Positions 1-64,000 of a stretch of 64,000 nt of DNA are shown here, piece after piece (within the stretch, counting starts at the first letter, position 1; the number at the start of each line of letters is the position of its first letter). A program made the translations under genes and the position numbers. The stretch is from positions 7,628,501 through 7,692,500 of the forward strand of contig NZ_CP128362.1 in assembly GCF_034274695.1 (NCBI RefSeq), given 5' to 3'. Under the pieces are notes generated by a model. The model was not told where the DNA came from. It worked only from the letters and a program-made list of their open reading frames with translations, and made no database searches. This DNA is from Chitinophaga sp. LS1 (lineage in GTDB: Bacteria > Bacteroidota > Bacteroidia > Chitinophagales > Chitinophagaceae).

Positions 1-16
1 TTTTGAATGGCAAAAA

Positions 17-49
17 TTTGTTTTATAAAGGGAATTTTCACTAGATTTG
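17..49 (+). promoter_or_regulatory. Promoter of tRNA-Arg
   Basis: A TTTG (17-20) lies 21 bases upstream of TAGATTTG (42-49). This matches the Bacteroidetes primary sigma pattern TTTG / TAnnTTTG. The predicted start is about 40 bases before the tRNA, so this host promoter probably drives the tRNA and could read into the integrase region. Called from sequence pattern only. Confidence 0.55.
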
Positions 50-92
50 CACTCCCAAATGAAACAGTAAATATACGGGAAATTTGGAAAAC

Positions 93-166
93 GGATCGGT
101 AGCTCAGCTGGATAGAGCAGCTGCCTTCTAAGCAGCAGGTCATTGGTTCGAATCCAATCCGGTTCA
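93..166 (+). tRNA. tRNA-Arg (anticodon UCU)
   Basis: A full cloverleaf can be drawn. The 7-bp acceptor GGATCGG/CCGGTTC has two G-U pairs. The D-arm is GCTC/GAGC. The anticodon stem GCTGC/GCAGC encloses loop CTTCTAA with anticodon TCT, and the T-arm is ATTGG/CCAAT. The discriminator is A and CCA is not encoded. From base 125 on, the gene is made of phage-supplied sequence: the prophage integrated inside it and restored its 3' half. The original 3' half is left at 47830-47872. Confidence 0.95.
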
Positions 167-167
167 C
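125..167 (+). repeat. attL: attL core (43-bp direct repeat, copy 1)
   Basis: Bases 125-167 are identical to 47830-47872; identity breaks at C124/A47829 and A168/T47873. The repeat covers the anticodon loop through the 3' end of tRNA-Arg plus one base, the usual core for tyrosine integrases that target tRNA genes. Confidence 0.93.
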
Positions 168-171
168 AAGT

Positions 172-196
172 GAAAGCCTTATCCAGTAAGGCTTTC
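172..196 (+). terminator. Hairpin after tRNA-Arg
   Basis: GAAAGCCTTA (172-181) pairs perfectly with TAAGGCTTTC (187-196) around a 5-base loop. The following sequence is only weakly T-rich. It lies on the phage side of attL and probably replaces the native tRNA terminator, which is now at 47893-47917. Confidence 0.5.
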
Positions 197-235
197 CTTA
201 GATCTCTCTCTCGTTAGTCTTGTAGCAATAATTGC

Positions 236-259
236 AAACGTTAAGCTAAACGTTAAGCT
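236..259 (+). promoter_or_regulatory. Putative integrase arm-type sites, left
   Basis: AAACGTTAAGCT occurs twice in perfect tandem (236-247, 248-259), giving CGTTAA boxes 12 bp apart, 69 bases inside attL. The right phage end has CGTTAA at 47726 and 47738, again 12 bp apart and in the same orientation. The repeats also lie just upstream of the integrase start, so integrase could regulate itself. Confidence 0.55.
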
Positions 260-274
260 TAAATTTTAGCTACA

Positions 275-1624
275 ATGAACACTTTACCCTCTAATTGCAG
301 GTACACTGATTTCAATTTACATCCCGCTAATTGGAATACGACAAGGGCTTCTCTGAAGAAAAAATGGCGTATTGAGTATTGGTTTCATGATCCTAAATAC
401 AAAGATCAGTATCCAAAAGGCTATCCCAAGGTTATCAAAGCTGGATTAAACCGGTTAAAGGACTTGGCTGCCAGGCAACAGCTAATGCTGATTCTGATTG
501 AAAATGAAAAGGATTTACTTGAAAACCAGGGATACAATCCAATAACCAAGACGAAAGTTAAAGTAGTTATTGAAGAAAAGGGTCCCGATTTGGTAGAAAA
601 TAATAGTATTGTTGATGAGAATACCCCATTTATTAAGGCGCTGGAACTCGGTTTGGAGTCGAAACGGATGGACCCTGAATCTAAAAAGGATATAAAGAAT
701 AAAATACCCCATGTAGAAAAAGCTGCGAAGAGCCTTAAATATAAAGGTCAAATAGTCGCAGATATGCCTATTTCATCAATTTCCAGAAAAATAATACGGT
801 TAGTCCTAGATGAAATTGGTAGGAATAAGGGAGATAAGTGGACCGCAAATAACTACAATAGATACCGCACTGATTTGAGAACCATCTTCATTGAATTAAA
901 TGAATTAGAGGCAATGGAATCCAATCCAATGGACGGTATCCGTAAGCTAAAGGGTATAAAAAGGGAACGGGAGACTTTAACCCCGAAAGATCGTATAAGG
1001 GTTAACCAGCACCTGAAAGATAAGTATTATACATTTTGGCGCTTTAGCCAGGTATTTTTTCACTCTGGCTGCAGGGAGGTGGAGTTGCTTGGACTTACTT
1101 TTGAAAACGTTAACATCAGCGAAAGATGGTTCAAGGTGCTAGTTAAGAAAGGTACAAATTACAGATGGGATAAAAAGGCAATAGAGCCGGGAGTAGTCAA
1201 ACTTTGGGAAGAGATAATGCACGAGGCTGAAACGCTCTATATGAAGGCTCTACCTAACATACCAAAAGATAAACAACCTGGTAAGGGGAAAGATATTCCA
1301 ACCTTGTATATTTTCTCCGAGGACCTCAAACCCATGTTTAGAGGTGGTCCCATTCGACAGGAGCAAATCAGCAGACGCTGGTATAGCCATGTCAAAAAGC
1401 AATTAGGTATCACCGCGGACTTCTATTCTTTAAAGCACTCTCGTACATCTGAAGACATTAACAGTGAAGTCAGGAAAGCAATAAGAAAGGCCACTAAAAA
1501 AGCAGCGAGGAAAAACGGTCATACCTCATCAAAGATGGTAGAACAGGTGTATGATACACAATTTAAAGACAGGTTATTCCAAATAAAGAAGCAGGCAAAG
1601 GCACAATTTGCAGGAAATATCTAA
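275..1624 (+). CDS. int: Phage tyrosine integrase
   Basis: A 449-residue site-specific recombinase that should catalyse exchange between attP and the tRNA-Arg gene. The N-terminal half is the DNA-binding/SAM-like region. The C-terminal catalytic domain shows Arg267 (HSGCREVELLGL), a YSLKH box around 384-388 where Lys replaces the usual Arg, His416 (GHTSS) and nucleophile Tyr426 (QVYDTQF). The YSxKH form is common in Bacteroidetes integrases. The gene lies next to attL pointing inward and its stop overlaps the convergent XRE gene by 4 bases. A related C-terminal half recurs at 52322-52800. Confidence 0.95.
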   Translation: MNTLPSNCRYTDFNLHPANWNTTRASLKKKWRIEYWFHDPKYKDQYPKGYPKVIKAGLNRLKDLAARQQLMLILIENEKDLLENQGYNPITKTKVKVVIEEKGPDLVENNSIVDENTPFIKALELGLESKRMDPESKKDIKNKIPHVEKAAKSLKYKGQIVADMPISSISRKIIRLVLDEIGRNKGDKWTANNYNRYRTDLRTIFIELNELEAMESNPMDGIRKLKGIKRERETLTPKDRIRVNQHLKDKYYTFWRFSQVFFHSGCREVELLGLTFENVNISERWFKVLVKKGTNYRWDKKAIEPGVVKLWEEIMHEAETLYMKALPNIPKDKQPGKGKDIPTLYIFSEDLKPMFRGGPIRQEQISRRWYSHVKKQLGITADFYSLKHSRTSEDINSEVRKAIRKATKKAARKNGHTSSKMVEQVYDTQFKDRLFQIKKQAKAQFAGNI

Positions 1625-1839
1625 GACTCCTTTATAGAATACAGCTCATTTAGTTCAACATTGAGCGCCATTGCAATCTGAACAAGTTTAACAATGCCAA
1701 TATCAATCTGCCCTTTTTCAATTTTAGCTAAATTGGAGTCATCAAACCCTGTTTTGACCGCTAAGTCTAGTAAAGTCATGCCTTGCTTTTTTCTGGCCGA
1801 TTTGATATTAGCACCAAGCTTTTTAAGTATTTTTTCCAT
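1621..1839 (-). CDS. XRE-family HTH regulator
   Basis: A 72-residue single-domain Cro/CI-type protein. The helix-turn-helix covers about residues 8-62 (MTLLDLAVKTGFDDSNLAKIEKG is the recognition region). It has no dimerisation or protease domain. It is convergent with integrase, overlapping its 3' end, and divergent from the 66-residue gene at 1936. A perfect 26-bp palindrome lies 34 bases upstream of its start. It may control integrase/excision or its own divergent partner. The main lysogeny repressor more likely sits at 45927. Confidence 0.85.
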   Translation of the reverse strand: MEKILKKLGANIKSARKKQGMTLLDLAVKTGFDDSNLAKIEKGQIDIGIVKLVQIAMALNVELNELYSIKES

Positions 1840-1872
1840 TTTGGGATGGAAAATGGAAGAAAATACCAGACT

Positions 1873-1898
1873 AAAAATGGTATAATTATACCATTTTT
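1873..1898. promoter_or_regulatory. 26-bp perfect palindrome, probable XRE operator
   Basis: Half-site AAAAATGGTATAA is followed directly by its reverse complement, with no mismatch. It sits between the divergent starts at 1839 (minus) and 1936 (plus), the expected place for an autoregulatory operator. A looser relative of the half-site lies at about 1901-1916. Confidence 0.7.
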
Positions 1899-1935
1899 AA
1901 ATAAAAATGCTATATTGGTGCATCATTTTAAGAAT

Positions 1936-2136
1936 ATGAACGGCCCCCAACAGATTATTTACGAGCTTATTGAGCTTGGCATAAAGAAAAGATATCACCA
2001 CACCTGTCTTCTACTATGGGACAAAATCCTGTTTTCTTACAACATGGATTTGCAAAAAACAAGGATATATATGAGGGCATTGGTAGACAGGTTGGAAATA
2101 CCAGCATATTACGATAGGCAAACTGCCGAAGTATGA
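1936..2136 (+). CDS. Small phage protein, unknown function
   Basis: A 66-residue protein (MNGPQQIIYELIELGIKK start) that I do not recognise. The ATG at 1936 is preferred because it follows the operator palindrome at a normal distance; the frame is open further upstream but would overlap the operator. It is rich in Tyr, Arg and Leu with likely helical content. It is divergent from the XRE gene and followed by terminators, so it is a one-gene rightward unit. Its place, next to int and xre, would suit an excisionase or a host-takeover factor, but nothing in the sequence proves either. Confidence 0.55.
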   Translation: MNGPQQIIYELIELGIKKRYHHTCLLLWDKILFSYNMDLQKTRIYMRALVDRLEIPAYYDRQTAEV

Positions 2137-2192
2137 TAATATGAAACAAATCCACGGCTTTTCCAGGCTGTGTAGGACTTTGAACTATCAAC

Positions 2193-2219
2193 AAGAGCCA
2201 GGCTAAACCCCTGGCTCTT
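2193..2219. terminator. Hairpin, possibly bidirectional terminator
   Basis: AAGAGCCAGG (2193-2202) pairs with CCTGGCTCTT (2210-2219) around a 7-base loop. No strong T-run follows on either strand. It lies after the 66-residue gene. Confidence 0.45.
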
Positions 2220-2291
2220 AAATCAATTTCCTATATCTTAAAAAGATTCCATTTTGAGGGGGTACACTTTAAAATTTGATATGGGACGGTT

Positions 2292-2307
2292 AATCCTTTA
2301 AAGGATT
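2292..2307. other. 16-bp perfect palindrome
   Basis: AATCCTTTAAAGGATT reads the same on both strands. It lies between two hairpins in the 285-bp non-coding stretch 2137-2421, where I see no gene. It could be a protein-binding site; function unknown. Confidence 0.4.
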
Positions 2308-2327
2308 GGACATGTATTAGTTGAGTC

Positions 2328-2354
2328 GAGCCTGGTTAATAGCCAGGCTCTTTT
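2328..2354 (+). terminator. Rightward rho-independent terminator
   Basis: GAGCCTGG (2328-2335) and CCAGGCTC (2343-2350) form an 8-bp stem followed by TTTT. It would end rightward transcripts from the int/66-residue region before they meet the late operon. Confidence 0.65.
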
Positions 2355-2366
2355 ATTCAAGCAAAA

Positions 2367-2386
2367 AGCCGGGTAAATACCCGGCT
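2367..2386 (-). terminator. Late-operon terminator (leftward)
   Basis: AGCCGGGT/ACCCGGCT form an 8-bp stem with a 4-base loop. On the minus strand it is followed by TTTTT. It lies 36 bases past the stop of the last late gene (2422). A nearly identical hairpin, split by an IS, occurs at 54855-54866 / 56315-56326. Confidence 0.75.
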
Positions 2387-2421
2387 CGTTATACATCAAC
2401 CAAAATCTATACAAAATCAGG

Positions 2422-2925
2422 TTATTCCCTTTTAGGTAAGTATTCAGCCAGTCCGTTAATAATAGACTTTAGAGTCTTCGCATAATTGGGATCCGTAGCA
2501 TATCCTGCAGCTGCGACTACCTCCACAAATCTCCCAGGATCAGAAATGCCGATGGCATTTTTATACCTTGGATTTTCCAGTATAAATTTTCCATGGTCAA
2601 TAAATGATTCTGCAGCATTATCATATGCCCTGAACCAGTCTTTTACCTTGTAATCAAACTTGCCGTCGGTACGTGGAGTAATACTAATGATCTCAGGGTA
2701 TTTAACGGTTTTGGTTGAATGTACCTCACGTGTGGTAATCAGCTGGCGCTTCCCCCGCCAGGTTACCCCAGCTTTGATACCGAAAAACATATTACCAGGT
2801 GCTTTATCACCCCATCCTGATTCAAGAGCTGCTTGGGCAAGAATGGCAAGTGCGGGTATCTTTGTTTCACGTTCGCACAATACTGCTGCAGGATAGTATA
2901 GCTTAAAGAATGTTTGTTTTTCCAT
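2422..2925 (-). CDS. Phage endolysin, glucosaminidase family
   Basis: A 167-residue peptidoglycan hydrolase of the FlgJ/glucosaminidase type. The hallmark AQAALESGWG (about residues 31-40) holds the catalytic Glu; FFGIKAG and YATDPNYAKT further along are also typical. There is no signal peptide, so it needs the holin encoded upstream to reach the murein. It is the last gene of the late operon and its start overlaps the spanin-like gene by 23 bases. Confidence 0.88.
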   Translation of the reverse strand: MEKQTFFKLYYPAAVLCERETKIPALAILAQAALESGWGDKAPGNMFFGIKAGVTWRGKRQLITTREVHSTKTVKYPEIISITPRTDGKFDYKVKDWFRAYDNAAESFIDHGKFILENPRYKNAIGISDPGRFVEVVAAAGYATDPNYAKTLKSIINGLAEYLPKRE

Positions 2926-3487
2926 TGTTAGGTTTTTGAATAAAATGTTTTAAATAGAAGTATAAGAGCAGAAGTACCACAATAACTACAACCGTTATTA
3001 TACCTGCTACATTGAAGCGAAAAACATCCTTATTAGTCTTTGTAACAGAGGTTGTATTTATCTCAGATTTACCCACCTTCTGTTTGTCTGAAGACGATTC
3101 TTTGGTAGTAGTCTTACGGGTGACTGGCGCATTAATGGTTTGTGGCTTGGATACAGCTTTACTATTGATATCATATCCTATGACCTTGCCATCCTTCAAT
3201 TTGGGCTTTACAACAGTAGTCAAGCTTTGAGTCTTGGTATCTACTGTCTGCCGATATTCAGAAGTATCAGTGGAAGACATTGTACCGGATGTTTGAGCAG
3301 AATCTGCTTCCGTGATCACCGGAGTGGTCGCCCACTCTTCTGTAACTGTTTCCTTTTCATAGGAATGATCCTTTGAGCTGGTATCAATGGATTGAGAATT
3401 GCTGACAGATGTTTCTTTCATTTTCCTGACTGTTGCACAGGAACATAGGATAGCCATCAAGGCTACAATCAAAATTTTAATTTTCAT
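2903..3487 (-). CDS. Putative u-spanin (lipoprotein with C-terminal TM)
   Basis: A 194-residue protein. The N-terminus is a lipoprotein signal with lipobox LCSC and acceptor Cys17. The middle is a Ser/Thr/Lys-rich, low-complexity periplasmic stretch. The C-terminus has one long hydrophobic segment (about 155-180, GIITVVVIVVLLLLYFYL) and a short basic tail. A lipid anchor at one end and a membrane helix at the other is the topology of unimolecular spanins, which fuse inner and outer membranes at lysis. It sits between holin and endolysin. No sequence family is recognised; the call rests on topology and position. Confidence 0.65.
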   Translation of the reverse strand: MKIKILIVALMAILCSCATVRKMKETSVSNSQSIDTSSKDHSYEKETVTEEWATTPVITEADSAQTSGTMSSTDTSEYRQTVDTKTQSLTTVVKPKLKDGKVIGYDINSKAVSKPQTINAPVTRKTTTKESSSDKQKVGKSEINTTSVTKTNKDVFRFNVAGIITVVVIVVLLLLYFYLKHFIQKPNNGKTNIL

Positions 3488-3929
3488 CTAATAATTTTTG
3501 ACCGGTTAACGAATCGAATTTTTGCAAGTATTTTAGGATCCAGCCAGGCAGTACCCCTGGGTCAATCTCAGCTATATTCTCAAAGATGCTGATTGCCTCA
3601 CGGACCATGATAGCAGAGAATACCACATTGCCTAAAAAGCTAAACGCCACCTGTGGAGCACCAGCAACAGTAAATTTTGTAAGAGCTGATGTTGTAATTA
3701 GCGCTGAGGTATAAATAATGATCTTTTTCAGTACCATCCCAAACCCTTTACTGCTAACCTTTCTCTGCACAACAGCTTTCACTAAACCAAGGAAGGTGTC
3801 AACACTGACTATTACGAACAGGAACTTTAAGAACTCCCAATCAGAATAGATATACTTTTCAATCCACCCTACCACCGGTGCTGTAAACCATCCTACCAAG
3901 AGATATATTATAATTGCTTTTACTTGCAT
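3477..3929 (-). CDS. Phage holin (Phage_holin_4-like)
   Basis: A 150-residue membrane protein with about three to four hydrophobic segments (near 5-25, 35-55, 68-90, 92-112) and a polar C-terminus. The FVIVSVDTFLGLVKA and KGFGMVLKKIIIY segments are typical of the Phage_holin_4 / toxin-secretion holin family. It would time lysis and release the endolysin. The spanin-like gene downstream overlaps its 3' end by 11 bases. Confidence 0.8.
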   Translation of the reverse strand: MQVKAIIIYLLVGWFTAPVVGWIEKYIYSDWEFLKFLFVIVSVDTFLGLVKAVVQRKVSSKGFGMVLKKIIIYTSALITTSALTKFTVAGAPQVAFSFLGNVVFSAIMVREAISIFENIAEIDPGVLPGWILKYLQKFDSLTGQKLLDEN

Positions 3930-3945
3930 CGATTTAGTTTTATGC

Positions 3946-6078
3946 CTATAAACCCATTAAAAAAGACTGCGCCAGATTGGCAAGTAAGGCTGTAGCCTGT
4001 CCAGTTGTATCCGCACCGGGATGTATGTTATCAGGCAGCCAATTATTAAGTATCGTCAAGCCGGTGCCCGGTGCATAACGTTGAGACCAACCGGTGCGCT
4101 CCCAAGTTTTGAATATGTAACAGCCCCAATAATCAGCTATTGACTGTTGCGCTTGAGATATCGGGAATCTATACACATTCTCGTAGTGACCGAATATTGC
4201 AAAACGCGCTTTAGGCTTAGCCTGTAGCAACATAGTAATACAATAATTCATCGATCCGATAAAAGTATTCCTGTCCCGTGGATCAGTTGGGAATGTGCTG
4301 AAACTAGTATTATCCGCACTATAATCATTATAACCAAAATCGAATACAAACAGATCAGCATCCAGATGACCAAGCATTTTAGTTTCATAGCTATTAACCG
4401 CATAAGTACTCCCTTGTGCCGCTGTCAATTCCGCGCCTGTCATCCCAAAACACACCTGCTGAAAGTTGGTTGCCAGTGCCCCTCCCGTACTTGTAGCAAT
4501 ACGGACCAAAGAACTGGCCTTGGATTCGTTAATGATAGTTGCTCCCAATGCCTTGGCGGCCAGATTAGGATAACTTGTAGTTATATCGGTATTGGGGTAG
4601 TTAGCTGGAATGCTGGTTCCCATCCAGCATATCTTCTTACCATACCATTTCTTAGTTGCATTTATCTTAACGTCTACCTTTGCCAGGGTTGCAGTATCAT
4701 CTGCCTGTACAGCGGAACCATTTACTTTAGCGATAGCATTATATCCACTATAGGCTATGTACGCACTTGGTGAAGTTCCGGCTTCTATCTGCTCTACCCC
4801 ACTGGACGCGACAGTAGAGAACGCGATAGTAAACTGAATGTAGTGGGTGTCTGCAGTAGTAGTGTAGGTGCCATTTAACGGCCCATCTCCCCACGTACTT
4901 GTACCGGTTGGAGTGTTTATGAAAACTCCATTTGCATCGAAGTATCTTACACCACGAGTACCTGAAGACGATGCGCGACCGCTAATGTAATATGTAGTGG
5001 ACGGCTTAACGGGTATTAGACCGGTTACCTGGCTACCCGATGTAGCAGCCAAGGCACCATTAGTATAATTAATGTGATAGCCTGATATGATTTTAGTTCT
5101 GTCGAACAAATTTATGGTACCAGGTAGTTCCTGCACAGTTACAGTAGCATAGCCTTTTGCTGCGAGATAAGCTAAAGGCGTCATAGTCCCTAATTCCGTC
5201 TGAATTAAGGAAGGCGCCATGTTTAGCGTAGCTAGCGTATTAACTACTGTATAGTAGGCTTCATATGTGGTGGCTGTGCTTCCTGCCTCCACCTGAATTA
5301 CGGAGTTATCACCGGTGCCTGAGTACTTGGTTGTGATGCGCATATAGGCGGCACCCGTTGGTGCGGTGTATTGGCCATTCAGCGCACCATCACCCCATGT
5401 AGTTGAACCTGATGGGGTATTTATAAGTGTTTTAGCGCCGTCGTAAAAAGCTACCCCGCGCGTACCACTGGATGTTATACGACCGCTGATTGTGTAGATG
5501 CTGCCCGCTGTAACCGGCATATAGTCAGATACTGCGCCATTAGTATTGGCTACAAGCGCCCCATTTGAGTATTGTATAATATAACCAGAAGTAACCGCGG
5601 CCAGATTGAACATGTTCTTACCGGCTATTTTACCAAGTGCAGGTATTAAATCCGCTAGCACTTTCCCTTGATTTGCCGAGAGTGGAGCGGTAGTACTGGT
5701 ACTTGTTAGGTTATCTATAACAGATGATGGTGTCAAATAGTTACTTGAATCTATTGGAATCAATACTTTTACATAATTGCTTCCAGAATCCACCAAAAAG
5801 GCAACCTCATTAGCATTTATCACTATTCCGCTGAAATAGGTATATGTGCCTGCGGTGGATGTTACCCACATCCTACCTCCAACCGCAGAACCTGGATTCG
5901 TAGTAGGAGTGGCTACTCCTTTAAATCCAATTGAGCCTAAGGCATTTAGGGAAAGCATAAGATCCACAGCATCATAAAATCGTTGGGCAATATCAGTATT
6001 GATAATGCTACCCTCTGCAGTTTTATCTCCAATTGAAGCTTTGACCGCTGCTTTGAAAATTTCTATAGCTGTTGCCAT
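3946..6078 (-). CDS. Tail fibre / receptor-binding protein with SGNH hydrolase domain
   Basis: A 710-residue protein. The N-terminal about 150 residues look like a virion-attachment part. Two tandem repeats of about 120 residues follow (about 165-275 and 335-445), each with YxNGAL, ISGR, SSGTRGV and TWGDG, and look like carbohydrate-binding modules. The C-terminal about 220 residues carry SGNH blocks: GTSIP (block I, Ser), FGYNDY (Asn) and DNIHPG (Asp/His). It probably deacetylates a surface polysaccharide during adsorption. It is followed directly by the lysis genes. Confidence 0.8.
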   Translation of the reverse strand: MATAIEIFKAAVKASIGDKTAEGSIINTDIAQRFYDAVDLMLSLNALGSIGFKGVATPTTNPGSAVGGRMWVTSTAGTYTYFSGIVINANEVAFLVDSGSNYVKVLIPIDSSNYLTPSSVIDNLTSTSTTAPLSANQGKVLADLIPALGKIAGKNMFNLAAVTSGYIIQYSNGALVANTNGAVSDYMPVTAGSIYTISGRITSSGTRGVAFYDGAKTLINTPSGSTTWGDGALNGQYTAPTGAAYMRITTKYSGTGDNSVIQVEAGSTATTYEAYYTVVNTLATLNMAPSLIQTELGTMTPLAYLAAKGYATVTVQELPGTINLFDRTKIISGYHINYTNGALAATSGSQVTGLIPVKPSTTYYISGRASSSGTRGVRYFDANGVFINTPTGTSTWGDGPLNGTYTTTADTHYIQFTIAFSTVASSGVEQIEAGTSPSAYIAYSGYNAIAKVNGSAVQADDTATLAKVDVKINATKKWYGKKICWMGTSIPANYPNTDITTSYPNLAAKALGATIINESKASSLVRIATSTGGALATNFQQVCFGMTGAELTAAQGSTYAVNSYETKMLGHLDADLFVFDFGYNDYSADNTSFSTFPTDPRDRNTFIGSMNYCITMLLQAKPKARFAIFGHYENVYRFPISQAQQSIADYWGCYIFKTWERTGWSQRYAPGTGLTILNNWLPDNIHPGADTTGQATALLANLAQSFLMGL

Positions 6079-6083
6079 GTGTT

Positions 6084-6425
6084 TTAATTAAATTCTGAAC
6101 CGAATGAGTTAGAAAATATTCCCTCGAAAATATCTACAGGATCACCAGTTACTTTTGAAGGGATTGATTGTCCTTTTTTGAGTTCTAAAACAAAGGAGAA
6201 AGGACCGGTACCGCCCGTTAATTTGCCAATATCTGTATTTGAGGCATTCCATAAAGAGATATACGCAGCTTTACTTTCCGCCGTACCAACGCTTATATTA
6301 TTCCCATCAAGTACACTTACTGGATAGTGAGATGGTTCAATATTTGATGATGAAAGCATCTTAACTGCAATTTTGGTCAAAGGTGCAGTAAGGTATAATT
6401 GATAGTAGTCATAGTTCCCTTCCAT
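6084..6425 (-). CDS. Phage structural protein, unknown
   Basis: A 113-residue protein (MEGNYDYYQLYLTAPLTKI start). Mixed beta-like composition, no signal peptide, no recognised motif. It is packed between the Cys-rich 84-residue gene (4-base gap) and the fibre gene (5-base gap), so it is probably a small virion or neck component. Confidence 0.6.
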   Translation of the reverse strand: MEGNYDYYQLYLTAPLTKIAVKMLSSSNIEPSHYPVSVLDGNNISVGTAESKAAYISLWNASNTDIGKLTGGTGPFSFVLELKKGQSIPSKVTGDPVDIFEGIFSNSFGSEFN

Positions 6426-6428
6426 GGC

Positions 6429-6683
6429 TTACCATTTTCCAATTGGACAATGTTCATTTACTACGAGGCTTTTTTCCAAACAAGGACACCCACACTTATC
6501 ACATCCAAGCTGATTCTCGTAATTGCCTTCACCATTAACGATTTTAAGTATCTGAGATACTTTTGATTCATGACAATTTCCACACTGTTTCAGACGCAAT
6601 TGGGAAAGCCTTTTTTCGGCTTCAGAGGTGGGTAAAAATCCTATTCTCTTTCCCCAGCCAATAAATATGTTTTTAATCTTCAT
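6429..6683 (-). CDS. Cys-rich zinc-ribbon-like small protein
   Basis: An 84-residue protein from the ATG at 6683 (MKIKNIFIGWGKRIGF). That start overlaps the upstream gene's end by 11 bases; a longer reading would run far into that gene. It carries CGNC, CDKCGCPC and a final CPIGKW, a pattern expected to bind one or two Zn ions. Small Zn-ribbon proteins of this kind occur beside head-tail genes in Bacteroidetes phages; the role here is unknown. Confidence 0.65.
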   Translation of the reverse strand: MKIKNIFIGWGKRIGFLPTSEAEKRLSQLRLKQCGNCHESKVSQILKIVNGEGNYENQLGCDKCGCPCLEKSLVVNEHCPIGKW

Positions 6684-7374
6684 AGCAGCCACAATTTGAA
6701 GGGTTATCGATATCATCATAGATGCCCAGTACAATGTCAGATTTGCGTTTGTATGCGACTCCTTTACTGTCACACCCGCATTCCTTCTGGTATGATGGAT
6801 ATTTGATTTTATTCCGGCATATCCACTCGTGCATTGCCTGAGTAAGAGGATCAATACGGTCCATCATCTTTTTATCCATCAGCCATTTTACTGAGCGCAG
6901 CTCAGGGGATACTTCACCCGCCGTATTCATTGGACCGGAAGCAGGCACAGTGTGTATCACGCCTGCAGATCCAAATTGAACGAATGATTCTGGCGTTGCT
7001 CCTAACATCACGACTTCAGCTGTCAATTTCCACAGGTGTTGCTTCCATAGCTTCAGGTAATCTTCGTTTAAGAACTCAAATGCATTGACAATATCACCAA
7101 TAGACAAAACAACAGGGTCGCTTCCCTCCGGAAGAGAGTCATTGACCTGTTGCTCCAACGCTTCTTTATTAGCTGTTGTGACAGTTTGGTTTTTCTGCTC
7201 AACCATGGCATAATACAGATCATCCGAAAGTGCAGGTCGAATTATCCTTTCCTCCGCAATGATTATAGATTGTTCGATCGTCCTCGGATCAAGTGTATGC
7301 TTGGTTGGAGCGTGGAAGATTACCTCATCAGAGGTGATCAACACATCACGCATTAGTGGGTTGAGTCTGTACAT
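6673..7374 (-). CDS. Head-tail adaptor-like protein (DUF6712-like)
   Basis: A 233-residue protein directly downstream of the portal gene, overlapping it by 29 bases. The N-terminus (LMRDVLITSDEVIFHAPTKH) and a helical middle resemble DUF6712-type Bacteroidetes phage proteins. Its position after the portal fits a head-completion or connector role. A Cys-rich C-terminal tail (CGCDS, CGCYED) is unusual and could bind metal with the following Zn-ribbon protein. Family assignment is tentative. Confidence 0.55.
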   Translation of the reverse strand: MYRLNPLMRDVLITSDEVIFHAPTKHTLDPRTIEQSIIIAEERIIRPALSDDLYYAMVEQKNQTVTTANKEALEQQVNDSLPEGSDPVVLSIGDIVNAFEFLNEDYLKLWKQHLWKLTAEVVMLGATPESFVQFGSAGVIHTVPASGPMNTAGEVSPELRSVKWLMDKKMMDRIDPLTQAMHEWICRNKIKYPSYQKECGCDSKGVAYKRKSDIVLGIYDDIDNPSNCGCYED

Positions 7375-8752
7375 CTTGGTTGTTGTTTTGTTGTTTCCCT
7401 TTCAATTCTCCCAGGTACATGCTTCCCTTTTCTGTTGGATCATCTGGCAGTCCCTTCGCCTCTCTAACCTCATTCACTGTTACGGCAGGAGTAATATCCA
7501 CATCCGTTAAACCAGATATATCAACATTGCTTTTGATTGCCAGCTTGTATTTTGACAAATCCCACCCCATCCACTCTCCTGCAACTTTAAAAATAGTCGT
7601 CCATACATTATCCATTAGGTCCTGTTGAGCAGGTAGAATTACTGTTTTATTTATGTGCTCAATGATCTTGGTCAGAAAGCCGGATCCTTTCCCCATTGTG
7701 CTGGATGATTGAATACCAGCCAGCACCGCATCCCATTCATTGGCCAGGATAATCTTCTGAGTCCATTTATCGTCCGATTCAGAAAAACTACCATCCTTTG
7801 CTGTATCAAAAGTGTGTAAGTCAGACCCCTCTATCCCTTCCTCGCTGGCCACCACCATTACACGACCACGTTTACCATCACCAGTATGTGTCTGGATCGC
7901 CTTCTTCCCAATTCGGTCAGCTTCCTGCTGGCTGAGATTTCCCTTCAGGGCAAGCAATGCGCTTACCACCATATTGTTATCAAAATTGTCAAGGTTGTAC
8001 CTGGCCCCCTTGTATTCTAAAATCTGGTAAATCATACCGGCAATCGCTGAAGGGAGGCCATAATAGGAGAACCCTGAGACTGGGTTCTTATGCCAGATTA
8101 AGGTTCTTTGAACACCATTTTCGTCCTTAAACCAATTCTCTTTTTCAGACTGACGCGGATTGTATAGAGGGAGTTTTTTAGCCCGTTTGATTTCATCTGC
8201 TGTGAGATATCCTTTTTGGCGAAGAAACAATTTTGATTGAATAGCATAAGTGATGATATCATCATCGTCTGGTACGCCCAATCGCCATTCAAGAAAATTA
8301 TGAACGTATACGAAAAAGTACTTCTGTCCAGCAGAAGTAAATCGAACTAATTCAATCGGAACGTTGCCCCAGGTAAAGAAATCCTCAAAGTTCTTCTCTA
8401 CCAAAGTAGATGCTGGTTCGTTCTTCTTATTCATAGAAGCCAACCAATCATTTAATTCTGGTGGAAGCTCTTGTCCGTCCTTATCATAGAATCCAGCCCC
8501 CTTGCAAAACCTTTTCTTTGTAGTAATACACCGGTTGTGTGTAGCTGATAATAACCGGGCCTCCAACAGCTGGCTACCAAAATCATCTTTCTCGTTTAGG
8601 AATGGGATATACCGAGTACCGTTAACAAATGAGAATACCCTTCCTCCCTCAAAGGGAATGGGATTTTTTGCATCAATACGTACCTCATTGCTTACCTTAC
8701 TGGATTTTCTTGCAATCGGCCTTTCATTTGTATTCTTCTTTGGAACGGGCAT
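7346..8752 (-). CDS. Phage portal protein
   Basis: A 468-residue protein. An N-terminal wing begins FVNGTRYIPFLNEKDDFG. Central motifs include the conserved portal region LIWHKNPVSGFSYYGLPSA (about residues 220-240), FDNNMVVSALLALKG, and a C-terminal alpha-helical crown ending in a Gln/Asn-rich tail. The portal forms the DNA entry vertex of the capsid. It lies downstream of the capsid genes, which is not the usual order. Confidence 0.85.
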   Translation of the reverse strand: MPVPKKNTNERPIARKSSKVSNEVRIDAKNPIPFEGGRVFSFVNGTRYIPFLNEKDDFGSQLLEARLLSATHNRCITTKKRFCKGAGFYDKDGQELPPELNDWLASMNKKNEPASTLVEKNFEDFFTWGNVPIELVRFTSAGQKYFFVYVHNFLEWRLGVPDDDDIITYAIQSKLFLRQKGYLTADEIKRAKKLPLYNPRQSEKENWFKDENGVQRTLIWHKNPVSGFSYYGLPSAIAGMIYQILEYKGARYNLDNFDNNMVVSALLALKGNLSQQEADRIGKKAIQTHTGDGKRGRVMVVASEEGIEGSDLHTFDTAKDGSFSESDDKWTQKIILANEWDAVLAGIQSSSTMGKGSGFLTKIIEHINKTVILPAQQDLMDNVWTTIFKVAGEWMGWDLSKYKLAIKSNVDISGLTDVDITPAVTVNEVREAKGLPDDPTEKGSMYLGELKGKQQNNNQDVQTQPTNA

Positions 8753-8764
8753 GTCGGTTGATGA

Positions 8765-9055
8765 TTATTCTTGAGCAGATGGATTGATTACCTGGTCTTC
8801 TTCTTTTTTCACAGTCAAAGCCTCGACTACAGGCAAAAGCGGTTGCACCTTTTCTTTTAAAAGTTGATCCAGTGGAGGAAGCTCTTCAAAATGGCTTAAC
8901 AGGGTCGGATCCTGACTTTGCTGTGCAATAATTGCGAGGTCTAATAGATCATCGCGCTGTGAAAGCGGAAGTCCGCTGGTGCCAAAAGCGACAACAACGG
9001 ACTCAGACTGCTTTTTTAGTTTAATGGAAGGCATCTTCTTATTGTTTTTTGCCAT
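8765..9055 (-). CDS. Small phage protein, unknown function
   Basis: A 96-residue protein with a very basic N-terminus (MAKNNKKMPSIKLKKQ) and an acidic, Leu/Pro-rich remainder. No recognised domain. It lies between a virion gene and the portal gene and could be a minor head protein or chaperone. Confidence 0.55.
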   Translation of the reverse strand: MAKNNKKMPSIKLKKQSESVVVAFGTSGLPLSQRDDLLDLAIIAQQSQDPTLLSHFEELPPLDQLLKEKVQPLLPVVEALTVKKEEDQVINPSAQE

Positions 9056-9072
9056 ACTGAAAGGATTATAGA

Positions 9073-9642
9073 TTACATAAGGGCTTCAAGAGATGCCCAG
9101 GTGCCAGAATACTCACGCAGGTTACGGGAGTAATTACCTTTCAGGACAATATTGCCACCATTGAAGTCATCGAATACTTTACCAGAAGAACCGTCTGATC
9201 CATCCTGAGCGACAATGAACTTAGGAATGGATGCACCACCCACATATTTCTCTCCTGCAATGAAGATTTTCCCTGAGTTCAGGCGGATTGCGAGACCCAA
9301 ACCGCAGCAACAGCCAGCCGAATCAATTGCCTGCAGGAAGTTGGTCAGCAGGGTGCTGTTTTCTGGTAACTGGAAGTCAAATTCATGCTCATACTTGGTA
9401 GCACAACCATTCTTTGACTGTTTCCATTTCCACTCCGCCTGGTCCGGCTGGAAATTGACTAAATACATTTTCGCACCATCCTCCGCGGTAGCACCAGCTC
9501 GTAGCGCTATGGCGCTATAAGGAGCGCCTGCAGAGACCTGGGTGAAATTGAAGTCGGAGGGATCAAATATGGCGATATCTGAAATACCCCCTGTTACCCC
9601 GCCACATGGTCTTGTATATCCTTGTGCAACAAAACAAAGCAT
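9073..9642 (-). CDS. Phage virion protein, unknown (tail tube-like?)
   Basis: A 189-residue, beta-rich protein. The middle (KYEHEFDFQLP...TLLTNFLQAIDSAG) and the GKIFIAGEKYVGG segment recall tail-tube or head-decoration folds, but no family is certain. It contains a CCC run near residue 111, odd for a cytoplasmically assembled protein. It lies just downstream of the capsid gene, so it is likely a structural protein. Confidence 0.5.
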   Translation of the reverse strand: MLCFVAQGYTRPCGGVTGGISDIAIFDPSDFNFTQVSAGAPYSAIALRAGATAEDGAKMYLVNFQPDQAEWKWKQSKNGCATKYEHEFDFQLPENSTLLTNFLQAIDSAGCCCGLGLAIRLNSGKIFIAGEKYVGGASIPKFIVAQDGSDGSSGKVFDDFNGGNIVLKGNYSRNLREYSGTWASLEALM

Positions 9643-9686
9643 TGTTTAAATTTTGAGTGTGTTAGATAAAAACAATCAGCCCCCGA

Positions 9687-10709
9687 TTATGACCAGGAGC
9701 TAAGAGCGATGACAACAAATTCAGGAAGGGCTATCTGAGTGCCTGCTTTCAGGAAGAGACGATAATACCATTGCATTTCCTTTTTCTCATACCAAACCTC
9801 CAGCGCGGTTTTATCGTCTTCTCCCTCGCCATAGTTCTTGTCAGTGGCAAAGACGAAGTTTCCACGCAGTGTCAGGATAGCGGCATGGCCCAAAGAGCCT
9901 TTCAACTCTGAAATGATAGGCTTCCATATCTGTTCTACGAGAACTGGAATACCTTTGTATGAGAGTTGTTTGATGCCATTTGCCAGGTCAGTATATCCCT
10001 GAGCATCCGTACCGGTGATAATCAAGTAATCTTCGTATCCAGCTGCAATGTCTTTTGATACATAGAAAGCCTTTTGATTATCCGCAAACGCAGACATCAA
10101 TACAGGCTGCTTGTCATACAATCCCTTGATCAGGGTGTATGCAGCAGTAGCATTGGCGGTATAATCTGTACCGTCTGCGATTGCGATAGTTTGACCGGCA
10201 GGGATTACTCCTGCGGTGATATACTTTTTAATCCATTTGAAGATGCCATCAAATATGTTGGTACTCCACTGGGCATTGACACCGACAACGCGATCAACGT
10301 CACCGAAATAGGCGTTTGATGCTATGTCTACGTTTACTGCTCCTTGGAAGAATGGCAAAATCTTATTTCCGAAAAGCGGATCGTTTGCTCGGAAATCCTT
10401 AAGACAGCCGGTGTAGAATTCATTACGGCAAAACTGGGTTGCACCGTACACTTCTTCAACAGAGATCTGCCTGGTAGTAGCACCAACTACCTTTTTGTAG
10501 TTTATGTCACAGGATGCGTCTCTGCGCTGCAGGATATTTTGCACCCTGCGGATGTCGATAATTGGCCTTTTGCTGACCACATTATCCATGATTGAGAACT
10601 CGTTCAGTGTGCCCTGAAATGGGAATCCTGCCGGAACGATATCAGCAAAAGCTGGCTGAATGATCGATTCGAAGAATGCGAGCGAGTCTATTGAGAAAGT
10701 TTCAAACAT
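9687..10709 (-). CDS. Probable major capsid protein
   Basis: A 340-residue protein. It follows the ClpP-type protease/scaffold gene and a 125-residue gene, the position of the major capsid protein in HK97-like phages. The C-terminal region (AAILTLRGNFVFATDK, then QWYYRLFLKAGTQIALPEFVVIA) looks like the phage capsid P-domain end. The strict N-terminal delta domain is missing because scaffold and protease are on the upstream gene. No catalytic motifs. Called on context plus composition. Confidence 0.7.
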   Translation of the reverse strand: MFETFSIDSLAFFESIIQPAFADIVPAGFPFQGTLNEFSIMDNVVSKRPIIDIRRVQNILQRRDASCDINYKKVVGATTRQISVEEVYGATQFCRNEFYTGCLKDFRANDPLFGNKILPFFQGAVNVDIASNAYFGDVDRVVGVNAQWSTNIFDGIFKWIKKYITAGVIPAGQTIAIADGTDYTANATAAYTLIKGLYDKQPVLMSAFADNQKAFYVSKDIAAGYEDYLIITGTDAQGYTDLANGIKQLSYKGIPVLVEQIWKPIISELKGSLGHAAILTLRGNFVFATDKNYGEGEDDKTALEVWYEKKEMQWYYRLFLKAGTQIALPEFVVIALSSWS

Positions 10710-10744
10710 TTTATTTCAGGTTTTAGAATGGGCAGGTGAAAGAA

Positions 10745-11122
10745 TTACTTTTTGTCCCAGCCAGCGAGATCACCCGCAGCCTGGATATGGAAGGCGCTCC
10801 CATCTGCATGGAAGTCCTTGTTTGTAATGACAGTTGCCGTGATATTGAGCGGCTTACTGAGATTGAGCGTAGAGACATCAATTGTTTTTGCACCACCAGA
10901 TCCGGTGGTGGTAATCGTATCACGCTTCTCGTTACCGAATTGATCATGCACTTTGATATGCACTTTTTTCAGTCCATCACCAGAGCCATAGGTGGAGCCA
11001 TCTTGTACAGCAACAGTCTTTGCAGAGGCATCAAACGTGTATGAAACCTTTGGCAGGAAACTGGCGATGCTGCAATTGTTCTGGCACATCCCGACCAGGT
11101 TGGAATTGTCGATTGCTTGCAT
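10745..11122 (-). CDS. Small structural protein (capsid decoration-like)
   Basis: A 125-residue beta-rich protein (FLPKVSYTFDASAKTVAVQDGS region) between the protease and capsid genes. Small beta proteins in this slot are often head-decoration or stabilisation proteins; that role is inferred from context. No motif is recognised. Confidence 0.5.
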   Translation of the reverse strand: MQAIDNSNLVGMCQNNCSIASFLPKVSYTFDASAKTVAVQDGSTYGSGDGLKKVHIKVHDQFGNEKRDTITTTGSGGAKTIDVSTLNLSKPLNITATVITNKDFHADGSAFHIQAAGDLAGWDKK

Positions 11123-11164
11123 TTTATTTACTTATTGAAGAGTGAAAGAATGTAGGGTTGAGTA

Positions 11165-12271
11165 TTAGGATTTTTTGAAACCGCCAATTGGTTTCACATC
11201 GCCATTACCGCCAGTACCACTATTTTCATTTGTTGGCTTACCCTTGACGTCAGCTAGCTCTGTCCTCAGAGATGTATTTTCTGTTTTCAGGTTGGTTACT
11301 TCAGTCGTAAGATTGGTGATCTTGTCACCGTATTCCTTCGTCAGGGCACTCTGCACCGTATTCTGCACACTGGTTACCTGTGCTGAGATATGGTTTTCAA
11401 TTTCTGTAGACATGTCTTCCAGCGGCTTTGTAAGAGCTTCTACAATTTGGTTTACAATGTCAGCCGGCTTGGCATTTTCATCCGGCTTAAGACCTTTTAA
11501 GCCATTGAGAAAGTTTTCGAAGAACCTTTTCATATCGTTATTTTGGTTTAGAATGAATTGTTGAAGAGTGTTAGTGGGATCAATTGCTGGTGGCTGTTTT
11601 ACGGCAGAGTTGTATGCCGCGAGGACATCCTTATTAGCGTAATCCCATGTATCAGCGGAGAGCAGATTAGTGAAGGAAACTTCCTCGGAGACTTGTTTGA
11701 TGAAACCCTTCTCTTTTGCTTCTGGTCCCAGCATCCAGGTTTCAGCATTCATCATATTTGTGATTTCTTCAGCACTGAGGCCTGTCGATTTTGCATAGAA
11801 ATCACGAATCGCATTGTTAAACTGACGCAGAATTGTAGCCTGTCTTTCCACCTCATTTACATCACCGTATGCCAAACCAGAGGCATTATGGATCATAAAC
11901 CAGCTATTGGCAGACATTTCCGGAGAATCTCCTGCCATGAGGATGTATGTAGCGGCACTTGCCACAATGCCACGGCCAAAGGTGTTCACCTTCTTACCTC
12001 GTTTTTTTTCGTCCTGTAGGTAATCGTGCATCGCCATGGCATCTGTAATCATGCCACCAGGAGAGTTGATGAAGATGTTGTAAACAGCAGCATTTGACTT
12101 CTGTAAGTCCTCCCTGAATGACTTGAAGGATACAGAGGTATCGTCACCAAACCAGTCGCGGTAAATCTGCTGGGTTTCCGCATCGACTATGGCCCCGTCG
12201 ATGAATATATCTACCGAACCTGAAGAGGCATTTTGCAACCGGAAATTGAAAACTTGTACAGGACGCTTCAT
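11165..12271 (-). CDS. ClpP-type prohead protease fused to scaffold
   Basis: A 368-residue protein. Residues 1-215 are an S14/ClpP-like serine protease: NSPGG (69-73), nucleophile Ser105 in GIVASAATYI and His128 in MIHNAS. Residues 245-368 form a coiled-coil, Gln/Asn/Thr-rich tail ending in a Gly-rich segment, as expected of a scaffold. An internal Met (MKRFFENFLNGLKG, about residue 246) could start a separate scaffold, as in lambda C/Nu3. A late-type promoter lies directly upstream (12277-12322). Confidence 0.85.
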   Translation of the reverse strand: MKRPVQVFNFRLQNASSGSVDIFIDGAIVDAETQQIYRDWFGDDTSVSFKSFREDLQKSNAAVYNIFINSPGGMITDAMAMHDYLQDEKKRGKKVNTFGRGIVASAATYILMAGDSPEMSANSWFMIHNASGLAYGDVNEVERQATILRQFNNAIRDFYAKSTGLSAEEITNMMNAETWMLGPEAKEKGFIKQVSEEVSFTNLLSADTWDYANKDVLAAYNSAVKQPPAIDPTNTLQQFILNQNNDMKRFFENFLNGLKGLKPDENAKPADIVNQIVEALTKPLEDMSTEIENHISAQVTSVQNTVQSALTKEYGDKITNLTTEVTNLKTENTSLRTELADVKGKPTNENSGTGGNGDVKPIGGFKKS

Positions 12272-12276
12272 GAAAA

Positions 12277-12322
12277 CAAAGGTCCGTTTGTAAAGAGTTT
12301 TAAATACTCTTTTAGAGTATTT
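12277..12322 (-). promoter_or_regulatory. Phage late-type promoter for head genes
   Basis: On the minus strand: ACTCT box, 20 bp, second ACTCTTT box, then GACCTTTG (12284-12277), just before the protease ATG. The outer box lies in the inverted repeat AAATACTCT/AGAGTATTT (12302-12322). The two other copies (25380, 27290) have the same 20-bp box spacing. This copy has two extra bases before the -7 element, which departs from TAnnTTTG by one base. Confidence 0.6.
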
Positions 12323-12344
12323 CTATGGCAAAAAAAACCATAGA

Positions 12345-12563
12345 TTATTTAGCCGTATCGCATTTTGTACAACCATATCTAGCCTGGTCAGTGGTTATAC
12401 CAAGCTTATTTTTAATTTCTCCATAACTGTGGTTATTCTGCCGCAACAGGCAAATCTTAGCATTACGGATAGCATCCTCTCCAATCAGTTGAATAAATTG
12501 TTCCCAATTGGAGAGGGCTATTTCCTGGATTTTGCGGTCTAGTTCTGTCATTCTCTTACTCAT
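12345..12563 (-). CDS. Small HTH-containing phage protein
   Basis: A 72-residue protein whose ATG overlaps the tape measure stop by 4 bases. The C-terminal half (HSYGEIKNKLGITTDQARYG) fits a helix-turn-helix of the sigma-region-4 / terminase-small-like type, followed by a CTKC pair. It ends 23 bases before the inverted repeat of the late-type promoter. It might bind DNA there, but that is inference. Confidence 0.6.
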   Translation of the reverse strand: MSKRMTELDRKIQEIALSNWEQFIQLIGEDAIRNAKICLLRQNNHSYGEIKNKLGITTDQARYGCTKCDTAK

Positions 12564-15500
12564 AGTGTACCTATTTGGGATTGTTTAACGGCCTTCTTTT
12601 GCGCATCTGTGACTGTTCTGGTTTCCTGAACCACCTGAATACGATCAATTCTGTTATTGACAGCCTGAATAGATTTAGTTTGCTCCATCAGGATCTCATA
12701 GTACTGTTCTGATTGTGCATTGCTGGTACTGATTGAAGTATTAGAAACTGAAGGTACGAATACTGGTGCCTGAAGGCTTTCTCCTAAACCACCACCAAAC
12801 TCAAACTTCTGAATAGCGGCACCAGGTGCAAAGGATACCCCACCGCCAAGGGAATTGAGAGCAGATGCTATCTGAGTATGATTACCAGAAATGGTATAAT
12901 CCCCAGTAGGTGCGTTCTTCGTCCGGATTACCGCCAATTCATTGGCTTCAGCTTCAAAAGTTCTTCCCTTATATGCGAATGGAGTACCGCCCCTGTTATG
13001 TGATTTACCCCCGAACCTTCCACCGCGTGTCGGGACGTCAGCAGATCCACCATACTCAAATTGGGTGTTATCAATTTCATTAACACGAATTGCATACCTA
13101 CCCAATGCAAGCAATGACTGTACTGCATACTGTGCAACGCCTGCAGCGCCAAATGTTACACCATTTAATACGTTAGCTGCCGCCGCTGCTGCGATATTAG
13201 CAAGCTCTGTTACCAATGCCAATCTCGCTTCTTTTTTCTTTACCTTTTTCAGTTCTTCTCCCGCCTGCTTATCGGCCTGCTTTTTCTTTTCAGCATACTC
13301 CTTATCAAGCCTTTCTTCCTCTGCCTTGCTTTGTGCACGAGCTTTAGCTTGCTCAAGCTCGGTATCAAGGCGCTCCTGCATATCCTTCTGGCTCTGCTTA
13401 ATACGGTTTTCTTCTGCATTGAAGTAGTTGTTCATTGCCGTCTCGGCCAGGCTATAAGCACCTGATAAACCTTGATATATAGTAGCGGTCAATTCATCAG
13501 ATGCACCAGAAAATTTTTGAATAAGGCTTTTTAAGGTATCCGGAAGAGACAAAAGGGTGGTTTTTTGATTTTCGAGTGTTGCCTTTTGTAATGCTTGTTG
13601 TTTCTCATATAACTGGGTAACAAACGTGTTGTACTCCTGTTCGGTTATTTCTTTACTCTGTAATTGCTGCTTGTATTTAGGAAGCAGCTTTTCCATATTA
13701 CTCACTTCTAAGGCGAGTACACCAACATCCTCCGTCTTATTGAGCTTTTCAGTTAAGTTCTGCTTAACTACAGTAGTATTCTTGCTTTGTGCGATAGCCA
13801 GTTTCTGCTTTTCTATATTAGCCTTATATGCCGCAATTTCCGCTTCTCCTTGCTTTTTAATGTCCTCTATAGACGCCTTTCCCAAAGCCAATTGATCTTT
13901 CTGAACATTTTGATTAACAGTTGAGATAGAATCAGCCCTCTCTTCAGCATTTTTCTTCGATTGGATATGGAGTGAATTTTCCAACTGATCCATGGATGCA
14001 TTAAAAGCTGTTTGAGCATTCAAAATTGCTGTATCAGAATCCAGTTTAGCCTGGGCAAGTTCTGTTGGAGTGGCGATGGGATTATTTTGTACTGCCTGCA
14101 GTTTGGATTCAGCCTCCTTTTTCGCATGTTCAAATTGATCTTTCAGACGCTCTTCGCCAAGTTTGAAGAGCTTTTCATTAGTTTCTCTCTCATTATCCAC
14201 CTTCTCTGATTTCAAGTCAGATATGAGCTTCCTTTCAGCAGCATTTGCCCCTTTTATAAGAGCAAGTTTAGCATCGATATACTTTTGATTGATTTCGAGG
14301 ATATTCTTCAGATATTCTTCCTCTGATTGTTTACCCTGGGTAAACTTCAGCTTTTGAGCGGACAATTCTTCGTCTCTGTTGGCATCTTGATCTCTCAGTA
14401 CGTCACGCTGATTGCCGGTAAGGCGTGAACCCTTGTCTTTATTTTTTTTATCCTTCCCTTCTGCATTCTGCAGCTCATCCTGTAGCTTTGTTCGTTGTGC
14501 TACTAAATCTTTTAGCTTTTGAGAACCTATTTCTGCTCTTTCTATCTCCTCATCCAAAGATTTTATCTCATCTTTTACAGTAGAAATAGTCCGTATTTTT
14601 GGGACGTTCGCAACAGCTGTATCTCCTTCTTTAACTGTTTGCGTTAACTTGCCGTATTGTGCTTTCACAAAAGCATTTGCCCGGCTAATTTCAAGATCTT
14701 TTGCGGCAAGTTGGTCCTGTACGCCCTGAATTGCGGCATCAATCGTAGATTTTCCAAACAAAGAGCCAACAAAAGCCCCAAATGGGACACTTCTTCTGCC
14801 TGTAGAAAGAAACTTCTGCTCTTCATCAGTAAGGTCATTCTTTCCCGTCTTACCTTCCTTCCTTTTCAACTCCAAATCGAAAAGGGTCTTCTCTAACCTG
14901 GTCCGATCTTCTATTGCCTTATTCGCTATTGCTTCCCCTGCCTGTAATTCTGCTTTTTCGCGAAGTGATTTTAAATACCCGTCTAAAATCTGTTTCCCTT
15001 CGGCCTGGGCTATGTTTTCCAAAGTCAGTCCTCTTAGGTATTCAGGAGCAATGGCTATTAGATCCTGCAAAGCCTTCTTACGGCTCCTTTCACTTATCGT
15101 GTGATCACCGATTACAGAGACAAGTAGTTTTGTTTTATTAACAGTGGCACCTATTTGATCCTGTACCTTATTGTGTATATCATTTAAAAGCCTGAGAGAT
15201 GCGGCATGAGCTAGCACTTTATCTGTAGTCCCGGATATTGCGCCTGCAAAAGCCGCCATTGTGCCCACAGCAAGGCCAGCTAATGTAAGTATTATGCCCA
15301 ATGGGGTGGCCAACAATGTACTATTTAAGAATTGCGCTGCTACCGTAGCCACTCGCATGGTTCCAGTCCAAAGCGCTAATGCTACAGCGTAGGCATTGGT
15401 AAAAATTGTAACAGCCCCCAATGCAATTCTACTGAGAACGATCTGCGTATTGACCAATAATAGATTTGCTTTAGCGAGGAATAATTCCTTATTCAGGATC

Positions 15501-17416
15501 GCCCATCCAGCAGTCCAAACGGTAGTTGCAATAATTACCCCAGGAATATTCCCTAATAGAAATGTGATAATCCCTGCAATTGCAGTTAAAAGAAGTTGAA
15601 CTGAACGGTTGCTTCCCAGTATTTCAAACTTTTTAGAAATTTTATCCAGGGTTGCGGCAAATGTATCATTCTTTTTAGCAAATGCATCTGCCAGCGCAGC
15701 CTGATCACCTAACGCCCTGGTCGCATCGGCCATACGTTTCTTCGCATATTCTGCATTACCTGCTATATCACCCAAAACACCGATAACCCTGGCACCTCTT
15801 AAATGGAAATCTGTTACTCCTTCAAAAAACTTTTCCATTTCGCCAGCATTTCCCTTAAGCTTAGCCGCAACCTCTACCAGCGCATCTATTGGACTATCAC
15901 GCAGTAACTTATTGAACTCTTCCAGGCTCTTACCCGTGAGGTCTGCATATTTCCTGGTATCAGTAAAAAGTTTGATTACTATTTGAGAGAGGGCAGTAGC
16001 AGATACCTCCTGTCGTTGGCCCAATTCTTCAAGCGCTGCACCCAAACCCAATACTTTATCGATCGTAATACCAGTAATACCCCTCACACCGGCTAGTCGT
16101 TCAGAGAAGCCTATCAAGAACCGCCCCGTTGCAACCCCTGAAGATGTTAGTTTGGCTATTGCGGCTCCTATATCACCGATATTTTTGGCAGTAACGTGCT
16201 TATCCTCACTATATACGTTAACTAACTTTACCAGGCTAGCTACCGCCTCATGAGGATCGCCCGCTTCATTTCCTAAGACTACGAATAACTGATCAAGAGC
16301 CTGAGTTACACCTACTATTTCATCCTTAGCCACACCTTTCTTTGCAACGATAGTGGCAATATCCACCAGACCTGCCAAAGAGGTACGGGTATCCAGTTTT
16401 TTTAGACTGTCTATGAGACCGTTAACTTCATCAGTGGTCCCTTTTGTGTAAATTTTTATTCTGGCGATGGAGTCGGAAAGCTCATAGTTTTGGTGGATGA
16501 GTTTCTGAGTGCCTGAAAGCAATGCCTGAAACCCAAAATAGCCAATAACAAACTGTGCAAGCTGGTTACGCATATCAGCAAATCCCTGGGCAATACCAGA
16601 AGTGATCTGGCTCCCTACCCCACCCATACCACGCATATCCTTCTCCAATTGAAGCACTTGGTGGTCAAGTTGAGACGCTTCTTGCCGGTTGGCAATCATT
16701 TTCTTTTCAATCGCATCCAGTCCACCCGTGCCAGCAAGCTTGACCTGGTTATATTCGTTTTTCAACTGGGCAAAGGAAGAGTTTAATTCGGTTAGACGGC
16801 TCTTTGCCTTTTGTATTTGCCCCCCTACAAGGTCACCAAGCCCCATTTGCTTAAATGCCTGTACAATACCAGTGGTATATTCGCCAACGAGTAATTTATC
16901 TTGCGAAAACTGGCGTCGGAAATTCTGTTCCGCAGCAGCTAATTGTTGCAATTTTTGAATGGCACTATCATATGTATAAAGCTGCCCATTAACACCAAGA
17001 GGATTACCAGTAGGAGTAGCCTTTACGACCTTGTACAATTCGGCATACTCTTTTCGCAACGCATTATAGCTACCGGCCGCCGCCTGGTTACTTGATTGCT
17101 GCTGCTTCTGTTGATTGATCTCTGCCTGCCGGGCAATTTGTAGTGCCTTGGATTCATTACGTTGATTGATAAGCTCTGTCCTTAGCTGGGCTTGTTTGGC
17201 TCTCGCTTCCTCATAAGCCGAACTAGCTTTTTTTAAAGCATCTGACTCCACACCTTGCGCCTGAGCCGCTTCCGTAGCTGCTTTAGATGCATTCCGTTTT
17301 GCCTTACCTACGTCGTTAAACTTGACAATCAGCGTATCAAGTTGCTTTGATACCTCATCATACCCAAGGGTACGCAGCTCATATATCTTTTGTACTTTAC
17401 CGAAAGTTGCAGCCAT
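12560..17416 (-). CDS. Tail tape measure protein
   Basis: A 1618-residue protein, the longest gene here. The N-terminal about 290 residues are coiled coil (Lys/Gln/Ala-rich heptads). About 300-600 holds the tape-measure core (QALLSGTQKLI, SLAGLVDIATIVAKKG, GITIDKVLGLGAALEELGQ). Hydrophobic segments follow at about 605-760, with another long coiled-coil region (about 940-1460) and an AAAAANVLNGVTFGAAG hydrophobic piece. It sets tail length and is ejected during infection. It starts 2 bases after the upstream tail gene. Confidence 0.92.
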   Translation of the reverse strand: MAATFGKVQKIYELRTLGYDEVSKQLDTLIVKFNDVGKAKRNASKAATEAAQAQGVESDALKKASSAYEEARAKQAQLRTELINQRNESKALQIARQAEINQQKQQQSSNQAAAGSYNALRKEYAELYKVVKATPTGNPLGVNGQLYTYDSAIQKLQQLAAAEQNFRRQFSQDKLLVGEYTTGIVQAFKQMGLGDLVGGQIQKAKSRLTELNSSFAQLKNEYNQVKLAGTGGLDAIEKKMIANRQEASQLDHQVLQLEKDMRGMGGVGSQITSGIAQGFADMRNQLAQFVIGYFGFQALLSGTQKLIHQNYELSDSIARIKIYTKGTTDEVNGLIDSLKKLDTRTSLAGLVDIATIVAKKGVAKDEIVGVTQALDQLFVVLGNEAGDPHEAVASLVKLVNVYSEDKHVTAKNIGDIGAAIAKLTSSGVATGRFLIGFSERLAGVRGITGITIDKVLGLGAALEELGQRQEVSATALSQIVIKLFTDTRKYADLTGKSLEEFNKLLRDSPIDALVEVAAKLKGNAGEMEKFFEGVTDFHLRGARVIGVLGDIAGNAEYAKKRMADATRALGDQAALADAFAKKNDTFAATLDKISKKFEILGSNRSVQLLLTAIAGIITFLLGNIPGVIIATTVWTAGWAILNKELFLAKANLLLVNTQIVLSRIALGAVTIFTNAYAVALALWTGTMRVATVAAQFLNSTLLATPLGIILTLAGLAVGTMAAFAGAISGTTDKVLAHAASLRLLNDIHNKVQDQIGATVNKTKLLVSVIGDHTISERSRKKALQDLIAIAPEYLRGLTLENIAQAEGKQILDGYLKSLREKAELQAGEAIANKAIEDRTRLEKTLFDLELKRKEGKTGKNDLTDEEQKFLSTGRRSVPFGAFVGSLFGKSTIDAAIQGVQDQLAAKDLEISRANAFVKAQYGKLTQTVKEGDTAVANVPKIRTISTVKDEIKSLDEEIERAEIGSQKLKDLVAQRTKLQDELQNAEGKDKKNKDKGSRLTGNQRDVLRDQDANRDEELSAQKLKFTQGKQSEEEYLKNILEINQKYIDAKLALIKGANAAERKLISDLKSEKVDNERETNEKLFKLGEERLKDQFEHAKKEAESKLQAVQNNPIATPTELAQAKLDSDTAILNAQTAFNASMDQLENSLHIQSKKNAEERADSISTVNQNVQKDQLALGKASIEDIKKQGEAEIAAYKANIEKQKLAIAQSKNTTVVKQNLTEKLNKTEDVGVLALEVSNMEKLLPKYKQQLQSKEITEQEYNTFVTQLYEKQQALQKATLENQKTTLLSLPDTLKSLIQKFSGASDELTATIYQGLSGAYSLAETAMNNYFNAEENRIKQSQKDMQERLDTELEQAKARAQSKAEEERLDKEYAEKKKQADKQAGEELKKVKKKEARLALVTELANIAAAAAANVLNGVTFGAAGVAQYAVQSLLALGRYAIRVNEIDNTQFEYGGSADVPTRGGRFGGKSHNRGGTPFAYKGRTFEAEANELAVIRTKNAPTGDYTISGNHTQIASALNSLGGGVSFAPGAAIQKFEFGGGLGESLQAPVFVPSVSNTSISTSNAQSEQYYEILMEQTKSIQAVNNRIDRIQVVQETRTVTDAQKKAVKQSQIGTL

Positions 17417-17418
17417 AA

Positions 17419-19713
17419 TTATGTAGTTTCAATGATTGCGCCTGGTATATCTGATATCAGCGCCTTCAGTGGAGAATATTTTGTGTCGTACTTGTCCTGG
17501 AACGCTATCTTCAGCGTAGGATAAACAGAGTTAAAATCTGATTCTATGATTAGTGACCATTTCCGCAAATAGCATTCGGTAGAACCCTCTGACATTGGCC
17601 GGTAGTCGGTCATTTTAACCAGTTCCCACCGTTCACCACGCACTATTTTATGCTCTCTGTGATACCAATTAGTCGCATCCTTATTATTTAATCTGAAATT
17701 GGTAGTATAAAACTGGCCATTCCGCATGATTGCGAATCGCTGCAGGAAGAACCGGCGTAGTAAACCCGGCGTCCTCACATTGGCAATCTTCTCATCACAA
17801 TATGACAACACTGGATCACCCTGCCCTCCTTCCTGATAGTTGGTTGCAAACATGTAAGGGATACCTGTCTTATCCTCACCATCGAATCGCCATCCACCGG
17901 CATCATATACTACTCCTTTGTACCAGGCGAGTTTAGGCTGGAAGGTATTACTCGCCTCATCGTTACTGGTATTGCTGATGTTCTCCGGAATGATACAGAT
18001 CAACTGAGGCTTCACAGCTACAGCTCCTTTATTCTGCCATTGGTCTATTTCATAGTGCATCACCGGAGAAAAGAACCTGTTTTCTATGGATTTGGTATCA
18101 GCTTTAAACCGTTCAGGGAATACATACTTTGCAGCAGCCAATACATTAGCGTTTCGGTCCTGAATGAGCTTTAGAATACCGTCGTTGGTGTCATCTTTAA
18201 ACTTCATGGTCACCTCTCTTTCATAATCACGATATAGTTCAATCGTTGAGGTTTGAGATAGATCCTGCTTCTGATTCCAGTCGATATAATCTCCGTTGAA
18301 GTACCCTGTTCTTGTGTTGGTTAGGTCGGTATCCAAAGAATACGGGTGTGCGGGTTCTAGTATAACAACCTTTTGAAGCGGATCAGTGCCAGGCAGAAGA
18401 TTGAAAGTATCTATGACCCCAGCAAAGAAGTCGAGAAACTTGTAATTCTGGAAAGCAGTGTAGTTTTGGAAGTCAATTGTGCCTCCTAATGGGATGCGGA
18501 TGTATGCCAGTGTAAACTGGATCACCTCAACTTTTACTGTAGGGGAGAATGTACCAGTGCACTTGACATAGATTCTGGCACTTACAAAGTCACCGGGAGA
18601 TACCTGAGAGGTGAAATTATCGTCTTTTACGTCTCGCTTGTTAAATCCTTGAGTAACGGTTGACTGATGGATAACATCATGCGTCTCTCTAATCGTAGTA
18701 TTAACATACCACTCAACCCTGACGGTTACTTCCTGATGGTCTTGCATCTCGACCTCCCAATCGAACTGAAGGTTGAATGTGGTTTCGATTAAACCATAAT
18801 TGAACGTAGCATATGTCCAATACATAATATGATTAGTGTAATCATATAGATACAGATCGTTAGGATCAAAAGCTCCATCAGTTGTTTCATTGGTAACCTT
18901 CACATCCAGGTTTCCATCAAAGAACCCAGGAGCCGTTACCTTTTCAATGCCTTTAGCGAGGAAGCGTAAGTTATCCTGTCGGTTACCTTCACTAGAAAGA
19001 AAATTACACCAGGTCCAAGGCATTACCAGCCGGCGAAAATAATTTGTGGTCAGGAATTCAGATTGAACCTTATATCCCAAACTTTTAAAAGCCCAGTAGA
19101 TAATCCAATAAACAGAAATGGAAGGACGCATGTACAGCGGGGTCACATTATCATCCTTGTATTCCCCGTCTGTGATTGTGGTATCATAGAAATCGAACGG
19201 CTGGCGATACCTCACCGGTGCGAATACATAAGGTAAGGCTTCAGTATTACCAGTAAATAGCCAGGAATCCAGGATATTCTGTTTGGTAAATTGGAAATTA
19301 ATATGCTTCAGCAGGTCATACAGGGTGGTTTCCTTTAGATCGATCATCCAGTCCGCATTATTGCCATAAAAATCAAACTGATAGGAAACCGGCTTGTCAG
19401 TATGGGTCGCATTGGTCAGAAATGCTTTCCCTATCAAAAGCTCATCACCATTTGCCTCAATCTTACCTGATCTGTAACTCCGGAAGATGGAGCCTTCTGT
19501 CAAATCCTCAATAGATGGATTGTGAAAGGTGTTTGCCAGCTGGTCATTATTTACCGTAGCGGGTATAGTCACATTAAACGCTTCACTGGACTTCTTCTTG
19601 GTAAAATCTTCAGCATCTTCCAGGTTGTAGCTAATGCTGATGTCTAGATCAGTGTTAGAAAGCTCTACTTCCTGCCCATCGAGAGTGATCTTTATGTACT
19701 TGGAATTCGGCAT
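17419..19713 (-). CDS. Large tail protein (distal tail/baseplate-like)
   Basis: A 764-residue protein directly upstream of the tape measure gene. The N-terminus KYIKITLDGQEVELSNTDLD, then KKSSEAFNVTIPAT, is typical of large tail proteins found next to tape measure genes in Bacteroidetes prophages. Beta-rich with many aromatic residues. It is probably a baseplate hub or distal tail protein; no enzymatic motif is seen. Confidence 0.6.
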   Translation of the reverse strand: MPNSKYIKITLDGQEVELSNTDLDISISYNLEDAEDFTKKKSSEAFNVTIPATVNNDQLANTFHNPSIEDLTEGSIFRSYRSGKIEANGDELLIGKAFLTNATHTDKPVSYQFDFYGNNADWMIDLKETTLYDLLKHINFQFTKQNILDSWLFTGNTEALPYVFAPVRYRQPFDFYDTTITDGEYKDDNVTPLYMRPSISVYWIIYWAFKSLGYKVQSEFLTTNYFRRLVMPWTWCNFLSSEGNRQDNLRFLAKGIEKVTAPGFFDGNLDVKVTNETTDGAFDPNDLYLYDYTNHIMYWTYATFNYGLIETTFNLQFDWEVEMQDHQEVTVRVEWYVNTTIRETHDVIHQSTVTQGFNKRDVKDDNFTSQVSPGDFVSARIYVKCTGTFSPTVKVEVIQFTLAYIRIPLGGTIDFQNYTAFQNYKFLDFFAGVIDTFNLLPGTDPLQKVVILEPAHPYSLDTDLTNTRTGYFNGDYIDWNQKQDLSQTSTIELYRDYEREVTMKFKDDTNDGILKLIQDRNANVLAAAKYVFPERFKADTKSIENRFFSPVMHYEIDQWQNKGAVAVKPQLICIIPENISNTSNDEASNTFQPKLAWYKGVVYDAGGWRFDGEDKTGIPYMFATNYQEGGQGDPVLSYCDEKIANVRTPGLLRRFFLQRFAIMRNGQFYTTNFRLNNKDATNWYHREHKIVRGERWELVKMTDYRPMSEGSTECYLRKWSLIIESDFNSVYPTLKIAFQDKYDTKYSPLKALISDIPGAIIETT

Positions 19714-20291
19714 CAGTTACGTATTGTAATGTCAGTGTTGGAAAGCTGGAATTCGACAGTAAGGAGGTAAACATACCGGTCTTCAGTCTTCAATGTGTTA
19801 TAGGTGGCATCTTTCAGCAGGACCGGAAGGTAGTCATCTGGCTGTCCCTGAGTTCCTTTCCACTCAAGCCACACCGAAGGGCTGCGAAATAGTTCTTTCA
19901 GCCACTTTATTACATCCTCGCTAAAGACACTGGTAACCTTGTAGGTCTCATTTGCCTGAACGCCGAAGCGGTTCATACCTCCATCAGATTTAACCAATGG
20001 CACAGACAGGGGCTTCTGCCATGAACTACTTTTAACCTCGTAGTTTTCCTCTGCCTGGATAAAGGATATAGCATCAATGGCACCGAGACCATTTAAGAAG
20101 TGGAGCCTGTACGTTTCATCTTCAGATGCAGCGCCATCCTCAATGAAGTAATGAGGAGTAGTGGCAACGACTGCGCTTTCAAGATTTGTAACCTCGACGT
20201 AGTACTCCTCCACGTCCTTCCAGGGTACGGAAGGATAGATGTTTGCAAGGTTCTTTGGTCCAATTGGGATGTATTGTACTGTCTGATCCAT
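19713..20291 (-). CDS. Phage tail protein, unknown
   Basis: A 192-residue protein, beta-rich (MDQTVQYIPIGPKNLANIYP start, WLEWKGTQGQPDDYLPVLL near the C-terminus). It overlaps the downstream large tail gene by 1 base and follows the 320-residue gene by 4 bases, so the three are probably translated together. Tail role inferred from position. Confidence 0.55.
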   Translation of the reverse strand: MDQTVQYIPIGPKNLANIYPSVPWKDVEEYYVEVTNLESAVVATTPHYFIEDGAASEDETYRLHFLNGLGAIDAISFIQAEENYEVKSSSWQKPLSVPLVKSDGGMNRFGVQANETYKVTSVFSEDVIKWLKELFRSPSVWLEWKGTQGQPDDYLPVLLKDATYNTLKTEDRYVYLLTVEFQLSNTDITIRN

Positions 20292-20295
20292 AGTA

Positions 20296-21258
20296 TTATG
20301 GGTTTAAACCATCTTGTAAATAACCGGTCCTTCCGCCTTCGCAGCTACCGAAGGCTGTGAAATAGATATCATATTTCCCTTTGGGGGCTGTAACGTCTAT
20401 GTATGCCGGGTTGGGGTCGGCAAAAGCAACAGAGAAATCACCGGTGTCTGTAGTCTTACGGTATTCAATCTTCACACCGGTAGTGTAGTAGGGCAATGTC
20501 TGCCAGGTAAAGCGGAATCGCTGGGTAGTAGAATCAATTTCAGCAAGGCCAACAGAAGGAATAACTACAGGACATGCATTTGCGAACACTTTAGTAACAT
20601 GATTAAAGGTTGTCTGCCCTTTGTACCTGTAATAGGTAATAATGCCCTTAATCGGGCTATTATCTATGTTTACGATGGGGAAATAGTCGCTTCTGCCCAG
20701 TTTAATGCTATTCGTGGCTGGCCGGTGAGACAAAGGGAACACATTTGCACCCCAAGTACCCGATTTGAAGGTGTTAAGGTGAGTGGTTAATACCTGGTTA
20801 TCCTCGTGCTGCAGGGTAGAATTGACAATGTAAGACATGTTGCTTTGGGTGCCAGTGCCGGTACTGGGTGCTCTATTGCCTGTGCCTTGAACAGGTGCGA
20901 CTCCTTCGTACAGAATAAAGCCATCTGATGTTATCTTCGATGACCGGAATTTACAGTATACACTGGTCATAGCCTGATCAGCGGGGTAAATCTTTTCCCC
21001 TCCATTAGGTGCCAGGTACTTTCTGAGGTATTCCTGTGCCGCATCCTGGATATCAAACTGCCACTCACCGGTGGATAAGGCCAGAGTCTTTGACAATGAT
21101 TTGTAGAACACACCGCCGAAGTAGATATCACAGAATACAATAGGCGGTGCCAAGGTAGTACTATCGGTAGCAGTAGCTGTCACCAGGTAAAGAATGGGCC
21201 TGTAAGCCGCACTTAAACCGCTGGTAGCTGGTTGGTATGTGATTGCTGTAATTGGCAT
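20296..21258 (-). CDS. Tail protein with FN3-like C-terminus
   Basis: A 320-residue protein. The N-terminal about 230 residues show no known motif. The last about 80 residues (FRFTWQTLPYYTTGVKIEYR ... KYDIYFTAFGSC) have the strand spacing of a fibronectin type III domain, common in exposed tail proteins. It overlaps the upstream gene by 1 base. Confidence 0.55.
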   Translation of the reverse strand: MPITAITYQPATSGLSAAYRPILYLVTATATDSTTLAPPIVFCDIYFGGVFYKSLSKTLALSTGEWQFDIQDAAQEYLRKYLAPNGGEKIYPADQAMTSVYCKFRSSKITSDGFILYEGVAPVQGTGNRAPSTGTGTQSNMSYIVNSTLQHEDNQVLTTHLNTFKSGTWGANVFPLSHRPATNSIKLGRSDYFPIVNIDNSPIKGIITYYRYKGQTTFNHVTKVFANACPVVIPSVGLAEIDSTTQRFRFTWQTLPYYTTGVKIEYRKTTDTGDFSVAFADPNPAYIDVTAPKGKYDIYFTAFGSCEGGRTGYLQDGLNP

Positions 21259-21779
21259 TATATGGTCTCCGATTTACATTTTTGAAAATTCTGTTCGACA
21301 AGCCTATCAAAGTTTACAGACATGTAGGCATCCAGCTCCTGCTCCTTCTTTGTCATTGCAGCCTCAATCATCCCTGTACGTTGTCCCGTACTACTAAACC
21401 TGTTACTTGCGGTAGTGGGCATGCCCTGCTGTTTATGTTTATTGGCGGTAGCAAACGCAAAAGCCAGTGCGTCCTTATCACTTTTTCCTCTCAATATGAA
21501 GAACTGCCGCAAGCCTTCTATATATTTGGATGTCCCAGCACCTGTATGTGCACCAGGTGAGTATGGCACCCTGCCTGCAGCAACTCCGTTATTGACAAAT
21601 CGGGTATATTCCACGGCGGAAGCGGAAAGGATACGGAAAGACCCGAATTTGCCGACCACATAAGAAAGGGAGCTTTCCATTCCTCCTGTTAGGTAGTGGC
21701 CTTGTGCCCGGCTTTCTGCCTTGATACCGGCATTTACTATGAATGCCCCTCCTTTCATTACTTCTTCTGGTGTATTCAT
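21258..21779 (-). CDS. Tail completion-like protein
   Basis: A 173-residue protein. The central YTRFVNNGVAAGRVPYSPG followed by helices loosely resembles HK97 gp10-type tail-completion proteins. It overlaps the upstream 88-residue gene by 4 bases. Assignment is weak; the position among tail genes is the main support. Confidence 0.45.
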   Translation of the reverse strand: MNTPEEVMKGGAFIVNAGIKAESRAQGHYLTGGMESSLSYVVGKFGSFRILSASAVEYTRFVNNGVAAGRVPYSPGAHTGAGTSKYIEGLRQFFILRGKSDKDALAFAFATANKHKQQGMPTTASNRFSSTGQRTGMIEAAMTKKEQELDAYMSVNFDRLVEQNFQKCKSETI

Positions 21780-22042
21780 ATGGCATTTAACATGTTTGAT
21801 TGTTTCTCCAATAATATCAACGTATCCTGCAGCTGACGATAGTTAGTGAGAATTCGTTCTTTACACAGGCCGCACCCCATGTCTATCACCTCATCAGGAG
21901 ACACATAGGTTTTCCAGATTTGAAGCAAATAGGCCATGCTGGGGTCTGCCTGGCTGGCTGTTGCCCGGCTGATCATGTTTGTTTCCAGAATCTCCTTACG
22001 ATATTCTGCCGGTATTTTGCCGGCGATTTCCTTGATGGTCAT
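21776..22042 (-). CDS. Small phage protein, unknown function
   Basis: An 88-residue mostly helical protein (MTIKEIAGKIPAEYRKEILE start) with a CGLCKE pair. Both ends overlap neighbours by 4 bases (ATGA junctions), showing tight translational coupling in the tail block. No family recognised. Confidence 0.55.
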   Translation of the reverse strand: MTIKEIAGKIPAEYRKEILETNMISRATASQADPSMAYLLQIWKTYVSPDEVIDMGCGLCKERILTNYRQLQDTLILLEKQSNMLNAI

Positions 22043-22383
22043 GTCAGTCTGATTTTAAAGTGTTCACAAACCTTTCGCTTAATACGATCTGGTTTCATAT
22101 GAGGGTACTTTTTACGCAACTTCATGGTATAAGCCTGGATCTCCTTAAACTTTTCAACAGGAAGGCCTAATCGTGCCGCTACCTGTTCGTATGCTATACC
22201 TGACTTTTCACCAATTGGTGATATCTTTTGAATATATGGCAGATAGTAGTTCGGTACGATCATAGGCTTTGTACTTTCTTTCATTGCTGCCGCTTCTGCC
22301 GCTATCCTAATAGTATTGGGAATACTGCCAAAGTCACATCCGAATTTCATTGGGCCTTGTGATAATTCATCTGAACAATCCAT
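22039..22383 (-). CDS. Small phage protein, HTH-like C-terminus
   Basis: A 114-residue protein with a basic C-terminal half (AYEQVAARLGLPVEKFKEIQ, then KKYPHMKPDRIKRKVCEHFK) that could fold as helix-turn-helix. The N-terminus is uncharged and Ser/Gly-rich. A strong hairpin (22411-22440) separates it from the upstream gene. Function unknown. Confidence 0.5.
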   Translation of the reverse strand: MDCSDELSQGPMKFGCDFGSIPNTIRIAAEAAAMKESTKPMIVPNYYLPYIQKISPIGEKSGIAYEQVAARLGLPVEKFKEIQAYTMKLRKKYPHMKPDRIKRKVCEHFKIRLT

Positions 22384-22410
22384 TATTTACAGTTTGTAAT
22401 TATGAATAGA

Positions 22411-22440
22411 TCAATGAGGGCTATAAATGGCCCTCATTGA
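22411..22440 (-). terminator. Hairpin within tail block
   Basis: TCAATGAGGGC (22411-22421) pairs with GCCCTCATTGA (22430-22440), 11 bp with an 8-base loop. It lies directly after the stop of the 72-residue gene. No T-run follows, so it may attenuate or protect the mRNA end rather than stop transcription fully. Confidence 0.5.
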
Positions 22441-22441
22441 A

Positions 22442-22660
22442 TTACTTGCTAAACGTCAGGGTAATAGTATCACCTGGTACGAAGAATGTATTAGCTGGTG
22501 CTTCAGCTGTAATCATTATGGTAAGCTCACCAGATGGAGTGTACTTAGTGAAATCTTTGTACTCGCCGTTAGGATCATAAACCGCAGTCAGTTTAGCTCT
22601 TTTGGAGCCACCGAAATCCTCTACTGAATTGACTTTAAATTTTGCTACAACTTGATTCAT
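22442..22660 (-). CDS. Small phage protein, possible abundant tail component
   Basis: A 72-residue beta-rich protein (MNQVVAKFKVNSVEDFGG start, VPGDTITLTFSK end). No family recognised. A strong hairpin right after the stop suggests it is made in higher amounts than the genes downstream, as expected for a repeated structural protein. Confidence 0.5.
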   Translation of the reverse strand: MNQVVAKFKVNSVEDFGGSKRAKLTAVYDPNGEYKDFTKYTPSGELTIMITAEAPANTFFVPGDTITLTFSK

Positions 22661-22699
22661 GTTATTATTTGTTCGGTTTATCCCCCGTTCCAGGGTTTT

Positions 22700-23326
22700 T
22701 TACAGTTTGTGCTCCGGATGCGGATCAGCAACCGGCACGGTGATTAAAGAAATGTCTTCGATGTTGTAATCCTCAATCTCACAGCCAACCATCAGAGAAA
22801 ACTGGAAATCCAGCCTTACGCCGGACACCCGGTCAGTACCAATCAAGGATACCGGGTCTATCATCTTATCATATTGAGAACCACCAGGGAGGCGAAAGAT
22901 AGAATTGGTAAGGCCCCTATCACGCTGTAACTGATCCACTACACGCAGGAAGTTCACAGCGCATCGCTTCATATCATGCCAGTCTTGCGTAATGGTGTGT
23001 GTTGAAGTACGGGTATTTGGGTTGGGTGCCTTTATCTGGTTGTTGCCAGTATAGTAGGTTGTATTCAGGAAGAACATAACAGCTCGGTACCTCTCCCACT
23101 CTCCCATTTTACCATCAAAACACCCCTGGCTACGTGGGGGCATCATTATAGCAAGCGGATATTTCTGCCCTGCTACCGGCTTAATGTCATCATTGATGAC
23201 GCCTTCCAGCTGATCACTGTTAATCTCCAACCCGAAGCGAGGACACAGGTGAAAGCGCCCCTGAACGCCTTTCGACTGTTCAAGAACGCTTTTGAAGAAG
23301 GCTTCTATGAAAGGATAGCTGGTCAT
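22700..23326 (-). CDS. Phage protein, unknown (tail assembly region)
   Basis: A 208-residue protein (MTSYPFIEAFFKSVLEQSKG start). It has alternating polar and aromatic residues and no recognised motif. It overlaps the upstream 145-residue gene by 4 bases. Position suggests a connector or tail role. Confidence 0.5.
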   Translation of the reverse strand: MTSYPFIEAFFKSVLEQSKGVQGRFHLCPRFGLEINSDQLEGVINDDIKPVAGQKYPLAIMMPPRSQGCFDGKMGEWERYRAVMFFLNTTYYTGNNQIKAPNPNTRTSTHTITQDWHDMKRCAVNFLRVVDQLQRDRGLTNSIFRLPGGSQYDKMIDPVSLIGTDRVSGVRLDFQFSLMVGCEIEDYNIEDISLITVPVADPHPEHKL

Positions 23327-23760
23327 GCCTGGGCGGTTTTTGCGGAGAAGGAACCGAGTGGGTTTTTATCCAACTCCTCTTTTGCTTTGATGGACTCCAC
23401 CGCAAGATCTTTTTTGATCTGATCATCTATTTCACCAGATAACTCCTGCCACTGTGCAACGGCCGCAACCCCTGACTGCAGCAGTTCCACATATGACTCA
23501 ACACTTACACCAAGATCCCTTGCACTTTTATTCTCCAGATTATTAGACAGCAGAGCAAAGTCCATCATGGTTAAATCCTCTTTCTTAACCATCAGGAGCC
23601 TTTTAAGCTCATAAGGAGCAATGCCAAGAGATAAACAGGAGGAATACTCCAATGCAATTTTGGCAGCATCAAACCACTTAGGATTAATTGCTTCAAATGG
23701 CATGTTGGTAGTTTGTAATGCCTTCTGTTTTCTTTCGTTGAATTGCTGTACTACGTTCAT
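23323..23760 (-). CDS. Phage protein, unknown
   Basis: A 145-residue helical protein (MNVVQQFNERKQKALQT start) with Lys/Glu-rich ends and an Asn/Leu-rich middle. No domain recognised. It overlaps the next gene by 4 bases. Confidence 0.5.
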   Translation of the reverse strand: MNVVQQFNERKQKALQTTNMPFEAINPKWFDAAKIALEYSSCLSLGIAPYELKRLLMVKKEDLTMMDFALLSNNLENKSARDLGVSVESYVELLQSGVAAVAQWQELSGEIDDQIKKDLAVESIKAKEELDKNPLGSFSAKTAQA

Positions 23761-23781
23761 ATAGTTTGATTTAGTTGATGA

Positions 23782-23907
23782 CTACTTTGATTTCTCTCTT
23801 TCGGCCTCGTAATCGAGGTGCTGTGCTTCGTTGAGTTCCTTTTCTTCTGAGGCATATATCAGGATATCAAAACATTTGGCCTTTCGTACACAGTCTATGC
23901 TGCTCAT
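23782..23907 (-). CDS. Very small phage protein (41 aa)
   Basis: ATG at 23907, stop at 23782: MSSIDCVRKAKCFDILIYAS then a Glu/Lys-rich tail. It fills the gap between two coupled late genes with the same strand and spacing as its neighbours, which is the only support. Function unknown. Confidence 0.4.
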   Translation of the reverse strand: MSSIDCVRKAKCFDILIYASEEKELNEAQHLDYEAEREKSK

Positions 23908-23942
23908 GTTTGATCCAGGTATATCGAATACTTTTGTTTTGG

Positions 23943-24674
23943 CTATGGATTTAAGGAAATTGACCCATCCCCATTGCTCGAAGTGTTTTGCTGAGTGCCT
24001 ACCACCTCCTTTGATTCGGCTACGGTGGAAGACTGGAAATGATGAATGGACAAACTCATTGAAGCGGTCAAAAAAAAACCGACACCCATGGCAATATCCA
24101 TTGGCAATTCACGCATCATTTCAATGCGCTCACTGTTTTCATAAAGGAAGGATTCGTCATATTCTTCAGATGGCTTTCTGAGGTATATAGCACACAGCTG
24201 TAGCATTGCATCCCATCTGCTTTTGCCCAAAGCAATTAGGTTCTGTACGACCTGCTTTGAGTCGATGAACTCACCGAACTGCATTTTATCTCCATGCTTA
24301 AGTGAAGGCGGGTGGAGAACCCATGTTTCCCCTTTCCAAGAATACTCCTGCCGACATTCTACTTTGCTCTCACTTTCAAATAGCACAGAAAGACAAGCAT
24401 AGTAGATATTTGCAATCTTATCTACGAACTCACTTTCTTTTAGCGCTTCGGGAGTACAGTTGGCGAAGAAGGCGAAGGTTCGGAACATTTTCTCCATTTG
24501 GAACTCAACTACTTCAAGCTCTTTCATAGGCCCATCCTCCATTTCGACAATCTTCTTAAGCCACTCATCGAGGTCATTACCATATTCCTCCTGAAAAGCT
24601 ATTCTCTGTCCCAGTGTGAACTCAGATAAAGAGGATGGGATAACTACCTCTTTGTCATTAACAGTTATTCTCAT
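23943..24674 (-). CDS. Phage protein, unknown (late block)
   Basis: A 243-residue protein (MRITVNDKEVVIPSSLSEFT start) with an acidic helical middle and a Ser/Gly/Asn-rich C-terminal tail. The N-terminal beta hairpin followed by helices resembles tail-assembly chaperones in layout only. It overlaps the upstream gene by 4 bases. Confidence 0.5.
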   Translation of the reverse strand: MRITVNDKEVVIPSSLSEFTLGQRIAFQEEYGNDLDEWLKKIVEMEDGPMKELEVVEFQMEKMFRTFAFFANCTPEALKESEFVDKIANIYYACLSVLFESESKVECRQEYSWKGETWVLHPPSLKHGDKMQFGEFIDSKQVVQNLIALGKSRWDAMLQLCAIYLRKPSEEYDESFLYENSERIEMMRELPMDIAMGVGFFLTASMSLSIHHFQSSTVAESKEVVGTQQNTSSNGDGSISLNP

Positions 24675-25363
24675 TGCTGGCCTGGTTTACGACCTCTTTT
24701 TTTAGGTTGATCTACCTGCTGTGTCATGTCGGCTTCCTTCTGCTCATCATCATTCTCTTCTTCCTCCTCCTCACTATCATCATCGTCAGATGAGGTTAAC
24801 GGATCGACGATAGGATCTGTAACAGGTAGAGTATTGTCTTCCTCCAGCTGTTTGTCAATTGCTGCCTGCTGTGCCGCGTCGGCCTTCTTCTGCATAATGG
24901 CGATGGCGATATCTTCAATGAAGTCTTCATCGATCTCACGATCTTCGTAATCATCAACACCAGCCAACTTTGCCACTCCCCGTATAATCAGCTGTTCCTC
25001 TGGAATAGTAGCACTATGTACCAAACCTTCAGGAGAGATGGTATCAAATTGTACATAGAGCTGACTTACTCTGTCCCTAAATGCCTGCATGTCTGCTTCA
25101 TCTGCAGTAAGATCAGCCTGTTCTATCTTCTTACCGTAGGTGACTTCCTCACCCATAAAGTTGGTAATGGGCTGGTGCTCTGGTACAACATCGCTATTTA
25201 CTGAGCCACCTGTCATACCAGCAAGGCGATTTCTGATTTTAAGTAATCCGGAGCAGACAAAGAGTAGTACAGAAGGGTGGTCCTTAAGCAGCGTTTTGAA
25301 GTATCCATCTGCTTCATTAAGCATATCTAATGCTTCCGCTATAGGGGAATTGTTTTTGTCCAT
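24671..25363 (-). CDS. Acidic phage protein with AT-hook-like tail
   Basis: A 230-residue protein from the ATG at 25363 (MDKNNSPIAEALDML). The C-terminal third has a run of Asp/Glu (about 195-215) and ends PKKRGRKPGQQ, matching the AT-hook core RGRKP. First gene of the block that starts at the late-type promoter 25380-25419. It could contact DNA during packaging or regulate; unknown. Confidence 0.55.
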   Translation of the reverse strand: MDKNNSPIAEALDMLNEADGYFKTLLKDHPSVLLFVCSGLLKIRNRLAGMTGGSVNSDVVPEHQPITNFMGEEVTYGKKIEQADLTADEADMQAFRDRVSQLYVQFDTISPEGLVHSATIPEEQLIIRGVAKLAGVDDYEDREIDEDFIEDIAIAIMQKKADAAQQAAIDKQLEEDNTLPVTDPIVDPLTSSDDDDSEEEEEENDDEQKEADMTQQVDQPKKRGRKPGQQ

Positions 25364-25379
25364 AAACAATCTTTTTTTT

Positions 25380-25419
25380 CAAAGGTAGTCAAAAAGAGTA
25401 TTTACACATCTAAAAGAGT
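25380..25419 (-). promoter_or_regulatory. Phage late-type promoter for tail block
   Basis: On the minus strand ACTCTTTTTGACTACCTTTG (25399-25380) contains the -7 element TACCTTTG. A second ACTCTTTT box begins exactly 20 bp upstream. The same 20-mer is repeated upstream of the terminase small subunit gene. Confidence 0.65.
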
Positions 25420-26841
25420 TTATAGACGGTCTAATTTAGACCGGTTTTGCTCTGTGCGAGTGGTAGGGGCTGCAGTAGTAGTATTGGCTGTCTTGATTTT
25501 CTTCTTGCGCTTCAGCCCTTTATAAGTCGTAATACCATACCTACCCGCATCTTTAAGGTGGTTATTTGCGTCTACTGGCTCGTCTGTTGGTTCGCCATCA
25601 GCACCTAGTTTCCACTTATACTCTTCGTTCTCCATCCATAGGTTATCAGAACATTCTGTACCGTAGTTCTCCATAGCATTGACTTGTTTGATGCCAAATT
25701 TGAGGCTATCAGGACCTTTGTCGGCTGCTCTGATATGGGTAAATCCAAGATCCCGTAATTCCTGTATACTCTTAGGCTCTGCCGAATCAGCAATAATAAT
25801 TGCATTCCTCGGCACTCCACGTACCCGCATCATGTCTGCCAAAGCCGGATTAGTCAGGCCCGGTTCATAAATCACCTCATGCCAGAATGCCCTGTTATTA
25901 TGTATCTTGAGCTCTACCACTGCTACGGGATCACCAGAGTAACCAAAGTCAATGGCATATATAGATGTGTATGGTAGAGACCGGAAGAATTCAAGTGTAA
26001 TATGCTTCCAGTTCCTGTATATTCTGCCTCGGGCACCTTCCGGCACCAGGCCCAATACATCAACGTAATACTGTTCAGGGTTGTAGAACTGGCTATCAGG
26101 GTCACCATACGCCTGGTATTTAGCCAGAGTCTTAGGATTAAGGTTCTTTATGTTGTCCTTGTAGGTAGAATGGATGCACAATACATCAGGGTTGGATTTA
26201 GGGATGGCCTTATAATATGGTAATGGCTTGCCTTCCGGATGATATTTACCGTCTGAGTCTGTATATGGGTTTCCATCATATAACCCGCACTCCTCCAGGT
26301 TATAGAAGCGCTTTATCAGCCAATGGTTTTTACTGGGCGGGTTATACAGGAAGATTACCTGGATATTCTCAACCTTATCTGTACGGATAGAGTCATCCAG
26401 CTTATTCACCTCTCCTTCATGGTTCTCATCTGCCTCCTCAATCAATACGTGGGTGATCCCTGCCAAGGATTTAAGTTTTGCGGACCGGTTACCACTGGAT
26501 TTATTAAACCCCTTACTGATGATGGTATTACCTGTAGGCTTATACAGGATGGTCATTTTACTTTCATTGATCTCAAAGTCTGCCTCGTCGAAATCGCTTT
26601 CCTCTATCCTGTCCTTAAAATCAGCAAACAGGGAATCCCTGATATCAGAGAACACGTTGCGCAGGAATACACCACGGAAGTAGGCTGGTTGGGTAAGGAG
26701 GATGAGGAAATAATCGGTGCCGAAATGAGAGCGACCAGCTGCACGGCCTCCCCAGATGTGAATATACCTGGCTTTAGTTGTGAATACAGGCTTGTATAGG
26801 CGGGATATATGGTGCCGGTGCTCAGCCGCCATAGTCCTCAA
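25420..26841 (-). CDS. terL: Terminase large subunit
   Basis: A 473-residue packaging ATPase-nuclease (Terminase_3/PBSX type). Walker A is GGRAAGRS (31-38), with Arg in place of the usual Lys, as in several phage terminases. Walker B-like THVLIEEADE is near residue 135. The nuclease motif IYAIDFGYSGDPVAV is near 295. The start overlaps the small subunit gene by 20 bases. An ATG three codons later is an alternative. Confidence 0.92.
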   Translation of the reverse strand: MRTMAAEHRHHISRLYKPVFTTKARYIHIWGGRAAGRSHFGTDYFLILLTQPAYFRGVFLRNVFSDIRDSLFADFKDRIEESDFDEADFEINESKMTILYKPTGNTIISKGFNKSSGNRSAKLKSLAGITHVLIEEADENHEGEVNKLDDSIRTDKVENIQVIFLYNPPSKNHWLIKRFYNLEECGLYDGNPYTDSDGKYHPEGKPLPYYKAIPKSNPDVLCIHSTYKDNIKNLNPKTLAKYQAYGDPDSQFYNPEQYYVDVLGLVPEGARGRIYRNWKHITLEFFRSLPYTSIYAIDFGYSGDPVAVVELKIHNNRAFWHEVIYEPGLTNPALADMMRVRGVPRNAIIIADSAEPKSIQELRDLGFTHIRAADKGPDSLKFGIKQVNAMENYGTECSDNLWMENEEYKWKLGADGEPTDEPVDANNHLKDAGRYGITTYKGLKRKKKIKTANTTTAAPTTRTEQNRSKLDRL

Positions 26842-27271
26842 AGATTATTCGCGTTGTAACATCGTGTTTGATAGGTTCGCCATTAGGTCCTGATTGCTCC
26901 TGTGCCACCCTGTCTTTATACTTTTCAGGGGCATGGGCCTTAAGGAGTACGATCAGGAGGGTATCGCTGTATTCCTGTACCCAGGCAATCCTCTTCCCTT
27001 TATAATAAACCCCCTTTTTAACGCCTTTTACTGCCCTGCGCTGGGCTTCGTCTTCCAGTACCCCAACCGACATTTTAGAGGCAGATTTAAAGCCCTCTAT
27101 GAATGATTGGTTGCCCTCTTTGGTTTCATCAAGCCAGTTATAAAAGGTTCGACGGGCCACCTTTGCCTTCCTGCAGGCTTCAGTAATATTACCGCACGCC
27201 TCATAGGCAGACAGGACATCCTTCTGTATTTTTTCGGTTGTTCGTGCCTCTCCTTTTTTTAATCGTGCCAT
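26822..27271 (-). CDS. terS: Terminase small subunit
   Basis: A 149-residue protein from the ATG at 27271 (MARLKKGEARTTEKIQ). The N-terminal helix-turn-helix (ACGNITEACRKAKVARRTFY) recognises the packaging site; the C-terminal part is oligomeric. It is first in the late operon, 19 bases from the late promoter -7 element, which argues for this start over one seven codons upstream. Confidence 0.85.
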   Translation of the reverse strand: MARLKKGEARTTEKIQKDVLSAYEACGNITEACRKAKVARRTFYNWLDETKEGNQSFIEGFKSASKMSVGVLEDEAQRRAVKGVKKGVYYKGKRIAWVQEYSDTLLIVLLKAHAPEKYKDRVAQEQSGPNGEPIKHDVTTRIIFEDYGG

Positions 27272-27289
27272 TGTGCCGTGATTACAACA

Positions 27290-27339
27290 CAAAGGTAGTC
27301 AAAAAGAGTCAGCAAAACTCTATTAGAGTTTTGCTGACT
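27290..27339 (-). promoter_or_regulatory. Phage late promoter with inverted-repeat box
   Basis: On the minus strand ACTCTTTTTGACTACCTTTG (27309-27290) ends in -7 element TACCTTTG. A second ACTCT lies exactly 20 bp upstream. The upstream part is a perfect 15-bp inverted repeat (27307-27321 and 27325-27339), which could also end early transcripts. This is the main late promoter candidate. The remaining non-coding stretch 27340-27527 holds nothing else I recognise. Confidence 0.7.
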
Positions 27340-27527
27340 TAATACTATTTTACCATACCACATTGGACAGGTAAACGAAAAACAGTTTATTTAATATTAT
27401 TTATGCGTTGTTAATTCAGATGCATGAAGTAATGATATGGGAGATGGTATTATTGGAGAGATGAATGGTTATTATGCAGAGTGAACACACTTAATTTACC
27501 GCAGCTGTGAAAAAGGGATTGAGGTGA

Positions 27528-27809
27528 TTACAAATAAAACATCTTATCAAGTACAATCAAGTCCTCCATATCATCAAAAGTACCCCACATTAGCTCTCTC
27601 CATAAGTCCTCTATATTTAATCGTTTGTTTCCCGAAAGGGAGATGCAATAAATTTTTTTAATAATAATACGATTCCAAAAGCCCTTGAAACAGCGCTCCC
27701 TTATCTTTACCTTCCATATGGTTATTCTTCCATCATTAATAAAAGGTATATTTTCTTCACACTCCCGCGCAAAATTTAATAACTTATATCTACCCTTACC
27801 CTTTTCCAT
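27528..27809 (-). CDS. Small phage protein, unknown (end of early operon)
   Basis: A 93-residue protein, Lys/Ile-rich (MEKGKGRYKLLNFARECEEN start). Last early gene before the late promoter region. It is lower in GC than its neighbours, suggesting recent acquisition. No family recognised. Confidence 0.5.
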   Translation of the reverse strand: MEKGKGRYKLLNFARECEENIPFINDGRITIWKVKIRERCFKGFWNRIIIKKIYCISLSGNKRLNIEDLWRELMWGTFDDMEDLIVLDKMFYL

Positions 27810-27837
27810 TATTTACCGGTAACCTGGCCGGTAAGGT

Positions 27838-28074
27838 TTAATTGTTAGAGATTGTATCATGATCTATCCGCTTGTCCCAATCTGGCGTAATGCCATCCTC
27901 CTTTGTAGGTATTTCGGATACCAGTTCCCCCACAACCTTTAAATACCCCTGGTTTGTATTGCACCATTCCTGAGCCAATCGCTTATTTGGTGCGTCTACA
28001 TAAGGACCTGCCCAGCTCTTAAGCATTCCATCGTTAGGATCGATGGCTTCGATTTTAGTTACCCACTTTCTCAT
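27838..28074 (-). CDS. Small phage protein, unknown
   Basis: A 78-residue protein from the ATG at 28074 (MRKWVTKIEAIDPNDGML). That start avoids overlap with the upstream gene and is the first well-placed ATG. It contains GPYVDAPNKRLAQEWCNTNQ. Function unknown. Confidence 0.5.
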   Translation of the reverse strand: MRKWVTKIEAIDPNDGMLKSWAGPYVDAPNKRLAQEWCNTNQGYLKVVGELVSEIPTKEDGITPDWDKRIDHDTISNN

Positions 28075-28084
28075 TATGTCAGTT

Positions 28085-28339
28085 TTAAAAGAATGATTTA
28101 AATAAATCATGAAGTAATTCAGATTCTCTTTTTCTTCTTTCAACCTCTTTAATTCGTTCTTCTTCCGCCTTTTTTATATCCCGCTGTTCATGCTCTATTG
28201 ACCATTTGGAACGTTCAAATTTGCTGCATTTAAACGCGCCACAGGAATTATAAATTTTCTTTACGGGGTCTCCCGGTTCCCTAGGGCATTGCTGTGTCAT
28301 CCACAGATTACAATCTCCGCATCTATCATAGTGTTTCAT
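28085..28339 (-). CDS. Small Cys-rich protein, possible zinc finger
   Basis: An 84-residue protein from the ATG at 28339 (MKHYDRCGDCNLWMTQQC). Cys residues are spaced CGDC...C...C...CSKF, consistent with one Zn site, then a charged Glu/Arg helix. A longer open frame upstream runs inside the neighbouring gene and is not used. Confidence 0.55.
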   Translation of the reverse strand: MKHYDRCGDCNLWMTQQCPREPGDPVKKIYNSCGAFKCSKFERSKWSIEHEQRDIKKAEEERIKEVERRKRESELLHDLFKSFF

Positions 28340-28742
28340 CCTTCCCGGCCTCCTTCTCCGGTATTTGCTTTGGAACCTGTTCCTCTTCATGCCGGTCTGT
28401 GTCTGTCTCTTTGAAAAACGGACAATAATGAGCGGCACACAAATTAGATTCGTCCTCTGTACACCCACATGCAGGGCATTCTTTTTTATCCTCATGCGTG
28501 CTGACTGGTGCTGCATTTGAAGGCTGCTCAACTTTAGGCGATGACGCTATTACTTTACCGCAATCATAGCAACGCAAAGTCGTGCCGCCGCAGTTATTAC
28601 ATTTGAGTTGTTCCATCAGCTCTTTACCCGGCCCGGATGCCCATTCGTCGAATTTAGGGGCCTTGCCGCTGCTTACATATAGGTGATGCCCGTAATCTTC
28701 GTAAGCGTCTGCAATTTTTTTTATAAGTTCGTAATTAGCCAT
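28326..28742 (-). CDS. Zinc-ribbon phage protein
   Basis: A 138-residue protein with two or three zinc-ribbon pairs: CNNCGG...CYDCG (about 43-62) and CPACGC...CAAHYC (about 88-108). The Glu/Lys-rich tail overlaps the next gene. Role unknown; perhaps nucleic-acid binding. Confidence 0.55.
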   Translation of the reverse strand: MANYELIKKIADAYEDYGHHLYVSSGKAPKFDEWASGPGKELMEQLKCNNCGGTTLRCYDCGKVIASSPKVEQPSNAAPVSTHEDKKECPACGCTEDESNLCAAHYCPFFKETDTDRHEEEQVPKQIPEKEAGKDETL

Positions 28743-28923
28743 AGTATTGAATTAAAACGTTAATGTCATGGGCAATACATCCAGCTTCTTTTGCCCTGTC
28801 TATACTTTGAATCTTCCAACGGAATAGTTCGTCTGTAGCTGATGTTCTGCCGTCCTGCTGGTATATTAACTGGACCAAGGCGCATACATAGCCCTGTAGA
28901 AATATCTTTTCTTCTGGTTTCAT
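28735..28923 (-). CDS. Small phage protein, unknown
   Basis: A 62-residue helical protein (MKPEEKIFLQGYVCALVQLI start). It shares its first base with the stop of the upstream gene and overlaps the downstream one by 8 bases, so it is coupled in the early operon. No family recognised. Confidence 0.5.
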   Translation of the reverse strand: MKPEEKIFLQGYVCALVQLIYQQDGRTSATDELFRWKIQSIDRAKEAGCIAHDINVLIQYYG

Positions 28924-29129
28924 TATTCAGATTCGTTTAAGGCGTTAATTAATGCATCAGCGGCTTCAACAGCCTGAGCAGCCGTACCGCCAAAATAATC
29001 AGCAACAGGATTATTTGCGATGATCATGGCTGCCATAAACCGAGCTGCGAATTCTTGTCGAATAGTTAGCCCATTTAATCCATTGTTGTCTGTAACAGGG
29101 CAAGCCGGTTCGTCTCCTGCAATTTTCAT
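28923..29129 (-). CDS. Small phage protein, unknown
   Basis: A 68-residue protein. The segment GLTIRQEFAARFMAAMI and the ALINALNESE end resemble short phage proteins of the kind 'DGLTKREYFA' found in many early operons. It overlaps both neighbours by 1-4 bases. Function unknown. Confidence 0.55.
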   Translation of the reverse strand: MKIAGDEPACPVTDNNGLNGLTIRQEFAARFMAAMIIANNPVADYFGGTAAQAVEAADALINALNESE

Positions 29130-29470
29130 AGTATTGCTTTTAAAAGTTGTTCAGGAATCGGGCACCAGTGGGAGGCGGTATAAGTAACACCAGGTGTGGC
29201 AAATTCATACATGGTGAAGTCGTCTGGATTACCAGTATAGGTGCCGCCTAACATCCGACCGTTATCATGGCTGTGCTCAACGCCAACAATGAATAGGCAT
29301 CGGTCCCCTCGTTTTGGCAGTGATTCTGTTACAGGGATCCACCGGAGGTTGCGTAGTGCCCAACCAGCACCAGCAATAAATCCTCGTATAATTTCATACT
29401 GACCTGCAGGGCTGGCAATATGCCGACATTGTGCATACTTCCATCCAGCTTCGCGAGTTTCGTTATCCAT
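29126..29470 (-). CDS. DUF551-like phage protein
   Basis: A 114-residue protein. RWIPVTESLPKRGDRCLFIV near residue 39 and ASHWCPIPEQLL at the end match the W-P-x-LP ... HWxPxP frame of DUF551, a common phage protein of unknown function. It overlaps both neighbours. Confidence 0.7.
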   Translation of the reverse strand: MDNETREAGWKYAQCRHIASPAGQYEIIRGFIAGAGWALRNLRWIPVTESLPKRGDRCLFIVGVEHSHDNGRMLGGTYTGNPDDFTMYEFATPGVTYTASHWCPIPEQLLKAIL

Positions 29471-29741
29471 TTGATTCGGCCCCCTTTGCCGGTTCAGTTA
29501 ATTCTTTCATCGTAGTATCAAGCTGCTGAGCATCTACGAATAGGCAAACCATAATATGGGTATTAGCCAGCCCAGACATATGCTTTTTAACTAAGGAACC
29601 TGTAGAATCATCTACTCCAAACGTAACCAAGCCACCGGCTTTAACACTTCGGAACTCTACAAGAGTGTTAGATAAGCGAACATCTTGATCCCTGTCTGCC
29701 ATAATACCAATGGCGCGGAACTTTAATTCATTTTTATTCAT
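29463..29741 (-). CDS. Small phage protein, unknown
   Basis: A 92-residue protein (MNKNELKFRAIGIMADRDQD start), beta-rich. It overlaps the upstream gene's end by 8 bases. No recognised domain. Confidence 0.5.
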   Translation of the reverse strand: MNKNELKFRAIGIMADRDQDVRLSNTLVEFRSVKAGGLVTFGVDDSTGSLVKKHMSGLANTHIMVCLFVDAQQLDTTMKELTEPAKGAESNG

Positions 29742-30099
29742 TGTTACCCGCTAACGTTGCGGTCTCCGGTTTTATCTTATACACAGAAACAATATCTAAT
29801 GCCACGCTCTTTCGATAACTGACTTCAACAGTCTCCTCAGGATTAATCAGGTCCAATAAGCACTGATCTATATCCTCTTGCTTAGCATAATCATACATAT
29901 TAAAAACCAGGTTATTTGGACCCATTACTCCACGTTCCATATCTATGATTGTATAGAATACTGTGTGGTGAAAATTGAATGGTTGTGTACAAATAATAAA
30001 GCGTTCATTTCTCGCCTTGATAGTGTATGCTCGTTTCCATGGAGCAAAGATTATCTTGTCTCCTGGTTCAGCACTGTTAATATCAATTATCCTTTTCAT
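29734..30099 (-). CDS. Small phage protein, unknown
   Basis: A 121-residue protein; the first 35 residues (SAEPGDKIIFAPWKRAYTIK) look like a small beta-barrel. Its C-terminal tail KPETATLAGNNE is repeated almost exactly, as KPEAVTLAENNE, in the 33 bases before its own start, hinting at past gene loss or duplication. Confidence 0.5.
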   Translation of the reverse strand: MKRIIDINSAEPGDKIIFAPWKRAYTIKARNERFIICTQPFNFHHTVFYTIIDMERGVMGPNNLVFNMYDYAKQEDIDQCLLDLINPEETVEVSYRKSVALDIVSVYKIKPETATLAGNNE

Positions 30100-30178
30100 T
30101 ATTTTCCGCTAACGTTACGGCCTCCGGTTTAAAGGTGATGAGATTCTTTTCGATCAGGTGAATGTTTCAGGTAATCAC

Positions 30179-32737
30179 TCATAAGTCAAATAATGTGGGC
30201 ATTTTCACGCTTTCTTCCGCAGCCTTGCAATATGCTGAGCCGTCAATAAAGTAGTTGTGATTAAGCTCAAAGGCAACACCAAACCTTTCCAGTTCAACAG
30301 CTATCGACGGTACTGTCATTATCCCACCAAACGGGTCCAGAACGATATCACCTTTATTTGATAGCTGATTGATCACCCGCTTTCCCAAGTCTATCTGTAA
30401 AGGGCATAAGTGCATTTCCTTACCTTTGCTGTACTGAGAACTATTGAGTGTTCTCATGCGCGTGATATCTGTCCATACTTCGTCTGACCAGCTTTGCGGC
30501 TGTAGAAGCATGAATGTGGTTGGAAGTTTACCGGCAGCTTCCAGGGCATCACCAATTGAAACATGGTAATCAAAGTCGTAAACCTGATTGAGAGAGTAAT
30601 CTTTAAATACCTTGAATATTTTATCATGCTCCAAACCAGCGATTTCATTAGGTGTAAGAAGCCTGTCTCCGGAAGAACGGGCAAAGTCATGAGCATCTAC
30701 CTGCCATTTTGATAAGGAGTATTTCTTCTTTTCCTTCACCACAGGGATGTCTGCATAACTGTTTGAGGTATCGGTAGGAGGCTTTCTAAACAGGAGTAGA
30801 TACTCCGGCATTCCTACGCCCATCTTGCTACCATCCTTACACTGTTCAGACCAGCCGAGGCGATAGGTTTGGTTATTCTCGCGCACGACATCAGTAACTA
30901 TCGTCTTCATTCCCATGTAAGCAAATCCATGCTTCAGGAAGTGCATTATGGTGTGACAATGGAAGGGATATGAAGTTTGAGTTCCCATTCCCGTCATACC
31001 TATAGGGACAATACGATCCTTTACGTGAATTGCTGCTATTCTGCCAGGCATAAGAGACCGGTAAAGCTCCGGGGTGAGGTAATCCATCTGCTCAAAGAAC
31101 TCCTCATTGTTTTCACTATGACCAAAGTCGGAGTAATTCGGAGAGTACTCGTACTGAGTGGCAAATGGAATACTGGTAAGTACAAGGCCTATGCTATTCG
31201 ATTCCAGCCGCCGTGCCTCTAAAACACAATCATTATTCACGAGACGGTACCGGCTGCCTTTGACTTCAATCCTTTCTACTCCTATCTTCCTTGTAAGTAA
31301 GTTGGCCATAGCCGCTTGTGATAAACCAAACTCTTTAATTATGTCGGTCATTACTTTGACTTGTTTATTGTGATTTTGCCATTTCGTTTCAATATTCTTT
31401 CGGACTTCCCGCTCTGCTTCGGTATAAATAAGATCCACTCTTACTCGATGCTGCTGCAGAAATCGCAGCAGACGATGAATTGATTGAATAAAGTCATTGA
31501 ATTTAAAACCGATACCCAGGTATATTGCCCAGTGGCAGTAGCGTTGTAGGTTGGTACCTGAACCAAGCATACATGGTTTCGCCGCTAACTCTTGAATGCG
31601 CCCATATGCAAAGTCAGATACCGTATCCTCCCTTACCTCTAGCTTTTGGGAGCCATAAACAGACAGGCATGATGGTACCGCTTTTTCAATAGCCTGTCTT
31701 TCACTTTCCAGGTCGTGCCAAATAATGCGGTGTGCCGCAGGATCCTCTGAGCGTAGCTGCATCATCTTCGATATGCGATCGGAAAGGCTATCACGCTTCT
31801 CTTTTGCCGCTCCGGTCAATCCTAATGCGACATCTTTAAATAGTCGGCCCTGCCCACTTTTTTCGGTACCTGCAGATGTGTGGTCAGTTGGCAACTCATG
31901 CCATCTCAGGTCGAGTTCAGGAAGGATATATCCCTGGTCATCTGCAGCATCTCCTGTGATATCGGATGGCTTCTGTACAAACAGTCCCCAGCTGGCTACC
32001 CATAGCCAGAACTCTTTTTCTTTATGTGCATGCAGGGTGAGCTTATCCGCCTTGGTACTATCACGTTTGAAGAATCTTGTTTTGGCCTGGCTGATATCCA
32101 TGATGCCGAGAAAATCAGCATATGCCAGAAGCTCTATATAGTCGTTTGGAGAAGGTGTTGCAGTAGCTACGAAACGGTATGGTACACATTCGGATCCTCT
32201 ACGGTTACCAAGCGGTCCGCCATCACCGGTAAACAGGCGCATAAACTCTCGAAACGTTTTACTTCCTCCGAATCCTCGTAACACGCTTGCTTCATCAAGA
32301 GAAGCGACTTGGAATAACCTTGGATCGAGCTTTCCGTCCCTAACCGTTTCATAGTTTGTTATATAGATTCCAGTTTCTTCGCATTCGTCTATGGACCGGA
32401 TGAATTTAGGAAGCACCTGCCAGCCGAGAATGTTTTTGGCATCATTGATAAACTCCTGACGTACACCAAGTGGAGCAATGATTAAACCGCGTCCACCGGT
32501 TCTGGTAAGAATGATGCGAATGGTCTCCAATTGTGTTACGGTTTTATGCAACCCAAATGAGGCGAAATTGGCTCGACGTCCGCCTTCTACATTCCACTTT
32601 ACCATTAGTCGATTATGTGGTTTCAATGCAGTGCTGATTTCATCGATATTGACATCAAATCCATTACTACCTGCTAACTTTACTTTCCTTCTCAGGAATT
32701 CATCATACTTAATCTTGTTCAACTGTTCCATTGTCAT
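30179..32737 (-). CDS. SNF2-like helicase fused to DNA methyltransferase
   Basis: An 852-residue protein. Residues 1-470 are SNF2/DEAD-like: motif I FGLHKT (61-66; canonical GLGKT has Gly where this has His), DEAS (148-151) in place of DEAH, and motif VI QSIHRLLR (418-425). Residues 490-852 are a class-beta amino-methyltransferase: motif IV TSIPF (521-525; TSPPY-like) and motif I DPFGG (about 801-805). It probably methylates adenine N6 or cytosine N4. Its start overlaps the C5 methyltransferase stop by 4 bases. The altered Walker A raises the chance that ATPase activity is lost. Confidence 0.8.
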   Translation of the reverse strand: MTMEQLNKIKYDEFLRRKVKLAGSNGFDVNIDEISTALKPHNRLMVKWNVEGGRRANFASFGLHKTVTQLETIRIILTRTGGRGLIIAPLGVRQEFINDAKNILGWQVLPKFIRSIDECEETGIYITNYETVRDGKLDPRLFQVASLDEASVLRGFGGSKTFREFMRLFTGDGGPLGNRRGSECVPYRFVATATPSPNDYIELLAYADFLGIMDISQAKTRFFKRDSTKADKLTLHAHKEKEFWLWVASWGLFVQKPSDITGDAADDQGYILPELDLRWHELPTDHTSAGTEKSGQGRLFKDVALGLTGAAKEKRDSLSDRISKMMQLRSEDPAAHRIIWHDLESERQAIEKAVPSCLSVYGSQKLEVREDTVSDFAYGRIQELAAKPCMLGSGTNLQRYCHWAIYLGIGFKFNDFIQSIHRLLRFLQQHRVRVDLIYTEAEREVRKNIETKWQNHNKQVKVMTDIIKEFGLSQAAMANLLTRKIGVERIEVKGSRYRLVNNDCVLEARRLESNSIGLVLTSIPFATQYEYSPNYSDFGHSENNEEFFEQMDYLTPELYRSLMPGRIAAIHVKDRIVPIGMTGMGTQTSYPFHCHTIMHFLKHGFAYMGMKTIVTDVVRENNQTYRLGWSEQCKDGSKMGVGMPEYLLLFRKPPTDTSNSYADIPVVKEKKKYSLSKWQVDAHDFARSSGDRLLTPNEIAGLEHDKIFKVFKDYSLNQVYDFDYHVSIGDALEAAGKLPTTFMLLQPQSWSDEVWTDITRMRTLNSSQYSKGKEMHLCPLQIDLGKRVINQLSNKGDIVLDPFGGIMTVPSIAVELERFGVAFELNHNYFIDGSAYCKAAEESVKMPTLFDL

Positions 32738-34167
32738 GCTGTTTTACGTTCTGTTAATCCCATAATACCAGCGTAACTGGCTTCTATGATCACCTTTGCC
32801 TGGTTTACCTCGACCGCGTTACCGATGAATTTCTTCTGATCTGCCTGCGATCCCTTAAGGTGATAATCATCTCCAAATCCCTGGATCCGTAGTAATTCTG
32901 GAATCTTCAACATCCTCATTTTAATGTCTACTATTCCATGCTTAATCATAAATATTGTGATTTTGGTATTACTTAAGACGTTGTAAGAATGAGGTGGTGA
33001 TGGAAATTTCATAAATGATATTTGACCGGCAAACACGCCTCCATCTGCCTGTACCAGGTAAATCGGGGCCTTATCTCCCCTTGCAATGATAACCGGTGAT
33101 GGCTGGTCAATTGAGGTTGAATAACCTCCCCATGCTGGATTTAATAAGAAGGTAGGTGTAACTAGTGATAACCGGTCCTTAGTCGGTAATGTGGAAGCTG
33201 GCTCCTCAATAGTATTCAATTGTCCTCCATTGCTATAGTACTTCGCTATGAAACTTACATTTACCAATGACTGTCCATTAAAAGTCGTCACAGTCCCTGC
33301 GGGTCCGTCTACAGGGATAACCTTTCCTTTCGGTCTTCCTGAGAAGTGCTTTGCAATGAACATATCATCACCGTTCGCCACATACTTTAGTAACCCGGCG
33401 TAAATTCTCTCAAGTGTTTTTTCGGAAAGCGGCTTCTTTCTATCAAATATGGACTTCCCTTCATCTGTTAAATCCAATACTTCTTTTACAGCCCTCCATT
33501 TATCCAGCTGGCCAAACATGCCTGTATGTGATGGCTTTTTGCTGTGCGTAGCTTCCGGCCAGGTAATCGACAAGCCTGGTCGCATAAACTGGGCAAAGTA
33601 CCTACGGCGGGAGGTATAGGCCCCGAAGTCAGCGGCATTTAAGATTCGGTAGTCAAAGTTGTAACCGTAAGACTGCATTTTGTTTACCCACCTGATATAA
33701 TCCTCTCCATTACGCTTTGAAATTGGTTTGCCGTTTCCGTCAAGTGGTCCCCAAGCCATGAACTCTTCCACGTTTTCAATAAACCATCCATCCAGGTATA
33801 ACTCTTCTTCATACCGGAACAAGTGTTCAGCAAGCGTGCGGCTGTCTGCATCCCTCGGAAGCCCTCCTTTTGCTTTCGAAAAATTGGTACACTCAATAGA
33901 GGCCCAGATAAATATCAGGCAATCCGGATCCTGTCGGCGGAGCTTTTTTACGATAACCTTCAATTCAGCAAGATCAAGCACCTGAATTTTCTCAACGTAG
34001 TGGATACAATCAGGATGATTTGCTTCATGAGATTCGATGGCAAGTGGATCATGATTCACACAAGCAATCACTTTGGCAAACTGCTGCTCCTTATACCGTG
34101 CTCGGTGGATGCCTGATGTAACTCCACCAGCACCGCAAAAAAGGTCTATGAAATATATCTTTCTCAT
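32734..34167 (-). CDS. C5-cytosine DNA methyltransferase
   Basis: A 477-residue Dcm-type enzyme. Motif I is FIDLFCGAGGVTSG (4-17). Motif IV is ECTNFSKAKGG with the catalytic Cys; the preceding Pro of PCxxFS is Glu here. Motif VI is ENVEEF, motif VIII SRRRYF, motif X GNAVEVNQAKVI. The target recognition domain lies at about 230-400. It should protect phage DNA against host restriction. It overlaps the nuclease gene by 4 bases upstream and the helicase-methyltransferase by 4 downstream. Confidence 0.9.
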   Translation of the reverse strand: MRKIYFIDLFCGAGGVTSGIHRARYKEQQFAKVIACVNHDPLAIESHEANHPDCIHYVEKIQVLDLAELKVIVKKLRRQDPDCLIFIWASIECTNFSKAKGGLPRDADSRTLAEHLFRYEEELYLDGWFIENVEEFMAWGPLDGNGKPISKRNGEDYIRWVNKMQSYGYNFDYRILNAADFGAYTSRRRYFAQFMRPGLSITWPEATHSKKPSHTGMFGQLDKWRAVKEVLDLTDEGKSIFDRKKPLSEKTLERIYAGLLKYVANGDDMFIAKHFSGRPKGKVIPVDGPAGTVTTFNGQSLVNVSFIAKYYSNGGQLNTIEEPASTLPTKDRLSLVTPTFLLNPAWGGYSTSIDQPSPVIIARGDKAPIYLVQADGGVFAGQISFMKFPSPPHSYNVLSNTKITIFMIKHGIVDIKMRMLKIPELLRIQGFGDDYHLKGSQADQKKFIGNAVEVNQAKVIIEASYAGIMGLTERKTA

Positions 34168-34595
34168 AATTGTTTTTCCAGTTCGCTAATAACTTTTTTG
34201 TAATTCTTGACTGTAAACCTGATCACCTTCCAACCCAGCCCATGTGCCGCGTTATACTTTTCAGTGTCCTTTGTGTACCCATTGAGCGTTGTATGCCCAG
34301 ACTTTTCACTCATCAACCCCTCATACTCGATGCCGATCATTTTGTCTGGTAGTGCGAAGTCGAAACGCCACATTCTTTCAGGGTGGAAACGATGTTCCTT
34401 TACTACATAGTTTCCAGTTTCCAGAGACCAGGCTACCAGATTTCCCCACATCCAAATAACTTGCTTACAATCCTTACGAGGAATTTTTTCGCCCTTTTTC
34501 TTTGCCGGCTGCTCCAACTCCCGGATCACATCCGCGTTGATCTTTGCGCAAGCGCTTTTCTTCAGCTGGTCCAATGGAATTACTGTCTTTCTCAT
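34164..34595 (-). CDS. PD-(D/E)XK-like phage nuclease
   Basis: A 143-residue protein. RFDFALPDKMIGIEYEG (about 83-99) fits the D-x(n)-ExE/G core of PD-(D/E)XK endonucleases, followed by SGHTTLNGYTKDTEKYNAA and a GWKVIRFT strand. It resembles DUF559/Vsr-like nucleases. It lies between dnaB and the methyltransferase genes, coupled to both. A restriction-like partner or a recombination nuclease are both possible. Confidence 0.65.
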   Translation of the reverse strand: MRKTVIPLDQLKKSACAKINADVIRELEQPAKKKGEKIPRKDCKQVIWMWGNLVAWSLETGNYVVKEHRFHPERMWRFDFALPDKMIGIEYEGLMSEKSGHTTLNGYTKDTEKYNAAHGLGWKVIRFTVKNYKKVISELEKQL

Positions 34596-36121
34596 CAGAA
34601 TGGGAGGTCTGTTTGTTCAAACTTTGCATTGGCCTCGGAAAGAGGGATAAGATTACCTGTATACTTTTCGCTGGCACCTTCCAGGAAGAAAGGCTCTTCG
34701 AATATCTGTACATCCAGCCTCGCCTTCAGTGCCAGCGTCTCTAGTTTACCATTCCTGTGCTTTGCAATCTTCAGGTAAGTATTTCCTTTGACGGTATCGT
34801 CAACCTCTTTTTCATTCTTCTGGTAATCATCCCGGTAGAGGAACATCACCATATCAGCGTCCTGTTCGATCGCACCAGATTCACGCAGATCAGAAAGCAT
34901 GGGCATACTCCCGGATCTTTTTTCTACATCACGAGATAGTTGGGATAGAGCTATGATAGGTATGCCCAGTTCTTTCGCAAGAGATTTTATCTGCCTGGAA
35001 ATTTTACTTATTTCCTGTTCGCGGTTACCGTTCTTTCCATCAGTACCTGCTGTCATCAGCTGTAGGTAATCAATGATGATGAATCCGACCCCGTGCTTGT
35101 TTACCATCTTACGAGCCTTTGATCGCAGTTCGAGGATGGATAACCCTGGTGTATCATCAATGAAAATGTTCTGATTGAGCAGCTTTTCATTCCACTGATT
35201 GCGGAGAGTTTCAAGTTGCCATGATTCCAGCTTCCCACGGCGGATAGCATCAAGCGGCACCTCACAGGATGCTGACATTATCCTTTGCGTAACCTGCCCA
35301 GTGGACATTTCAAGGCTAAATACGCCGGCTTTCACCGGTTTTATTGGGTGATATGCGGCATTTTTAGCAAGGTTCAGCGCGAAGGCAGTTTTTCCTACAG
35401 ATGGTCTGGCTGCGATGATGATGAAGTCCGTATTCTGCCAGCCGGCAGTGAGTACATCTAGTGATCTGAATCCTGTGTGCACCCCAGTAACATCAAGTTT
35501 CTGAGTGGTACGCACCTGCAGCTCATCTATCTCTTTGGAATAGGCGGCTGATATCGGCTTGAAATCTCTCTTCAGATGCCCGGCCGACAGGTTGAAGAAC
35601 TCTGCACCCACAGTATCCATCAGGTCAAATACATCCTGCTCCTGCTTGTATGATTCTGTCATAGCTATGGCAGCTATCCTGATCAACTCCCTGCTCATGT
35701 ACTTTTGCAAGATGATTCTGGCATGCGCTTCTACATTGGCAGATGACACAACAGTATTTGTGAGAGTCGTGACGTAGTATGCGTTACCTACATTTTCCAG
35801 CTCCCCCATAGTTTTTAGTTCCCCAACAACAGTAAGAATATCGATCGGGGAGAACTTCTCCGCCAGCCTGCCCATAGCCGTATAAATCTTCTGGTGGGCA
35901 TCGTTGTAAAAGACTTCGGTTTTTACTATTTCAGCAACTATGTCATAAGCCCCTTTTTCAAGCATAATCGCACCCAGGACAGCCTTTTCCATCTCTATTT
36001 CCTGCGGGGGTAGGTACCCTCCCATGAAATCATTGGGACGATAAACGTCTGGTACGTTCTTCCAGTTCTTTCCGTTTCCTTTGGTATTCCTCTGTAGATT
36101 GAGATCCCTGTTGCCCATCAC
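34595..36121 (-). CDS. dnaB: Replicative DNA helicase (DnaB family)
   Basis: A 508-residue helicase. N-terminal domain GGYLPPQEIEMEKAVLGAIM (34-53). RecA-like ATPase has Walker A ARPSVGKTAF (238-247) and Walker B FIIIDYLQLM. The Arg/DnaB-specific LSQLSRDVEKR is also present. It unwinds phage DNA at the fork and is probably loaded by the upstream 294-residue protein. Starts inside that gene by 92 bases, so an internal ATG (Met2) does not change the picture. Confidence 0.93.
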   Translation of the reverse strand: MMGNRDLNLQRNTKGNGKNWKNVPDVYRPNDFMGGYLPPQEIEMEKAVLGAIMLEKGAYDIVAEIVKTEVFYNDAHQKIYTAMGRLAEKFSPIDILTVVGELKTMGELENVGNAYYVTTLTNTVVSSANVEAHARIILQKYMSRELIRIAAIAMTESYKQEQDVFDLMDTVGAEFFNLSAGHLKRDFKPISAAYSKEIDELQVRTTQKLDVTGVHTGFRSLDVLTAGWQNTDFIIIAARPSVGKTAFALNLAKNAAYHPIKPVKAGVFSLEMSTGQVTQRIMSASCEVPLDAIRRGKLESWQLETLRNQWNEKLLNQNIFIDDTPGLSILELRSKARKMVNKHGVGFIIIDYLQLMTAGTDGKNGNREQEISKISRQIKSLAKELGIPIIALSQLSRDVEKRSGSMPMLSDLRESGAIEQDADMVMFLYRDDYQKNEKEVDDTVKGNTYLKIAKHRNGKLETLALKARLDVQIFEEPFFLEGASEKYTGNLIPLSEANAKFEQTDLPF

Positions 36122-36914
36122 TGCTATTGTTTTTCACTTTATTAAATTTTGCATCATTCTTTTCCCACTTGATCAGTCGCAGCTTCAGGTCCCACGTTTC
36201 CTCCAATTCGCATTTCATCTTAGTTTTAGACCTATTCGGCTCCGACCAGTGGTTGTAAAAAGCGCGCAGCATTTCCGGTTTATACTGCTCCAGGTAATAG
36301 GTCAGTTCCTGATAGAACTTCTGCTGACGTTCCACCAGCTTACCCTGCTTTTCCTGTAGTTTATCTTTTTGAGAAGAAGAATTTTCGGTAGGGGGAGGAT
36401 GAGGCGCAGCCTCTTCCGGCACAATCAATTCTTCTTTTATTTCTTTTTCTTTTCTTTTATTTAATTTGTTGATAACTTCCGCCTTATTTTGAGTTTCTTC
36501 CGCCTGATTGCCGTCATTAACTTCCAAAAGCCAGATATTTTCGTTTAGTACCCTATCCTTACGCTTGCGTGTTGCATCCAGCCATGTCTTTTGTATACGT
36601 TCTGATGTGAGAATGTGAAACGTATTAAACACGGTCTGATCTAATAGCCCCCATTTAATAAACCTCGGTACAACCTCATTAACGAAACTCAAGGAGAAAC
36701 CACAGTAATTGTAACGTCTCAAGAACTTCAGTTGTACTTCTTCATTCCACTCAGCAAAGTATCCTTCGTTTTTATAAATCCAACCTAATAGCTTCATCCA
36801 TAATAATTCACCCTTTGATCCATATTCACCTATGATCATACCGAGCTTGTCATCCTGATCCAGGTCGATGTCGATCGGGAAGTAATCCAGTCCTATTTTT
36901 GCCGGCCTAGCCAT
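36030..36914 (-). CDS. Phage replication protein, DUF4373 (Lin1244/Lin1753)
   Basis: A 294-residue protein. Residues 1-110 (GLDYFPIDIDLDQDDKLGMI, then EGYFAEWNEEVQLKFLRRYN) form the winged-helix domain found in phage replisome organisers. The middle is Lys/Glu-rich and the C-terminal part (EQYKPEMLRAFYNHWSEPNR) is the DUF4373-type tail. It probably binds the phage origin and loads DnaB. It overlaps dnaB by 92 bases. Confidence 0.8.
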   Translation of the reverse strand: MARPAKIGLDYFPIDIDLDQDDKLGMIIGEYGSKGELLWMKLLGWIYKNEGYFAEWNEEVQLKFLRRYNYCGFSLSFVNEVVPRFIKWGLLDQTVFNTFHILTSERIQKTWLDATRKRKDRVLNENIWLLEVNDGNQAEETQNKAEVINKLNKRKEKEIKEELIVPEEAAPHPPPTENSSSQKDKLQEKQGKLVERQQKFYQELTYYLEQYKPEMLRAFYNHWSEPNRSKTKMKCELEETWDLKLRLIKWEKNDAKFNKVKNNSSDGQQGSQSTEEYQRKRKELEERTRRLSSQ

Positions 36915-37130
36915 TTAGAATAATTCCTTTTGTTTTGATTCACGGATCTTTACCTCTTCATTAATGAATGCATCCAGGGACTTCTCCCACTGCTTCGCTT
37001 TCTCCAGATCCGAGGAAGCCCTGTACTTGAAATATTCCCTTTGAAGCCCCCTTGTCCTTCTGGCAAGTTCAAATAGGCGATCAAACTTCTTCTGAAGCGC
37101 ATCCAGCTTTTCATTGGTATTGTCTGCCAT
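36915..37130 (-). CDS. Small coiled-coil phage protein
   Basis: A 71-residue helical protein with heptad-like Leu/Lys spacing (LDALQKKFDRLFELARRTRG). Abuts the replication gene and the helicase gene. Function unknown. Confidence 0.55.
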   Translation of the reverse strand: MADNTNEKLDALQKKFDRLFELARRTRGLQREYFKYRASSDLEKAKQWEKSLDAFINEEVKIRESKQKELF

Positions 37131-37134
37131 AGGT

Positions 37135-38793
37135 TTACTTTTTGTAGATGTTGATCAAATCATCCAGTACACTCGTCTGAATATCGTCTCCTCCTGCGCT
37201 TATTGCCTGTACTATCTCCCTTTTCTTTTCAATAATTCCATAGATATGATTATCGATCGTATTGGTACCGGCGAAGTATACACAATGCACGTTATCCTTC
37301 ACCCCGATACGATATGCTCTGTCCTCCGCCTGGTCGTGGTGCATCGGGTTCCATCCAAATTCAAGGAACAGGACTGTAGATGCTGCAGTAAGGGTATGAC
37401 CTACTGCCCCTGCCTGGAAATTGAGAACTATGGCAGGCACCTTCGGATCCTTTTGAAAACGGTTCTTATTATCCTGCCTGGCTTCCAATGATTCTTCCCC
37501 GGTCAGCCTTACGGCTCCCTTAATGGATTCTGCCACTAAGGAGACCATCTCAATATGCCAGCAGAAGATGATCACCTTTTTACCGGCGGATATGATTTCC
37601 TGTGCATATTCCAGTAGTGCATCGATCTTGCCCTTACCGGATAGCTTCTTCAGAACACCGATTTGAACCAGTGCTTCCGCCCTCATGGCGTTAGTAATCT
37701 GTTCTGATGTCTTCCCGGATTCTTCCAGGAACTGCATGAAGTTGCGCTCTGCCTTTTCATATTCTTTTCGGTTAGACAGCTCACAGTGGATAAGCTGCCT
37801 TGTTTTGTCCGGCAGATCCTTTAGCACATCCTTCTTCATCCGCATGTAAAAGCATGATTTACGCAGCCGGTAAGCCAATTCAGGCAGATTTTGAGCACGT
37901 CCACCAGGATAGAATGTATCAAGAAAGTTCTTCTGTCCGCCGAATTCTGATTTCAATGCACCGGTAATTCTCAGTGGCACCAGCAGATCCTTCGGATCAT
38001 TCACAACAAAGGTTCCGGAAAGAAGGAGTTTATATTCAGGATGCTGTGCAATAGCTTCGGCATACTTGCTTTGCTGGGTTGAATGGTCCTTGATTCTATG
38101 CGCCTCGTCAATGATGATGGATTTGAACATCTTCGCACGTTCATTGACGATGATCTTTTCTATGTTCCCATTCTTGTCAGTAATAACAGAATCAATGAAA
38201 TACTTTCTCAAACCCTCATAATTGCAGATGAATACACCAATACCCATCTGGCTCCAAATGTTTCCCCAGGTCCTCCTTATTGAATCGTCCATAAGGACCG
38301 ACCGTCTACCCGCAACTATCTGCCACTCATCCTGCCAGTTCAGCTTCAATGAAGAAGGGCATATTACCAGGCAGGGGAATGCGTTTGCAATGGATACGGT
38401 AGCAATTGACTGGGTTGTTTTACCAAGCCCCATGTCGTCACCACACATTACTCCCTTATTGTCCAGTTGAAATGCGACTCCCTCACCCTGGAAAGGGAAT
38501 AGTTTACGTTTGATATAATCCAGTTCATTTACCTGCAGCTGAGGCAAGGCGGGAAAATCTTTCCAGTTCTGAAGCTGCGTATCAGTATCAACAAAATGGA
38601 ACTTATGCTTTTGAGCAAAAGCCACCAGCTCATTTCTATGATCCTTTTTGATTCTGAAGGTCTTACTGGCAGGATCGAATCGGCGAGTGGGGAAATGATG
38701 TTTTATAAGATCCACCATGATCCTCCTGTAAGGAAACTTAACTTCGAACCATTCCTTCTTTTCTACGATGATATGTGTAGGTGACTGTTCCAT
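37135..38793 (-). CDS. SNF2-family DNA helicase
   Basis: A 552-residue protein. A short N-terminal HARP-like region (about 1-75) is followed by SNF2_N with Walker A MGLGKT (121-126) and DEAH (229-232), then Helicase_C with the SNF2 motif QAEDRAYRIG near 495. This architecture resembles phage SMARCAL1-like enzymes that remodel or anneal DNA at forks. All core motifs look intact, unlike in the fusion gene at 30179. Confidence 0.88.
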   Translation of the reverse strand: MEQSPTHIIVEKKEWFEVKFPYRRIMVDLIKHHFPTRRFDPASKTFRIKKDHRNELVAFAQKHKFHFVDTDTQLQNWKDFPALPQLQVNELDYIKRKLFPFQGEGVAFQLDNKGVMCGDDMGLGKTTQSIATVSIANAFPCLVICPSSLKLNWQDEWQIVAGRRSVLMDDSIRRTWGNIWSQMGIGVFICNYEGLRKYFIDSVITDKNGNIEKIIVNERAKMFKSIIIDEAHRIKDHSTQQSKYAEAIAQHPEYKLLLSGTFVVNDPKDLLVPLRITGALKSEFGGQKNFLDTFYPGGRAQNLPELAYRLRKSCFYMRMKKDVLKDLPDKTRQLIHCELSNRKEYEKAERNFMQFLEESGKTSEQITNAMRAEALVQIGVLKKLSGKGKIDALLEYAQEIISAGKKVIIFCWHIEMVSLVAESIKGAVRLTGEESLEARQDNKNRFQKDPKVPAIVLNFQAGAVGHTLTAASTVLFLEFGWNPMHHDQAEDRAYRIGVKDNVHCVYFAGTNTIDNHIYGIIEKKREIVQAISAGGDDIQTSVLDDLINIYKK

Positions 38794-38830
38794 TTTTTAA
38801 GCTGATAGTGATGGGACCCGAAGGCCCTAA

Positions 38831-39343
38831 TTATGCTGCATCCTCTTCATTACCATTATCAAATGGTAATTCCTGTTGAGCATCAGGCGCATGCTTTCCA
38901 GCCAGGTACGATTCAATTTCTGACATCACCAGGGCGGTGATCTCACCAAGCTCAGAGGCATATCCATATCCGTCTTCGTCACCCCATTTAATTGCAGGCG
39001 GAGATAGGGGCATCTTCTTTTCCGTAGTGAGTTCCACGGATCCGCTGATCTTCACACCTGATTCGTCAGGTAGAAAGGTTATACTGTTAACAGGATATTT
39101 ATTTACAATCTCATCGCTGGGGCTGTCAACATCATTTAGCTCATCCTGCTTCAGGTGCTCCGAGGATAAGCCCAGGTGAACATTCATTCTCCGGAACGCC
39201 AGTTTCAAATCATTGTGAACCGGCGCGGAGTAATCGCTTTTACTGTCGATGTAAGTACCATCCTTTTGCCTTTCTGACATTTCAAGAGATAGCCCGTGTC
39301 CGGATGTCAACACAGCTTTTTTGATAGTAATGTTCTTGCTCAT
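38831..39343 (-). CDS. Phage protein, unknown
   Basis: A 170-residue protein from the ATG at 39343 (MSKNITIKKAVLTSGHGLSL); a longer frame would overlap the upstream gene. Beta-rich core and an acidic C-terminal tail ending EEDAA, reminiscent of SSB tails, but no OB-fold motif is recognised. Confidence 0.5.
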   Translation of the reverse strand: MSKNITIKKAVLTSGHGLSLEMSERQKDGTYIDSKSDYSAPVHNDLKLAFRRMNVHLGLSSEHLKQDELNDVDSPSDEIVNKYPVNSITFLPDESGVKISGSVELTTEKKMPLSPPAIKWGDEDGYGYASELGEITALVMSEIESYLAGKHAPDAQQELPFDNGNEEDAA

Positions 39344-39369
39344 TGAAGAGTGATTTGTTTGAAAAAATA

Positions 39370-39756
39370 TTACTGTTTCAGTGACGCTGTTATTAGCGGC
39401 CACAATGTTTTACCGTTAATAGTTATGTGTTCAGAGCCAATGAGAACCCTACCGGACTTTACCTCCTGTACACTATAAACTAATGCCCTTGCCATCACGC
39501 TACTATTGAATAGCATCCCTTTAGTTACGTTCTCTTTAGCCCTTAATTCAAATCCATTTTTAGTTACCTCCAAATACCAATCAGTCGGCTCTTCCTCATC
39601 TTGATGGAATGATACTCTGTCACCATCTTTCAACCCTATCAGGGTACATGCGCCAATACTAAAGTTGAAGAGACCTGTTTTCGTATTGAAATGTACGCAA
39701 GGTTTACTCTCTCTAATAGGAGTGACATTTTCAGAATTGAATGTTTTAAGATTCAT
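39370..39756 (-). CDS. Phage protein, unknown
   Basis: A 128-residue beta-rich protein (MNLKTFNSENVTPIRESKPC start; IGLKDGDRVSFHQDEEEP). The GDRV segment followed by paired strands is reminiscent of AbrB/small barrel proteins, but the match is weak. Early operon. Confidence 0.5.
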   Translation of the reverse strand: MNLKTFNSENVTPIRESKPCVHFNTKTGLFNFSIGACTLIGLKDGDRVSFHQDEEEPTDWYLEVTKNGFELRAKENVTKGMLFNSSVMARALVYSVQEVKSGRVLIGSEHITINGKTLWPLITASLKQ

Positions 39757-39781
39757 GGCATTAGTTTATTAGTTAGATGAA

Positions 39782-40036
39782 TTATGCTCGTTTCTGCCGG
39801 CCAACGATTGGAGTTCCCTTTGACCTTTTAAGCACCCTCCCGGGAGTAGTTTTGAAGAACTCATCATACACATCAGCCAGCGCGGTACCTAGTTCTTTGG
39901 TATCTATATCCTCTGTCACGTAGAGACGCATTCCATACTGGTAATACTCGCTGAGGATTTTACGCTGATGCTTGCCATTTTTATCCTGGCGGGTAACTAT
40001 CTTTCCGATCATTGGATTTGATGTTTTAGTATTCAT
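39782..40036 (-). CDS. Small phage protein, unknown
   Basis: An 84-residue basic protein (MIGKIVTRQDKNGKHQRKIL near its start, RSKGTPIVGRQKRA end). It overlaps the NinB-like gene by 11 bases. Unknown function; the basic ends could bind nucleic acid. Confidence 0.5.
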   Translation of the reverse strand: MNTKTSNPMIGKIVTRQDKNGKHQRKILSEYYQYGMRLYVTEDIDTKELGTALADVYDEFFKTTPGRVLKRSKGTPIVGRQKRA

Positions 40037-40436
40037 TTGGGTACGGTATTACAATGTTTAAGTATTGAGCAGCCCAGCTTATGATCTGCTCGATGTATTC
40101 TGAGAATTCAAATGTTGTTAGTTCGGTAGTACTTCTCGTGGACGGGATACGCTCGTCTGTATTTTTATTCACGATCTCCTTCTTCAAAAACAGGTGCTTC
40201 ATTACTTCATGGGCGTCTTCATCTGTCACAACTGCATCGTATCCAGCATCTCTGAGGCCATCCTTTACCATACCGCAGATGACACCCCAGTAATAGGCAT
40301 TCTGAGATAGGCTTCTCACCTTACGCGGTGATACCTTGACCAGGTACATACCGTCGCGCAGTTCATCAAACTGCTTTCTGATGACTGCAGGATTAGCAAT
40401 TTTACCGTTGGCAATATGTACTACGCGTTCTGACAT
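40026..40436 (-). CDS. NinB/Orf-family recombination protein
   Basis: A 136-residue protein. RSLSQNAYYWGVICGMV (about 41-57) and STTELTTFEFSEYIEQIISW followed by NIVIPYP at the C-terminus are the NinB signatures. NinB (lambda Orf) helps load recombination proteins on SSB-coated DNA. It adjoins RecT and an MBL-fold gene, forming a recombination block. Confidence 0.8.
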   Translation of the reverse strand: MSERVVHIANGKIANPAVIRKQFDELRDGMYLVKVSPRKVRSLSQNAYYWGVICGMVKDGLRDAGYDAVVTDEDAHEVMKHLFLKKEIVNKNTDERIPSTRSTTELTTFEFSEYIEQIISWAAQYLNIVIPYPNEY

Positions 40437-41161
40437 CAGATAGGATTTACATTGAATGGAATCTTCAATCCCTTCTCAGCTATGTGAACCATCTTACCAG
40501 TTAGCTCCCTGATTTCCCTCCTAAACAGGAATTGATCACTGTTGCTGTCTGAAAGGTGGATAAGGACAATATTGTTTACACTGCTCATGTCATTGGCAGC
40601 CAGCAGTTCCTTGCAGGTTTTAAGGTTCATGTGTGACTGAATAATTCGGTCACGAAGAAAGACTGGCGTACCGTTATTGTCGATTATATCTGTATCGTGA
40701 TTACACTCTATAATGATATTATTCAGGCCAGGGAAGGTGTAATCACAATAGTATGTATCTGTCAGGAAGAGCACTAACCCGCACTCCGCATGAGAGATAA
40801 GGAAGCCGTGACAAGGGACATCATGATTTACGTCAAATGCTTTCACTCTGAAACCTTCGATATGACAAGTCATCCCCGCCACCAAGATATTGGCCCGGTA
40901 ATGCAGTCTGACTCCTTTCTCATCAAGTGTGTGTGCATTTGACCAAACAGGAATACCAGCTTTTAAGACATCACCTATTGATGAAGCGTGGTCACCGTGG
41001 CAATGAGAAACAATACAAGACACTCTGCTCAGGTCAAAGTTTAGAGCTTCTTTTATCCGCTTCATAGGCACCCCGCACTCAATTAGGAGTGTTTCACCAT
41101 TACTGGCGCGAAGTAGGTAGCCGTTACCAGCACTGTTGCTGCCTAAAACAATCAGTTCCAT
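40436..41161 (-). CDS. MBL-fold metallohydrolase
   Basis: A 241-residue protein. Metal motif SHCHGDHASS (52-61), further His at NHDVPCH (111-117), Asp in LTDTYY and a late IHLSDSN. It resembles the YycJ/WalJ type, some of which are exonucleases. Lies between RecT and NinB (1-base overlaps on both sides), so it may provide the nuclease that RecT needs. Confidence 0.8.
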   Translation of the reverse strand: MELIVLGSNSAGNGYLLRASNGETLLIECGVPMKRIKEALNFDLSRVSCIVSHCHGDHASSIGDVLKAGIPVWSNAHTLDEKGVRLHYRANILVAGMTCHIEGFRVKAFDVNHDVPCHGFLISHAECGLVLFLTDTYYCDYTFPGLNNIIIECNHDTDIIDNNGTPVFLRDRIIQSHMNLKTCKELLAANDMSSVNNIVLIHLSDSNSDQFLFRREIRELTGKMVHIAEKGLKIPFNVNPI

Positions 41162-41991
41162 CAGATAGGATTTTGTTCGCCGCTTGTTGAATTGATTTCT
41201 TCTCGTTTTTGAGCAGAAGGATCGGCCGCCGGTGTGGTAGCAGGAGTGCTATCCATTGTCATCTCCTGCTTATTCGCATTCTCTTTAATCTTACCGGCAA
41301 CCTTGGTAGAGATCTCTTCGTAGTCTATGTCTTCTATATCCTGATTCTCTTCTACAGTTCTCATTCCAAGACTCAGTTCAGGAGCATGCTCATTTGTCCA
41401 GAATGATGCGGCGCGATAGCGTAACATCTTTTTGGTCATGATAGGCCACTTGGAACCGGCTTTCGTGTACCAACCCTCAAGAATGGCCATCTTAATGGTT
41501 ACTTCGGAGCTTTCAATAACCTCATCAGAACCTTTGATAGTGGTATAGGCCACACATTCGATATTGTCGATCTCCGAACCATCGAAGGGAATTTTATAGG
41601 TTTTCTTTTGTCCTCCTTCCCACTTTGTTTCAGTGAGTTCCAGCTTTCCAACCTTACCCAGGTTCTGAAACCTGTATTTAAGTTGTTCATACTTTCCGCA
41701 AGTATTTATTGTAGAGATCAGGAATTTTGAACTCCATGATGGTTTTCCTTGAATAACATCAAGATTTTGCATTACCATCAATGGACTTGCATTGATTCTT
41801 TGAGCTGTTTCAAGTGCTATCATGCAGTTGGCAATTGCTTTTGCAGCTGGATTCTTCTCGGAAGTCCTGTATTTATCTGGAACCAAATCAGAAGCTGAAA
41901 ACATCTGGCAGAGCCGTTGCATAGTTGCAAACTGCTCGCTGTCGAAATAATTGAAGGCTACTGCCTGATTTGATTGTTTTACTATTTCCAT
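41161..41991 (-). CDS. recT: RecT-family single-strand annealing protein
   Basis: A 276-residue protein. MVMQNLDVIQGKPSWSSKFL (71-90) and MTKKMLRYRAASFWTNEHAP (about 184-203) are the diagnostic RecT blocks. The C-terminal about 60 residues are a disordered Asp/Glu/Thr-rich tail. It anneals complementary strands during phage replication. No lambda Exo or RecE-type gene is visible nearby. Confidence 0.88.
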   Translation of the reverse strand: MEIVKQSNQAVAFNYFDSEQFATMQRLCQMFSASDLVPDKYRTSEKNPAAKAIANCMIALETAQRINASPLMVMQNLDVIQGKPSWSSKFLISTINTCGKYEQLKYRFQNLGKVGKLELTETKWEGGQKKTYKIPFDGSEIDNIECVAYTTIKGSDEVIESSEVTIKMAILEGWYTKAGSKWPIMTKKMLRYRAASFWTNEHAPELSLGMRTVEENQDIEDIDYEEISTKVAGKIKENANKQEMTMDSTPATTPAADPSAQKREEINSTSGEQNPI

Positions 41992-42003
41992 TGTAGTGGG
42001 GTA

Positions 42004-44043
42004 TTATGCTGCTTCAATCCGGATGGACTGGTCAGCGGGTGAAACAAATAATGAGATTGTTTGAGATTCAATCTCAGGGATGATGGTTACAGACTCACGG
42101 TTGTCACAGAACACCGGAGCAAATACGTCATAATGATTTGAGAAGGTATTGATCACGTCGAGACCAGCCATCATTTTGGCAGCAGTATTCAGGGTAGGAT
42201 ACGGTACTCCCTTGTATTCACATACACAGGTATCAGCCTCCCCACCGTTTACCTGGCGATCGAACAGACGGAAGGATACATATTTGAATTTCCCGTTTAC
42301 ACGACTTTCCAGAATATCCATCTTTGCGCGGGAATATGCATCTACTTCAAACTCCTGACTCTCTATGTCGGCGATTGCCTGCGCGGTGGCCTGCTCATCC
42401 TTCTTAAGTTCTTCCACCCTTGCATTGGCTTTAGCGATCGTATCACGGAGAGCCAGCTTTTTACTCAGATCGAATATTTCGGCCTGAATGCGGGCTTTTT
42501 CTTCTTTCTCTGAGGTAAGGTCCTGCTTCTCCCCAAGTGCCGCTGTTTCGGCCTTAATTTCAGCATCCAGTGCGCTGATCTCGTCTTTCAGGTTGAGATA
42601 GTCTCCGTTGAGATTCAGTTTTGCCTCCACGGCTGTATTGATGTCGAAAGTGCCTTTATTGCGCTCCTGCTCTTCCAGCTGGGATAACTGGTTCTGCAAT
42701 TCGGCTAGTTTTGCTTTTTCTTCAGAGATATTTATTTGAACTTCGGTAATCCATGATCGTGCTGATTCTTGATTTTCAGAAAGAGTACCTCTGACGTATT
42801 TGAATTCATTCGATTCGTCCACCAGCTTTTGCTTACCTGATGCAATTTCAGCATTGAAGTTCTTCAGCAGCTCTTCCTTTTTTATAGCAATATCGCCAGC
42901 AGGCAATACCTGTTTGCAGGTAGGACAGGTACAGGACACCTCATCAAAAACAAAAGACTTTGCATTTAGCTCACTCCAACCACTGCGATGTGCTGCTATA
43001 GCTCTATCAAGAACCTCAATTTCGTGCTGCCATTTTTCGATTGTTTTTTCTTTTTTGTCTACTTCATCCTCACGAAAACTGATATTCCTTTCAGCAGCTG
43101 ATATCTGGTTTTTCAACCCTGCGATTTCCAGACCGCCCTTACTTTGCTGAGCAACCAGATCCGTCTTAATCTTCTCACGAATCTGCTCAACCGCCTGTTT
43201 CTTGGAGAACACCAGATTACTTTTGGCTGTGATTCCCTTCTGCCTATCAGCAAGAGCTTTGGAGGAATCCATCAGGATAGCCTCAATCTCATTAATTCTG
43301 GCCGTGCGTCGGTCAATATCAGACTGCAGCTCTTTCCAATCATGTGCCTCCGGTGTACTACGCATAGCTTCATCAATACGTGCCGGGAATTCGATAGCTG
43401 ATTTCTTAAGAGTAAGCTTTTTAGCAGCCAGCTGCTTCTTGTGCTCATCCAGTTTTGTACCTGAGTTTAATACCATCAACAACGTGGAAAAGTCGTTTTC
43501 AGGGGTAGCAATTTGGCTGATGATATCCTCGGTACTGATTTCTCCGGCAAGTGCAAGCAACCCGCGACGTTGATCCTGCCATGGCAAGGTGTTGAAGAAA
43601 AGAGGGTTGGTTACCATCTTTAAGATGTTGGCGGGGATAATCTCATCAACCTTCTTTTGATACTCAGTAGCAGTGTTACACTTAACCCCGTTTACATAAA
43701 AGTCGGTATAGTGTCCCTTAAACACCTCCCTGCTTTGGCCTTTTGGCCTCTGCCAATCCTCCAGGTATACACGCTTAAGAGTAACCTCTTTCCCGTCAAT
43801 AGAGAAGACACCCTCTACCTCGTGGGATTGTCTGTTGAGTTCCCTTTTGAATGTGTTTTTGATCTCGTAATCCTTGCGATCAAATTCGTCCTTACCGGTA
43901 AGGAGCCAGTAGAATGCTGTAACAATGGTGGACTTTCCAGATTCGTTTGCACCAGATATTTTAGTCTTATGGCCAAAGTCAATGGACATATCCAAAATGC
44001 CTTTGAAGTTGTGAAGTGTCAGTTTTTTAATAATCAGTTTCAT
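42004..44043 (-). CDS. Rad50/SbcC-like ATPase
   Basis: A 679-residue protein. Walker A GANESGKST (31-39), long coiled coils (about 200-350 and 390-600) around a zinc hook CPTC (373-376), and a C-terminal VFCDNRES that fits Walker B. The ABC signature is poorly visible. No SbcD/Mre11 partner is encoded beside it. It would tether or process DNA ends with RecT. Confidence 0.82.
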   Translation of the reverse strand: MKLIIKKLTLHNFKGILDMSIDFGHKTKISGANESGKSTIVTAFYWLLTGKDEFDRKDYEIKNTFKRELNRQSHEVEGVFSIDGKEVTLKRVYLEDWQRPKGQSREVFKGHYTDFYVNGVKCNTATEYQKKVDEIIPANILKMVTNPLFFNTLPWQDQRRGLLALAGEISTEDIISQIATPENDFSTLLMVLNSGTKLDEHKKQLAAKKLTLKKSAIEFPARIDEAMRSTPEAHDWKELQSDIDRRTARINEIEAILMDSSKALADRQKGITAKSNLVFSKKQAVEQIREKIKTDLVAQQSKGGLEIAGLKNQISAAERNISFREDEVDKKEKTIEKWQHEIEVLDRAIAAHRSGWSELNAKSFVFDEVSCTCPTCKQVLPAGDIAIKKEELLKNFNAEIASGKQKLVDESNEFKYVRGTLSENQESARSWITEVQINISEEKAKLAELQNQLSQLEEQERNKGTFDINTAVEAKLNLNGDYLNLKDEISALDAEIKAETAALGEKQDLTSEKEEKARIQAEIFDLSKKLALRDTIAKANARVEELKKDEQATAQAIADIESQEFEVDAYSRAKMDILESRVNGKFKYVSFRLFDRQVNGGEADTCVCEYKGVPYPTLNTAAKMMAGLDVINTFSNHYDVFAPVFCDNRESVTIIPEIESQTISLFVSPADQSIRIEAA

Positions 44044-44081
44044 GATGTATGGTGTGTTTTATAGTATGATTTTGAATAAAA

Positions 44082-44132
44082 GGGGGCCGAATTCCTTAGT
44101 AAGTATTTGTTATAAATGTTTGTCCGGCCCCC
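44082..44132 (-). other. Long-range hairpin upstream of Rad50-like gene
   Basis: GGGGGCCG (44082-44089) and CGGCCCCC (44125-44132) can pair across a 35-base loop, in the leader between the tRNA-like genes and the ATPase. It may block or process the transcript. Confidence 0.35.
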
Positions 44133-44296
44133 CAGCGTACTTTTTAAAAGGTCTAAATCTCAAAGGGTGTGTTTTCTACTGTTTCATATTGTGAGGTTTT
44201 GATGACTAATTAATAAGCATAGCTACTCCAGGCGGTTTATTAACCACAGTGTTGATCTGTAATAACTATCTGTTGATTGATTTGTAATGTTTGAGT

Positions 44297-44360
44297 AAAA
44301 GCAGGGGAATCGAATCCCCCGCCGTACTGCTACACCACAACATAAAGAAATACTTCTTTT
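44297..44360 (-). tRNA. tRNA-like remnant
   Basis: On the minus strand a T-arm-like GGGGATTCGATTCCCC is preceded by AAAAGAA and followed by TGCTTTT, a possible acceptor with one mismatch. D- and anticodon arms cannot be drawn well. It follows the tRNA-like gene at 44362. Either a decayed phage tRNA or a chance resemblance. Confidence 0.2.
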
Positions 44361-44361
44361 G

Positions 44362-44472
44362 CCCCGTGTACTGGATTCGAACCAGCGACCTCCTATGGTA
44401 TCCAGCCTTCAAAATATTTCGTTATCAAGCCTCGTATCCTGCCAAACGCTCTACCTACTGAGCTAACACGGA
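44362..44472 (-). tRNA. Aberrant tRNA-like gene with ~36-nt extra sequence
   Basis: On the minus strand the acceptor TCCGTGT/ACACGGG, D-arm GCTCAGTAGGTAGAGC and T-arm GCTGG-TTCGAAT-CCAGT are in order. The anticodon region is 36 bases too long and contains GGATAC twice, exactly 36 bases apart. Removing one repeat unit gives a 75-nt tRNA but with a poor anticodon stem, so no amino acid can be named. It may be a broken or unusual phage tRNA. Confidence 0.4.
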
Positions 44473-44512
44473 AACCATTCTTAACCCCAAGATCTTTACA
44501 ACTTCAGAAAGG

Positions 44513-44536
44513 GCCGGTGCCAGGAATAGCACCGGC
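44513..44536 (-). terminator. Hairpin before tRNA-like region
   Basis: GCCGGTGC/GCACCGGC, 8-bp stem and 8-base loop, between the 45-residue membrane gene and the tRNA-like genes. On the minus strand it is followed by CCTTTCTG. Non-coding 44044-44604 holds this, the tRNA-like genes and no ORF I can support. Confidence 0.45.
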
Positions 44537-44604
44537 TATTCATCCATTGTTTTTAACCCCAAATTTCTTTTCAATTCAATCGATCCAGCCAGTAAGCGAA
44601 TAAT

Positions 44605-44742
44605 CTAACTGCGATTACTGCGACGAATATTATTAAGAGTCCTGTTGTCATTGATTCTGCTTTGGTGGCGAAGGTATCCGATACCAACACCGAGTAATAA
44701 AATGTATATTATGAGTCCACCAACGATGTCTAACCAATTCAT
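44605..44742 (-). CDS. Small single-pass membrane protein
   Basis: A 45-residue ORF, start 44742, overlapping the stop of the upstream gene by 4 bases. A hydrophobic segment (IVGGLIIYILLLGVGIGYL) is followed by a polar, Arg/Asn-rich tail. Coupling to the upstream gene supports it. Function unknown. Confidence 0.5.
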   Translation of the reverse strand: MNWLDIVGGLIIYILLLGVGIGYLRHQSRINDNRTLNNIRRSNRS

Positions 44743-45029
44743 GATAATGTTGCTAATGAGTTTACGTATATATAATTTTCACCAATCACCTTTTCCAACT
44801 GCCTCCTGTAATATCTCATTAGCCTTTGATACACATACATTCCATCTCTATACGCCCTGTCAATCTGAAATATGGATTCTCCAATGTCATTAATTGCCCT
44901 TCCTGATGCCTTAAGCCTGTTCACTTCCACCATAGCCTTGCTTGCTTTATTTTTAGCCCGGATCGCTAGACTCAGAATACAGGATAGCTTTTCGTGTTGC
45001 TTTATCAGCTGTGAATTTGATAACTGCAT
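44739..45029 (-). CDS. Small helical phage protein, unknown
   Basis: A 96-residue Lys/Arg-rich helical protein (MQLSNSQLIKQHEKLSCILS start). Early operon. No recognised domain. Confidence 0.5.
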   Translation of the reverse strand: MQLSNSQLIKQHEKLSCILSLAIRAKNKASKAMVEVNRLKASGRAINDIGESIFQIDRAYRDGMYVYQRLMRYYRRQLEKVIGENYIYVNSLATLS

Positions 45030-45051
45030 TAGATTACGATTTATGAAGTGA

Positions 45052-45291
45052 TCAATACATGTTGCGTGAAAGGACGTACAACATCACTGATGAAATAAGA
45101 CTACCCGCAGCAAATCCAGCCGCTAAGTACCACCAGCGATATACAATGTCTCTACGCAATCTGATGTCACAGTCTGGAAACATCTTAATGGCAAAATCGT
45201 ATGCCGCTTCGGTAGTATTTTTTGCGGTGGCAAACGTTTCAATTCTTGTGTTGCCGTTTTCATCTGTGATAAGGAATTCAAACTTTTTCAT
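45052..45291 (-). CDS. Small membrane protein, unknown
   Basis: A 79-residue protein with a cytosolic N-terminal 50 residues and one C-terminal transmembrane segment (WWYLAAGFAAGSLISSVMLY). An early membrane protein could act in superinfection exclusion; that is inference only. Confidence 0.55.
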   Translation of the reverse strand: MKKFEFLITDENGNTRIETFATAKNTTEAAYDFAIKMFPDCDIRLRRDIVYRWWYLAAGFAAGSLISSVMLYVLSRNMY

Positions 45292-45305
45292 ATTATGTGT
45301 GGTTT

Positions 45306-45530
45306 TTATTTTTCAATTGTTGTAATCTGACGTAATCTGTTTGCTTTAAACCTCGCGATCTCTGTCTCACTCAATGGACCCGGTTTCCCCTTCTTACGTC
45401 CCCGTGAAGGGAGTGAAGCAGAGAGCTGCTCCACCTCTTTCATTAGTCTTTTAGCTTCTTCCTGCACTACCAAGAGGTAGGCATTTAAATTCTTTATTCG
45501 GGTCTCTAACTGAGAGAAATCTTGACTCAT
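45306..45530 (-). CDS. Small coiled-coil phage protein
   Basis: A 74-residue protein with an N-terminal heptad coil and a basic linker (SRGRKKGKPG). It overlaps the upstream Cro-like gene by 4 bases. Possibly DNA-binding; unknown. Confidence 0.5.
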   Translation of the reverse strand: MSQDFSQLETRIKNLNAYLLVVQEEAKRLMKEVEQLSASLPSRGRKKGKPGPLSETEIARFKANRLRQITTIEK

Positions 45531-45775
45531 TGCAATACCATTTTCTTTTCCTCAATCATATCCTGCGCGAGGTTCACAACATCCTGATTCCAGTAGAAGG
45601 AATTAGTAGAGAAAGCCGCTTTCACTGTCTGATAATGCACATTACACTCTTCTCTTTCTGACAATTTTATCAGGGTGATGCCGTGGTTGTCAAGCCGCTT
45701 TTTAAGCCTTTCCTTCGCTTTTTTGATACCGGATTTTTCCGGTTTTGCTGTTATGCGTACTTCTACTTTTGCCAT
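45527..45775 (-). CDS. Cro-like early protein
   Basis: An 82-residue protein with a basic N-terminus and an HTH-like remainder (LIKLSEREECNVHYQTVKAA). It is the first gene leftward from the operator region and faces the repressor gene at 45927, the arrangement of a Cro in a lysis-lysogeny switch. Assignment is by position and weak HTH likeness. Confidence 0.6.
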   Translation of the reverse strand: MAKVEVRITAKPEKSGIKKAKERLKKRLDNHGITLIKLSEREECNVHYQTVKAAFSTNSFYWNQDVVNLAQDMIEEKKMVLQ

Positions 45776-45797
45776 TTTTCAGTACTTTTACTCGCTT

Positions 45798-45825
45798 TTG
45801 TATTGTATATCGTACAGTACCTTTG
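45798..45825 (+). promoter_or_regulatory. Rightward repressor promoter
   Basis: TTG (45798-45800), 17 bases, TACCTTTG (45818-45825). It points at the repressor gene 45927 and would read across the operators. Confidence 0.5.
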
Positions 45826-45836
45826 CGTTGATAAGT

Positions 45837-45888
45837 CAAAGATAGTGACAAAAGTCACACAAAAATCACTAATAGTGACTTTTGTCAA
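45837..45888 (-). promoter_or_regulatory. Early leftward promoter and repressor operators
   Basis: Operators: GTGAC-AAAA-GTCAC (45845-45858), GTGAC-TTTT-GTCAA (45875-45888), and the related TCACT-AAT-AGTGA (45866-45878). The first and last are centred 30 bp apart. The minus-strand TATCTTTG (45844-45837) abuts the first operator, so a bound repressor would block the early operon. Confidence 0.65.
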
Positions 45889-45926
45889 AATTTGGATTTT
45901 GTTTAATGGATCATACTTTTTATTAA

Positions 45927-46280
45927 ATGGAAAGCAAAAAGGACCTGTCTTTTTTAATAGAAAAGATTAAACTAGCTACCGGGTTGAATCAGGATGGTAT
46001 AGCTCGAAGGATTAAATACAAGCGAGAAACACTTTCACGGGCTAAGAAGAAGAATGATCTGGAGATTTACGCATTGTTAGAAGAAGAATTTAAGGCAGAA
46101 CTAGGTCCAGGTCCCGTCGCCCCTCAAAACACAGAAATGACAAAAGAAGATCGGGCACTACTTAAGGCTTTGCTTTTGGAGGTTGTGGCGTTGAAGTCTG
46201 AGAGGGAAGGTTCTTCTTTAGAAGAAGCCGAAGCTGAGATAAAGAGAAATACCAGTCTAATACGGAAGGGAATGGACTAG
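45927..46280 (+). CDS. Probable phage repressor (HTH)
   Basis: A 117-residue protein. The N-terminal helix-turn-helix (IKLATGLNQDGIARRIKYKR) is followed by a linker with Pro/Gly and a charged helix. It is divergent from the early operon with the operators between them. It lacks a LexA/CI-type protease domain, so induction may not use RecA cleavage. Confidence 0.7.
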   Translation: MESKKDLSFLIEKIKLATGLNQDGIARRIKYKRETLSRAKKKNDLEIYALLEEEFKAELGPGPVAPQNTEMTKEDRALLKALLLEVVALKSEREGSSLEEAEAEIKRNTSLIRKGMD

Positions 46281-46482
46281 TGCATATTTTTTTGTTTACC
46301 ATTTTCTCCTTTTTCATAACAATCTAAAATATTGATATTAACAGATATAGGTTGCAAGTACTCAAAAATATATACTCAGTAACGCACTGAATGTGCGTAC
46401 TATTAATTATTCCAAAAACATGTGAGTTCTCTAACAATAAAATTCTATTAACCGATTTGTCACTCCAAAAACATATACCAAA

Positions 46483-47004
46483 ATGAAGTTGTTTTTACTA
46501 TTATTTATCTGTTATCCCTTTTTCGTTTCAGCCCAAAATGACACCATTTATCCATATGGAAATAGGACTACAGGAATTTTACATATGTCCCAATATGATT
46601 GGTTTAAGGAAGGGGGCAAATTAAAATTGGGCACAGGGAGTGCTCCTTCAGGTGATTTTCAATTTATATACCACACACTTGGCAAGTTGCCACTCCATGG
46701 TCAAGACAGTAATAAAATAGTGAAGATTAGCACCATAAAAGCTCAAGGAACCCCAAAAAAAGGACTACGTTGGTTTATGGTGATAAATGGGGAAGGGCTG
46801 GAAGATTATATCGTAGAGGTAGCAAATGCATTAGGTTCAGGTGAAATAGCCTCTAATGATCCATCAATTATAAAAAAACTTCAAACAGCTAATAAACCAT
46901 TTTCTATAGCCGATGAGATTAAGAAGTTTAAGGATTTGCTGGATCAGGGTGTTATTACCCAAGAGGAATTTGATCAACAGAAGAAAAAATTGCTTAACCA
47001 ATAG
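46483..47004 (+). CDS. Secreted SHOCT-domain protein, lysogenic-conversion candidate
   Basis: A 173-residue protein. Signal peptide about 1-17 (FLLLFICYPFFVSAQ), an unassigned globular middle, and a C-terminal SHOCT motif (IKKFKDLLDQGVITQEEFDQ). It is transcribed opposite to the lytic genes, together with the lipoprotein gene 11 bases downstream, so it is probably expressed by the lysogen. The 200 bases before it show no clear promoter. Confidence 0.7.
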   Translation: MKLFLLLFICYPFFVSAQNDTIYPYGNRTTGILHMSQYDWFKEGGKLKLGTGSAPSGDFQFIYHTLGKLPLHGQDSNKIVKISTIKAQGTPKKGLRWFMVINGEGLEDYIVEVANALGSGEIASNDPSIIKKLQTANKPFSIADEIKKFKDLLDQGVITQEEFDQQKKKLLNQ

Positions 47005-47015
47005 CCTGTATTCAA

Positions 47016-47405
47016 ATGAAAGCCTTGATATTATTATTGGCGTCGTTGCTGTTTGCTTCGTGTGGAAAGGAAGAATTGAAACTTGATTTAGTTGAGGTAA
47101 AATATGTGATTGTTTCCAATACTAAAGAGCCATATAATTGGATTAAATACTATGAAGCAGATGAATCCGGTTATTCTAAAGATAAAGACTGGATTATTCC
47201 TGGTCAAGTAATCGGCAGATTTGAAAAAGTAGTTAAAGTACAAAATGGTCAATCCGCAATGCTAACGGTATATAATTACCAGTCGGGAGATTTTTACATT
47301 CTTCTTTTTCAGGGTAATGAAAGATTAGATAGTATAATCGGTGATAGAGCGCGACCTGGCACTTATTACCAAGCAACAATAAGTCAAAAAATTATTAAGA
47401 AGTAA
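47016..47405 (+). CDS. Surface-type lipoprotein, lysogenic-conversion candidate
   Basis: A 129-residue lipoprotein: signal LILLLASLLFASC with acceptor Cys16. The next residues GKEE match the K-(D/E)2 lipoprotein-export signal that sends Bacteroidetes lipoproteins to the cell surface. Remainder unknown, beta-rich. It ends on the first base of the next gene. It may block superinfecting phage at the surface. Confidence 0.7.
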   Translation: MKALILLLASLLFASCGKEELKLDLVEVKYVIVSNTKEPYNWIKYYEADESGYSKDKDWIIPGQVIGRFEKVVKVQNGQSAMLTVYNYQSGDFYILLFQGNERLDSIIGDRARPGTYYQATISQKIIKK

Positions 47406-47731
47406 TGGCAGATAAATTATTCATAGCGGATGAACGTATACTTCAACTTATGGAGTATGCTATATCTACCGATATAGTAGACACACAGAAGGAATTTCTA
47501 AATGAAATCGGGTTTGGGGCTAACAACCTTGGGAAGCTGAGAAATGGAGAAAGGCATTTTACGCCAGATAATATTTTGAAAGCAGCAACGATGACAGGAG
47601 CAAATCTTAACTGGATATTTGGCCTGGAAAAGAACATGCTAAGAGATGGTAAAAAGCATACAGCAATTGATTTACTTAAATCTGCTGTAATCCAGTTGGA
47701 GAGCGAATTACAAGGTAAAAATCAGCGTTAA
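47405..47731 (+). CDS. HTH-containing phage protein
   Basis: A 108-residue protein. FLNEIGFGANNLGKLRNGERHFTPDNILKAA looks like a CI-type HTH, and ANLNWIFG is a frequent phage-repressor phrase. It overlaps the lipoprotein gene by 1 base and is the last gene before attR. It could be a second repressor or an excision/immunity factor. Confidence 0.65.
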   Translation: MADKLFIADERILQLMEYAISTDIVDTQKEFLNEIGFGANNLGKLRNGERHFTPDNILKAATMTGANLNWIFGLEKNMLRDGKKHTAIDLLKSAVIQLESELQGKNQR

Positions 47732-47744
47732 TATAAACGTTAAG
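47726..47744 (+). promoter_or_regulatory. Putative integrase arm-type sites, right
   Basis: CGTTAA at 47726-47731 and 47738-47743 (in AAACGTTAAG, 47735-47744), 12 bp apart, same orientation and spacing as 239 and 251 at the left end. 86 bases from attR. Confidence 0.5.
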
Positions 47745-47829
47745 ACAAACAATAGTTCAAACATAACATACCAGAAAAAAGATTTTATAACTTGTTGATT
47801 ACAAGATAACGATCGTTTGAATCTAATCA

Positions 47830-47872
47830 CTTCTAAGCAGCAGGTCATTGGTTCGAATCCAATCCGGTTCAC
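47830..47872 (+). repeat. attR: attR core (43-bp direct repeat, copy 2)
   Basis: Exact copy of 125-167. This is the original 3' half of the host tRNA-Arg gene, cut off from its 5' half by integration. It should not make a functional tRNA. Confidence 0.93.
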
Positions 47873-47892
47873 TTTTAGAGGTTATTTTTTTC

Positions 47893-47917
47893 GAAACCCG
47901 CTCTCGCAGCGGGTTTC
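47893..47917 (+). terminator. Native tRNA-Arg terminator
   Basis: GAAACCCGCT pairs with AGCGGGTTTC around CTCGC, followed by TTGTTTT. It lies 21 bases after the attR core and was the terminator of the uninterrupted tRNA gene. The rest up to 48059 holds no gene. Confidence 0.8.
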
Positions 47918-48059
47918 TTGTTTTCGATATTTTTTGGTTGTATCGTGGGACTTTTCCAAGAGGCTGATCACCAATCAACTCACGGTTTGAATCCTAATAA
48001 GGAATTGCAATTGTCTTCCTTCGCTTGGGACAAATTTTCAAATCCCTGTAAGTTAGCTG

Positions 48060-49025
48060 CTATTTCTGCTCTTTAAGTCCCCAGCTATTTTCTGGCAAAT
48101 TGTCTACTAATAAATATTCCGTCCCAACTTTATTATATTTAAACAGGTTGTTATATTGTCGTTCGCTAAAATCATGAATCGTCTTTGGTAAAGAAATTAC
48201 ATATTTAAATGAAACGGTTGCTGCTTTCCAATAATCAATTATTTCTCTTACTTCTACATATCTAACAGGCCGATTTAAAGTAATTGTCAAGTTTTCTAAC
48301 TCTTTTTGAGTATAGAATTTGAAAATTATTCCTGATGTATCAATCTTTAATTTTTCAGGATTTAGCGTTTCAATAATAGAACCGTGATTTATCCTGTCAA
48401 TGCTAATTCTTAAAGTATCATTATCAAGTTCCAATTCCCTTGTCTGTAAGAAGTTTTTAATTCCCGTAGAAATTAAGCGATACTGGCCTATAGGGTCTTG
48501 TCTATAAATATTATTAGAGTCGTAATAGAACATCTGTTTAGCTGGAAAATAATTATTCTTACCCCTTTCCTTGTAATAGGAAACATTTCCAATTTTCATT
48601 CCTTTTGGAATAATTCTTACTTTATAACTCTCCATTTCTGCAAGTGGAAATATAAACCCTGTTGCTGTGTCAATTTTAATTCTTTGTCCGCAATAATCAC
48701 AATTGTTCATAATCAGGTTAACTATAGAGCCGGTGTCAGTTTTTTGTATTTTCCCCAAATAATAATAAAATGCTCCATCAGAAGCTGAGTACATCTTTTT
48801 CTTCCCAACTATTTGAACAGGGATTTTGTAGATGAAAAAACTGTCTTTGTCAATTAGTAATAAATTTTCATGATACCATTTTCTTGGCGCATCAAAGCAT
48901 TCATGTTTTCCTTTGTCATCCGTCCAACACATTCTTTCAAGTCCTTTATATAAACCACTTTCAACCTGGGAAAATGATTTAAAACTTGAAAATCCAATCA
49001 AAAATATTGTGATGATTATTTTCAT
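48060..49025 (-). CDS. Secreted protein, unknown function
   Basis: A 321-residue protein from the ATG at 49025; a Sec signal (MKIIITIFLIGFSSFKSFSQ) supports this start. The body is beta-rich with two Cys pairs (CDYCG near residue 110). No family recognised. Low GC compared with the prophage. First gene past attR, so host or island. Confidence 0.6.
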   Translation of the reverse strand: MKIIITIFLIGFSSFKSFSQVESGLYKGLERMCWTDDKGKHECFDAPRKWYHENLLLIDKDSFFIYKIPVQIVGKKKMYSASDGAFYYYLGKIQKTDTGSIVNLIMNNCDYCGQRIKIDTATGFIFPLAEMESYKVRIIPKGMKIGNVSYYKERGKNNYFPAKQMFYYDSNNIYRQDPIGQYRLISTGIKNFLQTRELELDNDTLRISIDRINHGSIIETLNPEKLKIDTSGIIFKFYTQKELENLTITLNRPVRYVEVREIIDYWKAATVSFKYVISLPKTIHDFSERQYNNLFKYNKVGTEYLLVDNLPENSWGLKEQK

Positions 49026-49161
49026 TTTAAGGTTGTAAAGCAAGAGAATTGCTTCTGCAGAAGAATAGATAATCTAGGATACAGATCAATCGTTAATCAG
49101 CATTAAGGACAGAAGCATGGCTAGTTTGAATTTTTACTGTTATTATTACGTAGTATGATGA

Positions 49162-49593
49162 TTATCTCTTAACGCTAAGTTTGATCGGCGTTTCATCAAG
49201 ATAAAAATATGTTTTACCATCGCTTTCATCTTTTACGAATATCGCCATTAGTACTCCTTTCTGTTTCGCCATTCTATCCTTCCACTCTGTGATGGTAATA
49301 ATTTTTTTATCGGCAGTATATTCCCAGTAACCGTTATCTATTCTGAGTTCCGGATCATCTGATGTAACGACTGCCTGATGATTGGCTTTAAATGTAAATG
49401 TACTTTTTCGGAATGCTTTTTTTATCATATTAAAGGGCTGCTGCTCAATCGGACTGATTTTGGATGTCATGGCCACCTCTTCTACATGCCAGATACCGAT
49501 AATTGAATCTTTGCTCTGGGCTGATAATAGTGTACATTTCAATGTGATGGCCAGGGTGATCAGCATAGGTTTTAATAGTCTTGAATATTTCAT
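49162..49593 (-). CDS. Secreted lipocalin-like protein
   Basis: A 143-residue protein with a signal peptide (LITLAITLKCTLLSAQ). DSIIGIWHVEEVAMT and a later NGYWEYTADKKIITIT fit the lipocalin-like DUF pattern of many Bacteroidetes secreted proteins. Function unknown. Confidence 0.6.
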   Translation of the reverse strand: MKYSRLLKPMLITLAITLKCTLLSAQSKDSIIGIWHVEEVAMTSKISPIEQQPFNMIKKAFRKSTFTFKANHQAVVTSDDPELRIDNGYWEYTADKKIITITEWKDRMAKQKGVLMAIFVKDESDGKTYFYLDETPIKLSVKR

Positions 49594-49719
49594 AGATATC
49601 TCTTATTTAGCTTAAACTAGCAAGATATAAAGCGCACTTGTTAAAGCGTATACTTAGAGGTATAGCATAATATTTATATACAAGCCTGTAGTCAGAAATT
49701 AATTATGTCCAGCAAAAGT

Positions 49720-49902
49720 CTACTTGCTATCTTTGATATACTGCCTAACTTTTGCAGTGGAATGTCCTACTTTTCGTACTGCGGCATATAGCTTTTGGTA
49801 GGAGACACCCAATTCTTTGCACCAATACTGCACTTCCCAATCCTCTGTAAGGCTTATTTTGCTGCTATCCTGTGGGCGCTTTCTTTTTAGATTGTCTGAC
49901 AT
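49720..49902 (-). CDS. DUF3606-family small protein
   Basis: A 60-residue protein. EDWEVQYWCKELGVSYQKLY ... VGHSTAKVRQYI is the DUF3606 pattern (E-x-x-YW-x-x-LGVS ... VG-S-x-V-x-x-Y). Function of the family is unknown. Confidence 0.75.
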   Translation of the reverse strand: MSDNLKRKRPQDSSKISLTEDWEVQYWCKELGVSYQKLYAAVRKVGHSTAKVRQYIKDSK

Positions 49903-50087
49903 AACATAATTATTTTATGGATTAGCAATTTTCCCCTGGAACTTAAAAATTAGTTCAAATTAAGATATTTATTTTCCTGCTGATCAAAAATATCATAAAA
50001 AAAAATTATCAGCAGGGAGTAAGGAACAAGAGATGTTTTCACTAATAGCGGAGCGTGTGAGCAGCGAATAAACGGCAAAAGCATTTT

Positions 50088-51248
50088 GTGAATTGCATGG
50101 CTCTCTTCGATATAATTGGAAAAATAGCTTTCATAAAAAGCCATATTAGCAAAAGATTGACTACTGGTATTGCGGTCCGGCCTTCTTATAAATTGCTTTT
50201 GCTGAAGTGCAGCAAAAAGCGCTTCAAACAAGGCCACTCTAGGCCCAATAAATTATTAATTGTAATCCTGCTGCTAACGGCTAATACAAACATACAGGCA
50301 CAAACGCCCAATCCTTTTCAGTCCATCGGTAAAAAAGCAAAAATAAAAACTGCTTATGGAGGACGTTTTGATGAATTTTTTGATTACGATAGTATTCAAC
50401 GTGTAGGGTCTGTTCTAATGAATATCTATACTAAAAAAATAGTTCGCTTGCTGGATGTGGACAAAGTGTTTCTGGAATTTTCAGACAATTCCAGTTCCAG
50501 CCGGTGGTATAGCGTAGATCCTTTGGCAGATCAGCAAACACAATGGAGTCCTTATCATTTTGCCTACGATAATCCAATCAGATACAACGATCCGGATGGA
50601 CGTATTCCAGGCGACTTCTACGATCAACAAGGTAACAAGATTGGCACTGATGGTAAAGCAGATCAAAAAGTATATGTGTAAACAGACCAAAAAGAGGTGC
50701 AATCCGCTCAGAAATCTACAGCTAAGGGTAAAACCCTTGATGCAGATAAAATGCAGTCTGATATATTGTTGCCAAGTGAGCACGTCCGCACAAGAATTGG
50801 AGAAGCGGTGGACAGATCAAATAACCCTTCCACCGCAGCAGACGATGCCACCGGAGGTATGCACGAAGAAGGCGGTTATTACGGCACAAATGCGAGTGGA
50901 AAGGAAATTGCAATTAGGGCGAATCCTGGCGAGGCTTATGTGGAGGGTACAAGCGGCGTTGGGGTTAAATCCAACCAAGCAGGAGATCAGTATGATGCAA
51001 GCTACAGAAGCCAGGATAATAAAGAAGGGACATTTCATGTACATCCTAAAGGGGATGGCAAAACGGCTTTCGTTCAACCGCCATCAGGAGCTGATCTCCG
51101 CAACTCTGTATCCAGAGGATTGCCGGGGAATAACTATGTATTAGGTGCAGGAAACAATACAGTTTATATTTACAAACCGGTAAATGGTACAGGCACCGTA
51201 ATTGCCACATTTCCGTTGAATACTTTTATTACCGTTAAAGCTAAATAA
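50088..51248 (+). pseudogene. RHS-type secreted protein split by an in-frame stop
   Basis: The frame runs 50088-51248 with one stop, TAA at 50679-50681; reading continues in the same frame after it. The 5' part has a hydrophobic signal-like stretch ending NIQAQ, NPFQSIGKK, and the RHS-core phrase SRWYSVDPLADQ ... YDNPIRYNDPDG. The 3' part (50697 on) has GGMHEEGGYYG and GTFHVHP, a JAB/DUF4329-like toxin or protease-type domain. The gene was probably one secreted polymorphic protein. The true start is uncertain; no ATG lies right before the signal. Confidence 0.7.
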
Positions 51249-51251
51249 AAT

Positions 51252-51758
51252 ATGCAAGGCAAGCTGATAATTCTATTTTCCATATTTTTTATTCTTTCAG
51301 GCTGTTCAGGACAGGAGAAGAAACGGCCTGCATCTGAAAGCAAAACATCTAATAAAAAACTATTAGTAAGTTTTACGCTTAACGATAGCACTATCAATAT
51401 CAATGACCGCTTTAATCTATGGTTGGCCAACGGGATAGATACATTACATGCTTCAATAAAAGGGAATGAACTTGTCTTGCCTGATTTTATAGAAAAAAAA
51501 GATACAGGATATACAGTTGGCTTTGAATGCAGTGGATATAAACTTCATTTCAGCAGCATTACAAAGCGGATGATATTTTCGGGCCAAGATGTAGAATGGA
51601 AATTTGGCGTTCAGAACAAAGCGCTAACTAATAATTATCGAGGCTTACTTTCCGAACAGGAATATAAATCAGGCAAAAAATACAATGAAATACAATTTCT
51701 ACAATTCAATCCACTTGAAGAAGGTGATGGTATCCAGTTTGTAAATAAAATTGAATAG
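51252..51758 (+). CDS. Lipoprotein, possible immunity protein
   Basis: A 168-residue lipoprotein: signal IILFSIFFILSGC, acceptor Cys18. Body beta-rich, no family recognised. It starts 3 bases after the RHS-type gene, the usual place for a cognate immunity gene; that role is inferred from position only. Confidence 0.55.
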   Translation: MQGKLIILFSIFFILSGCSGQEKKRPASESKTSNKKLLVSFTLNDSTININDRFNLWLANGIDTLHASIKGNELVLPDFIEKKDTGYTVGFECSGYKLHFSSITKRMIFSGQDVEWKFGVQNKALTNNYRGLLSEQEYKSGKKYNEIQFLQFNPLEEGDGIQFVNKIE

Positions 51759-51794
51759 CGGGATAACAAAGCCCCCTTAAATCCCTACTCACTG

Positions 51795-52061
51795 ATGAGA
51801 ATATATGCACTCCTTATTTTGCTTATAATTATTAGCGGCAACAGATTATTAGGACAGGATAGTTCAATACAGGTTTATCAGCATGCACTTCGTGAATTGG
51901 AACAATTAGCGACCACCCCATATAAAGGGAGCTTTAAAAGAGCTGTTTTTATAACTGAGAACGCCTATAGTAGAAACCATCTATATAGTAGAAACCATCT
52001 AAGCGAGACAGAATTTAACAATAACATACTGCAGCTCACTACACTTGCCACCGTTGAGTAA
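51795..52061 (+). pseudogene. Truncated secreted protein with 18-bp tandem repeat
   Basis: An 88-residue remnant: signal MRIYALLILLIIISGNRLLG, then HALRELEQLATTPYKGSFKR and AVFITENAY. An 18-bp unit is tandemly repeated at 51966-51983 and 51984-52001, giving YSRNHLYSRNHL. The protein ends soon after and appears truncated relative to a longer family. The 52062-52321 stretch beyond holds no gene I support. Confidence 0.5.
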
Positions 52062-52321
52062 ACATTGCAGCGTTTCGCATTCAATTCGGAACAGACTGCT
52101 TATCGAGAATACAGGTGCCTTTATAAAATAAGTTAAAAAGACCTTGCAGCTCTTTAAGTTCATTATTCTGAGCATTCAAACAAAGAAGACTGTTTATTAA
52201 AGTGTACTTGAATAGATATAGGCTTATGAAAACAAAACAGTTATGTAGGAAAAGAAGTAACATATTATAAATCAGGAATTCTTTTCAAATAATGCAGCAA
52301 AAACTCATCATTGAAATGTTT

Positions 52322-52800
52322 ACACTGAACCTGCGGTGGTTAAATTATGGGAAAAGATAATGCACGAGGCTGAAACGCTATATATGAAAGCTCTACCTAA
52401 CATACCAAAAGATAAACTGCCTGTTAAGGGGAAAGATACTCCAGCCTTATATATTTTCTCAGAAGACCTTAAACCAATGTTAAGAGATACACCAATTCGC
52501 CAGGAACAAATAAGCCGGCGATGGAATAGCCACGTTAAAAAGGCACTAAACATCACAGCAGACTTTTACTCGCTAAAGCACTCTCGTACATCTGATGACA
52601 TTAATAGCGAGATTAGAAAAGTGATAAAGAAAGCCACTAGAAAGGCGGCAAGGAAAAATGGCCATACCACATCCAGGATGGTGGAACAGGTTTATGATAC
52701 CCAATATAAAGACAGGTTATTTAAAATTAACAAGAATTCAAAATCTCAATTTGCCCCAGAAGATCTACATACAATTACCAATATTAAAAACCATCAATAG
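52322..52800 (+). pseudogene. Integrase remnant related to the prophage integrase
   Basis: Encodes the C-terminal about 155 residues of a tyrosine recombinase, closely similar to residues about 303-449 of the integrase at 275. It keeps YSLKH, GHTTS and Tyr (QVYDTQY) but lacks the N-terminal domain and the first catalytic Arg. Followed by a convergent XRE gene, as at the prophage left end. Confidence 0.85.
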
Positions 52801-52840
52801 TTATACATGTATGTAATTTATTGAATGTTAAATAATTATC

Positions 52841-53065
52841 CTAATACTTTATTAATTCCCAAATTTCGACATTTAGTGCGTTTGCCAGTTTAATTATAGT
52901 GGTAAGAGTAGGGTTAACTTTTCCCAACTCGATTCTACTAACAGTATCCGGACTTAGATCTGCTTCATATGCTAAATCTGGCTGTGATTTCTCAAGTGCG
53001 TTCCGCAAATCGCGAATTCGCTTCCCAAAATTCACTTTAATGTGTTCTTCATTAAACTCTTCCAT
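52841..53065 (-). CDS. XRE-family HTH regulator (remnant prophage)
   Basis: A 74-residue protein with a textbook HTH (QPDLAYEADLSPDTVSRIEL, then KVNPTLTTIIKLANAL). It is convergent with the integrase remnant, the same layout as xre at 1621. Only distantly similar to that protein in sequence. Confidence 0.85.
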   Translation of the reverse strand: MEEFNEEHIKVNFGKRIRDLRNALEKSQPDLAYEADLSPDTVSRIELGKVNPTLTTIIKLANALNVEIWELIKY

Positions 53066-53167
53066 TAATAGCGAACATATAAAGAAACAATATTATAATC
53101 CTAGACACTCTCAATTACGTTATTAGACCTAGGATTATAATACTAATCTATTTACTACATTCGTAAT

Positions 53168-53281
53168 ATGAGAGCAAGGAAGTTTACCGTGGACGGCTTC
53201 CCCTGCTGGGCCAGACCTATTCCACATACCGATGTAGTAAATATCACAAATGATAACAATAAAGTTATCTATGCTGAGTAA
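53168..53281 (+). CDS. Short ORF (37 aa), possibly truncated by a stop
   Basis: MRARKFTVDGFPCWARPIPH then an Asn-rich tail, stop TAA at 53279. The frame stays open after the stop for another 30 or so codons (SKSSKQFKKISEEM) to a second stop near 53370. Either a real 37-residue protein or the front of a broken one. Confidence 0.35.
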   Translation: MRARKFTVDGFPCWARPIPHTDVVNITNDNNKVIYAE

Positions 53282-53404
53282 TCAAAGAGCTCTAAGCAGT
53301 TCAAAAAAATTTCTGAAGAAATGGTAAGAGATAGACAAGAAAAATTATTACTGGTCCTTAGCGCATATTACTAATAACGCAATCTGCAAGACTTCTACTA
53401 TAAA

Positions 53405-53617
53405 ATGAAACAGAGTTCAGATACAACAATGAAAGAAATTTCAGAAGAGTTTGGGAAATATCCGGAGATCCCAGAATCCCATATGATGCAGGCGATTGGT
53501 ATAATTCTAAATCACTTCAACACTGCCAAAGGGAGCACGATAGAAACGGCTGTACAAGATTTTATAAAATTTTACGAACTGGCCGAGGGTGTCGAGATGA
53601 AGAAAATAGGCGAATGA
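53405..53617 (+). CDS. Small protein, unknown
   Basis: A 70-residue protein (MKQSSDTTMKEISEEFGKYP start), acidic and helical. No family recognised. 53618-54142 is AT-rich and I see no gene in it. Confidence 0.45.
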   Translation: MKQSSDTTMKEISEEFGKYPEIPESHMMQAIGIILNHFNTAKGSTIETAVQDFIKFYELAEGVEMKKIGE

Positions 53618-54133
53618 ATGAATATTAATAATAAACGAACTATATATAAATTTGTTTAATTATATTAAATCTATTATAGATAGGATATAATTAACAAGGG
53701 AAAGCTCAAAACATATCTACGTTTTAGAGGGTCTTTCAAAAAAAACGTCTGAGAATTGGGGTTTCCCAAGCCGCAAAAAACAATAAACAATTTTCTTCCT
53801 TTCCAGGAGGAAACGATATTTTATAAAAGACGGCACAGAATTCAAAGAAGGGAATAGGCTCTTGCCTCTTATTTGACGATAATAATAATTGCCATTTATT
53901 CAGCACTTATATAAGTTGCTAATAAATAAATAATTATACATATAGAATTAGCAATAATAAAAATTAAAGATTAATTATTCTATACCTTCCATATTGCATG
54001 GTCTAAATTCTCTGACCTTTTTCAAACAACAATTAACGCCCAGTCACTGAAAGAAACTATTATTGGAAATCAATTTCTTATATGTTAATTTGAGCGTTTT
54101 GAGCGTTTTCTTGAGAGATAAATGTTAAATGCA

Positions 54134-54168
54134 TTTGTTGTTCCGTTAACGGGTACTATATTTGTACC
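54134..54168 (+). promoter_or_regulatory. hicBA promoter and operator
   Basis: TTTG (54134-54137), 19 bases, TATATTTG (54157-54164): a consensus Bacteroidetes promoter. Palindrome CCGTTAACGG (54143-54152) lies in the spacer, and GGTAC-N7-GTACC (54152-54168) covers the -7 element. Either could be the HicB operator. Confidence 0.7.
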
Positions 54169-54218
54169 ATCATCAATTGTAATAATTGTATTGCACTATA
54201 CTACCAAAACTGAACTAT

Positions 54219-54599
54219 ATGGCTGGAATATCTATCAAACCCGGTAAAGACGGCCAATCTGCTAACATTGAAATGAAGTTGCCAGTAATTATCTTTAAAG
54301 AGCAGGGCACTTTTATAGCACACATTCCCATTCTTGATCTTTCTGGATACGGTAATTCGAAAAAGGAAGCTCTTGATTCATTGGATATAGTGCTTACGGA
54401 TTATATATGTTACGCAGTTGAAAATAATACTTTGCACGATGATTTAATTTCTCGTGGGTTTATTTTCAAAAATCACCAGGTAAACCCGCCAGGGCTGGAA
54501 AAATCCATTAAGCTCTTCCCTTATAACTTAAAAAGAGTTTTAGAGAATAAGGACTATACAAAAACCGATAAATCCATACGCATCCCTGCTTATTATTAA
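54219..54599 (+). CDS. hicB: HicB-type antitoxin
   Basis: A 126-residue protein from the ATG at 54219 (MAGISIKPGKDGQS), chosen for its distance from the promoter; a start 11 codons earlier is possible. The core LPVIIFKEQGTFIAHIPILD ... SKKEALDSLD is the HicB partial RNase H fold. The basic C-terminal region may bind DNA. It shares one base with hicA, antitoxin first. Confidence 0.72.
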   Translation: MAGISIKPGKDGQSANIEMKLPVIIFKEQGTFIAHIPILDLSGYGNSKKEALDSLDIVLTDYICYAVENNTLHDDLISRGFIFKNHQVNPPGLEKSIKLFPYNLKRVLENKDYTKTDKSIRIPAYY

Positions 54600-54868
54600 T
54601 GAATACTTTTAAGCTATCAAATATATCATTAGATGAATTCAGAGATTTTCTGAAATTTAATGGTTGCGTATGCCATGCATCTACGGGCGGTTCTGGACAT
54701 GAAAAATGGGTTAGACCTGGATTGCAGAGGCCATTAACTTTACAGACACACACTACTCCTGTCCCGGAGTTTATTATTAAAAATGGTCTGCGTAATTTGG
54801 GACTAACAAAAAAAGATTATCAAGAATACCTTAAAAGCAAAACTAAATCTAATAAACAAGCCGGGTAA
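54599..54868 (+). CDS. hicA: HicA-type mRNA interferase toxin
   Basis: An 89-residue protein with the HicA fold: LDEFRDFLKFNGCVCHASTG, then GSGHEKW with candidate catalytic His34, then PVPEFIIKNGLRNLGL. HicA cleaves mRNA when not bound by HicB. The stop codon lies in the 5' stem of the terminator that an IS has since split. Confidence 0.72.
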   Translation: MNTFKLSNISLDEFRDFLKFNGCVCHASTGGSGHEKWVRPGLQRPLTLQTHTTPVPEFIIKNGLRNLGLTKKDYQEYLKSKTKSNKQAG

Positions 54869-54871
54869 ACA

Positions 54872-56309
54872 CCCTACGGTTTGGACACAAATAATGATAT
54901 TATATTTGTCCGAAAGTGCAGACCAGATATTTAGAAGATTTAAAAGACAAGCGATTGTTGAACAGAGGCAACTCTATTCTCAATCGCTTGTTTTGTAATA
55001 GTGTACATTCTATTCGTCAATTAGCCACCAACGATTCTGAGGCCAAAGCCTTCTACCGTTTTCTTCAGAACGATCATGTTAGTGAGGCAGATATTATCAG
55101 AAATATGTCCTCCAATTGCCAGTCCTGCGTTATCGGAAGGCCAGTTCTTTGCATTCAGGATAGCAGTGAGATCAATTTGTATGACCACCACAATCGCATT
55201 AAAAAAGATAGTTATATAGGGTTAACCAATGGAACAGAATCCGGACTTGGCTTCTTTATTCATCCGAGTTTCATAATAGATGCTGAGACATTTATGCCAT
55301 ATGGATTTGCTAATGTAAAAGTCTGGAACAGGGGACACACAGCCGTACCCAAAGACAAGTCTCATGCTAAGAACCTGCTTGGGATGGAGGAAAAGGAATC
55401 TTACAAATGGATAGAATCATCCATTAAAAGTAAACAGGTACTTAATAAAGCCACTGAAGTTATTATTATCCAGGATCGGGAAGGCGATATTTATGAACAA
55501 TTTTGCCAGATTCCAGACGATCGTACCCATTTGCTGATCAGGGCCAAAGCCAATCGCGTACTTGCCGATAAAAGCAAGCTTTTCGGGCACCTGTCACAAT
55601 TACCGCTACAAGGCAGTTACGAACTCAATCTGGAAGGGGATAAAAGGAAAGGCATAAAAAAAAGGACAGCCACAATGGAGGTGCGATACAGTAAAATAAC
55701 CATTGGCAGAAATCAGTATAATGACAAGAGCATGCCGCCTACAGTAACCCTTTATGCCATTGAAGCCAGAGAATCTACAGAAGGGGTCGACAATCCGATA
55801 CTTTGGCGATTGCTGACCACGATGAGCGTTGAAAGCCTTGACGCAGCATTGCTTTGCATAGAATGGTATACTTGTCGATGGATTATTGAGGAAGTGTTTC
55901 GGATCTTGAAAAAAGAGGGGTTTAATATTGAGGCCAGTGAACTTGCTCAGGGTAAATCCATCAGAAAACTATGTCTGATGATGATGGAAACAATTGTTAA
56001 ACTCTTCATCTTGCAAATAGCCTATAGCTCAGAAGAAGAAGTACCCCCATCCTGTTGCTTTTCTTCAGAGCAAACTCAATGTATGGAAATGCAAATGCAG
56101 CTACTGGAGGGCAAAACCGAAAAATTGAAAAACCCGTATAAACCGTCTGATTTAAAACGATTTATATGGGTTATTGGCAGATTAGGCGGATGGAAAGGCT
56201 ACTCATCCGAACGAAAACCGGGAATAACTACCTTTTGGATTGGCCTCAAAAAGTTTAGCGATATTTTTCAAGGATTCATGCTTTTTAGAGATGTGTCCAA
56301 ACCGTAGGG
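54872..56309 (+). mobile_element. IS4-family insertion sequence (1438 bp)
   Basis: Inverted repeats 54872-54889 and 56292-56309 match over 18 bases (CCCTACGGTTTGGACACA). TAAACA directly flanks both ends, a 6-bp target duplication (or 4 bp, AAAC, if the repeat is read as 19 bp). A promoter TTG-N17-TATATTTG (54881-54908) uses the left repeat as its -33. One transposase gene, apparently intact. Confidence 0.88.
54916..56307 (+). CDS. IS4-family transposase
   Basis: A 463-residue DDE transposase starting at GTG 54916, just after the IS promoter. Asp in CIQDSSEINLY and QDREGDIYEQ, and the family signature Y-(2)-R-(3)-E-(6)-K in YTCRWIIEEVFRILK near residue 315. No frameshift, so likely active. 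Confidence 0.9.
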   Translation: MQTRYLEDLKDKRLLNRGNSILNRLFCNSVHSIRQLATNDSEAKAFYRFLQNDHVSEADIIRNMSSNCQSCVIGRPVLCIQDSSEINLYDHHNRIKKDSYIGLTNGTESGLGFFIHPSFIIDAETFMPYGFANVKVWNRGHTAVPKDKSHAKNLLGMEEKESYKWIESSIKSKQVLNKATEVIIIQDREGDIYEQFCQIPDDRTHLLIRAKANRVLADKSKLFGHLSQLPLQGSYELNLEGDKRKGIKKRTATMEVRYSKITIGRNQYNDKSMPPTVTLYAIEARESTEGVDNPILWRLLTTMSVESLDAALLCIEWYTCRWIIEEVFRILKKEGFNIEASELAQGKSIRKLCLMMMETIVKLFILQIAYSSEEEVPPSCCFSSEQTQCMEMQMQLLEGKTEKLKNPYKPSDLKRFIWVIGRLGGWKGYSSERKPGITTFWIGLKKFSDIFQGFMLFRDVSKP

Positions 56310-56354
56310 TAAACACCCGGCTTGTTATCACATTAACCAAAGTCTAAATTGTAG

Positions 56355-56468
56355 CTATTTAATCTCCGGCCAGTCGCAATATGCACCCTGAATCTCACCC
56401 TCATAAACCGGAACTTCACTTTTATGCGCAACAGAATACCTGAGTACAACTGGACCGTCCTGATTCAT
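56355..56468 (-). pseudogene. Gene fragment beyond the terminator
   Basis: 37 codons from ATG 56468 (MNQDGPVVLRYSVAHKSEVP); the frame is open for about 20 more codons upstream without a start. It sits where the endolysin gene lies in the complete prophage. Not recognised; probably the end of a deleted late gene. Confidence 0.4.
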
Positions 56469-56608
56469 AAATGTTACGGCTAAATTCGAATGCCCTTTTT
56501 CATGAAAATAGCTTACTCCAATTGGGCATCTTCTATTTTAGCTCACTGATATATGTAAAATCATCCCGACTTACCAACGAAAGTTTGATGAGTCGAATCA
56601 GTCACTGG

Positions 56609-57317
56609 CCGTTAATAAGGTCAAGGCAAAAGGCAATTTGTGCATCCCTGTTTTTGTATATATCGCTTTGGGAGTCAGGTACGCTAAATCCAGGTGTTAT
56701 GCCGCAATCTGGCTTGTCAGGATGATAGTTATAAATGAGCGGCAAATCAATTTCAAAATGAGAATAAGGAAGGGTCAGAAAGAAGAACTGGCCTCCATTA
56801 ATACCTTGTCGATCCCCCCGGTTGTTTCGCCAACGACAGTTCCTAATTGGTTCATTTTGAAATTTCTTGCCATTTCATAACTCGCAGAACTGTTCTTTGC
56901 GTTTATCAACAAATATACTTTCCCTTTGAAAACTTTTTCTTTTGGTGTTATGTACGCACAATCGTCGTGGTCTTTCTTTTGTTCGTATAAATTCAGTTTA
57001 TTAATGAAAAAATGAGTGGGATCTTTGGGTGCTTTGAATGACCTGTCCCAGGTAGACAGGTAAAGCAGTAAGCTGTCCGGTACGGTCAAAAAACGGAAAC
57101 AGCGGTGGTCCGGATCATCACAACCTAATTTTTGGCGGGTAATATAGGAAAGTATATAATTACCCGTATTATCCCCTCCCTCATTATTACGAATATCAAT
57201 GATGAGGGTGCTGACTTTTGCTTTTGACATCACATCTGCAAATATGCTGTCGACATACTTCCTGGTATTAAAGGGACTGTTCCAGAAGGCAAATGGTAAA
57301 CCATCGAGCATCCCCAT
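56609..57317 (-). pseudogene. S41-family peptidase pseudogene
   Basis: Tail-specific-protease-like: LIIDIRNNEGGDN and NAKNSSASYEMA (nucleophile Ser) ... VVGETTGG. After SSSF a stop appears at about 56775, but the reading continues in another frame as LTLPYSHFEIDLP ... CGITPGFSVPD to about 56609, so a frameshift broke the gene. The N-terminal half is also missing: the first codon falls in the 242-bp duplicated segment. Confidence 0.75.
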
Positions 57318-57537
57318 ATCCCTTTCTGATGATTTATATCAAAAAAGACGTATAGACTGTTAATAACATGTGCAGATGTTTCCATTGATAAAATGTAATA
57401 GAGTTGAGCGGGTAACTATTTTTGCCGTTAAATAAATAGTTATGCCACATTACATTTGCAGCAATCCATTTCTTCGTTTAAATGAAGGTATTGAGACCAT
57501 GATGTATCATAGTGACAGCCCTCGTTATTTTTCATGT
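57296..57537. repeat. 242-bp direct repeat, copy 1
   Basis: Matches 58683-58925 with one indel in an A-run and about two to three substitutions. It holds the S41 pseudogene start, an upstream region and the first 32 codons of the 186-residue gene, here ending at a stop at 57541 (truncated copy 57442-57543). Confidence 0.9.
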
Positions 57538-57571
57538 TTTTAGTTTTCTTACATTTGTACAAACTCATACT

Positions 57572-58393
57572 ATGAAATTTAATAAACTACTACTGTTTTT
57601 GTGCTGTATGCCCTTAACAGCACTCTATGCCCAGAAAACAAACAAGATTGACAGTGTTGGTAATGTTGGTATTGGTACAACTACTCCTGCAAACACTTTA
57701 AATGTTTATCCTGCTGGTAGAGGTGGTATTTTAATTGGTAACCCAAATATAGGTTCCGGGGGGTATACAAATCTTCAACTCCTGACTTCATCAGACCAAG
57801 GCGGTTTTGGCGTTATCCAGGCAGTCTCAAGTGCAGGTAGTACCTTGGGAAATATCGTTATGAATTCGAAGGGTGGAAACGTGGGTATAGGCGATTCTGT
57901 GCCCAGCACTAAATTGAGTGTGGCTGGAAATATTTTGGCCACCGACCTTGAGTTAGGAAGGGCCGGTGTTGAAAATTACCCATACATTGACTTTCACTAT
58001 TACACCGGCACTACGCAGGATTATAATGTGAGGATCCAAAATGTATTGGATAAGTATCTTATATTTTCTGCTCTTAATGGTGATATCATTATGCCTGTGC
58101 AGGGAACACTTAGCGCAAAGAAAATTAAAGTATCCACTTCCGGTTGGCCTGATTATGTATTCAGTAAGCAGTATGAATTACCGACGCTTGCTTCAGTAAA
58201 GAGTTATATTGAGCAAAATCAGCATCTGCCAAATGTACCTTCTGCTGAGGAGGTGGAAGAGAATGGACAGGATCTGGGAGAGATGAATAAGGTGTTGTTG
58301 AGAAAAGTAGAGGAGCTGACGCTTTATTTGATTGAACAGCAGAAAGTGAATGAGGAGTTGAATAGAAGGTTGGTTGCGTTGGAGAATAAATAG
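57572..58393 (+). CDS. Secreted tail-fibre-like / coiled-coil protein
   Basis: A 273-residue protein from the ATG at 57572, chosen for its signal peptide (LLLFLCCMPLTALYAQ). Repeats of NVGIGTTTP/NVGIGDSVPS are typical of Bacteroidetes fibre-like proteins. The C-terminus YELPTLASVKSYIEQNQHLP NVPSAEEV then a coiled coil is a common conserved end. A TACATTTG element lies at 57550-57557. The gene sits between the two copies of the 242-bp repeat. Confidence 0.75.
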   Translation: MKFNKLLLFLCCMPLTALYAQKTNKIDSVGNVGIGTTTPANTLNVYPAGRGGILIGNPNIGSGGYTNLQLLTSSDQGGFGVIQAVSSAGSTLGNIVMNSKGGNVGIGDSVPSTKLSVAGNILATDLELGRAGVENYPYIDFHYYTGTTQDYNVRIQNVLDKYLIFSALNGDIIMPVQGTLSAKKIKVSTSGWPDYVFSKQYELPTLASVKSYIEQNQHLPNVPSAEEVEENGQDLGEMNKVLLRKVEELTLYLIEQQKVNEELNRRLVALENK

Positions 58394-58524
58394 ACGGAAT
58401 AAAGAATTGTATTCAATTAAACAAGTACCGCTATTCAGCGATGCTTGTTTAATCCTCAAAAATGAACAAAAGTGAACAAGGAAGAGGTTTGTTTTATTTT
58501 TGGTAACTACATAATAGTGTTACG

Positions 58525-58686
58525 TTAATCATTAATTGACGGATATAATCTTTTCAACTTTACTCTTGCTTCTTTGTTTGTAAACTGCCAATTTATTTGA
58601 CTATTTTTATTATTTCCGTTTATTTGCCACTCAGTAACCTCTTCTTTAACCTTCTCCATTGTAGATATATACCTGTTCAAGCGTAA
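58525..58686 (-). pseudogene. IS630-type transposase C-terminus remnant
   Basis: On the minus strand: MEKVKEEVTEWQINGNN, then QINWQFTNKEARVKLKRLYP and SIND-stop. NWQFTxxxARxKLxRLYP is the end phrase of many IS630-type transposases. The remainder is cut off by the 242-bp repeat. Confidence 0.5.
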
Positions 58687-58925
58687 ACCATCGAGCATCC
58701 CCATATCCCTTTCTGATGATTTATATCAAAAAAAGACGTATAGACTGTTAATAACATGTGCAGATATTTCCATTGATAAAATGTAATAGAGTTGAGCGGG
58801 TAACTATTTTTGCCGTTAAATAAATAGTTATGCCTCATTACATTTGCAGCAATCCGTTTCTTCGTTTAAATGAAGGTATTGAGACCATGATGTATCATAG
58901 TGACAGCCCTCGTTATTTTTCATGT
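58683..58925. repeat. 242-bp direct repeat, copy 2
   Basis: Second copy of 57296-57537. Here the gene that starts in the repeat is complete (58830-59390). Confidence 0.9.
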
Positions 58926-59390
58926 ATACAGTCGTTGGATTTAAACAGCAGGATGCCGGTTATATATGAGACAGGTTTAAATTTAGGTTTTGTTCATGTG
59001 ACTCCCGACCAGCAGACACGCCTTTATTTCATTATAGTTGACGATAATCTCAACAAAGCCTCTTTACAAAAGATGCAGAAAGTAATGCAGGAACAGGCGC
59101 AGTTTTTTATCGATCAGTTTATTGCCGTAAAATATAAAGATAATGAGGATAAAAGCAAGTGGATGCTCATGCGTGACTATAACTCATTTACTCCTGGATT
59201 AAAGATTATTCACTTTAAAATTCATGATACCTTCCTCGTATCATGTGAGCGGGGGCTGTATGGCTGTACTACAGAGGAAGAGGTGTTTGAGTTCCTGACG
59301 GATATTTTAGAGTATCCTGAACAACACGTAGGGAAAGGAAGTTTCAATCTCATCGATCCTGCTAATACTCCTTCGATTCAGGCACTCTGA
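58830..59390 (+). CDS. Protein of unknown function
   Basis: A 186-residue protein (MPHYICSNPFLRLNEGIETM start). Aromatic, beta/alpha mixture, no signal peptide and no recognised family. Its upstream region and first 32 codons are duplicated 1.4 kb to the left. Both copies have TATTTTTG about 20 bases before the start, fitting a -7 element. Confidence 0.55.
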   Translation: MPHYICSNPFLRLNEGIETMMYHSDSPRYFSCIQSLDLNSRMPVIYETGLNLGFVHVTPDQQTRLYFIIVDDNLNKASLQKMQKVMQEQAQFFIDQFIAVKYKDNEDKSKWMLMRDYNSFTPGLKIIHFKIHDTFLVSCERGLYGCTTEEEVFEFLTDILEYPEQHVGKGSFNLIDPANTPSIQAL

Positions 59391-59742
59391 GTTTCAGCAT
59401 AGTTATTTCGTGGTTGGGGCTTCCAGTTCTGCGGCAGCAGTTCCCATAATTTATTTTGTTTATGATCATTAATACGCAGCAGTACATCATGCAGATATTC
59501 ATCAGGATCTATTCCTTGCAATTTACAGGTTTGTATAAGGCTGTAGATAATAGCTGCGCGCTCTCCATGTTCATGCGACCCGGCAAACAATTAATTTTTC
59601 AATCCTACTTTAGTTGGACGGATTGCTTGCTCTACGAACATGTTCGATATTGATAGCATGCCGTCATTACAATACTCCGTCAGTTGCTTCATTCTTTTTA
59701 ATGTATAAGCCATGGCGGTGTAAATGGGCGTACCTTCTATTA
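59378..59742 (-). pseudogene. IS66-family transposase remnant
   Basis: Encodes the end of an IS66 transposase: QAIRPTKVGLKN, a stop, then LFAGSHEHGERAAIIYSLIQ and DVLLRINDHKQNKLWELLPQ. The in-frame TAA between KN and LFAGS and the missing N-terminus show it is dead. Truncated at the left repeat of the IS5-like element. Confidence 0.8.
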
Positions 59743-60657
59743 CTTGAAGTTGTTTAAACTTTTAATTTTCTACAGAATAAGGTTATAAAGGCGAGCCAAT
59801 GTAATCCCATCCAGGTGAAGGCTTTTGTTTCATAACGCACCAATAGGGCTTTGAAAGCATCGAGCCATGCATTTGCATGCTCAATTTTTGTTCTTTTTTT
59901 ATATAATTCATCGTCAAAATAACGATACTGGTCTGTACTGGTCTTGCTATTACGCTTATTGGGTTTGACATTCAGCTCTATTTCTTCTTGTTCGCATACC
60001 TGACGAAACGCTTCACTATCAAAGCCCGGATCAGCATTCAAAAAAACACCTTTACAACTAATATCTGCTTGCTCCAATACTGCTATTATTTCTTCAAAGA
60101 GGCGGCTGATTTCAAACAAATCATTATGTTCTCCGCTTTGTGGACTACCTACAGATAGCAGTTGACCATTGTTATCTCTCAAATACAAGCTGTTTGTGGT
60201 CTTACACCCTTTTCTGCCCTGATAACCCACTTGTTCTCCGCCCCGTTTTGATGGTGTATGGCTACCATCTAATTGAGCACTTGACAGGTCTATTTTGCTC
60301 TTATTGGCTGATAATAACGCAATCCACGCCTGCCTGAACGATCCATCTTTACTCCATTTATTGAAATAGTAATATATCAGTTGCCAACTTACAGCATCCC
60401 CCTCACAATATTCTTTAAGGCTTAACTCTCGCCATTGACAACCTGTCTTCATCCGCTTCAGGATCAGCTGAACCACTTTTGTTAAACATATTTTCGATTT
60501 AAAGCCCCGTTTTCCCTTACTTACTTAAAGGAGGTATTATCCAATCTCTTATTTTATCTTCGTCTATGAGTCCCAGATTTGTTCTTTTTTTTCGCAAAAC
60601 AAAAATCTACATTTCATGGGACTCTTGTATTTTCTTCATAAGTTTAAACAACTTCAA
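59743..60657 (-). mobile_element. IS5-family element (915 bp), probably inactive
   Basis: 19-bp inverted repeats CTTGAAGTTGTTTAAACTT at 59743-59761 and 60639-60657. No target duplication is visible: the left flank is IS66 and the right flank is not, so DNA was probably deleted next to it. The transposase is frameshifted. Confidence 0.75.
59754..60625 (-). pseudogene. IS5-family transposase with frameshift
   Basis: The main frame (59754 to about 60525) gives KRGFKSKICLTKVVQLILKR, DGSHTPSKRGGEQVGYQGRK and a KIEHANAWLDAF end, typical IS5. Upstream in another frame lies the expected N-terminus LIDEDKIRDWIIPPLSK. The break is at AAGTAAGTAAG (near 60520-60530): removing one 4-bp AAGT unit joins the frames exactly. 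Confidence 0.75.
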
Positions 60658-60744
60658 GGAAAAATTACTATGGGTCAGAATCTAAGTATTCCATGCATAG
60701 ATAGCCCCCTTTTCCCGGAGGAAACCACCAATACTAAATTGCCC

Positions 60745-62133
60745 CTAAGATTTTTTCCAGACCGCTTCCCAATTTTTAAATTCTGCCGGTCGAACATAAT
60801 AAGTTGCAAAATTACCCTCATGAAGGGACAACAATTCTGTGTCAACAGTTTCAATAAATCTCTCCTGATCTACCTGGGGTAGAGCTGCTGCCCTCCTGGC
60901 AATCAATTTCCCAGCTTCTCCCGGAGGTATGGCGTTAGCAACTATTTCAGTAATAAGGCTACGAATATCATTTCTATATCTGATTCTGAAGGGATCCGGT
61001 TCTCCTAATGACTGGCGTAAAGATGCATAGCGAAGTGCGGACCGTTCATATGCCCACATATAAACATCCTTTAAAAGTTCAATGTGATTGAGTTCATAGA
61101 CCCCCAATGTTCCCATTATGTAAATATCGTTAGGCACATCAACAAATGCCAACGGAGCCAGGTTATATCTGTTTAATGATAAATTCGCCGCAAGACGGGA
61201 AACCCGTTTATTTACATCATCAAAAGGCTGGAGGTAAGGCAAATGTACCATTACAAAAAACGACTGTTCAAAAGGATCATTAATTTCCCTTGCCTTTTCA
61301 AGTATGATTTCAAACATTTCTTCAATCCCTTGTGGAATCGCCAGCGGTGTAAACACTGAATTGCCGATACCTACGCCAAATGTCCGCAATCGCCCTCTTG
61401 CTCCAGGATCCGGCAATAAGTTATTAGACAGCAAAGCATGCAGATTCTTTATTGTATAGCGGTTGTATCCTATATCCTCAGTCGTCTGGACTATAAACTC
61501 AATTGCATCCTTGTGATTGAGTATCATTTGAGCTTCTGCAGCTGATTTTTCGTCAGCAAACTTTCCAAGAGAGATCAGTTGTTGTGTATCTAACAGACTA
61601 TATGTATTTCCCTCCAGGCGGCTGGAGTTCCAGGATAAATCGATCAACAGGCGTTGCAGAATCTCTTTAGCATATGTGCCTGCTGGTTGATGTAATCTTG
61701 CCGTCTTTCCTAATGTAGCAAGTTTACGTTTGTCATCCTCACTAAGATAACTATCAATGTTAGGTCGGTATGAAAGTAAAAAATCACGTTGATATCCCAC
61801 AGGATAGCGAGTATTGGTCGGTTTGGAAATAATCTCCTGTATTTCTTTACCTCCTTCTGATAATGGGATGGTACTATTGTCTCCTCCACCTTTTTGCTTC
61901 TCAACAGGTGGAGTGGAAACTAAATGGTAAAGTCTGGCTTTAGTTTTACCTGAAGTAGCAATAATGCCGTCATCAATTAATTTATCCAAACGCCTATGTA
62001 AAGTTCGGAGCTCTATTCCAATATCCAGCGCATTCTTTATCATCTCAAGACTTGCTCCATCCCCAAACTTTTCCAGCGTTTTTCTAATCTGTTGTAATTC
62101 CTGAAGAATTTGAGTATAACTGACCTTTGCCAT
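60745..62133 (-). CDS. Fic-domain protein with His-to-Gln active site
   Basis: A 462-residue protein. N-terminal winged helix (about 1-70). Autoinhibitory motif SSRLEGN (170-176), class II type. FIC motif HLPYLQPFDDVNKRVSRL (297-314): the canonical HPFxDGNGR has Gln in place of the catalytic His and Asp-Val-Asn-Lys-Arg in place of DGNGR. A C-terminal helical tail follows. Fic proteins transfer AMP or other groups to target proteins; with this motif the activity is uncertain. No partner antitoxin gene. Confidence 0.85.
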   Translation of the reverse strand: MAKVSYTQILQELQQIRKTLEKFGDGASLEMIKNALDIGIELRTLHRRLDKLIDDGIIATSGKTKARLYHLVSTPPVEKQKGGGDNSTIPLSEGGKEIQEIISKPTNTRYPVGYQRDFLLSYRPNIDSYLSEDDKRKLATLGKTARLHQPAGTYAKEILQRLLIDLSWNSSRLEGNTYSLLDTQQLISLGKFADEKSAAEAQMILNHKDAIEFIVQTTEDIGYNRYTIKNLHALLSNNLLPDPGARGRLRTFGVGIGNSVFTPLAIPQGIEEMFEIILEKAREINDPFEQSFFVMVHLPYLQPFDDVNKRVSRLAANLSLNRYNLAPLAFVDVPNDIYIMGTLGVYELNHIELLKDVYMWAYERSALRYASLRQSLGEPDPFRIRYRNDIRSLITEIVANAIPPGEAGKLIARRAAALPQVDQERFIETVDTELLSLHEGNFATYYVRPAEFKNWEAVWKKS

Positions 62134-62154
62134 AAAACATCAATTATACCAAAT

Positions 62155-62403
62155 TTACGACAATAAATTCAATTTTATTGTCGTAAATATTTTTTTTATG
62201 ACATAATTATCGTTTATTGTCATTATTATGGTAATAATGTTTATTGTAATAATAAACATTAAGTAACCTATTGTTGATCCACTATACCGATTTTTTACCT
62301 CCCGGTAGTCCGTAGCGCTTAGTTTACCATCCAGCATAAGTTGCTGTGCATTGGCAATGCGAAGCCGGTTCTTGTCTATTTCCGCTTGTAATTCGATTGC
62401 CAT
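62155..62403 (-). pseudogene. Serine recombinase C-terminal remnant
   Basis: 82 codons from 62403. LQAEIDKNRLRIANAQQLML then DGKLSATDYREVKNRY fits the coiled-coil end of a large serine recombinase; the frame is open upstream (QTCKEESN). After residue 42 the sequence turns into an Ile-rich stretch unrelated to the family. Confidence 0.55.
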
Positions 62404-62460
62404 ATTGCTTTCTTCCTTACAGGTTTGCCGGTGGATTAGCCGTGCCTCTGTTCTTTTTTT

Positions 62461-62625
62461 AAAAAGCCTGCAGTTCGTTATGTGTTAGCCGATGCCCTTA
62501 ATATCAGCCAGCAGAGTATTTCTTTACTGGAAACAAAGAAACGATTGAACCACCCATGCCCAAAAGACACTATTGAACCTATCCAGCAAAAGAACCAGAT
62601 ACAAACTATCTTAAGTCAATCTTAA
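62461..62625 (+). pseudogene. HTH fragment
   Basis: 55 codons without an ATG: PAVRYVLADALNISQQSISL then LETKKRL, the recognition-helix phrase of an XRE protein. Only this part remains. It adjoins the recombinase remnant, so an element was lost here. Confidence 0.45.
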
Positions 62626-62680
62626 GAATCTGCTAAACACATTCAAATATAGGGGAGACCATCTTTGTAAAAAAACGATT

Positions 62681-63148
62681 ATGATCTCCCCAACACATCT
62701 CCATGCAATGGTAGTCCACTTTCCCATTGCTTTATTAATAGTAGGATTTTTATTTGAAGTGATTGGTTTTTTTTATAAAAAAGTATTCTTTCGGCAATCT
62801 GCTTTTTACCTTCTGATATTAGGGACGCTTGGTACTGTGGTTTCTTATCTTGCAGGCAATGCCGCTGGAGAAGGACTGGAAGAAGGACCATTAAACAAAG
62901 CAATGGAACTACATGAACAGGCAGCGACAATTGCTTTATGGCTAACTATTATCACCTCTGCAGTTTACTTGTGCATTCATTTTTTTAAATACTATAAAAG
63001 TTGGGCAAGAATTATAAGTGTTATTCTATTCGCCTGTGTAATTGCCGCTATTTCCAGAACAGGATATTTGGGGGGGGAATTGGTATATAAACATGGAGCT
63101 GGAGTAGAACTTGCCTTACCAGATTTTTCAAATCCTGATGCGAAATAA
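62681..63148 (+). CDS. DUF2231 membrane protein
   Basis: A 155-residue protein with four hydrophobic segments. THLHAMVVHFPIALLIVGFL at the start and GYLGGELVYKHGAGV at the end are the DUF2231 signatures. The conserved His residues suggest metal or haem binding. The gene ends 34 bases before the response regulator; they may be co-transcribed. Confidence 0.85.
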   Translation: MISPTHLHAMVVHFPIALLIVGFLFEVIGFFYKKVFFRQSAFYLLILGTLGTVVSYLAGNAAGEGLEEGPLNKAMELHEQAATIALWLTIITSAVYLCIHFFKYYKSWARIISVILFACVIAAISRTGYLGGELVYKHGAGVELALPDFSNPDAK

Positions 63149-63182
63149 GCGAAATCCATATTTTTCTCTTTATCTTAACAAT

Positions 63183-63857
63183 ATGAGAATATTTTTGGCA
63201 GAAGACGAAATAGCTATTGCTGGCTTTTTAAAGGAAGGATTGGAGGAGGAAGGGTTTTCCGTAGATGTTGCCAATAGTGGCAGAGTAGCTCTTGAAATGG
63301 TAATAGCTAATTTGAATGAATATGATATCATTTTATTAGACTGGATGATGCCAGGTGTTAGTGGAATAGAAATTTGTAGGAGTATCCGTAAAGAAAACAA
63401 AGTTGTCCCAGTCATTTTTTTAACTGCAAAAGATACCGTAGATGATACGGTATTTGGCTTGGAAGCCGGTGCCAATGATTATTTAAAAAAGCCTTTTGCT
63501 TTTGAAGAATTATTGGCCCGTATCAGGGTGCTGCTTCGGAACAAAACAGGGGAACAGAATGTTTTTGAAACTGCAGACCTTGTATTGAATACAGATGCCC
63601 ACCTGGTTACCAAAAATGGTAAGCCCATTGAGCTCACTCAAAAAGAATTTGCATTATTAGAATATCTGCTTCGTAATAAAGGTAAGGTTTGTAGACGGTC
63701 AAGAATTATTGAAAAAATTTGGGATATACATTTTGATAAAGATACTTCGGTAATAGACGTTTTTATCAATGCCCTGCGAAAGAAAATAGATACAAAAGAC
63801 AAAGAATCATTCATTCAAACCATAAGAGGTGTTGGTTACCGTATAAATGATAATTAA
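63183..63857 (+). CDS. Response regulator, OmpR/PhoB family
   Basis: A 224-residue protein from the ATG at 63183 (MRIFLAEDEIAIAGFL). Receiver domain with acidic pair Glu7/Asp8, phosphoacceptor Asp53 (LLDWMMPG) and Lys in FLTAKD; C-terminal winged helix (IELTQKEFALLEYLLRNKGK). It is followed by the sensor kinase with a 1-base overlap. An upstream start would overlap DUF2231. Confidence 0.92.
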   Translation: MRIFLAEDEIAIAGFLKEGLEEEGFSVDVANSGRVALEMVIANLNEYDIILLDWMMPGVSGIEICRSIRKENKVVPVIFLTAKDTVDDTVFGLEAGANDYLKKPFAFEELLARIRVLLRNKTGEQNVFETADLVLNTDAHLVTKNGKPIELTQKEFALLEYLLRNKGKVCRRSRIIEKIWDIHFDKDTSVIDVFINALRKKIDTKDKESFIQTIRGVGYRINDN

Positions 63858-64000
63858 TGAAATTGAGTTTTAAAAAACGAATTGCTCTTTTTAACACCCT
63901 TGCTGTTGCTATAACAACGGCCATTGTATTTGTTATTATTTATGCAGTTGTTTATTTAAGTTCATACCGTCATCTTGATACCGATATTTTACTGGAAAAA
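63857..64000 (+). CDS. Sensor histidine kinase, 5' end only
   Basis: 48 codons from the ATG at 63857 to the window end: MKLSFKKRIALFNTLAVAIT then a hydrophobic helix. The first transmembrane segment and the position after the regulator make this the cognate kinase. The catalytic part is outside the window. Confidence 0.8.
   Translation, partial: MKLSFKKRIALFNTLAVAITTAIVFVIIYAVVYLSSYRHLDTDILLEK

Follow-up and report, generated by a model that had tools for sequence, protein, structure and literature searches.

Paired 13-bp dyads at a fixed 20-bp spacing precede three putative late transcription units in a Chitinophaga prophage, a layout kept in most relatives

The window analysed here is a stretch of 64,000 nucleotides from Chitinophaga sp. 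LS1 (NZ_CP128362.1, positions 7,628,501 to 7,692,500), and all positions are counted from its first letter. The prophage in the window lies between two copies of a 43-bp direct repeat (125-167 and 47830-47872), the first of which forms the 3' terminus of a tRNA-Arg (TCT) gene. The prophage genes lie mostly on the minus strand. The early genes start at about 45.8 kb and are followed by the replication genes and then by terS (26822..27271, minus strand; PHROG 4044, E 6.7e-28). After terS come terL (25420..26841, minus strand; PHROG 3717, E 2.9e-34), an uncharacterised gene present in 7/7 compared phages (24671..25363, minus strand), tail genes, the tape measure gene (12560..17416, minus strand; PF10145, E 2.8e-13), a gene for a 72-residue helix-turn-helix (HTH) protein whose start overlaps the tape-measure stop (12345..12563, minus strand), and the gene of a Clp-like head maturation protease (11165..12271, minus strand; PHROG 94, E 1.4e-55; PF00574, E 1.2e-27). 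Downstream of the protease are the genes for a capsid-like protein and the portal, and a holin and a glucosaminidase are encoded close to the prophage end. We infer from this gene content that the promoters described below, and the genes behind them, are late. For convenience, the promoters of terS, of the gene starting at 25363, and of the head protease are called P1, P2, and P3, respectively.

The window holds three exact copies of the pattern ACTCT-N15-ACTCTTT, each of them on the minus strand (12318-12292, 25419-25393, and 27329-27303), and 100 dinucleotide-preserving shuffles contain none. Each match lies directly upstream of one of the three genes, as the preliminary description had reported for the starts at 12271, 25363, and 27271. 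The 20-mer that it described as common to two sites, ACTCTTTTTGACTACCTTTG, occurs exactly and at two places only, 25399-25380 and 27309-27290. Of the (T/G)ACCTTTG elements that it noted downstream of the boxes, the one at 12.3 kb ends GGACCTTTG and is separated from the inner box by 2 bp more than the others (22 bp to the final G, not 20). In the whole genome (8,674,373 bases), ACTCT-N15-ACTCT matches seven times, three of which are the window sites, and a control pattern matches ten times. With N8-13 and CCTTTG added, exactly three matches are left in the genome, all of them the window sites; the same extended pattern gives no match in the 58 other genomes searched, 35 of them from the same genus, a set that excluded the related prophage G040. 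A wide collection yields 98 viral stretches with the loose pattern, which look like chance in so large a collection; 79 loci are used as a control set.

At 12.3 and 27.3 kb, the outer box forms the left arm of a palindrome, ACTCT-N3-AGAGT, that is perfect, and at 25.4 kb that of a degenerate one; the inverted repeat noted earlier around the outer box is thus perfect at two of the three sites. The inner box stands alone as a half-site at 12.3 kb, whereas at the other two sites it is part of a weaker dyad, ACTC-N5-GACT. The ACTCT boxes are half-sites, and the unit is a 13-bp dyad (here ACTC-N5-GAGT) that occurs twice, not a pentamer. The paired dyads are 20 bp apart from start to start, with 7 nt between them.

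All promoter parts lie on the minus strand. At P1, the distal dyad ACTCTAATAGAGT (27317..27329) has 4/4 arm pairs, the proximal dyad ACTCTTTTTGACT, which starts 20 bp from the distal start (27297..27309), has 3/4, and the putative -7 element TACCTTTG follows at 27290..27297. At P2, the distal dyad ACTCTTTTAGATG (25407..25419) is degenerate, with 2/4 arm pairs, and is followed by the proximal dyad ACTCTTTTTGACT (25387..25399; 3/4 arm pairs) and the -7 element TACCTTTG (25380..25387). At P3, the distal dyad ACTCTAAAAGAGT (12306..12318) has 4/4 arm pairs, the proximal half-site ACTCTTTACAAAC (12286..12298) has 1/4, and the -7-like element GACCTTTG (12277..12284) lacks T-12.

The -33 TTTG of Bacteroidetes promoters lies about 19-21 bp upstream of the -7 element. 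No TTTG is found near -33 at P1 or P2, where the letters 20 bp upstream of the -7 element are AGAG and AGAT, respectively. According to the excerpt of PMC6847099, Bacteroidetes primary-sigma promoters carry -33 TTTG and -7 TAnnTTTG, and in Flavobacterium johnsoniae the -33 motif is weakly conserved, the -7 element is at -12 to -5, and the start lies 4-5 nt downstream. Because the -33 motif is weakly conserved in F. johnsoniae anyway, its absence at P1 and P2 says little. P1 and P2 share the -7 element of these promoters, and the distal dyad occupies the place of their -33 element. The earlier suggestion of a phage sigma-factor site is rejected, because the element past the boxes fits the host -7 consensus at two of the three promoters (P1 and P2, not P3). 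That of a phage-specific regulator site is supported.

Reckoning from the F. johnsoniae -7 position puts the P1 and P2 dyads at predicted positions of about -44 to -32 and -24 to -12. The proximal dyad abuts or nearly abuts the -7 element, and touches it at P1 and P2. Such a place is more usual for repressors, which counts against activation. In the window, the C. sancti prophage, and G040, the offset from box to -7 element is 20 at each of the six P1 and P2 sites and 22 at each of the three P3 sites. At P3 of the window, the protease ATG is 5 nt past the -7 element, and in 7/15 phages it is 4-5 nt past it, so that a protease mRNA with little or no leader is predicted there. In F. johnsoniae, leaders are longer than 10 nt in 87% of cases, as given in the excerpt of PMC6847099.

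A scan of related phages finds the same layout at the orthologous genes of most of them, in phage-specific letters, in line with the late promoters proposed in the preliminary description. Seventeen further phages have orthologous late genes and placeable promoters, which makes 18 phages with the window. They include the C. sancti prophage (TerL 92%), the same-genus prophage G040, a Flavihumibacter MAG, G475, G551, G644, and viral contigs. The C. sancti prophage, a close relative, lies in a viral record and owes its name to its 72-residue protein, which is identical to a database protein listed under Chitinophaga sancti. The 20-bp spacing is present in 13/17 of these relatives, with arms in other letters (AATC, AGTT, AATT, and TATC among them). 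The arms read ACTC/AATC in C. sancti, AATC in G040, AGTT in L171, AATT in L170 and L252, TATC in G644, AGTA in L256, and AGTT/AGTA in L254. Among the phages with readable arms, A predominates at position 1 (T in G644) and T at position 3, whereas positions 2 and 4 vary.

To each promoter we assign a score that sums the two dyads and the direct repeat of their arms (maximum 16) at lags of 12 to 32; the start of the proximal box has to lie 19-24 bp ahead of the last base of the -7 element. The 36 promoters scored are those with a placeable start (15 protease, 15 P2, and 6 terS promoters); the protease promoters of L249, L253, and G551 (no aligned start) and the terS row of L252 (no clear -7) are left out. 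The terS gene of G644 is identified from its position instead of by BLAST, L172 and L173 nearly duplicate L171, and four P2 rows (L170, G644, L254, and L249) are re-anchored by hand after viewing of the sequences. The summed score is 372 at lag 20 versus 237-284 at the other 20 lags, and 2000 shuffles give a mean of 248, a standard deviation of 9.3, and a maximum of 279. When the window, C. sancti, G040, and L009 are removed, the remaining 26 promoters score 249 at lag 20 and at most 212 at other lags.

A score of at least 10 is reached by 24 of the 36 promoters at lag 20 and by 1-7 at other lags (shuffle mean 2.3, maximum 8), and 12 stay below this threshold. Two of the four re-anchored P2 rows score 14 and two score below 10; without all four, 22/32 promoters are at threshold. 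The threshold is reached in 14/18 phages, that is, the window and 13/17 relatives. L009, L251, G551, and L249 are among these, but their passing register has no clear arm consensus. The Flavihumibacter MAG, L174, L250, and L255 (4/18) have no promoter at threshold.

In the window, and in the examined pieces of the C. sancti prophage and G040, scans with a phage's own arms return only the three expected sites. In G644, three sites are found, one of which is read again on the opposite strand. The AT-rich arms of L171, L256, and G475 give additional lower-scoring matches, which we read as chance. Scanning also finds a further perfect site (16/16) in L252, before a methylase-like gene upstream of terS; this site is outside the 36 promoters and is the 25th in the comparison of dyad symmetry. 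In that comparison, the dyad is perfect at 14/25 distal and 4/25 proximal sites (Wilcoxon p 0.016, the sites not being independent), a difference that earlier filling of the distal site would predict.

The arms of promoters within one phage match at 7.29 of 8 positions (14 pairs), versus 4.49 of 8 between phages (169 pairs), and 0 of 5000 label permutations are as extreme. The test is conservative because close relatives count as between-phage pairs, and the shared ancestry of the layout itself remains in its statistics. Sharing within a phage together with divergence between phages is the prediction of one drifting regulator per phage.

In other promoter candidates with the same -7 element, lag 20 is found in 0/17 from the lineage phages and 0/4 from the window flank, and the window prophage gave no candidates. 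Control sets from other contigs show it in 2/9 and 1/15 cases, the first being no more than at neighbouring lags. In TerL relatives (24 loci, 258 kb), lag 20 gives five matches with a score of at least 12, one of which is C. sancti P1 itself, versus 2.6 in shuffles; the counts at lags 18, 19, 21, and 22 are 6, 5, 9, and 0, respectively. Since the lag-20 count is near those of shuffles and other lags, these loci give no sign of spread outside the lineage. Judged from sequence comparison, the putative late-promoter architecture is real and conserved in most sampled phages of one lineage; its layout, its conservation, and its uniformity within a phage are direct observations.

A terminator-like hairpin (27307..27339, minus strand), formed by a 15-bp inverted repeat with a 3-nt loop and followed by CTTTTTG, encloses the P1 distal dyad. 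It folds with -22.2 kcal/mol (z -6.7), and its counterpart in the C. sancti prophage, whose outer arms differ yet remain paired, folds with -21.0 kcal/mol (z -6.5). Weaker hairpins (z -2.4 each) are present upstream of P2 and P3 in the window, the latter with an 8-bp stem between the HTH gene and P3 (12322..12344, minus strand). The P2 dyads themselves form no strong hairpin on folding. In G644, a strong hairpin (z -5.8) lies upstream of P3, and the P3 stretches folded in C. sancti (z -1.2) and Flavihumibacter (z -0.3, stretch incomplete) contain no significant hairpin. The late block thus appears to comprise three transcription units, each starting with a hairpin and a paired-operator promoter. 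The first genes of units 1, 2, and 3 would be terS, the 25363 gene, and the protease gene; unit 2 would include the tape measure gene and end with the HTH gene, behind P2.

Sixteen families are common to all seven compared phages, all in the late block, and the 72-residue protein is the only recognised HTH among them. No HTH turns up when the window copies of the other fifteen are scanned with Pfam (cut-offs between 0.01 and 1). The AlphaFold model of the 72-residue protein is an HTH (pLDDT 91), which agrees with its earlier assignment, and its fold has generic HTH matches in the PDB. The window's protein has no Pfam match at E 1 and no PHROG match, and 10/37 family members match Sigma70_r4_2 weakly (best E 0.0039). 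The most distant of the seven copies is 27% identical. In L254, the gene stays behind the tape measure though the protease lies 7.3 kb further on. The 72-residue protein is the lead candidate for the late regulator, and its binding to the boxes is a proposal. Two points count against it. Similarity of the recognition helix does not follow that of the operator arms significantly (Mantel p 0.053 in a simple test and 0.17 after removal of N-terminal similarity, with few independent pairs). The gene is itself late, and to set off the cascade it would need leaky expression or expression from elsewhere.

Other candidates are rejected. An HTH regulator just before terS is not found among nine small open reading frames at 27.5-30.1 kb, which have no HTH match in Pfam (four scanned at E 1, three at 0.01, and two at 0.1). 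None of the early genes is common to all seven phages by BLAST. The first early gene (45527-45775), which encodes an 82-residue protein that is HTH-like by eye only, is present in 3/7 phages, and a search with it returns itself and one relative.

In our preferred reading, to which we give a probability of about 0.6, P1-P3 carry paired operators for one phage-encoded dimeric HTH regulator per phage, probably a late activator that replaces the -33 contact. The start sites, the protein binding, the activation, and the identity of the regulator are what we infer here. P1, P2, and P3 would be host-RNA-polymerase promoters of the phage late regulon, each with two 13-bp dyad operators on the same helix face instead of a recognisable -33 element. 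The dyad centres would lie near -38 and -18 at P1 and P2 and about 2 bp further upstream at P3. The dyad symmetry points to dimers, and the 20-bp spacing to two dimers side by side on one helix face. The dimer at the distal dyad, the better of the two, is most likely the activating one and would take the role of the -33 contact; activation is favoured because the distal dyad sits at the place of that contact and its distance to the -7 element is fixed. The weaker proximal dyad would be filled cooperatively, and would either help or, at high protein level, shut the promoter off. The regulator's specificity would drift from one phage to the next, chiefly at arm positions 2 and 4, with each phage's own promoters following it.

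If the regulator were the 72-residue protein from the end of unit 2, a self-feeding loop would result. We regard it as possible, but doubtful as a whole, that this protein is the master late regulator, activating P1-P3 via the distal dyad and limiting them via the proximal one; the loop would then count phage genome copies, turn the late genes on with replication, and level off, and the drift in specificity would give each phage its own late code.

The contact of the proximal dyad with the -7 element makes repression the main alternative, to which we give a smaller though still appreciable chance. The dyads would then be repressor operators over the spacer and -33 region, the late promoters would be off until the repressor is titrated by replication or removed, and the 72-residue protein could be an autorepressor. 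Dyads that span about -44 to -12 (a geometry based partly on the excerpt of PMC6847099), the consensus -7 element at P1 and P2, and palindromes of dimer size are consistent with this, but a repressor needs no fixed distance to the -7 element, yet the distance is kept over several phages, and the weak -7 element at P3 suggests a need for help. In addition, the dyads of the early immunity region, GTGACAAAAGTCAC and TCACTAATAGTGA, differ from ACTC-N5-GAGT when read by eye, as the early dyads do from the late ones in C. sancti and G040, so Lambda-type CI operators are rejected and the immunity repressor is an unlikely binder.

Sigma appropriation is the mode of T4 MotA/AsiA. A phage-modified polymerase or a sigma-region-4-like co-factor, with the 72-residue protein as the sigma-4-like part, might likewise read the boxes. 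A database record that names the C. sancti copy Sigma-70, region 4, and the weak Sigma70_r4_2 matches in the family speak for this reading, which we nevertheless consider improbable. That the boxes serve packaging or replication (pac/TerS binding, termination), with the P1 repeat simply a terminator, is very unlikely: the strong P1 hairpin adjoins terS, but the three sites are at three gene starts at a fixed distance to a -7 element, the P2 dyads lack such a hairpin, and lag 20 is absent from the other lineage candidates with this -7 element.

The RinA, ArpU, and Ltr proteins of Gram-positive phages are phage-encoded regulators of packaging and assembly genes, and the gene of such a regulator sits just before terS. 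In contrast, our candidate matches no PHROG, and its gene lies between those of the tape measure and the head protease. In C-protein systems of restriction-modification, OR is the repressing site. The excerpt of PMC4824078 describes for C.Csp231I the sequence CTAAG-N5-CTTAG, present twice (OL and OR) in the promoter of the operon that holds the regulator; a dimer bound at OL touches the RNA polymerase, and feedback passes from activation to repression as the protein rises and depends on gene copy. As far as that source goes, C-protein operators and P1-P3 both consist of two tandem dyads with the distal one stronger (here judged by symmetry only), and the C.Csp231I C-box may be the closest mechanistic parallel by analogy. 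C.Csp231I serves one small operon with 18 nt between the dyads, whereas here three late promoters have 7 nt between the dyads and a Bacteroidetes -7 element (PMC4824078). At Pm of phage Mu, a Mor dimer on inverted repeats replaces the -35 contact of host polymerase, according to the excerpt of PMC4390567; the Mor element is a single one of 16 bp centred at -43.5, whereas here two 13-bp dyads are predicted near -38 and -18. The C protein of Mu, in the excerpt of PMC4461284, is a small phage-encoded activator that acts at late promoters. Mor and C would thus resemble the proposed regulator, but the candidate has no evident Mor family match.

Among the literature matches listed, which cover subscription journals sparsely, there is no account of late-gene control in temperate Bacteroidetes phages. 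If our reading is right, it identifies the cis elements and transcription units and offers one regulator that can be tested. The phages would form a natural series in which operator letters change at fixed geometry, well suited for watching the co-evolution of regulator and operator. The 20-bp signature could also locate late promoters in uncultured phages of this lineage.

The prophage lies between the two copies of a 43-bp direct repeat (125-167 and 47830-47872), which are probably its att sites. The first copy coincides with the 3' end of a tRNA-Arg (TCT). Between the repeats, an integrase-like gene (275-1624) gives a weak match to Pfam Int_N (E 0.0049). A 300-nt segment of this gene (1184-1483) is repeated with 81% identity beyond the putative right att site (52327-52626), where it is perhaps the remnant of a second element. 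Also outside the prophage, a near-identical pair of sequences (57296-57544 and 58683-58932) is spaced 1.39 kb apart, with identities of 100% over 51 nt and 97% over 204 nt.

The divergent early region (45776-45926) contains the nested dyads GTGACAAAAGTCAC, TCACTAATAGTGA, and GTGACTTTTGTCA, which are probably immunity operators. The early-region dyads of the C. sancti prophage and of the related prophage G040 differ from these. Within an early ORF (29463-29741), the minus strand carries an additional perfect dyad, ACTCTTGTAGAGT (29654-29666), which is followed 28 bp later by TACGTTTG (29625-29618) and has no tandem partner.

The late block (3946-27271) has an unusual gene order, in which terminase, tail genes, and tape measure precede head protease, capsid-like protein, and portal. 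At P3, the predicted late promoter of the head protease gene, TGCAnnTTTG frequently replaces TAnnTTTG as the -7 element in this prophage and its relatives. For 7 of the 15 phages with a placeable start (12271-12284 in the window), the prediction is a head protease mRNA with little or no leader.
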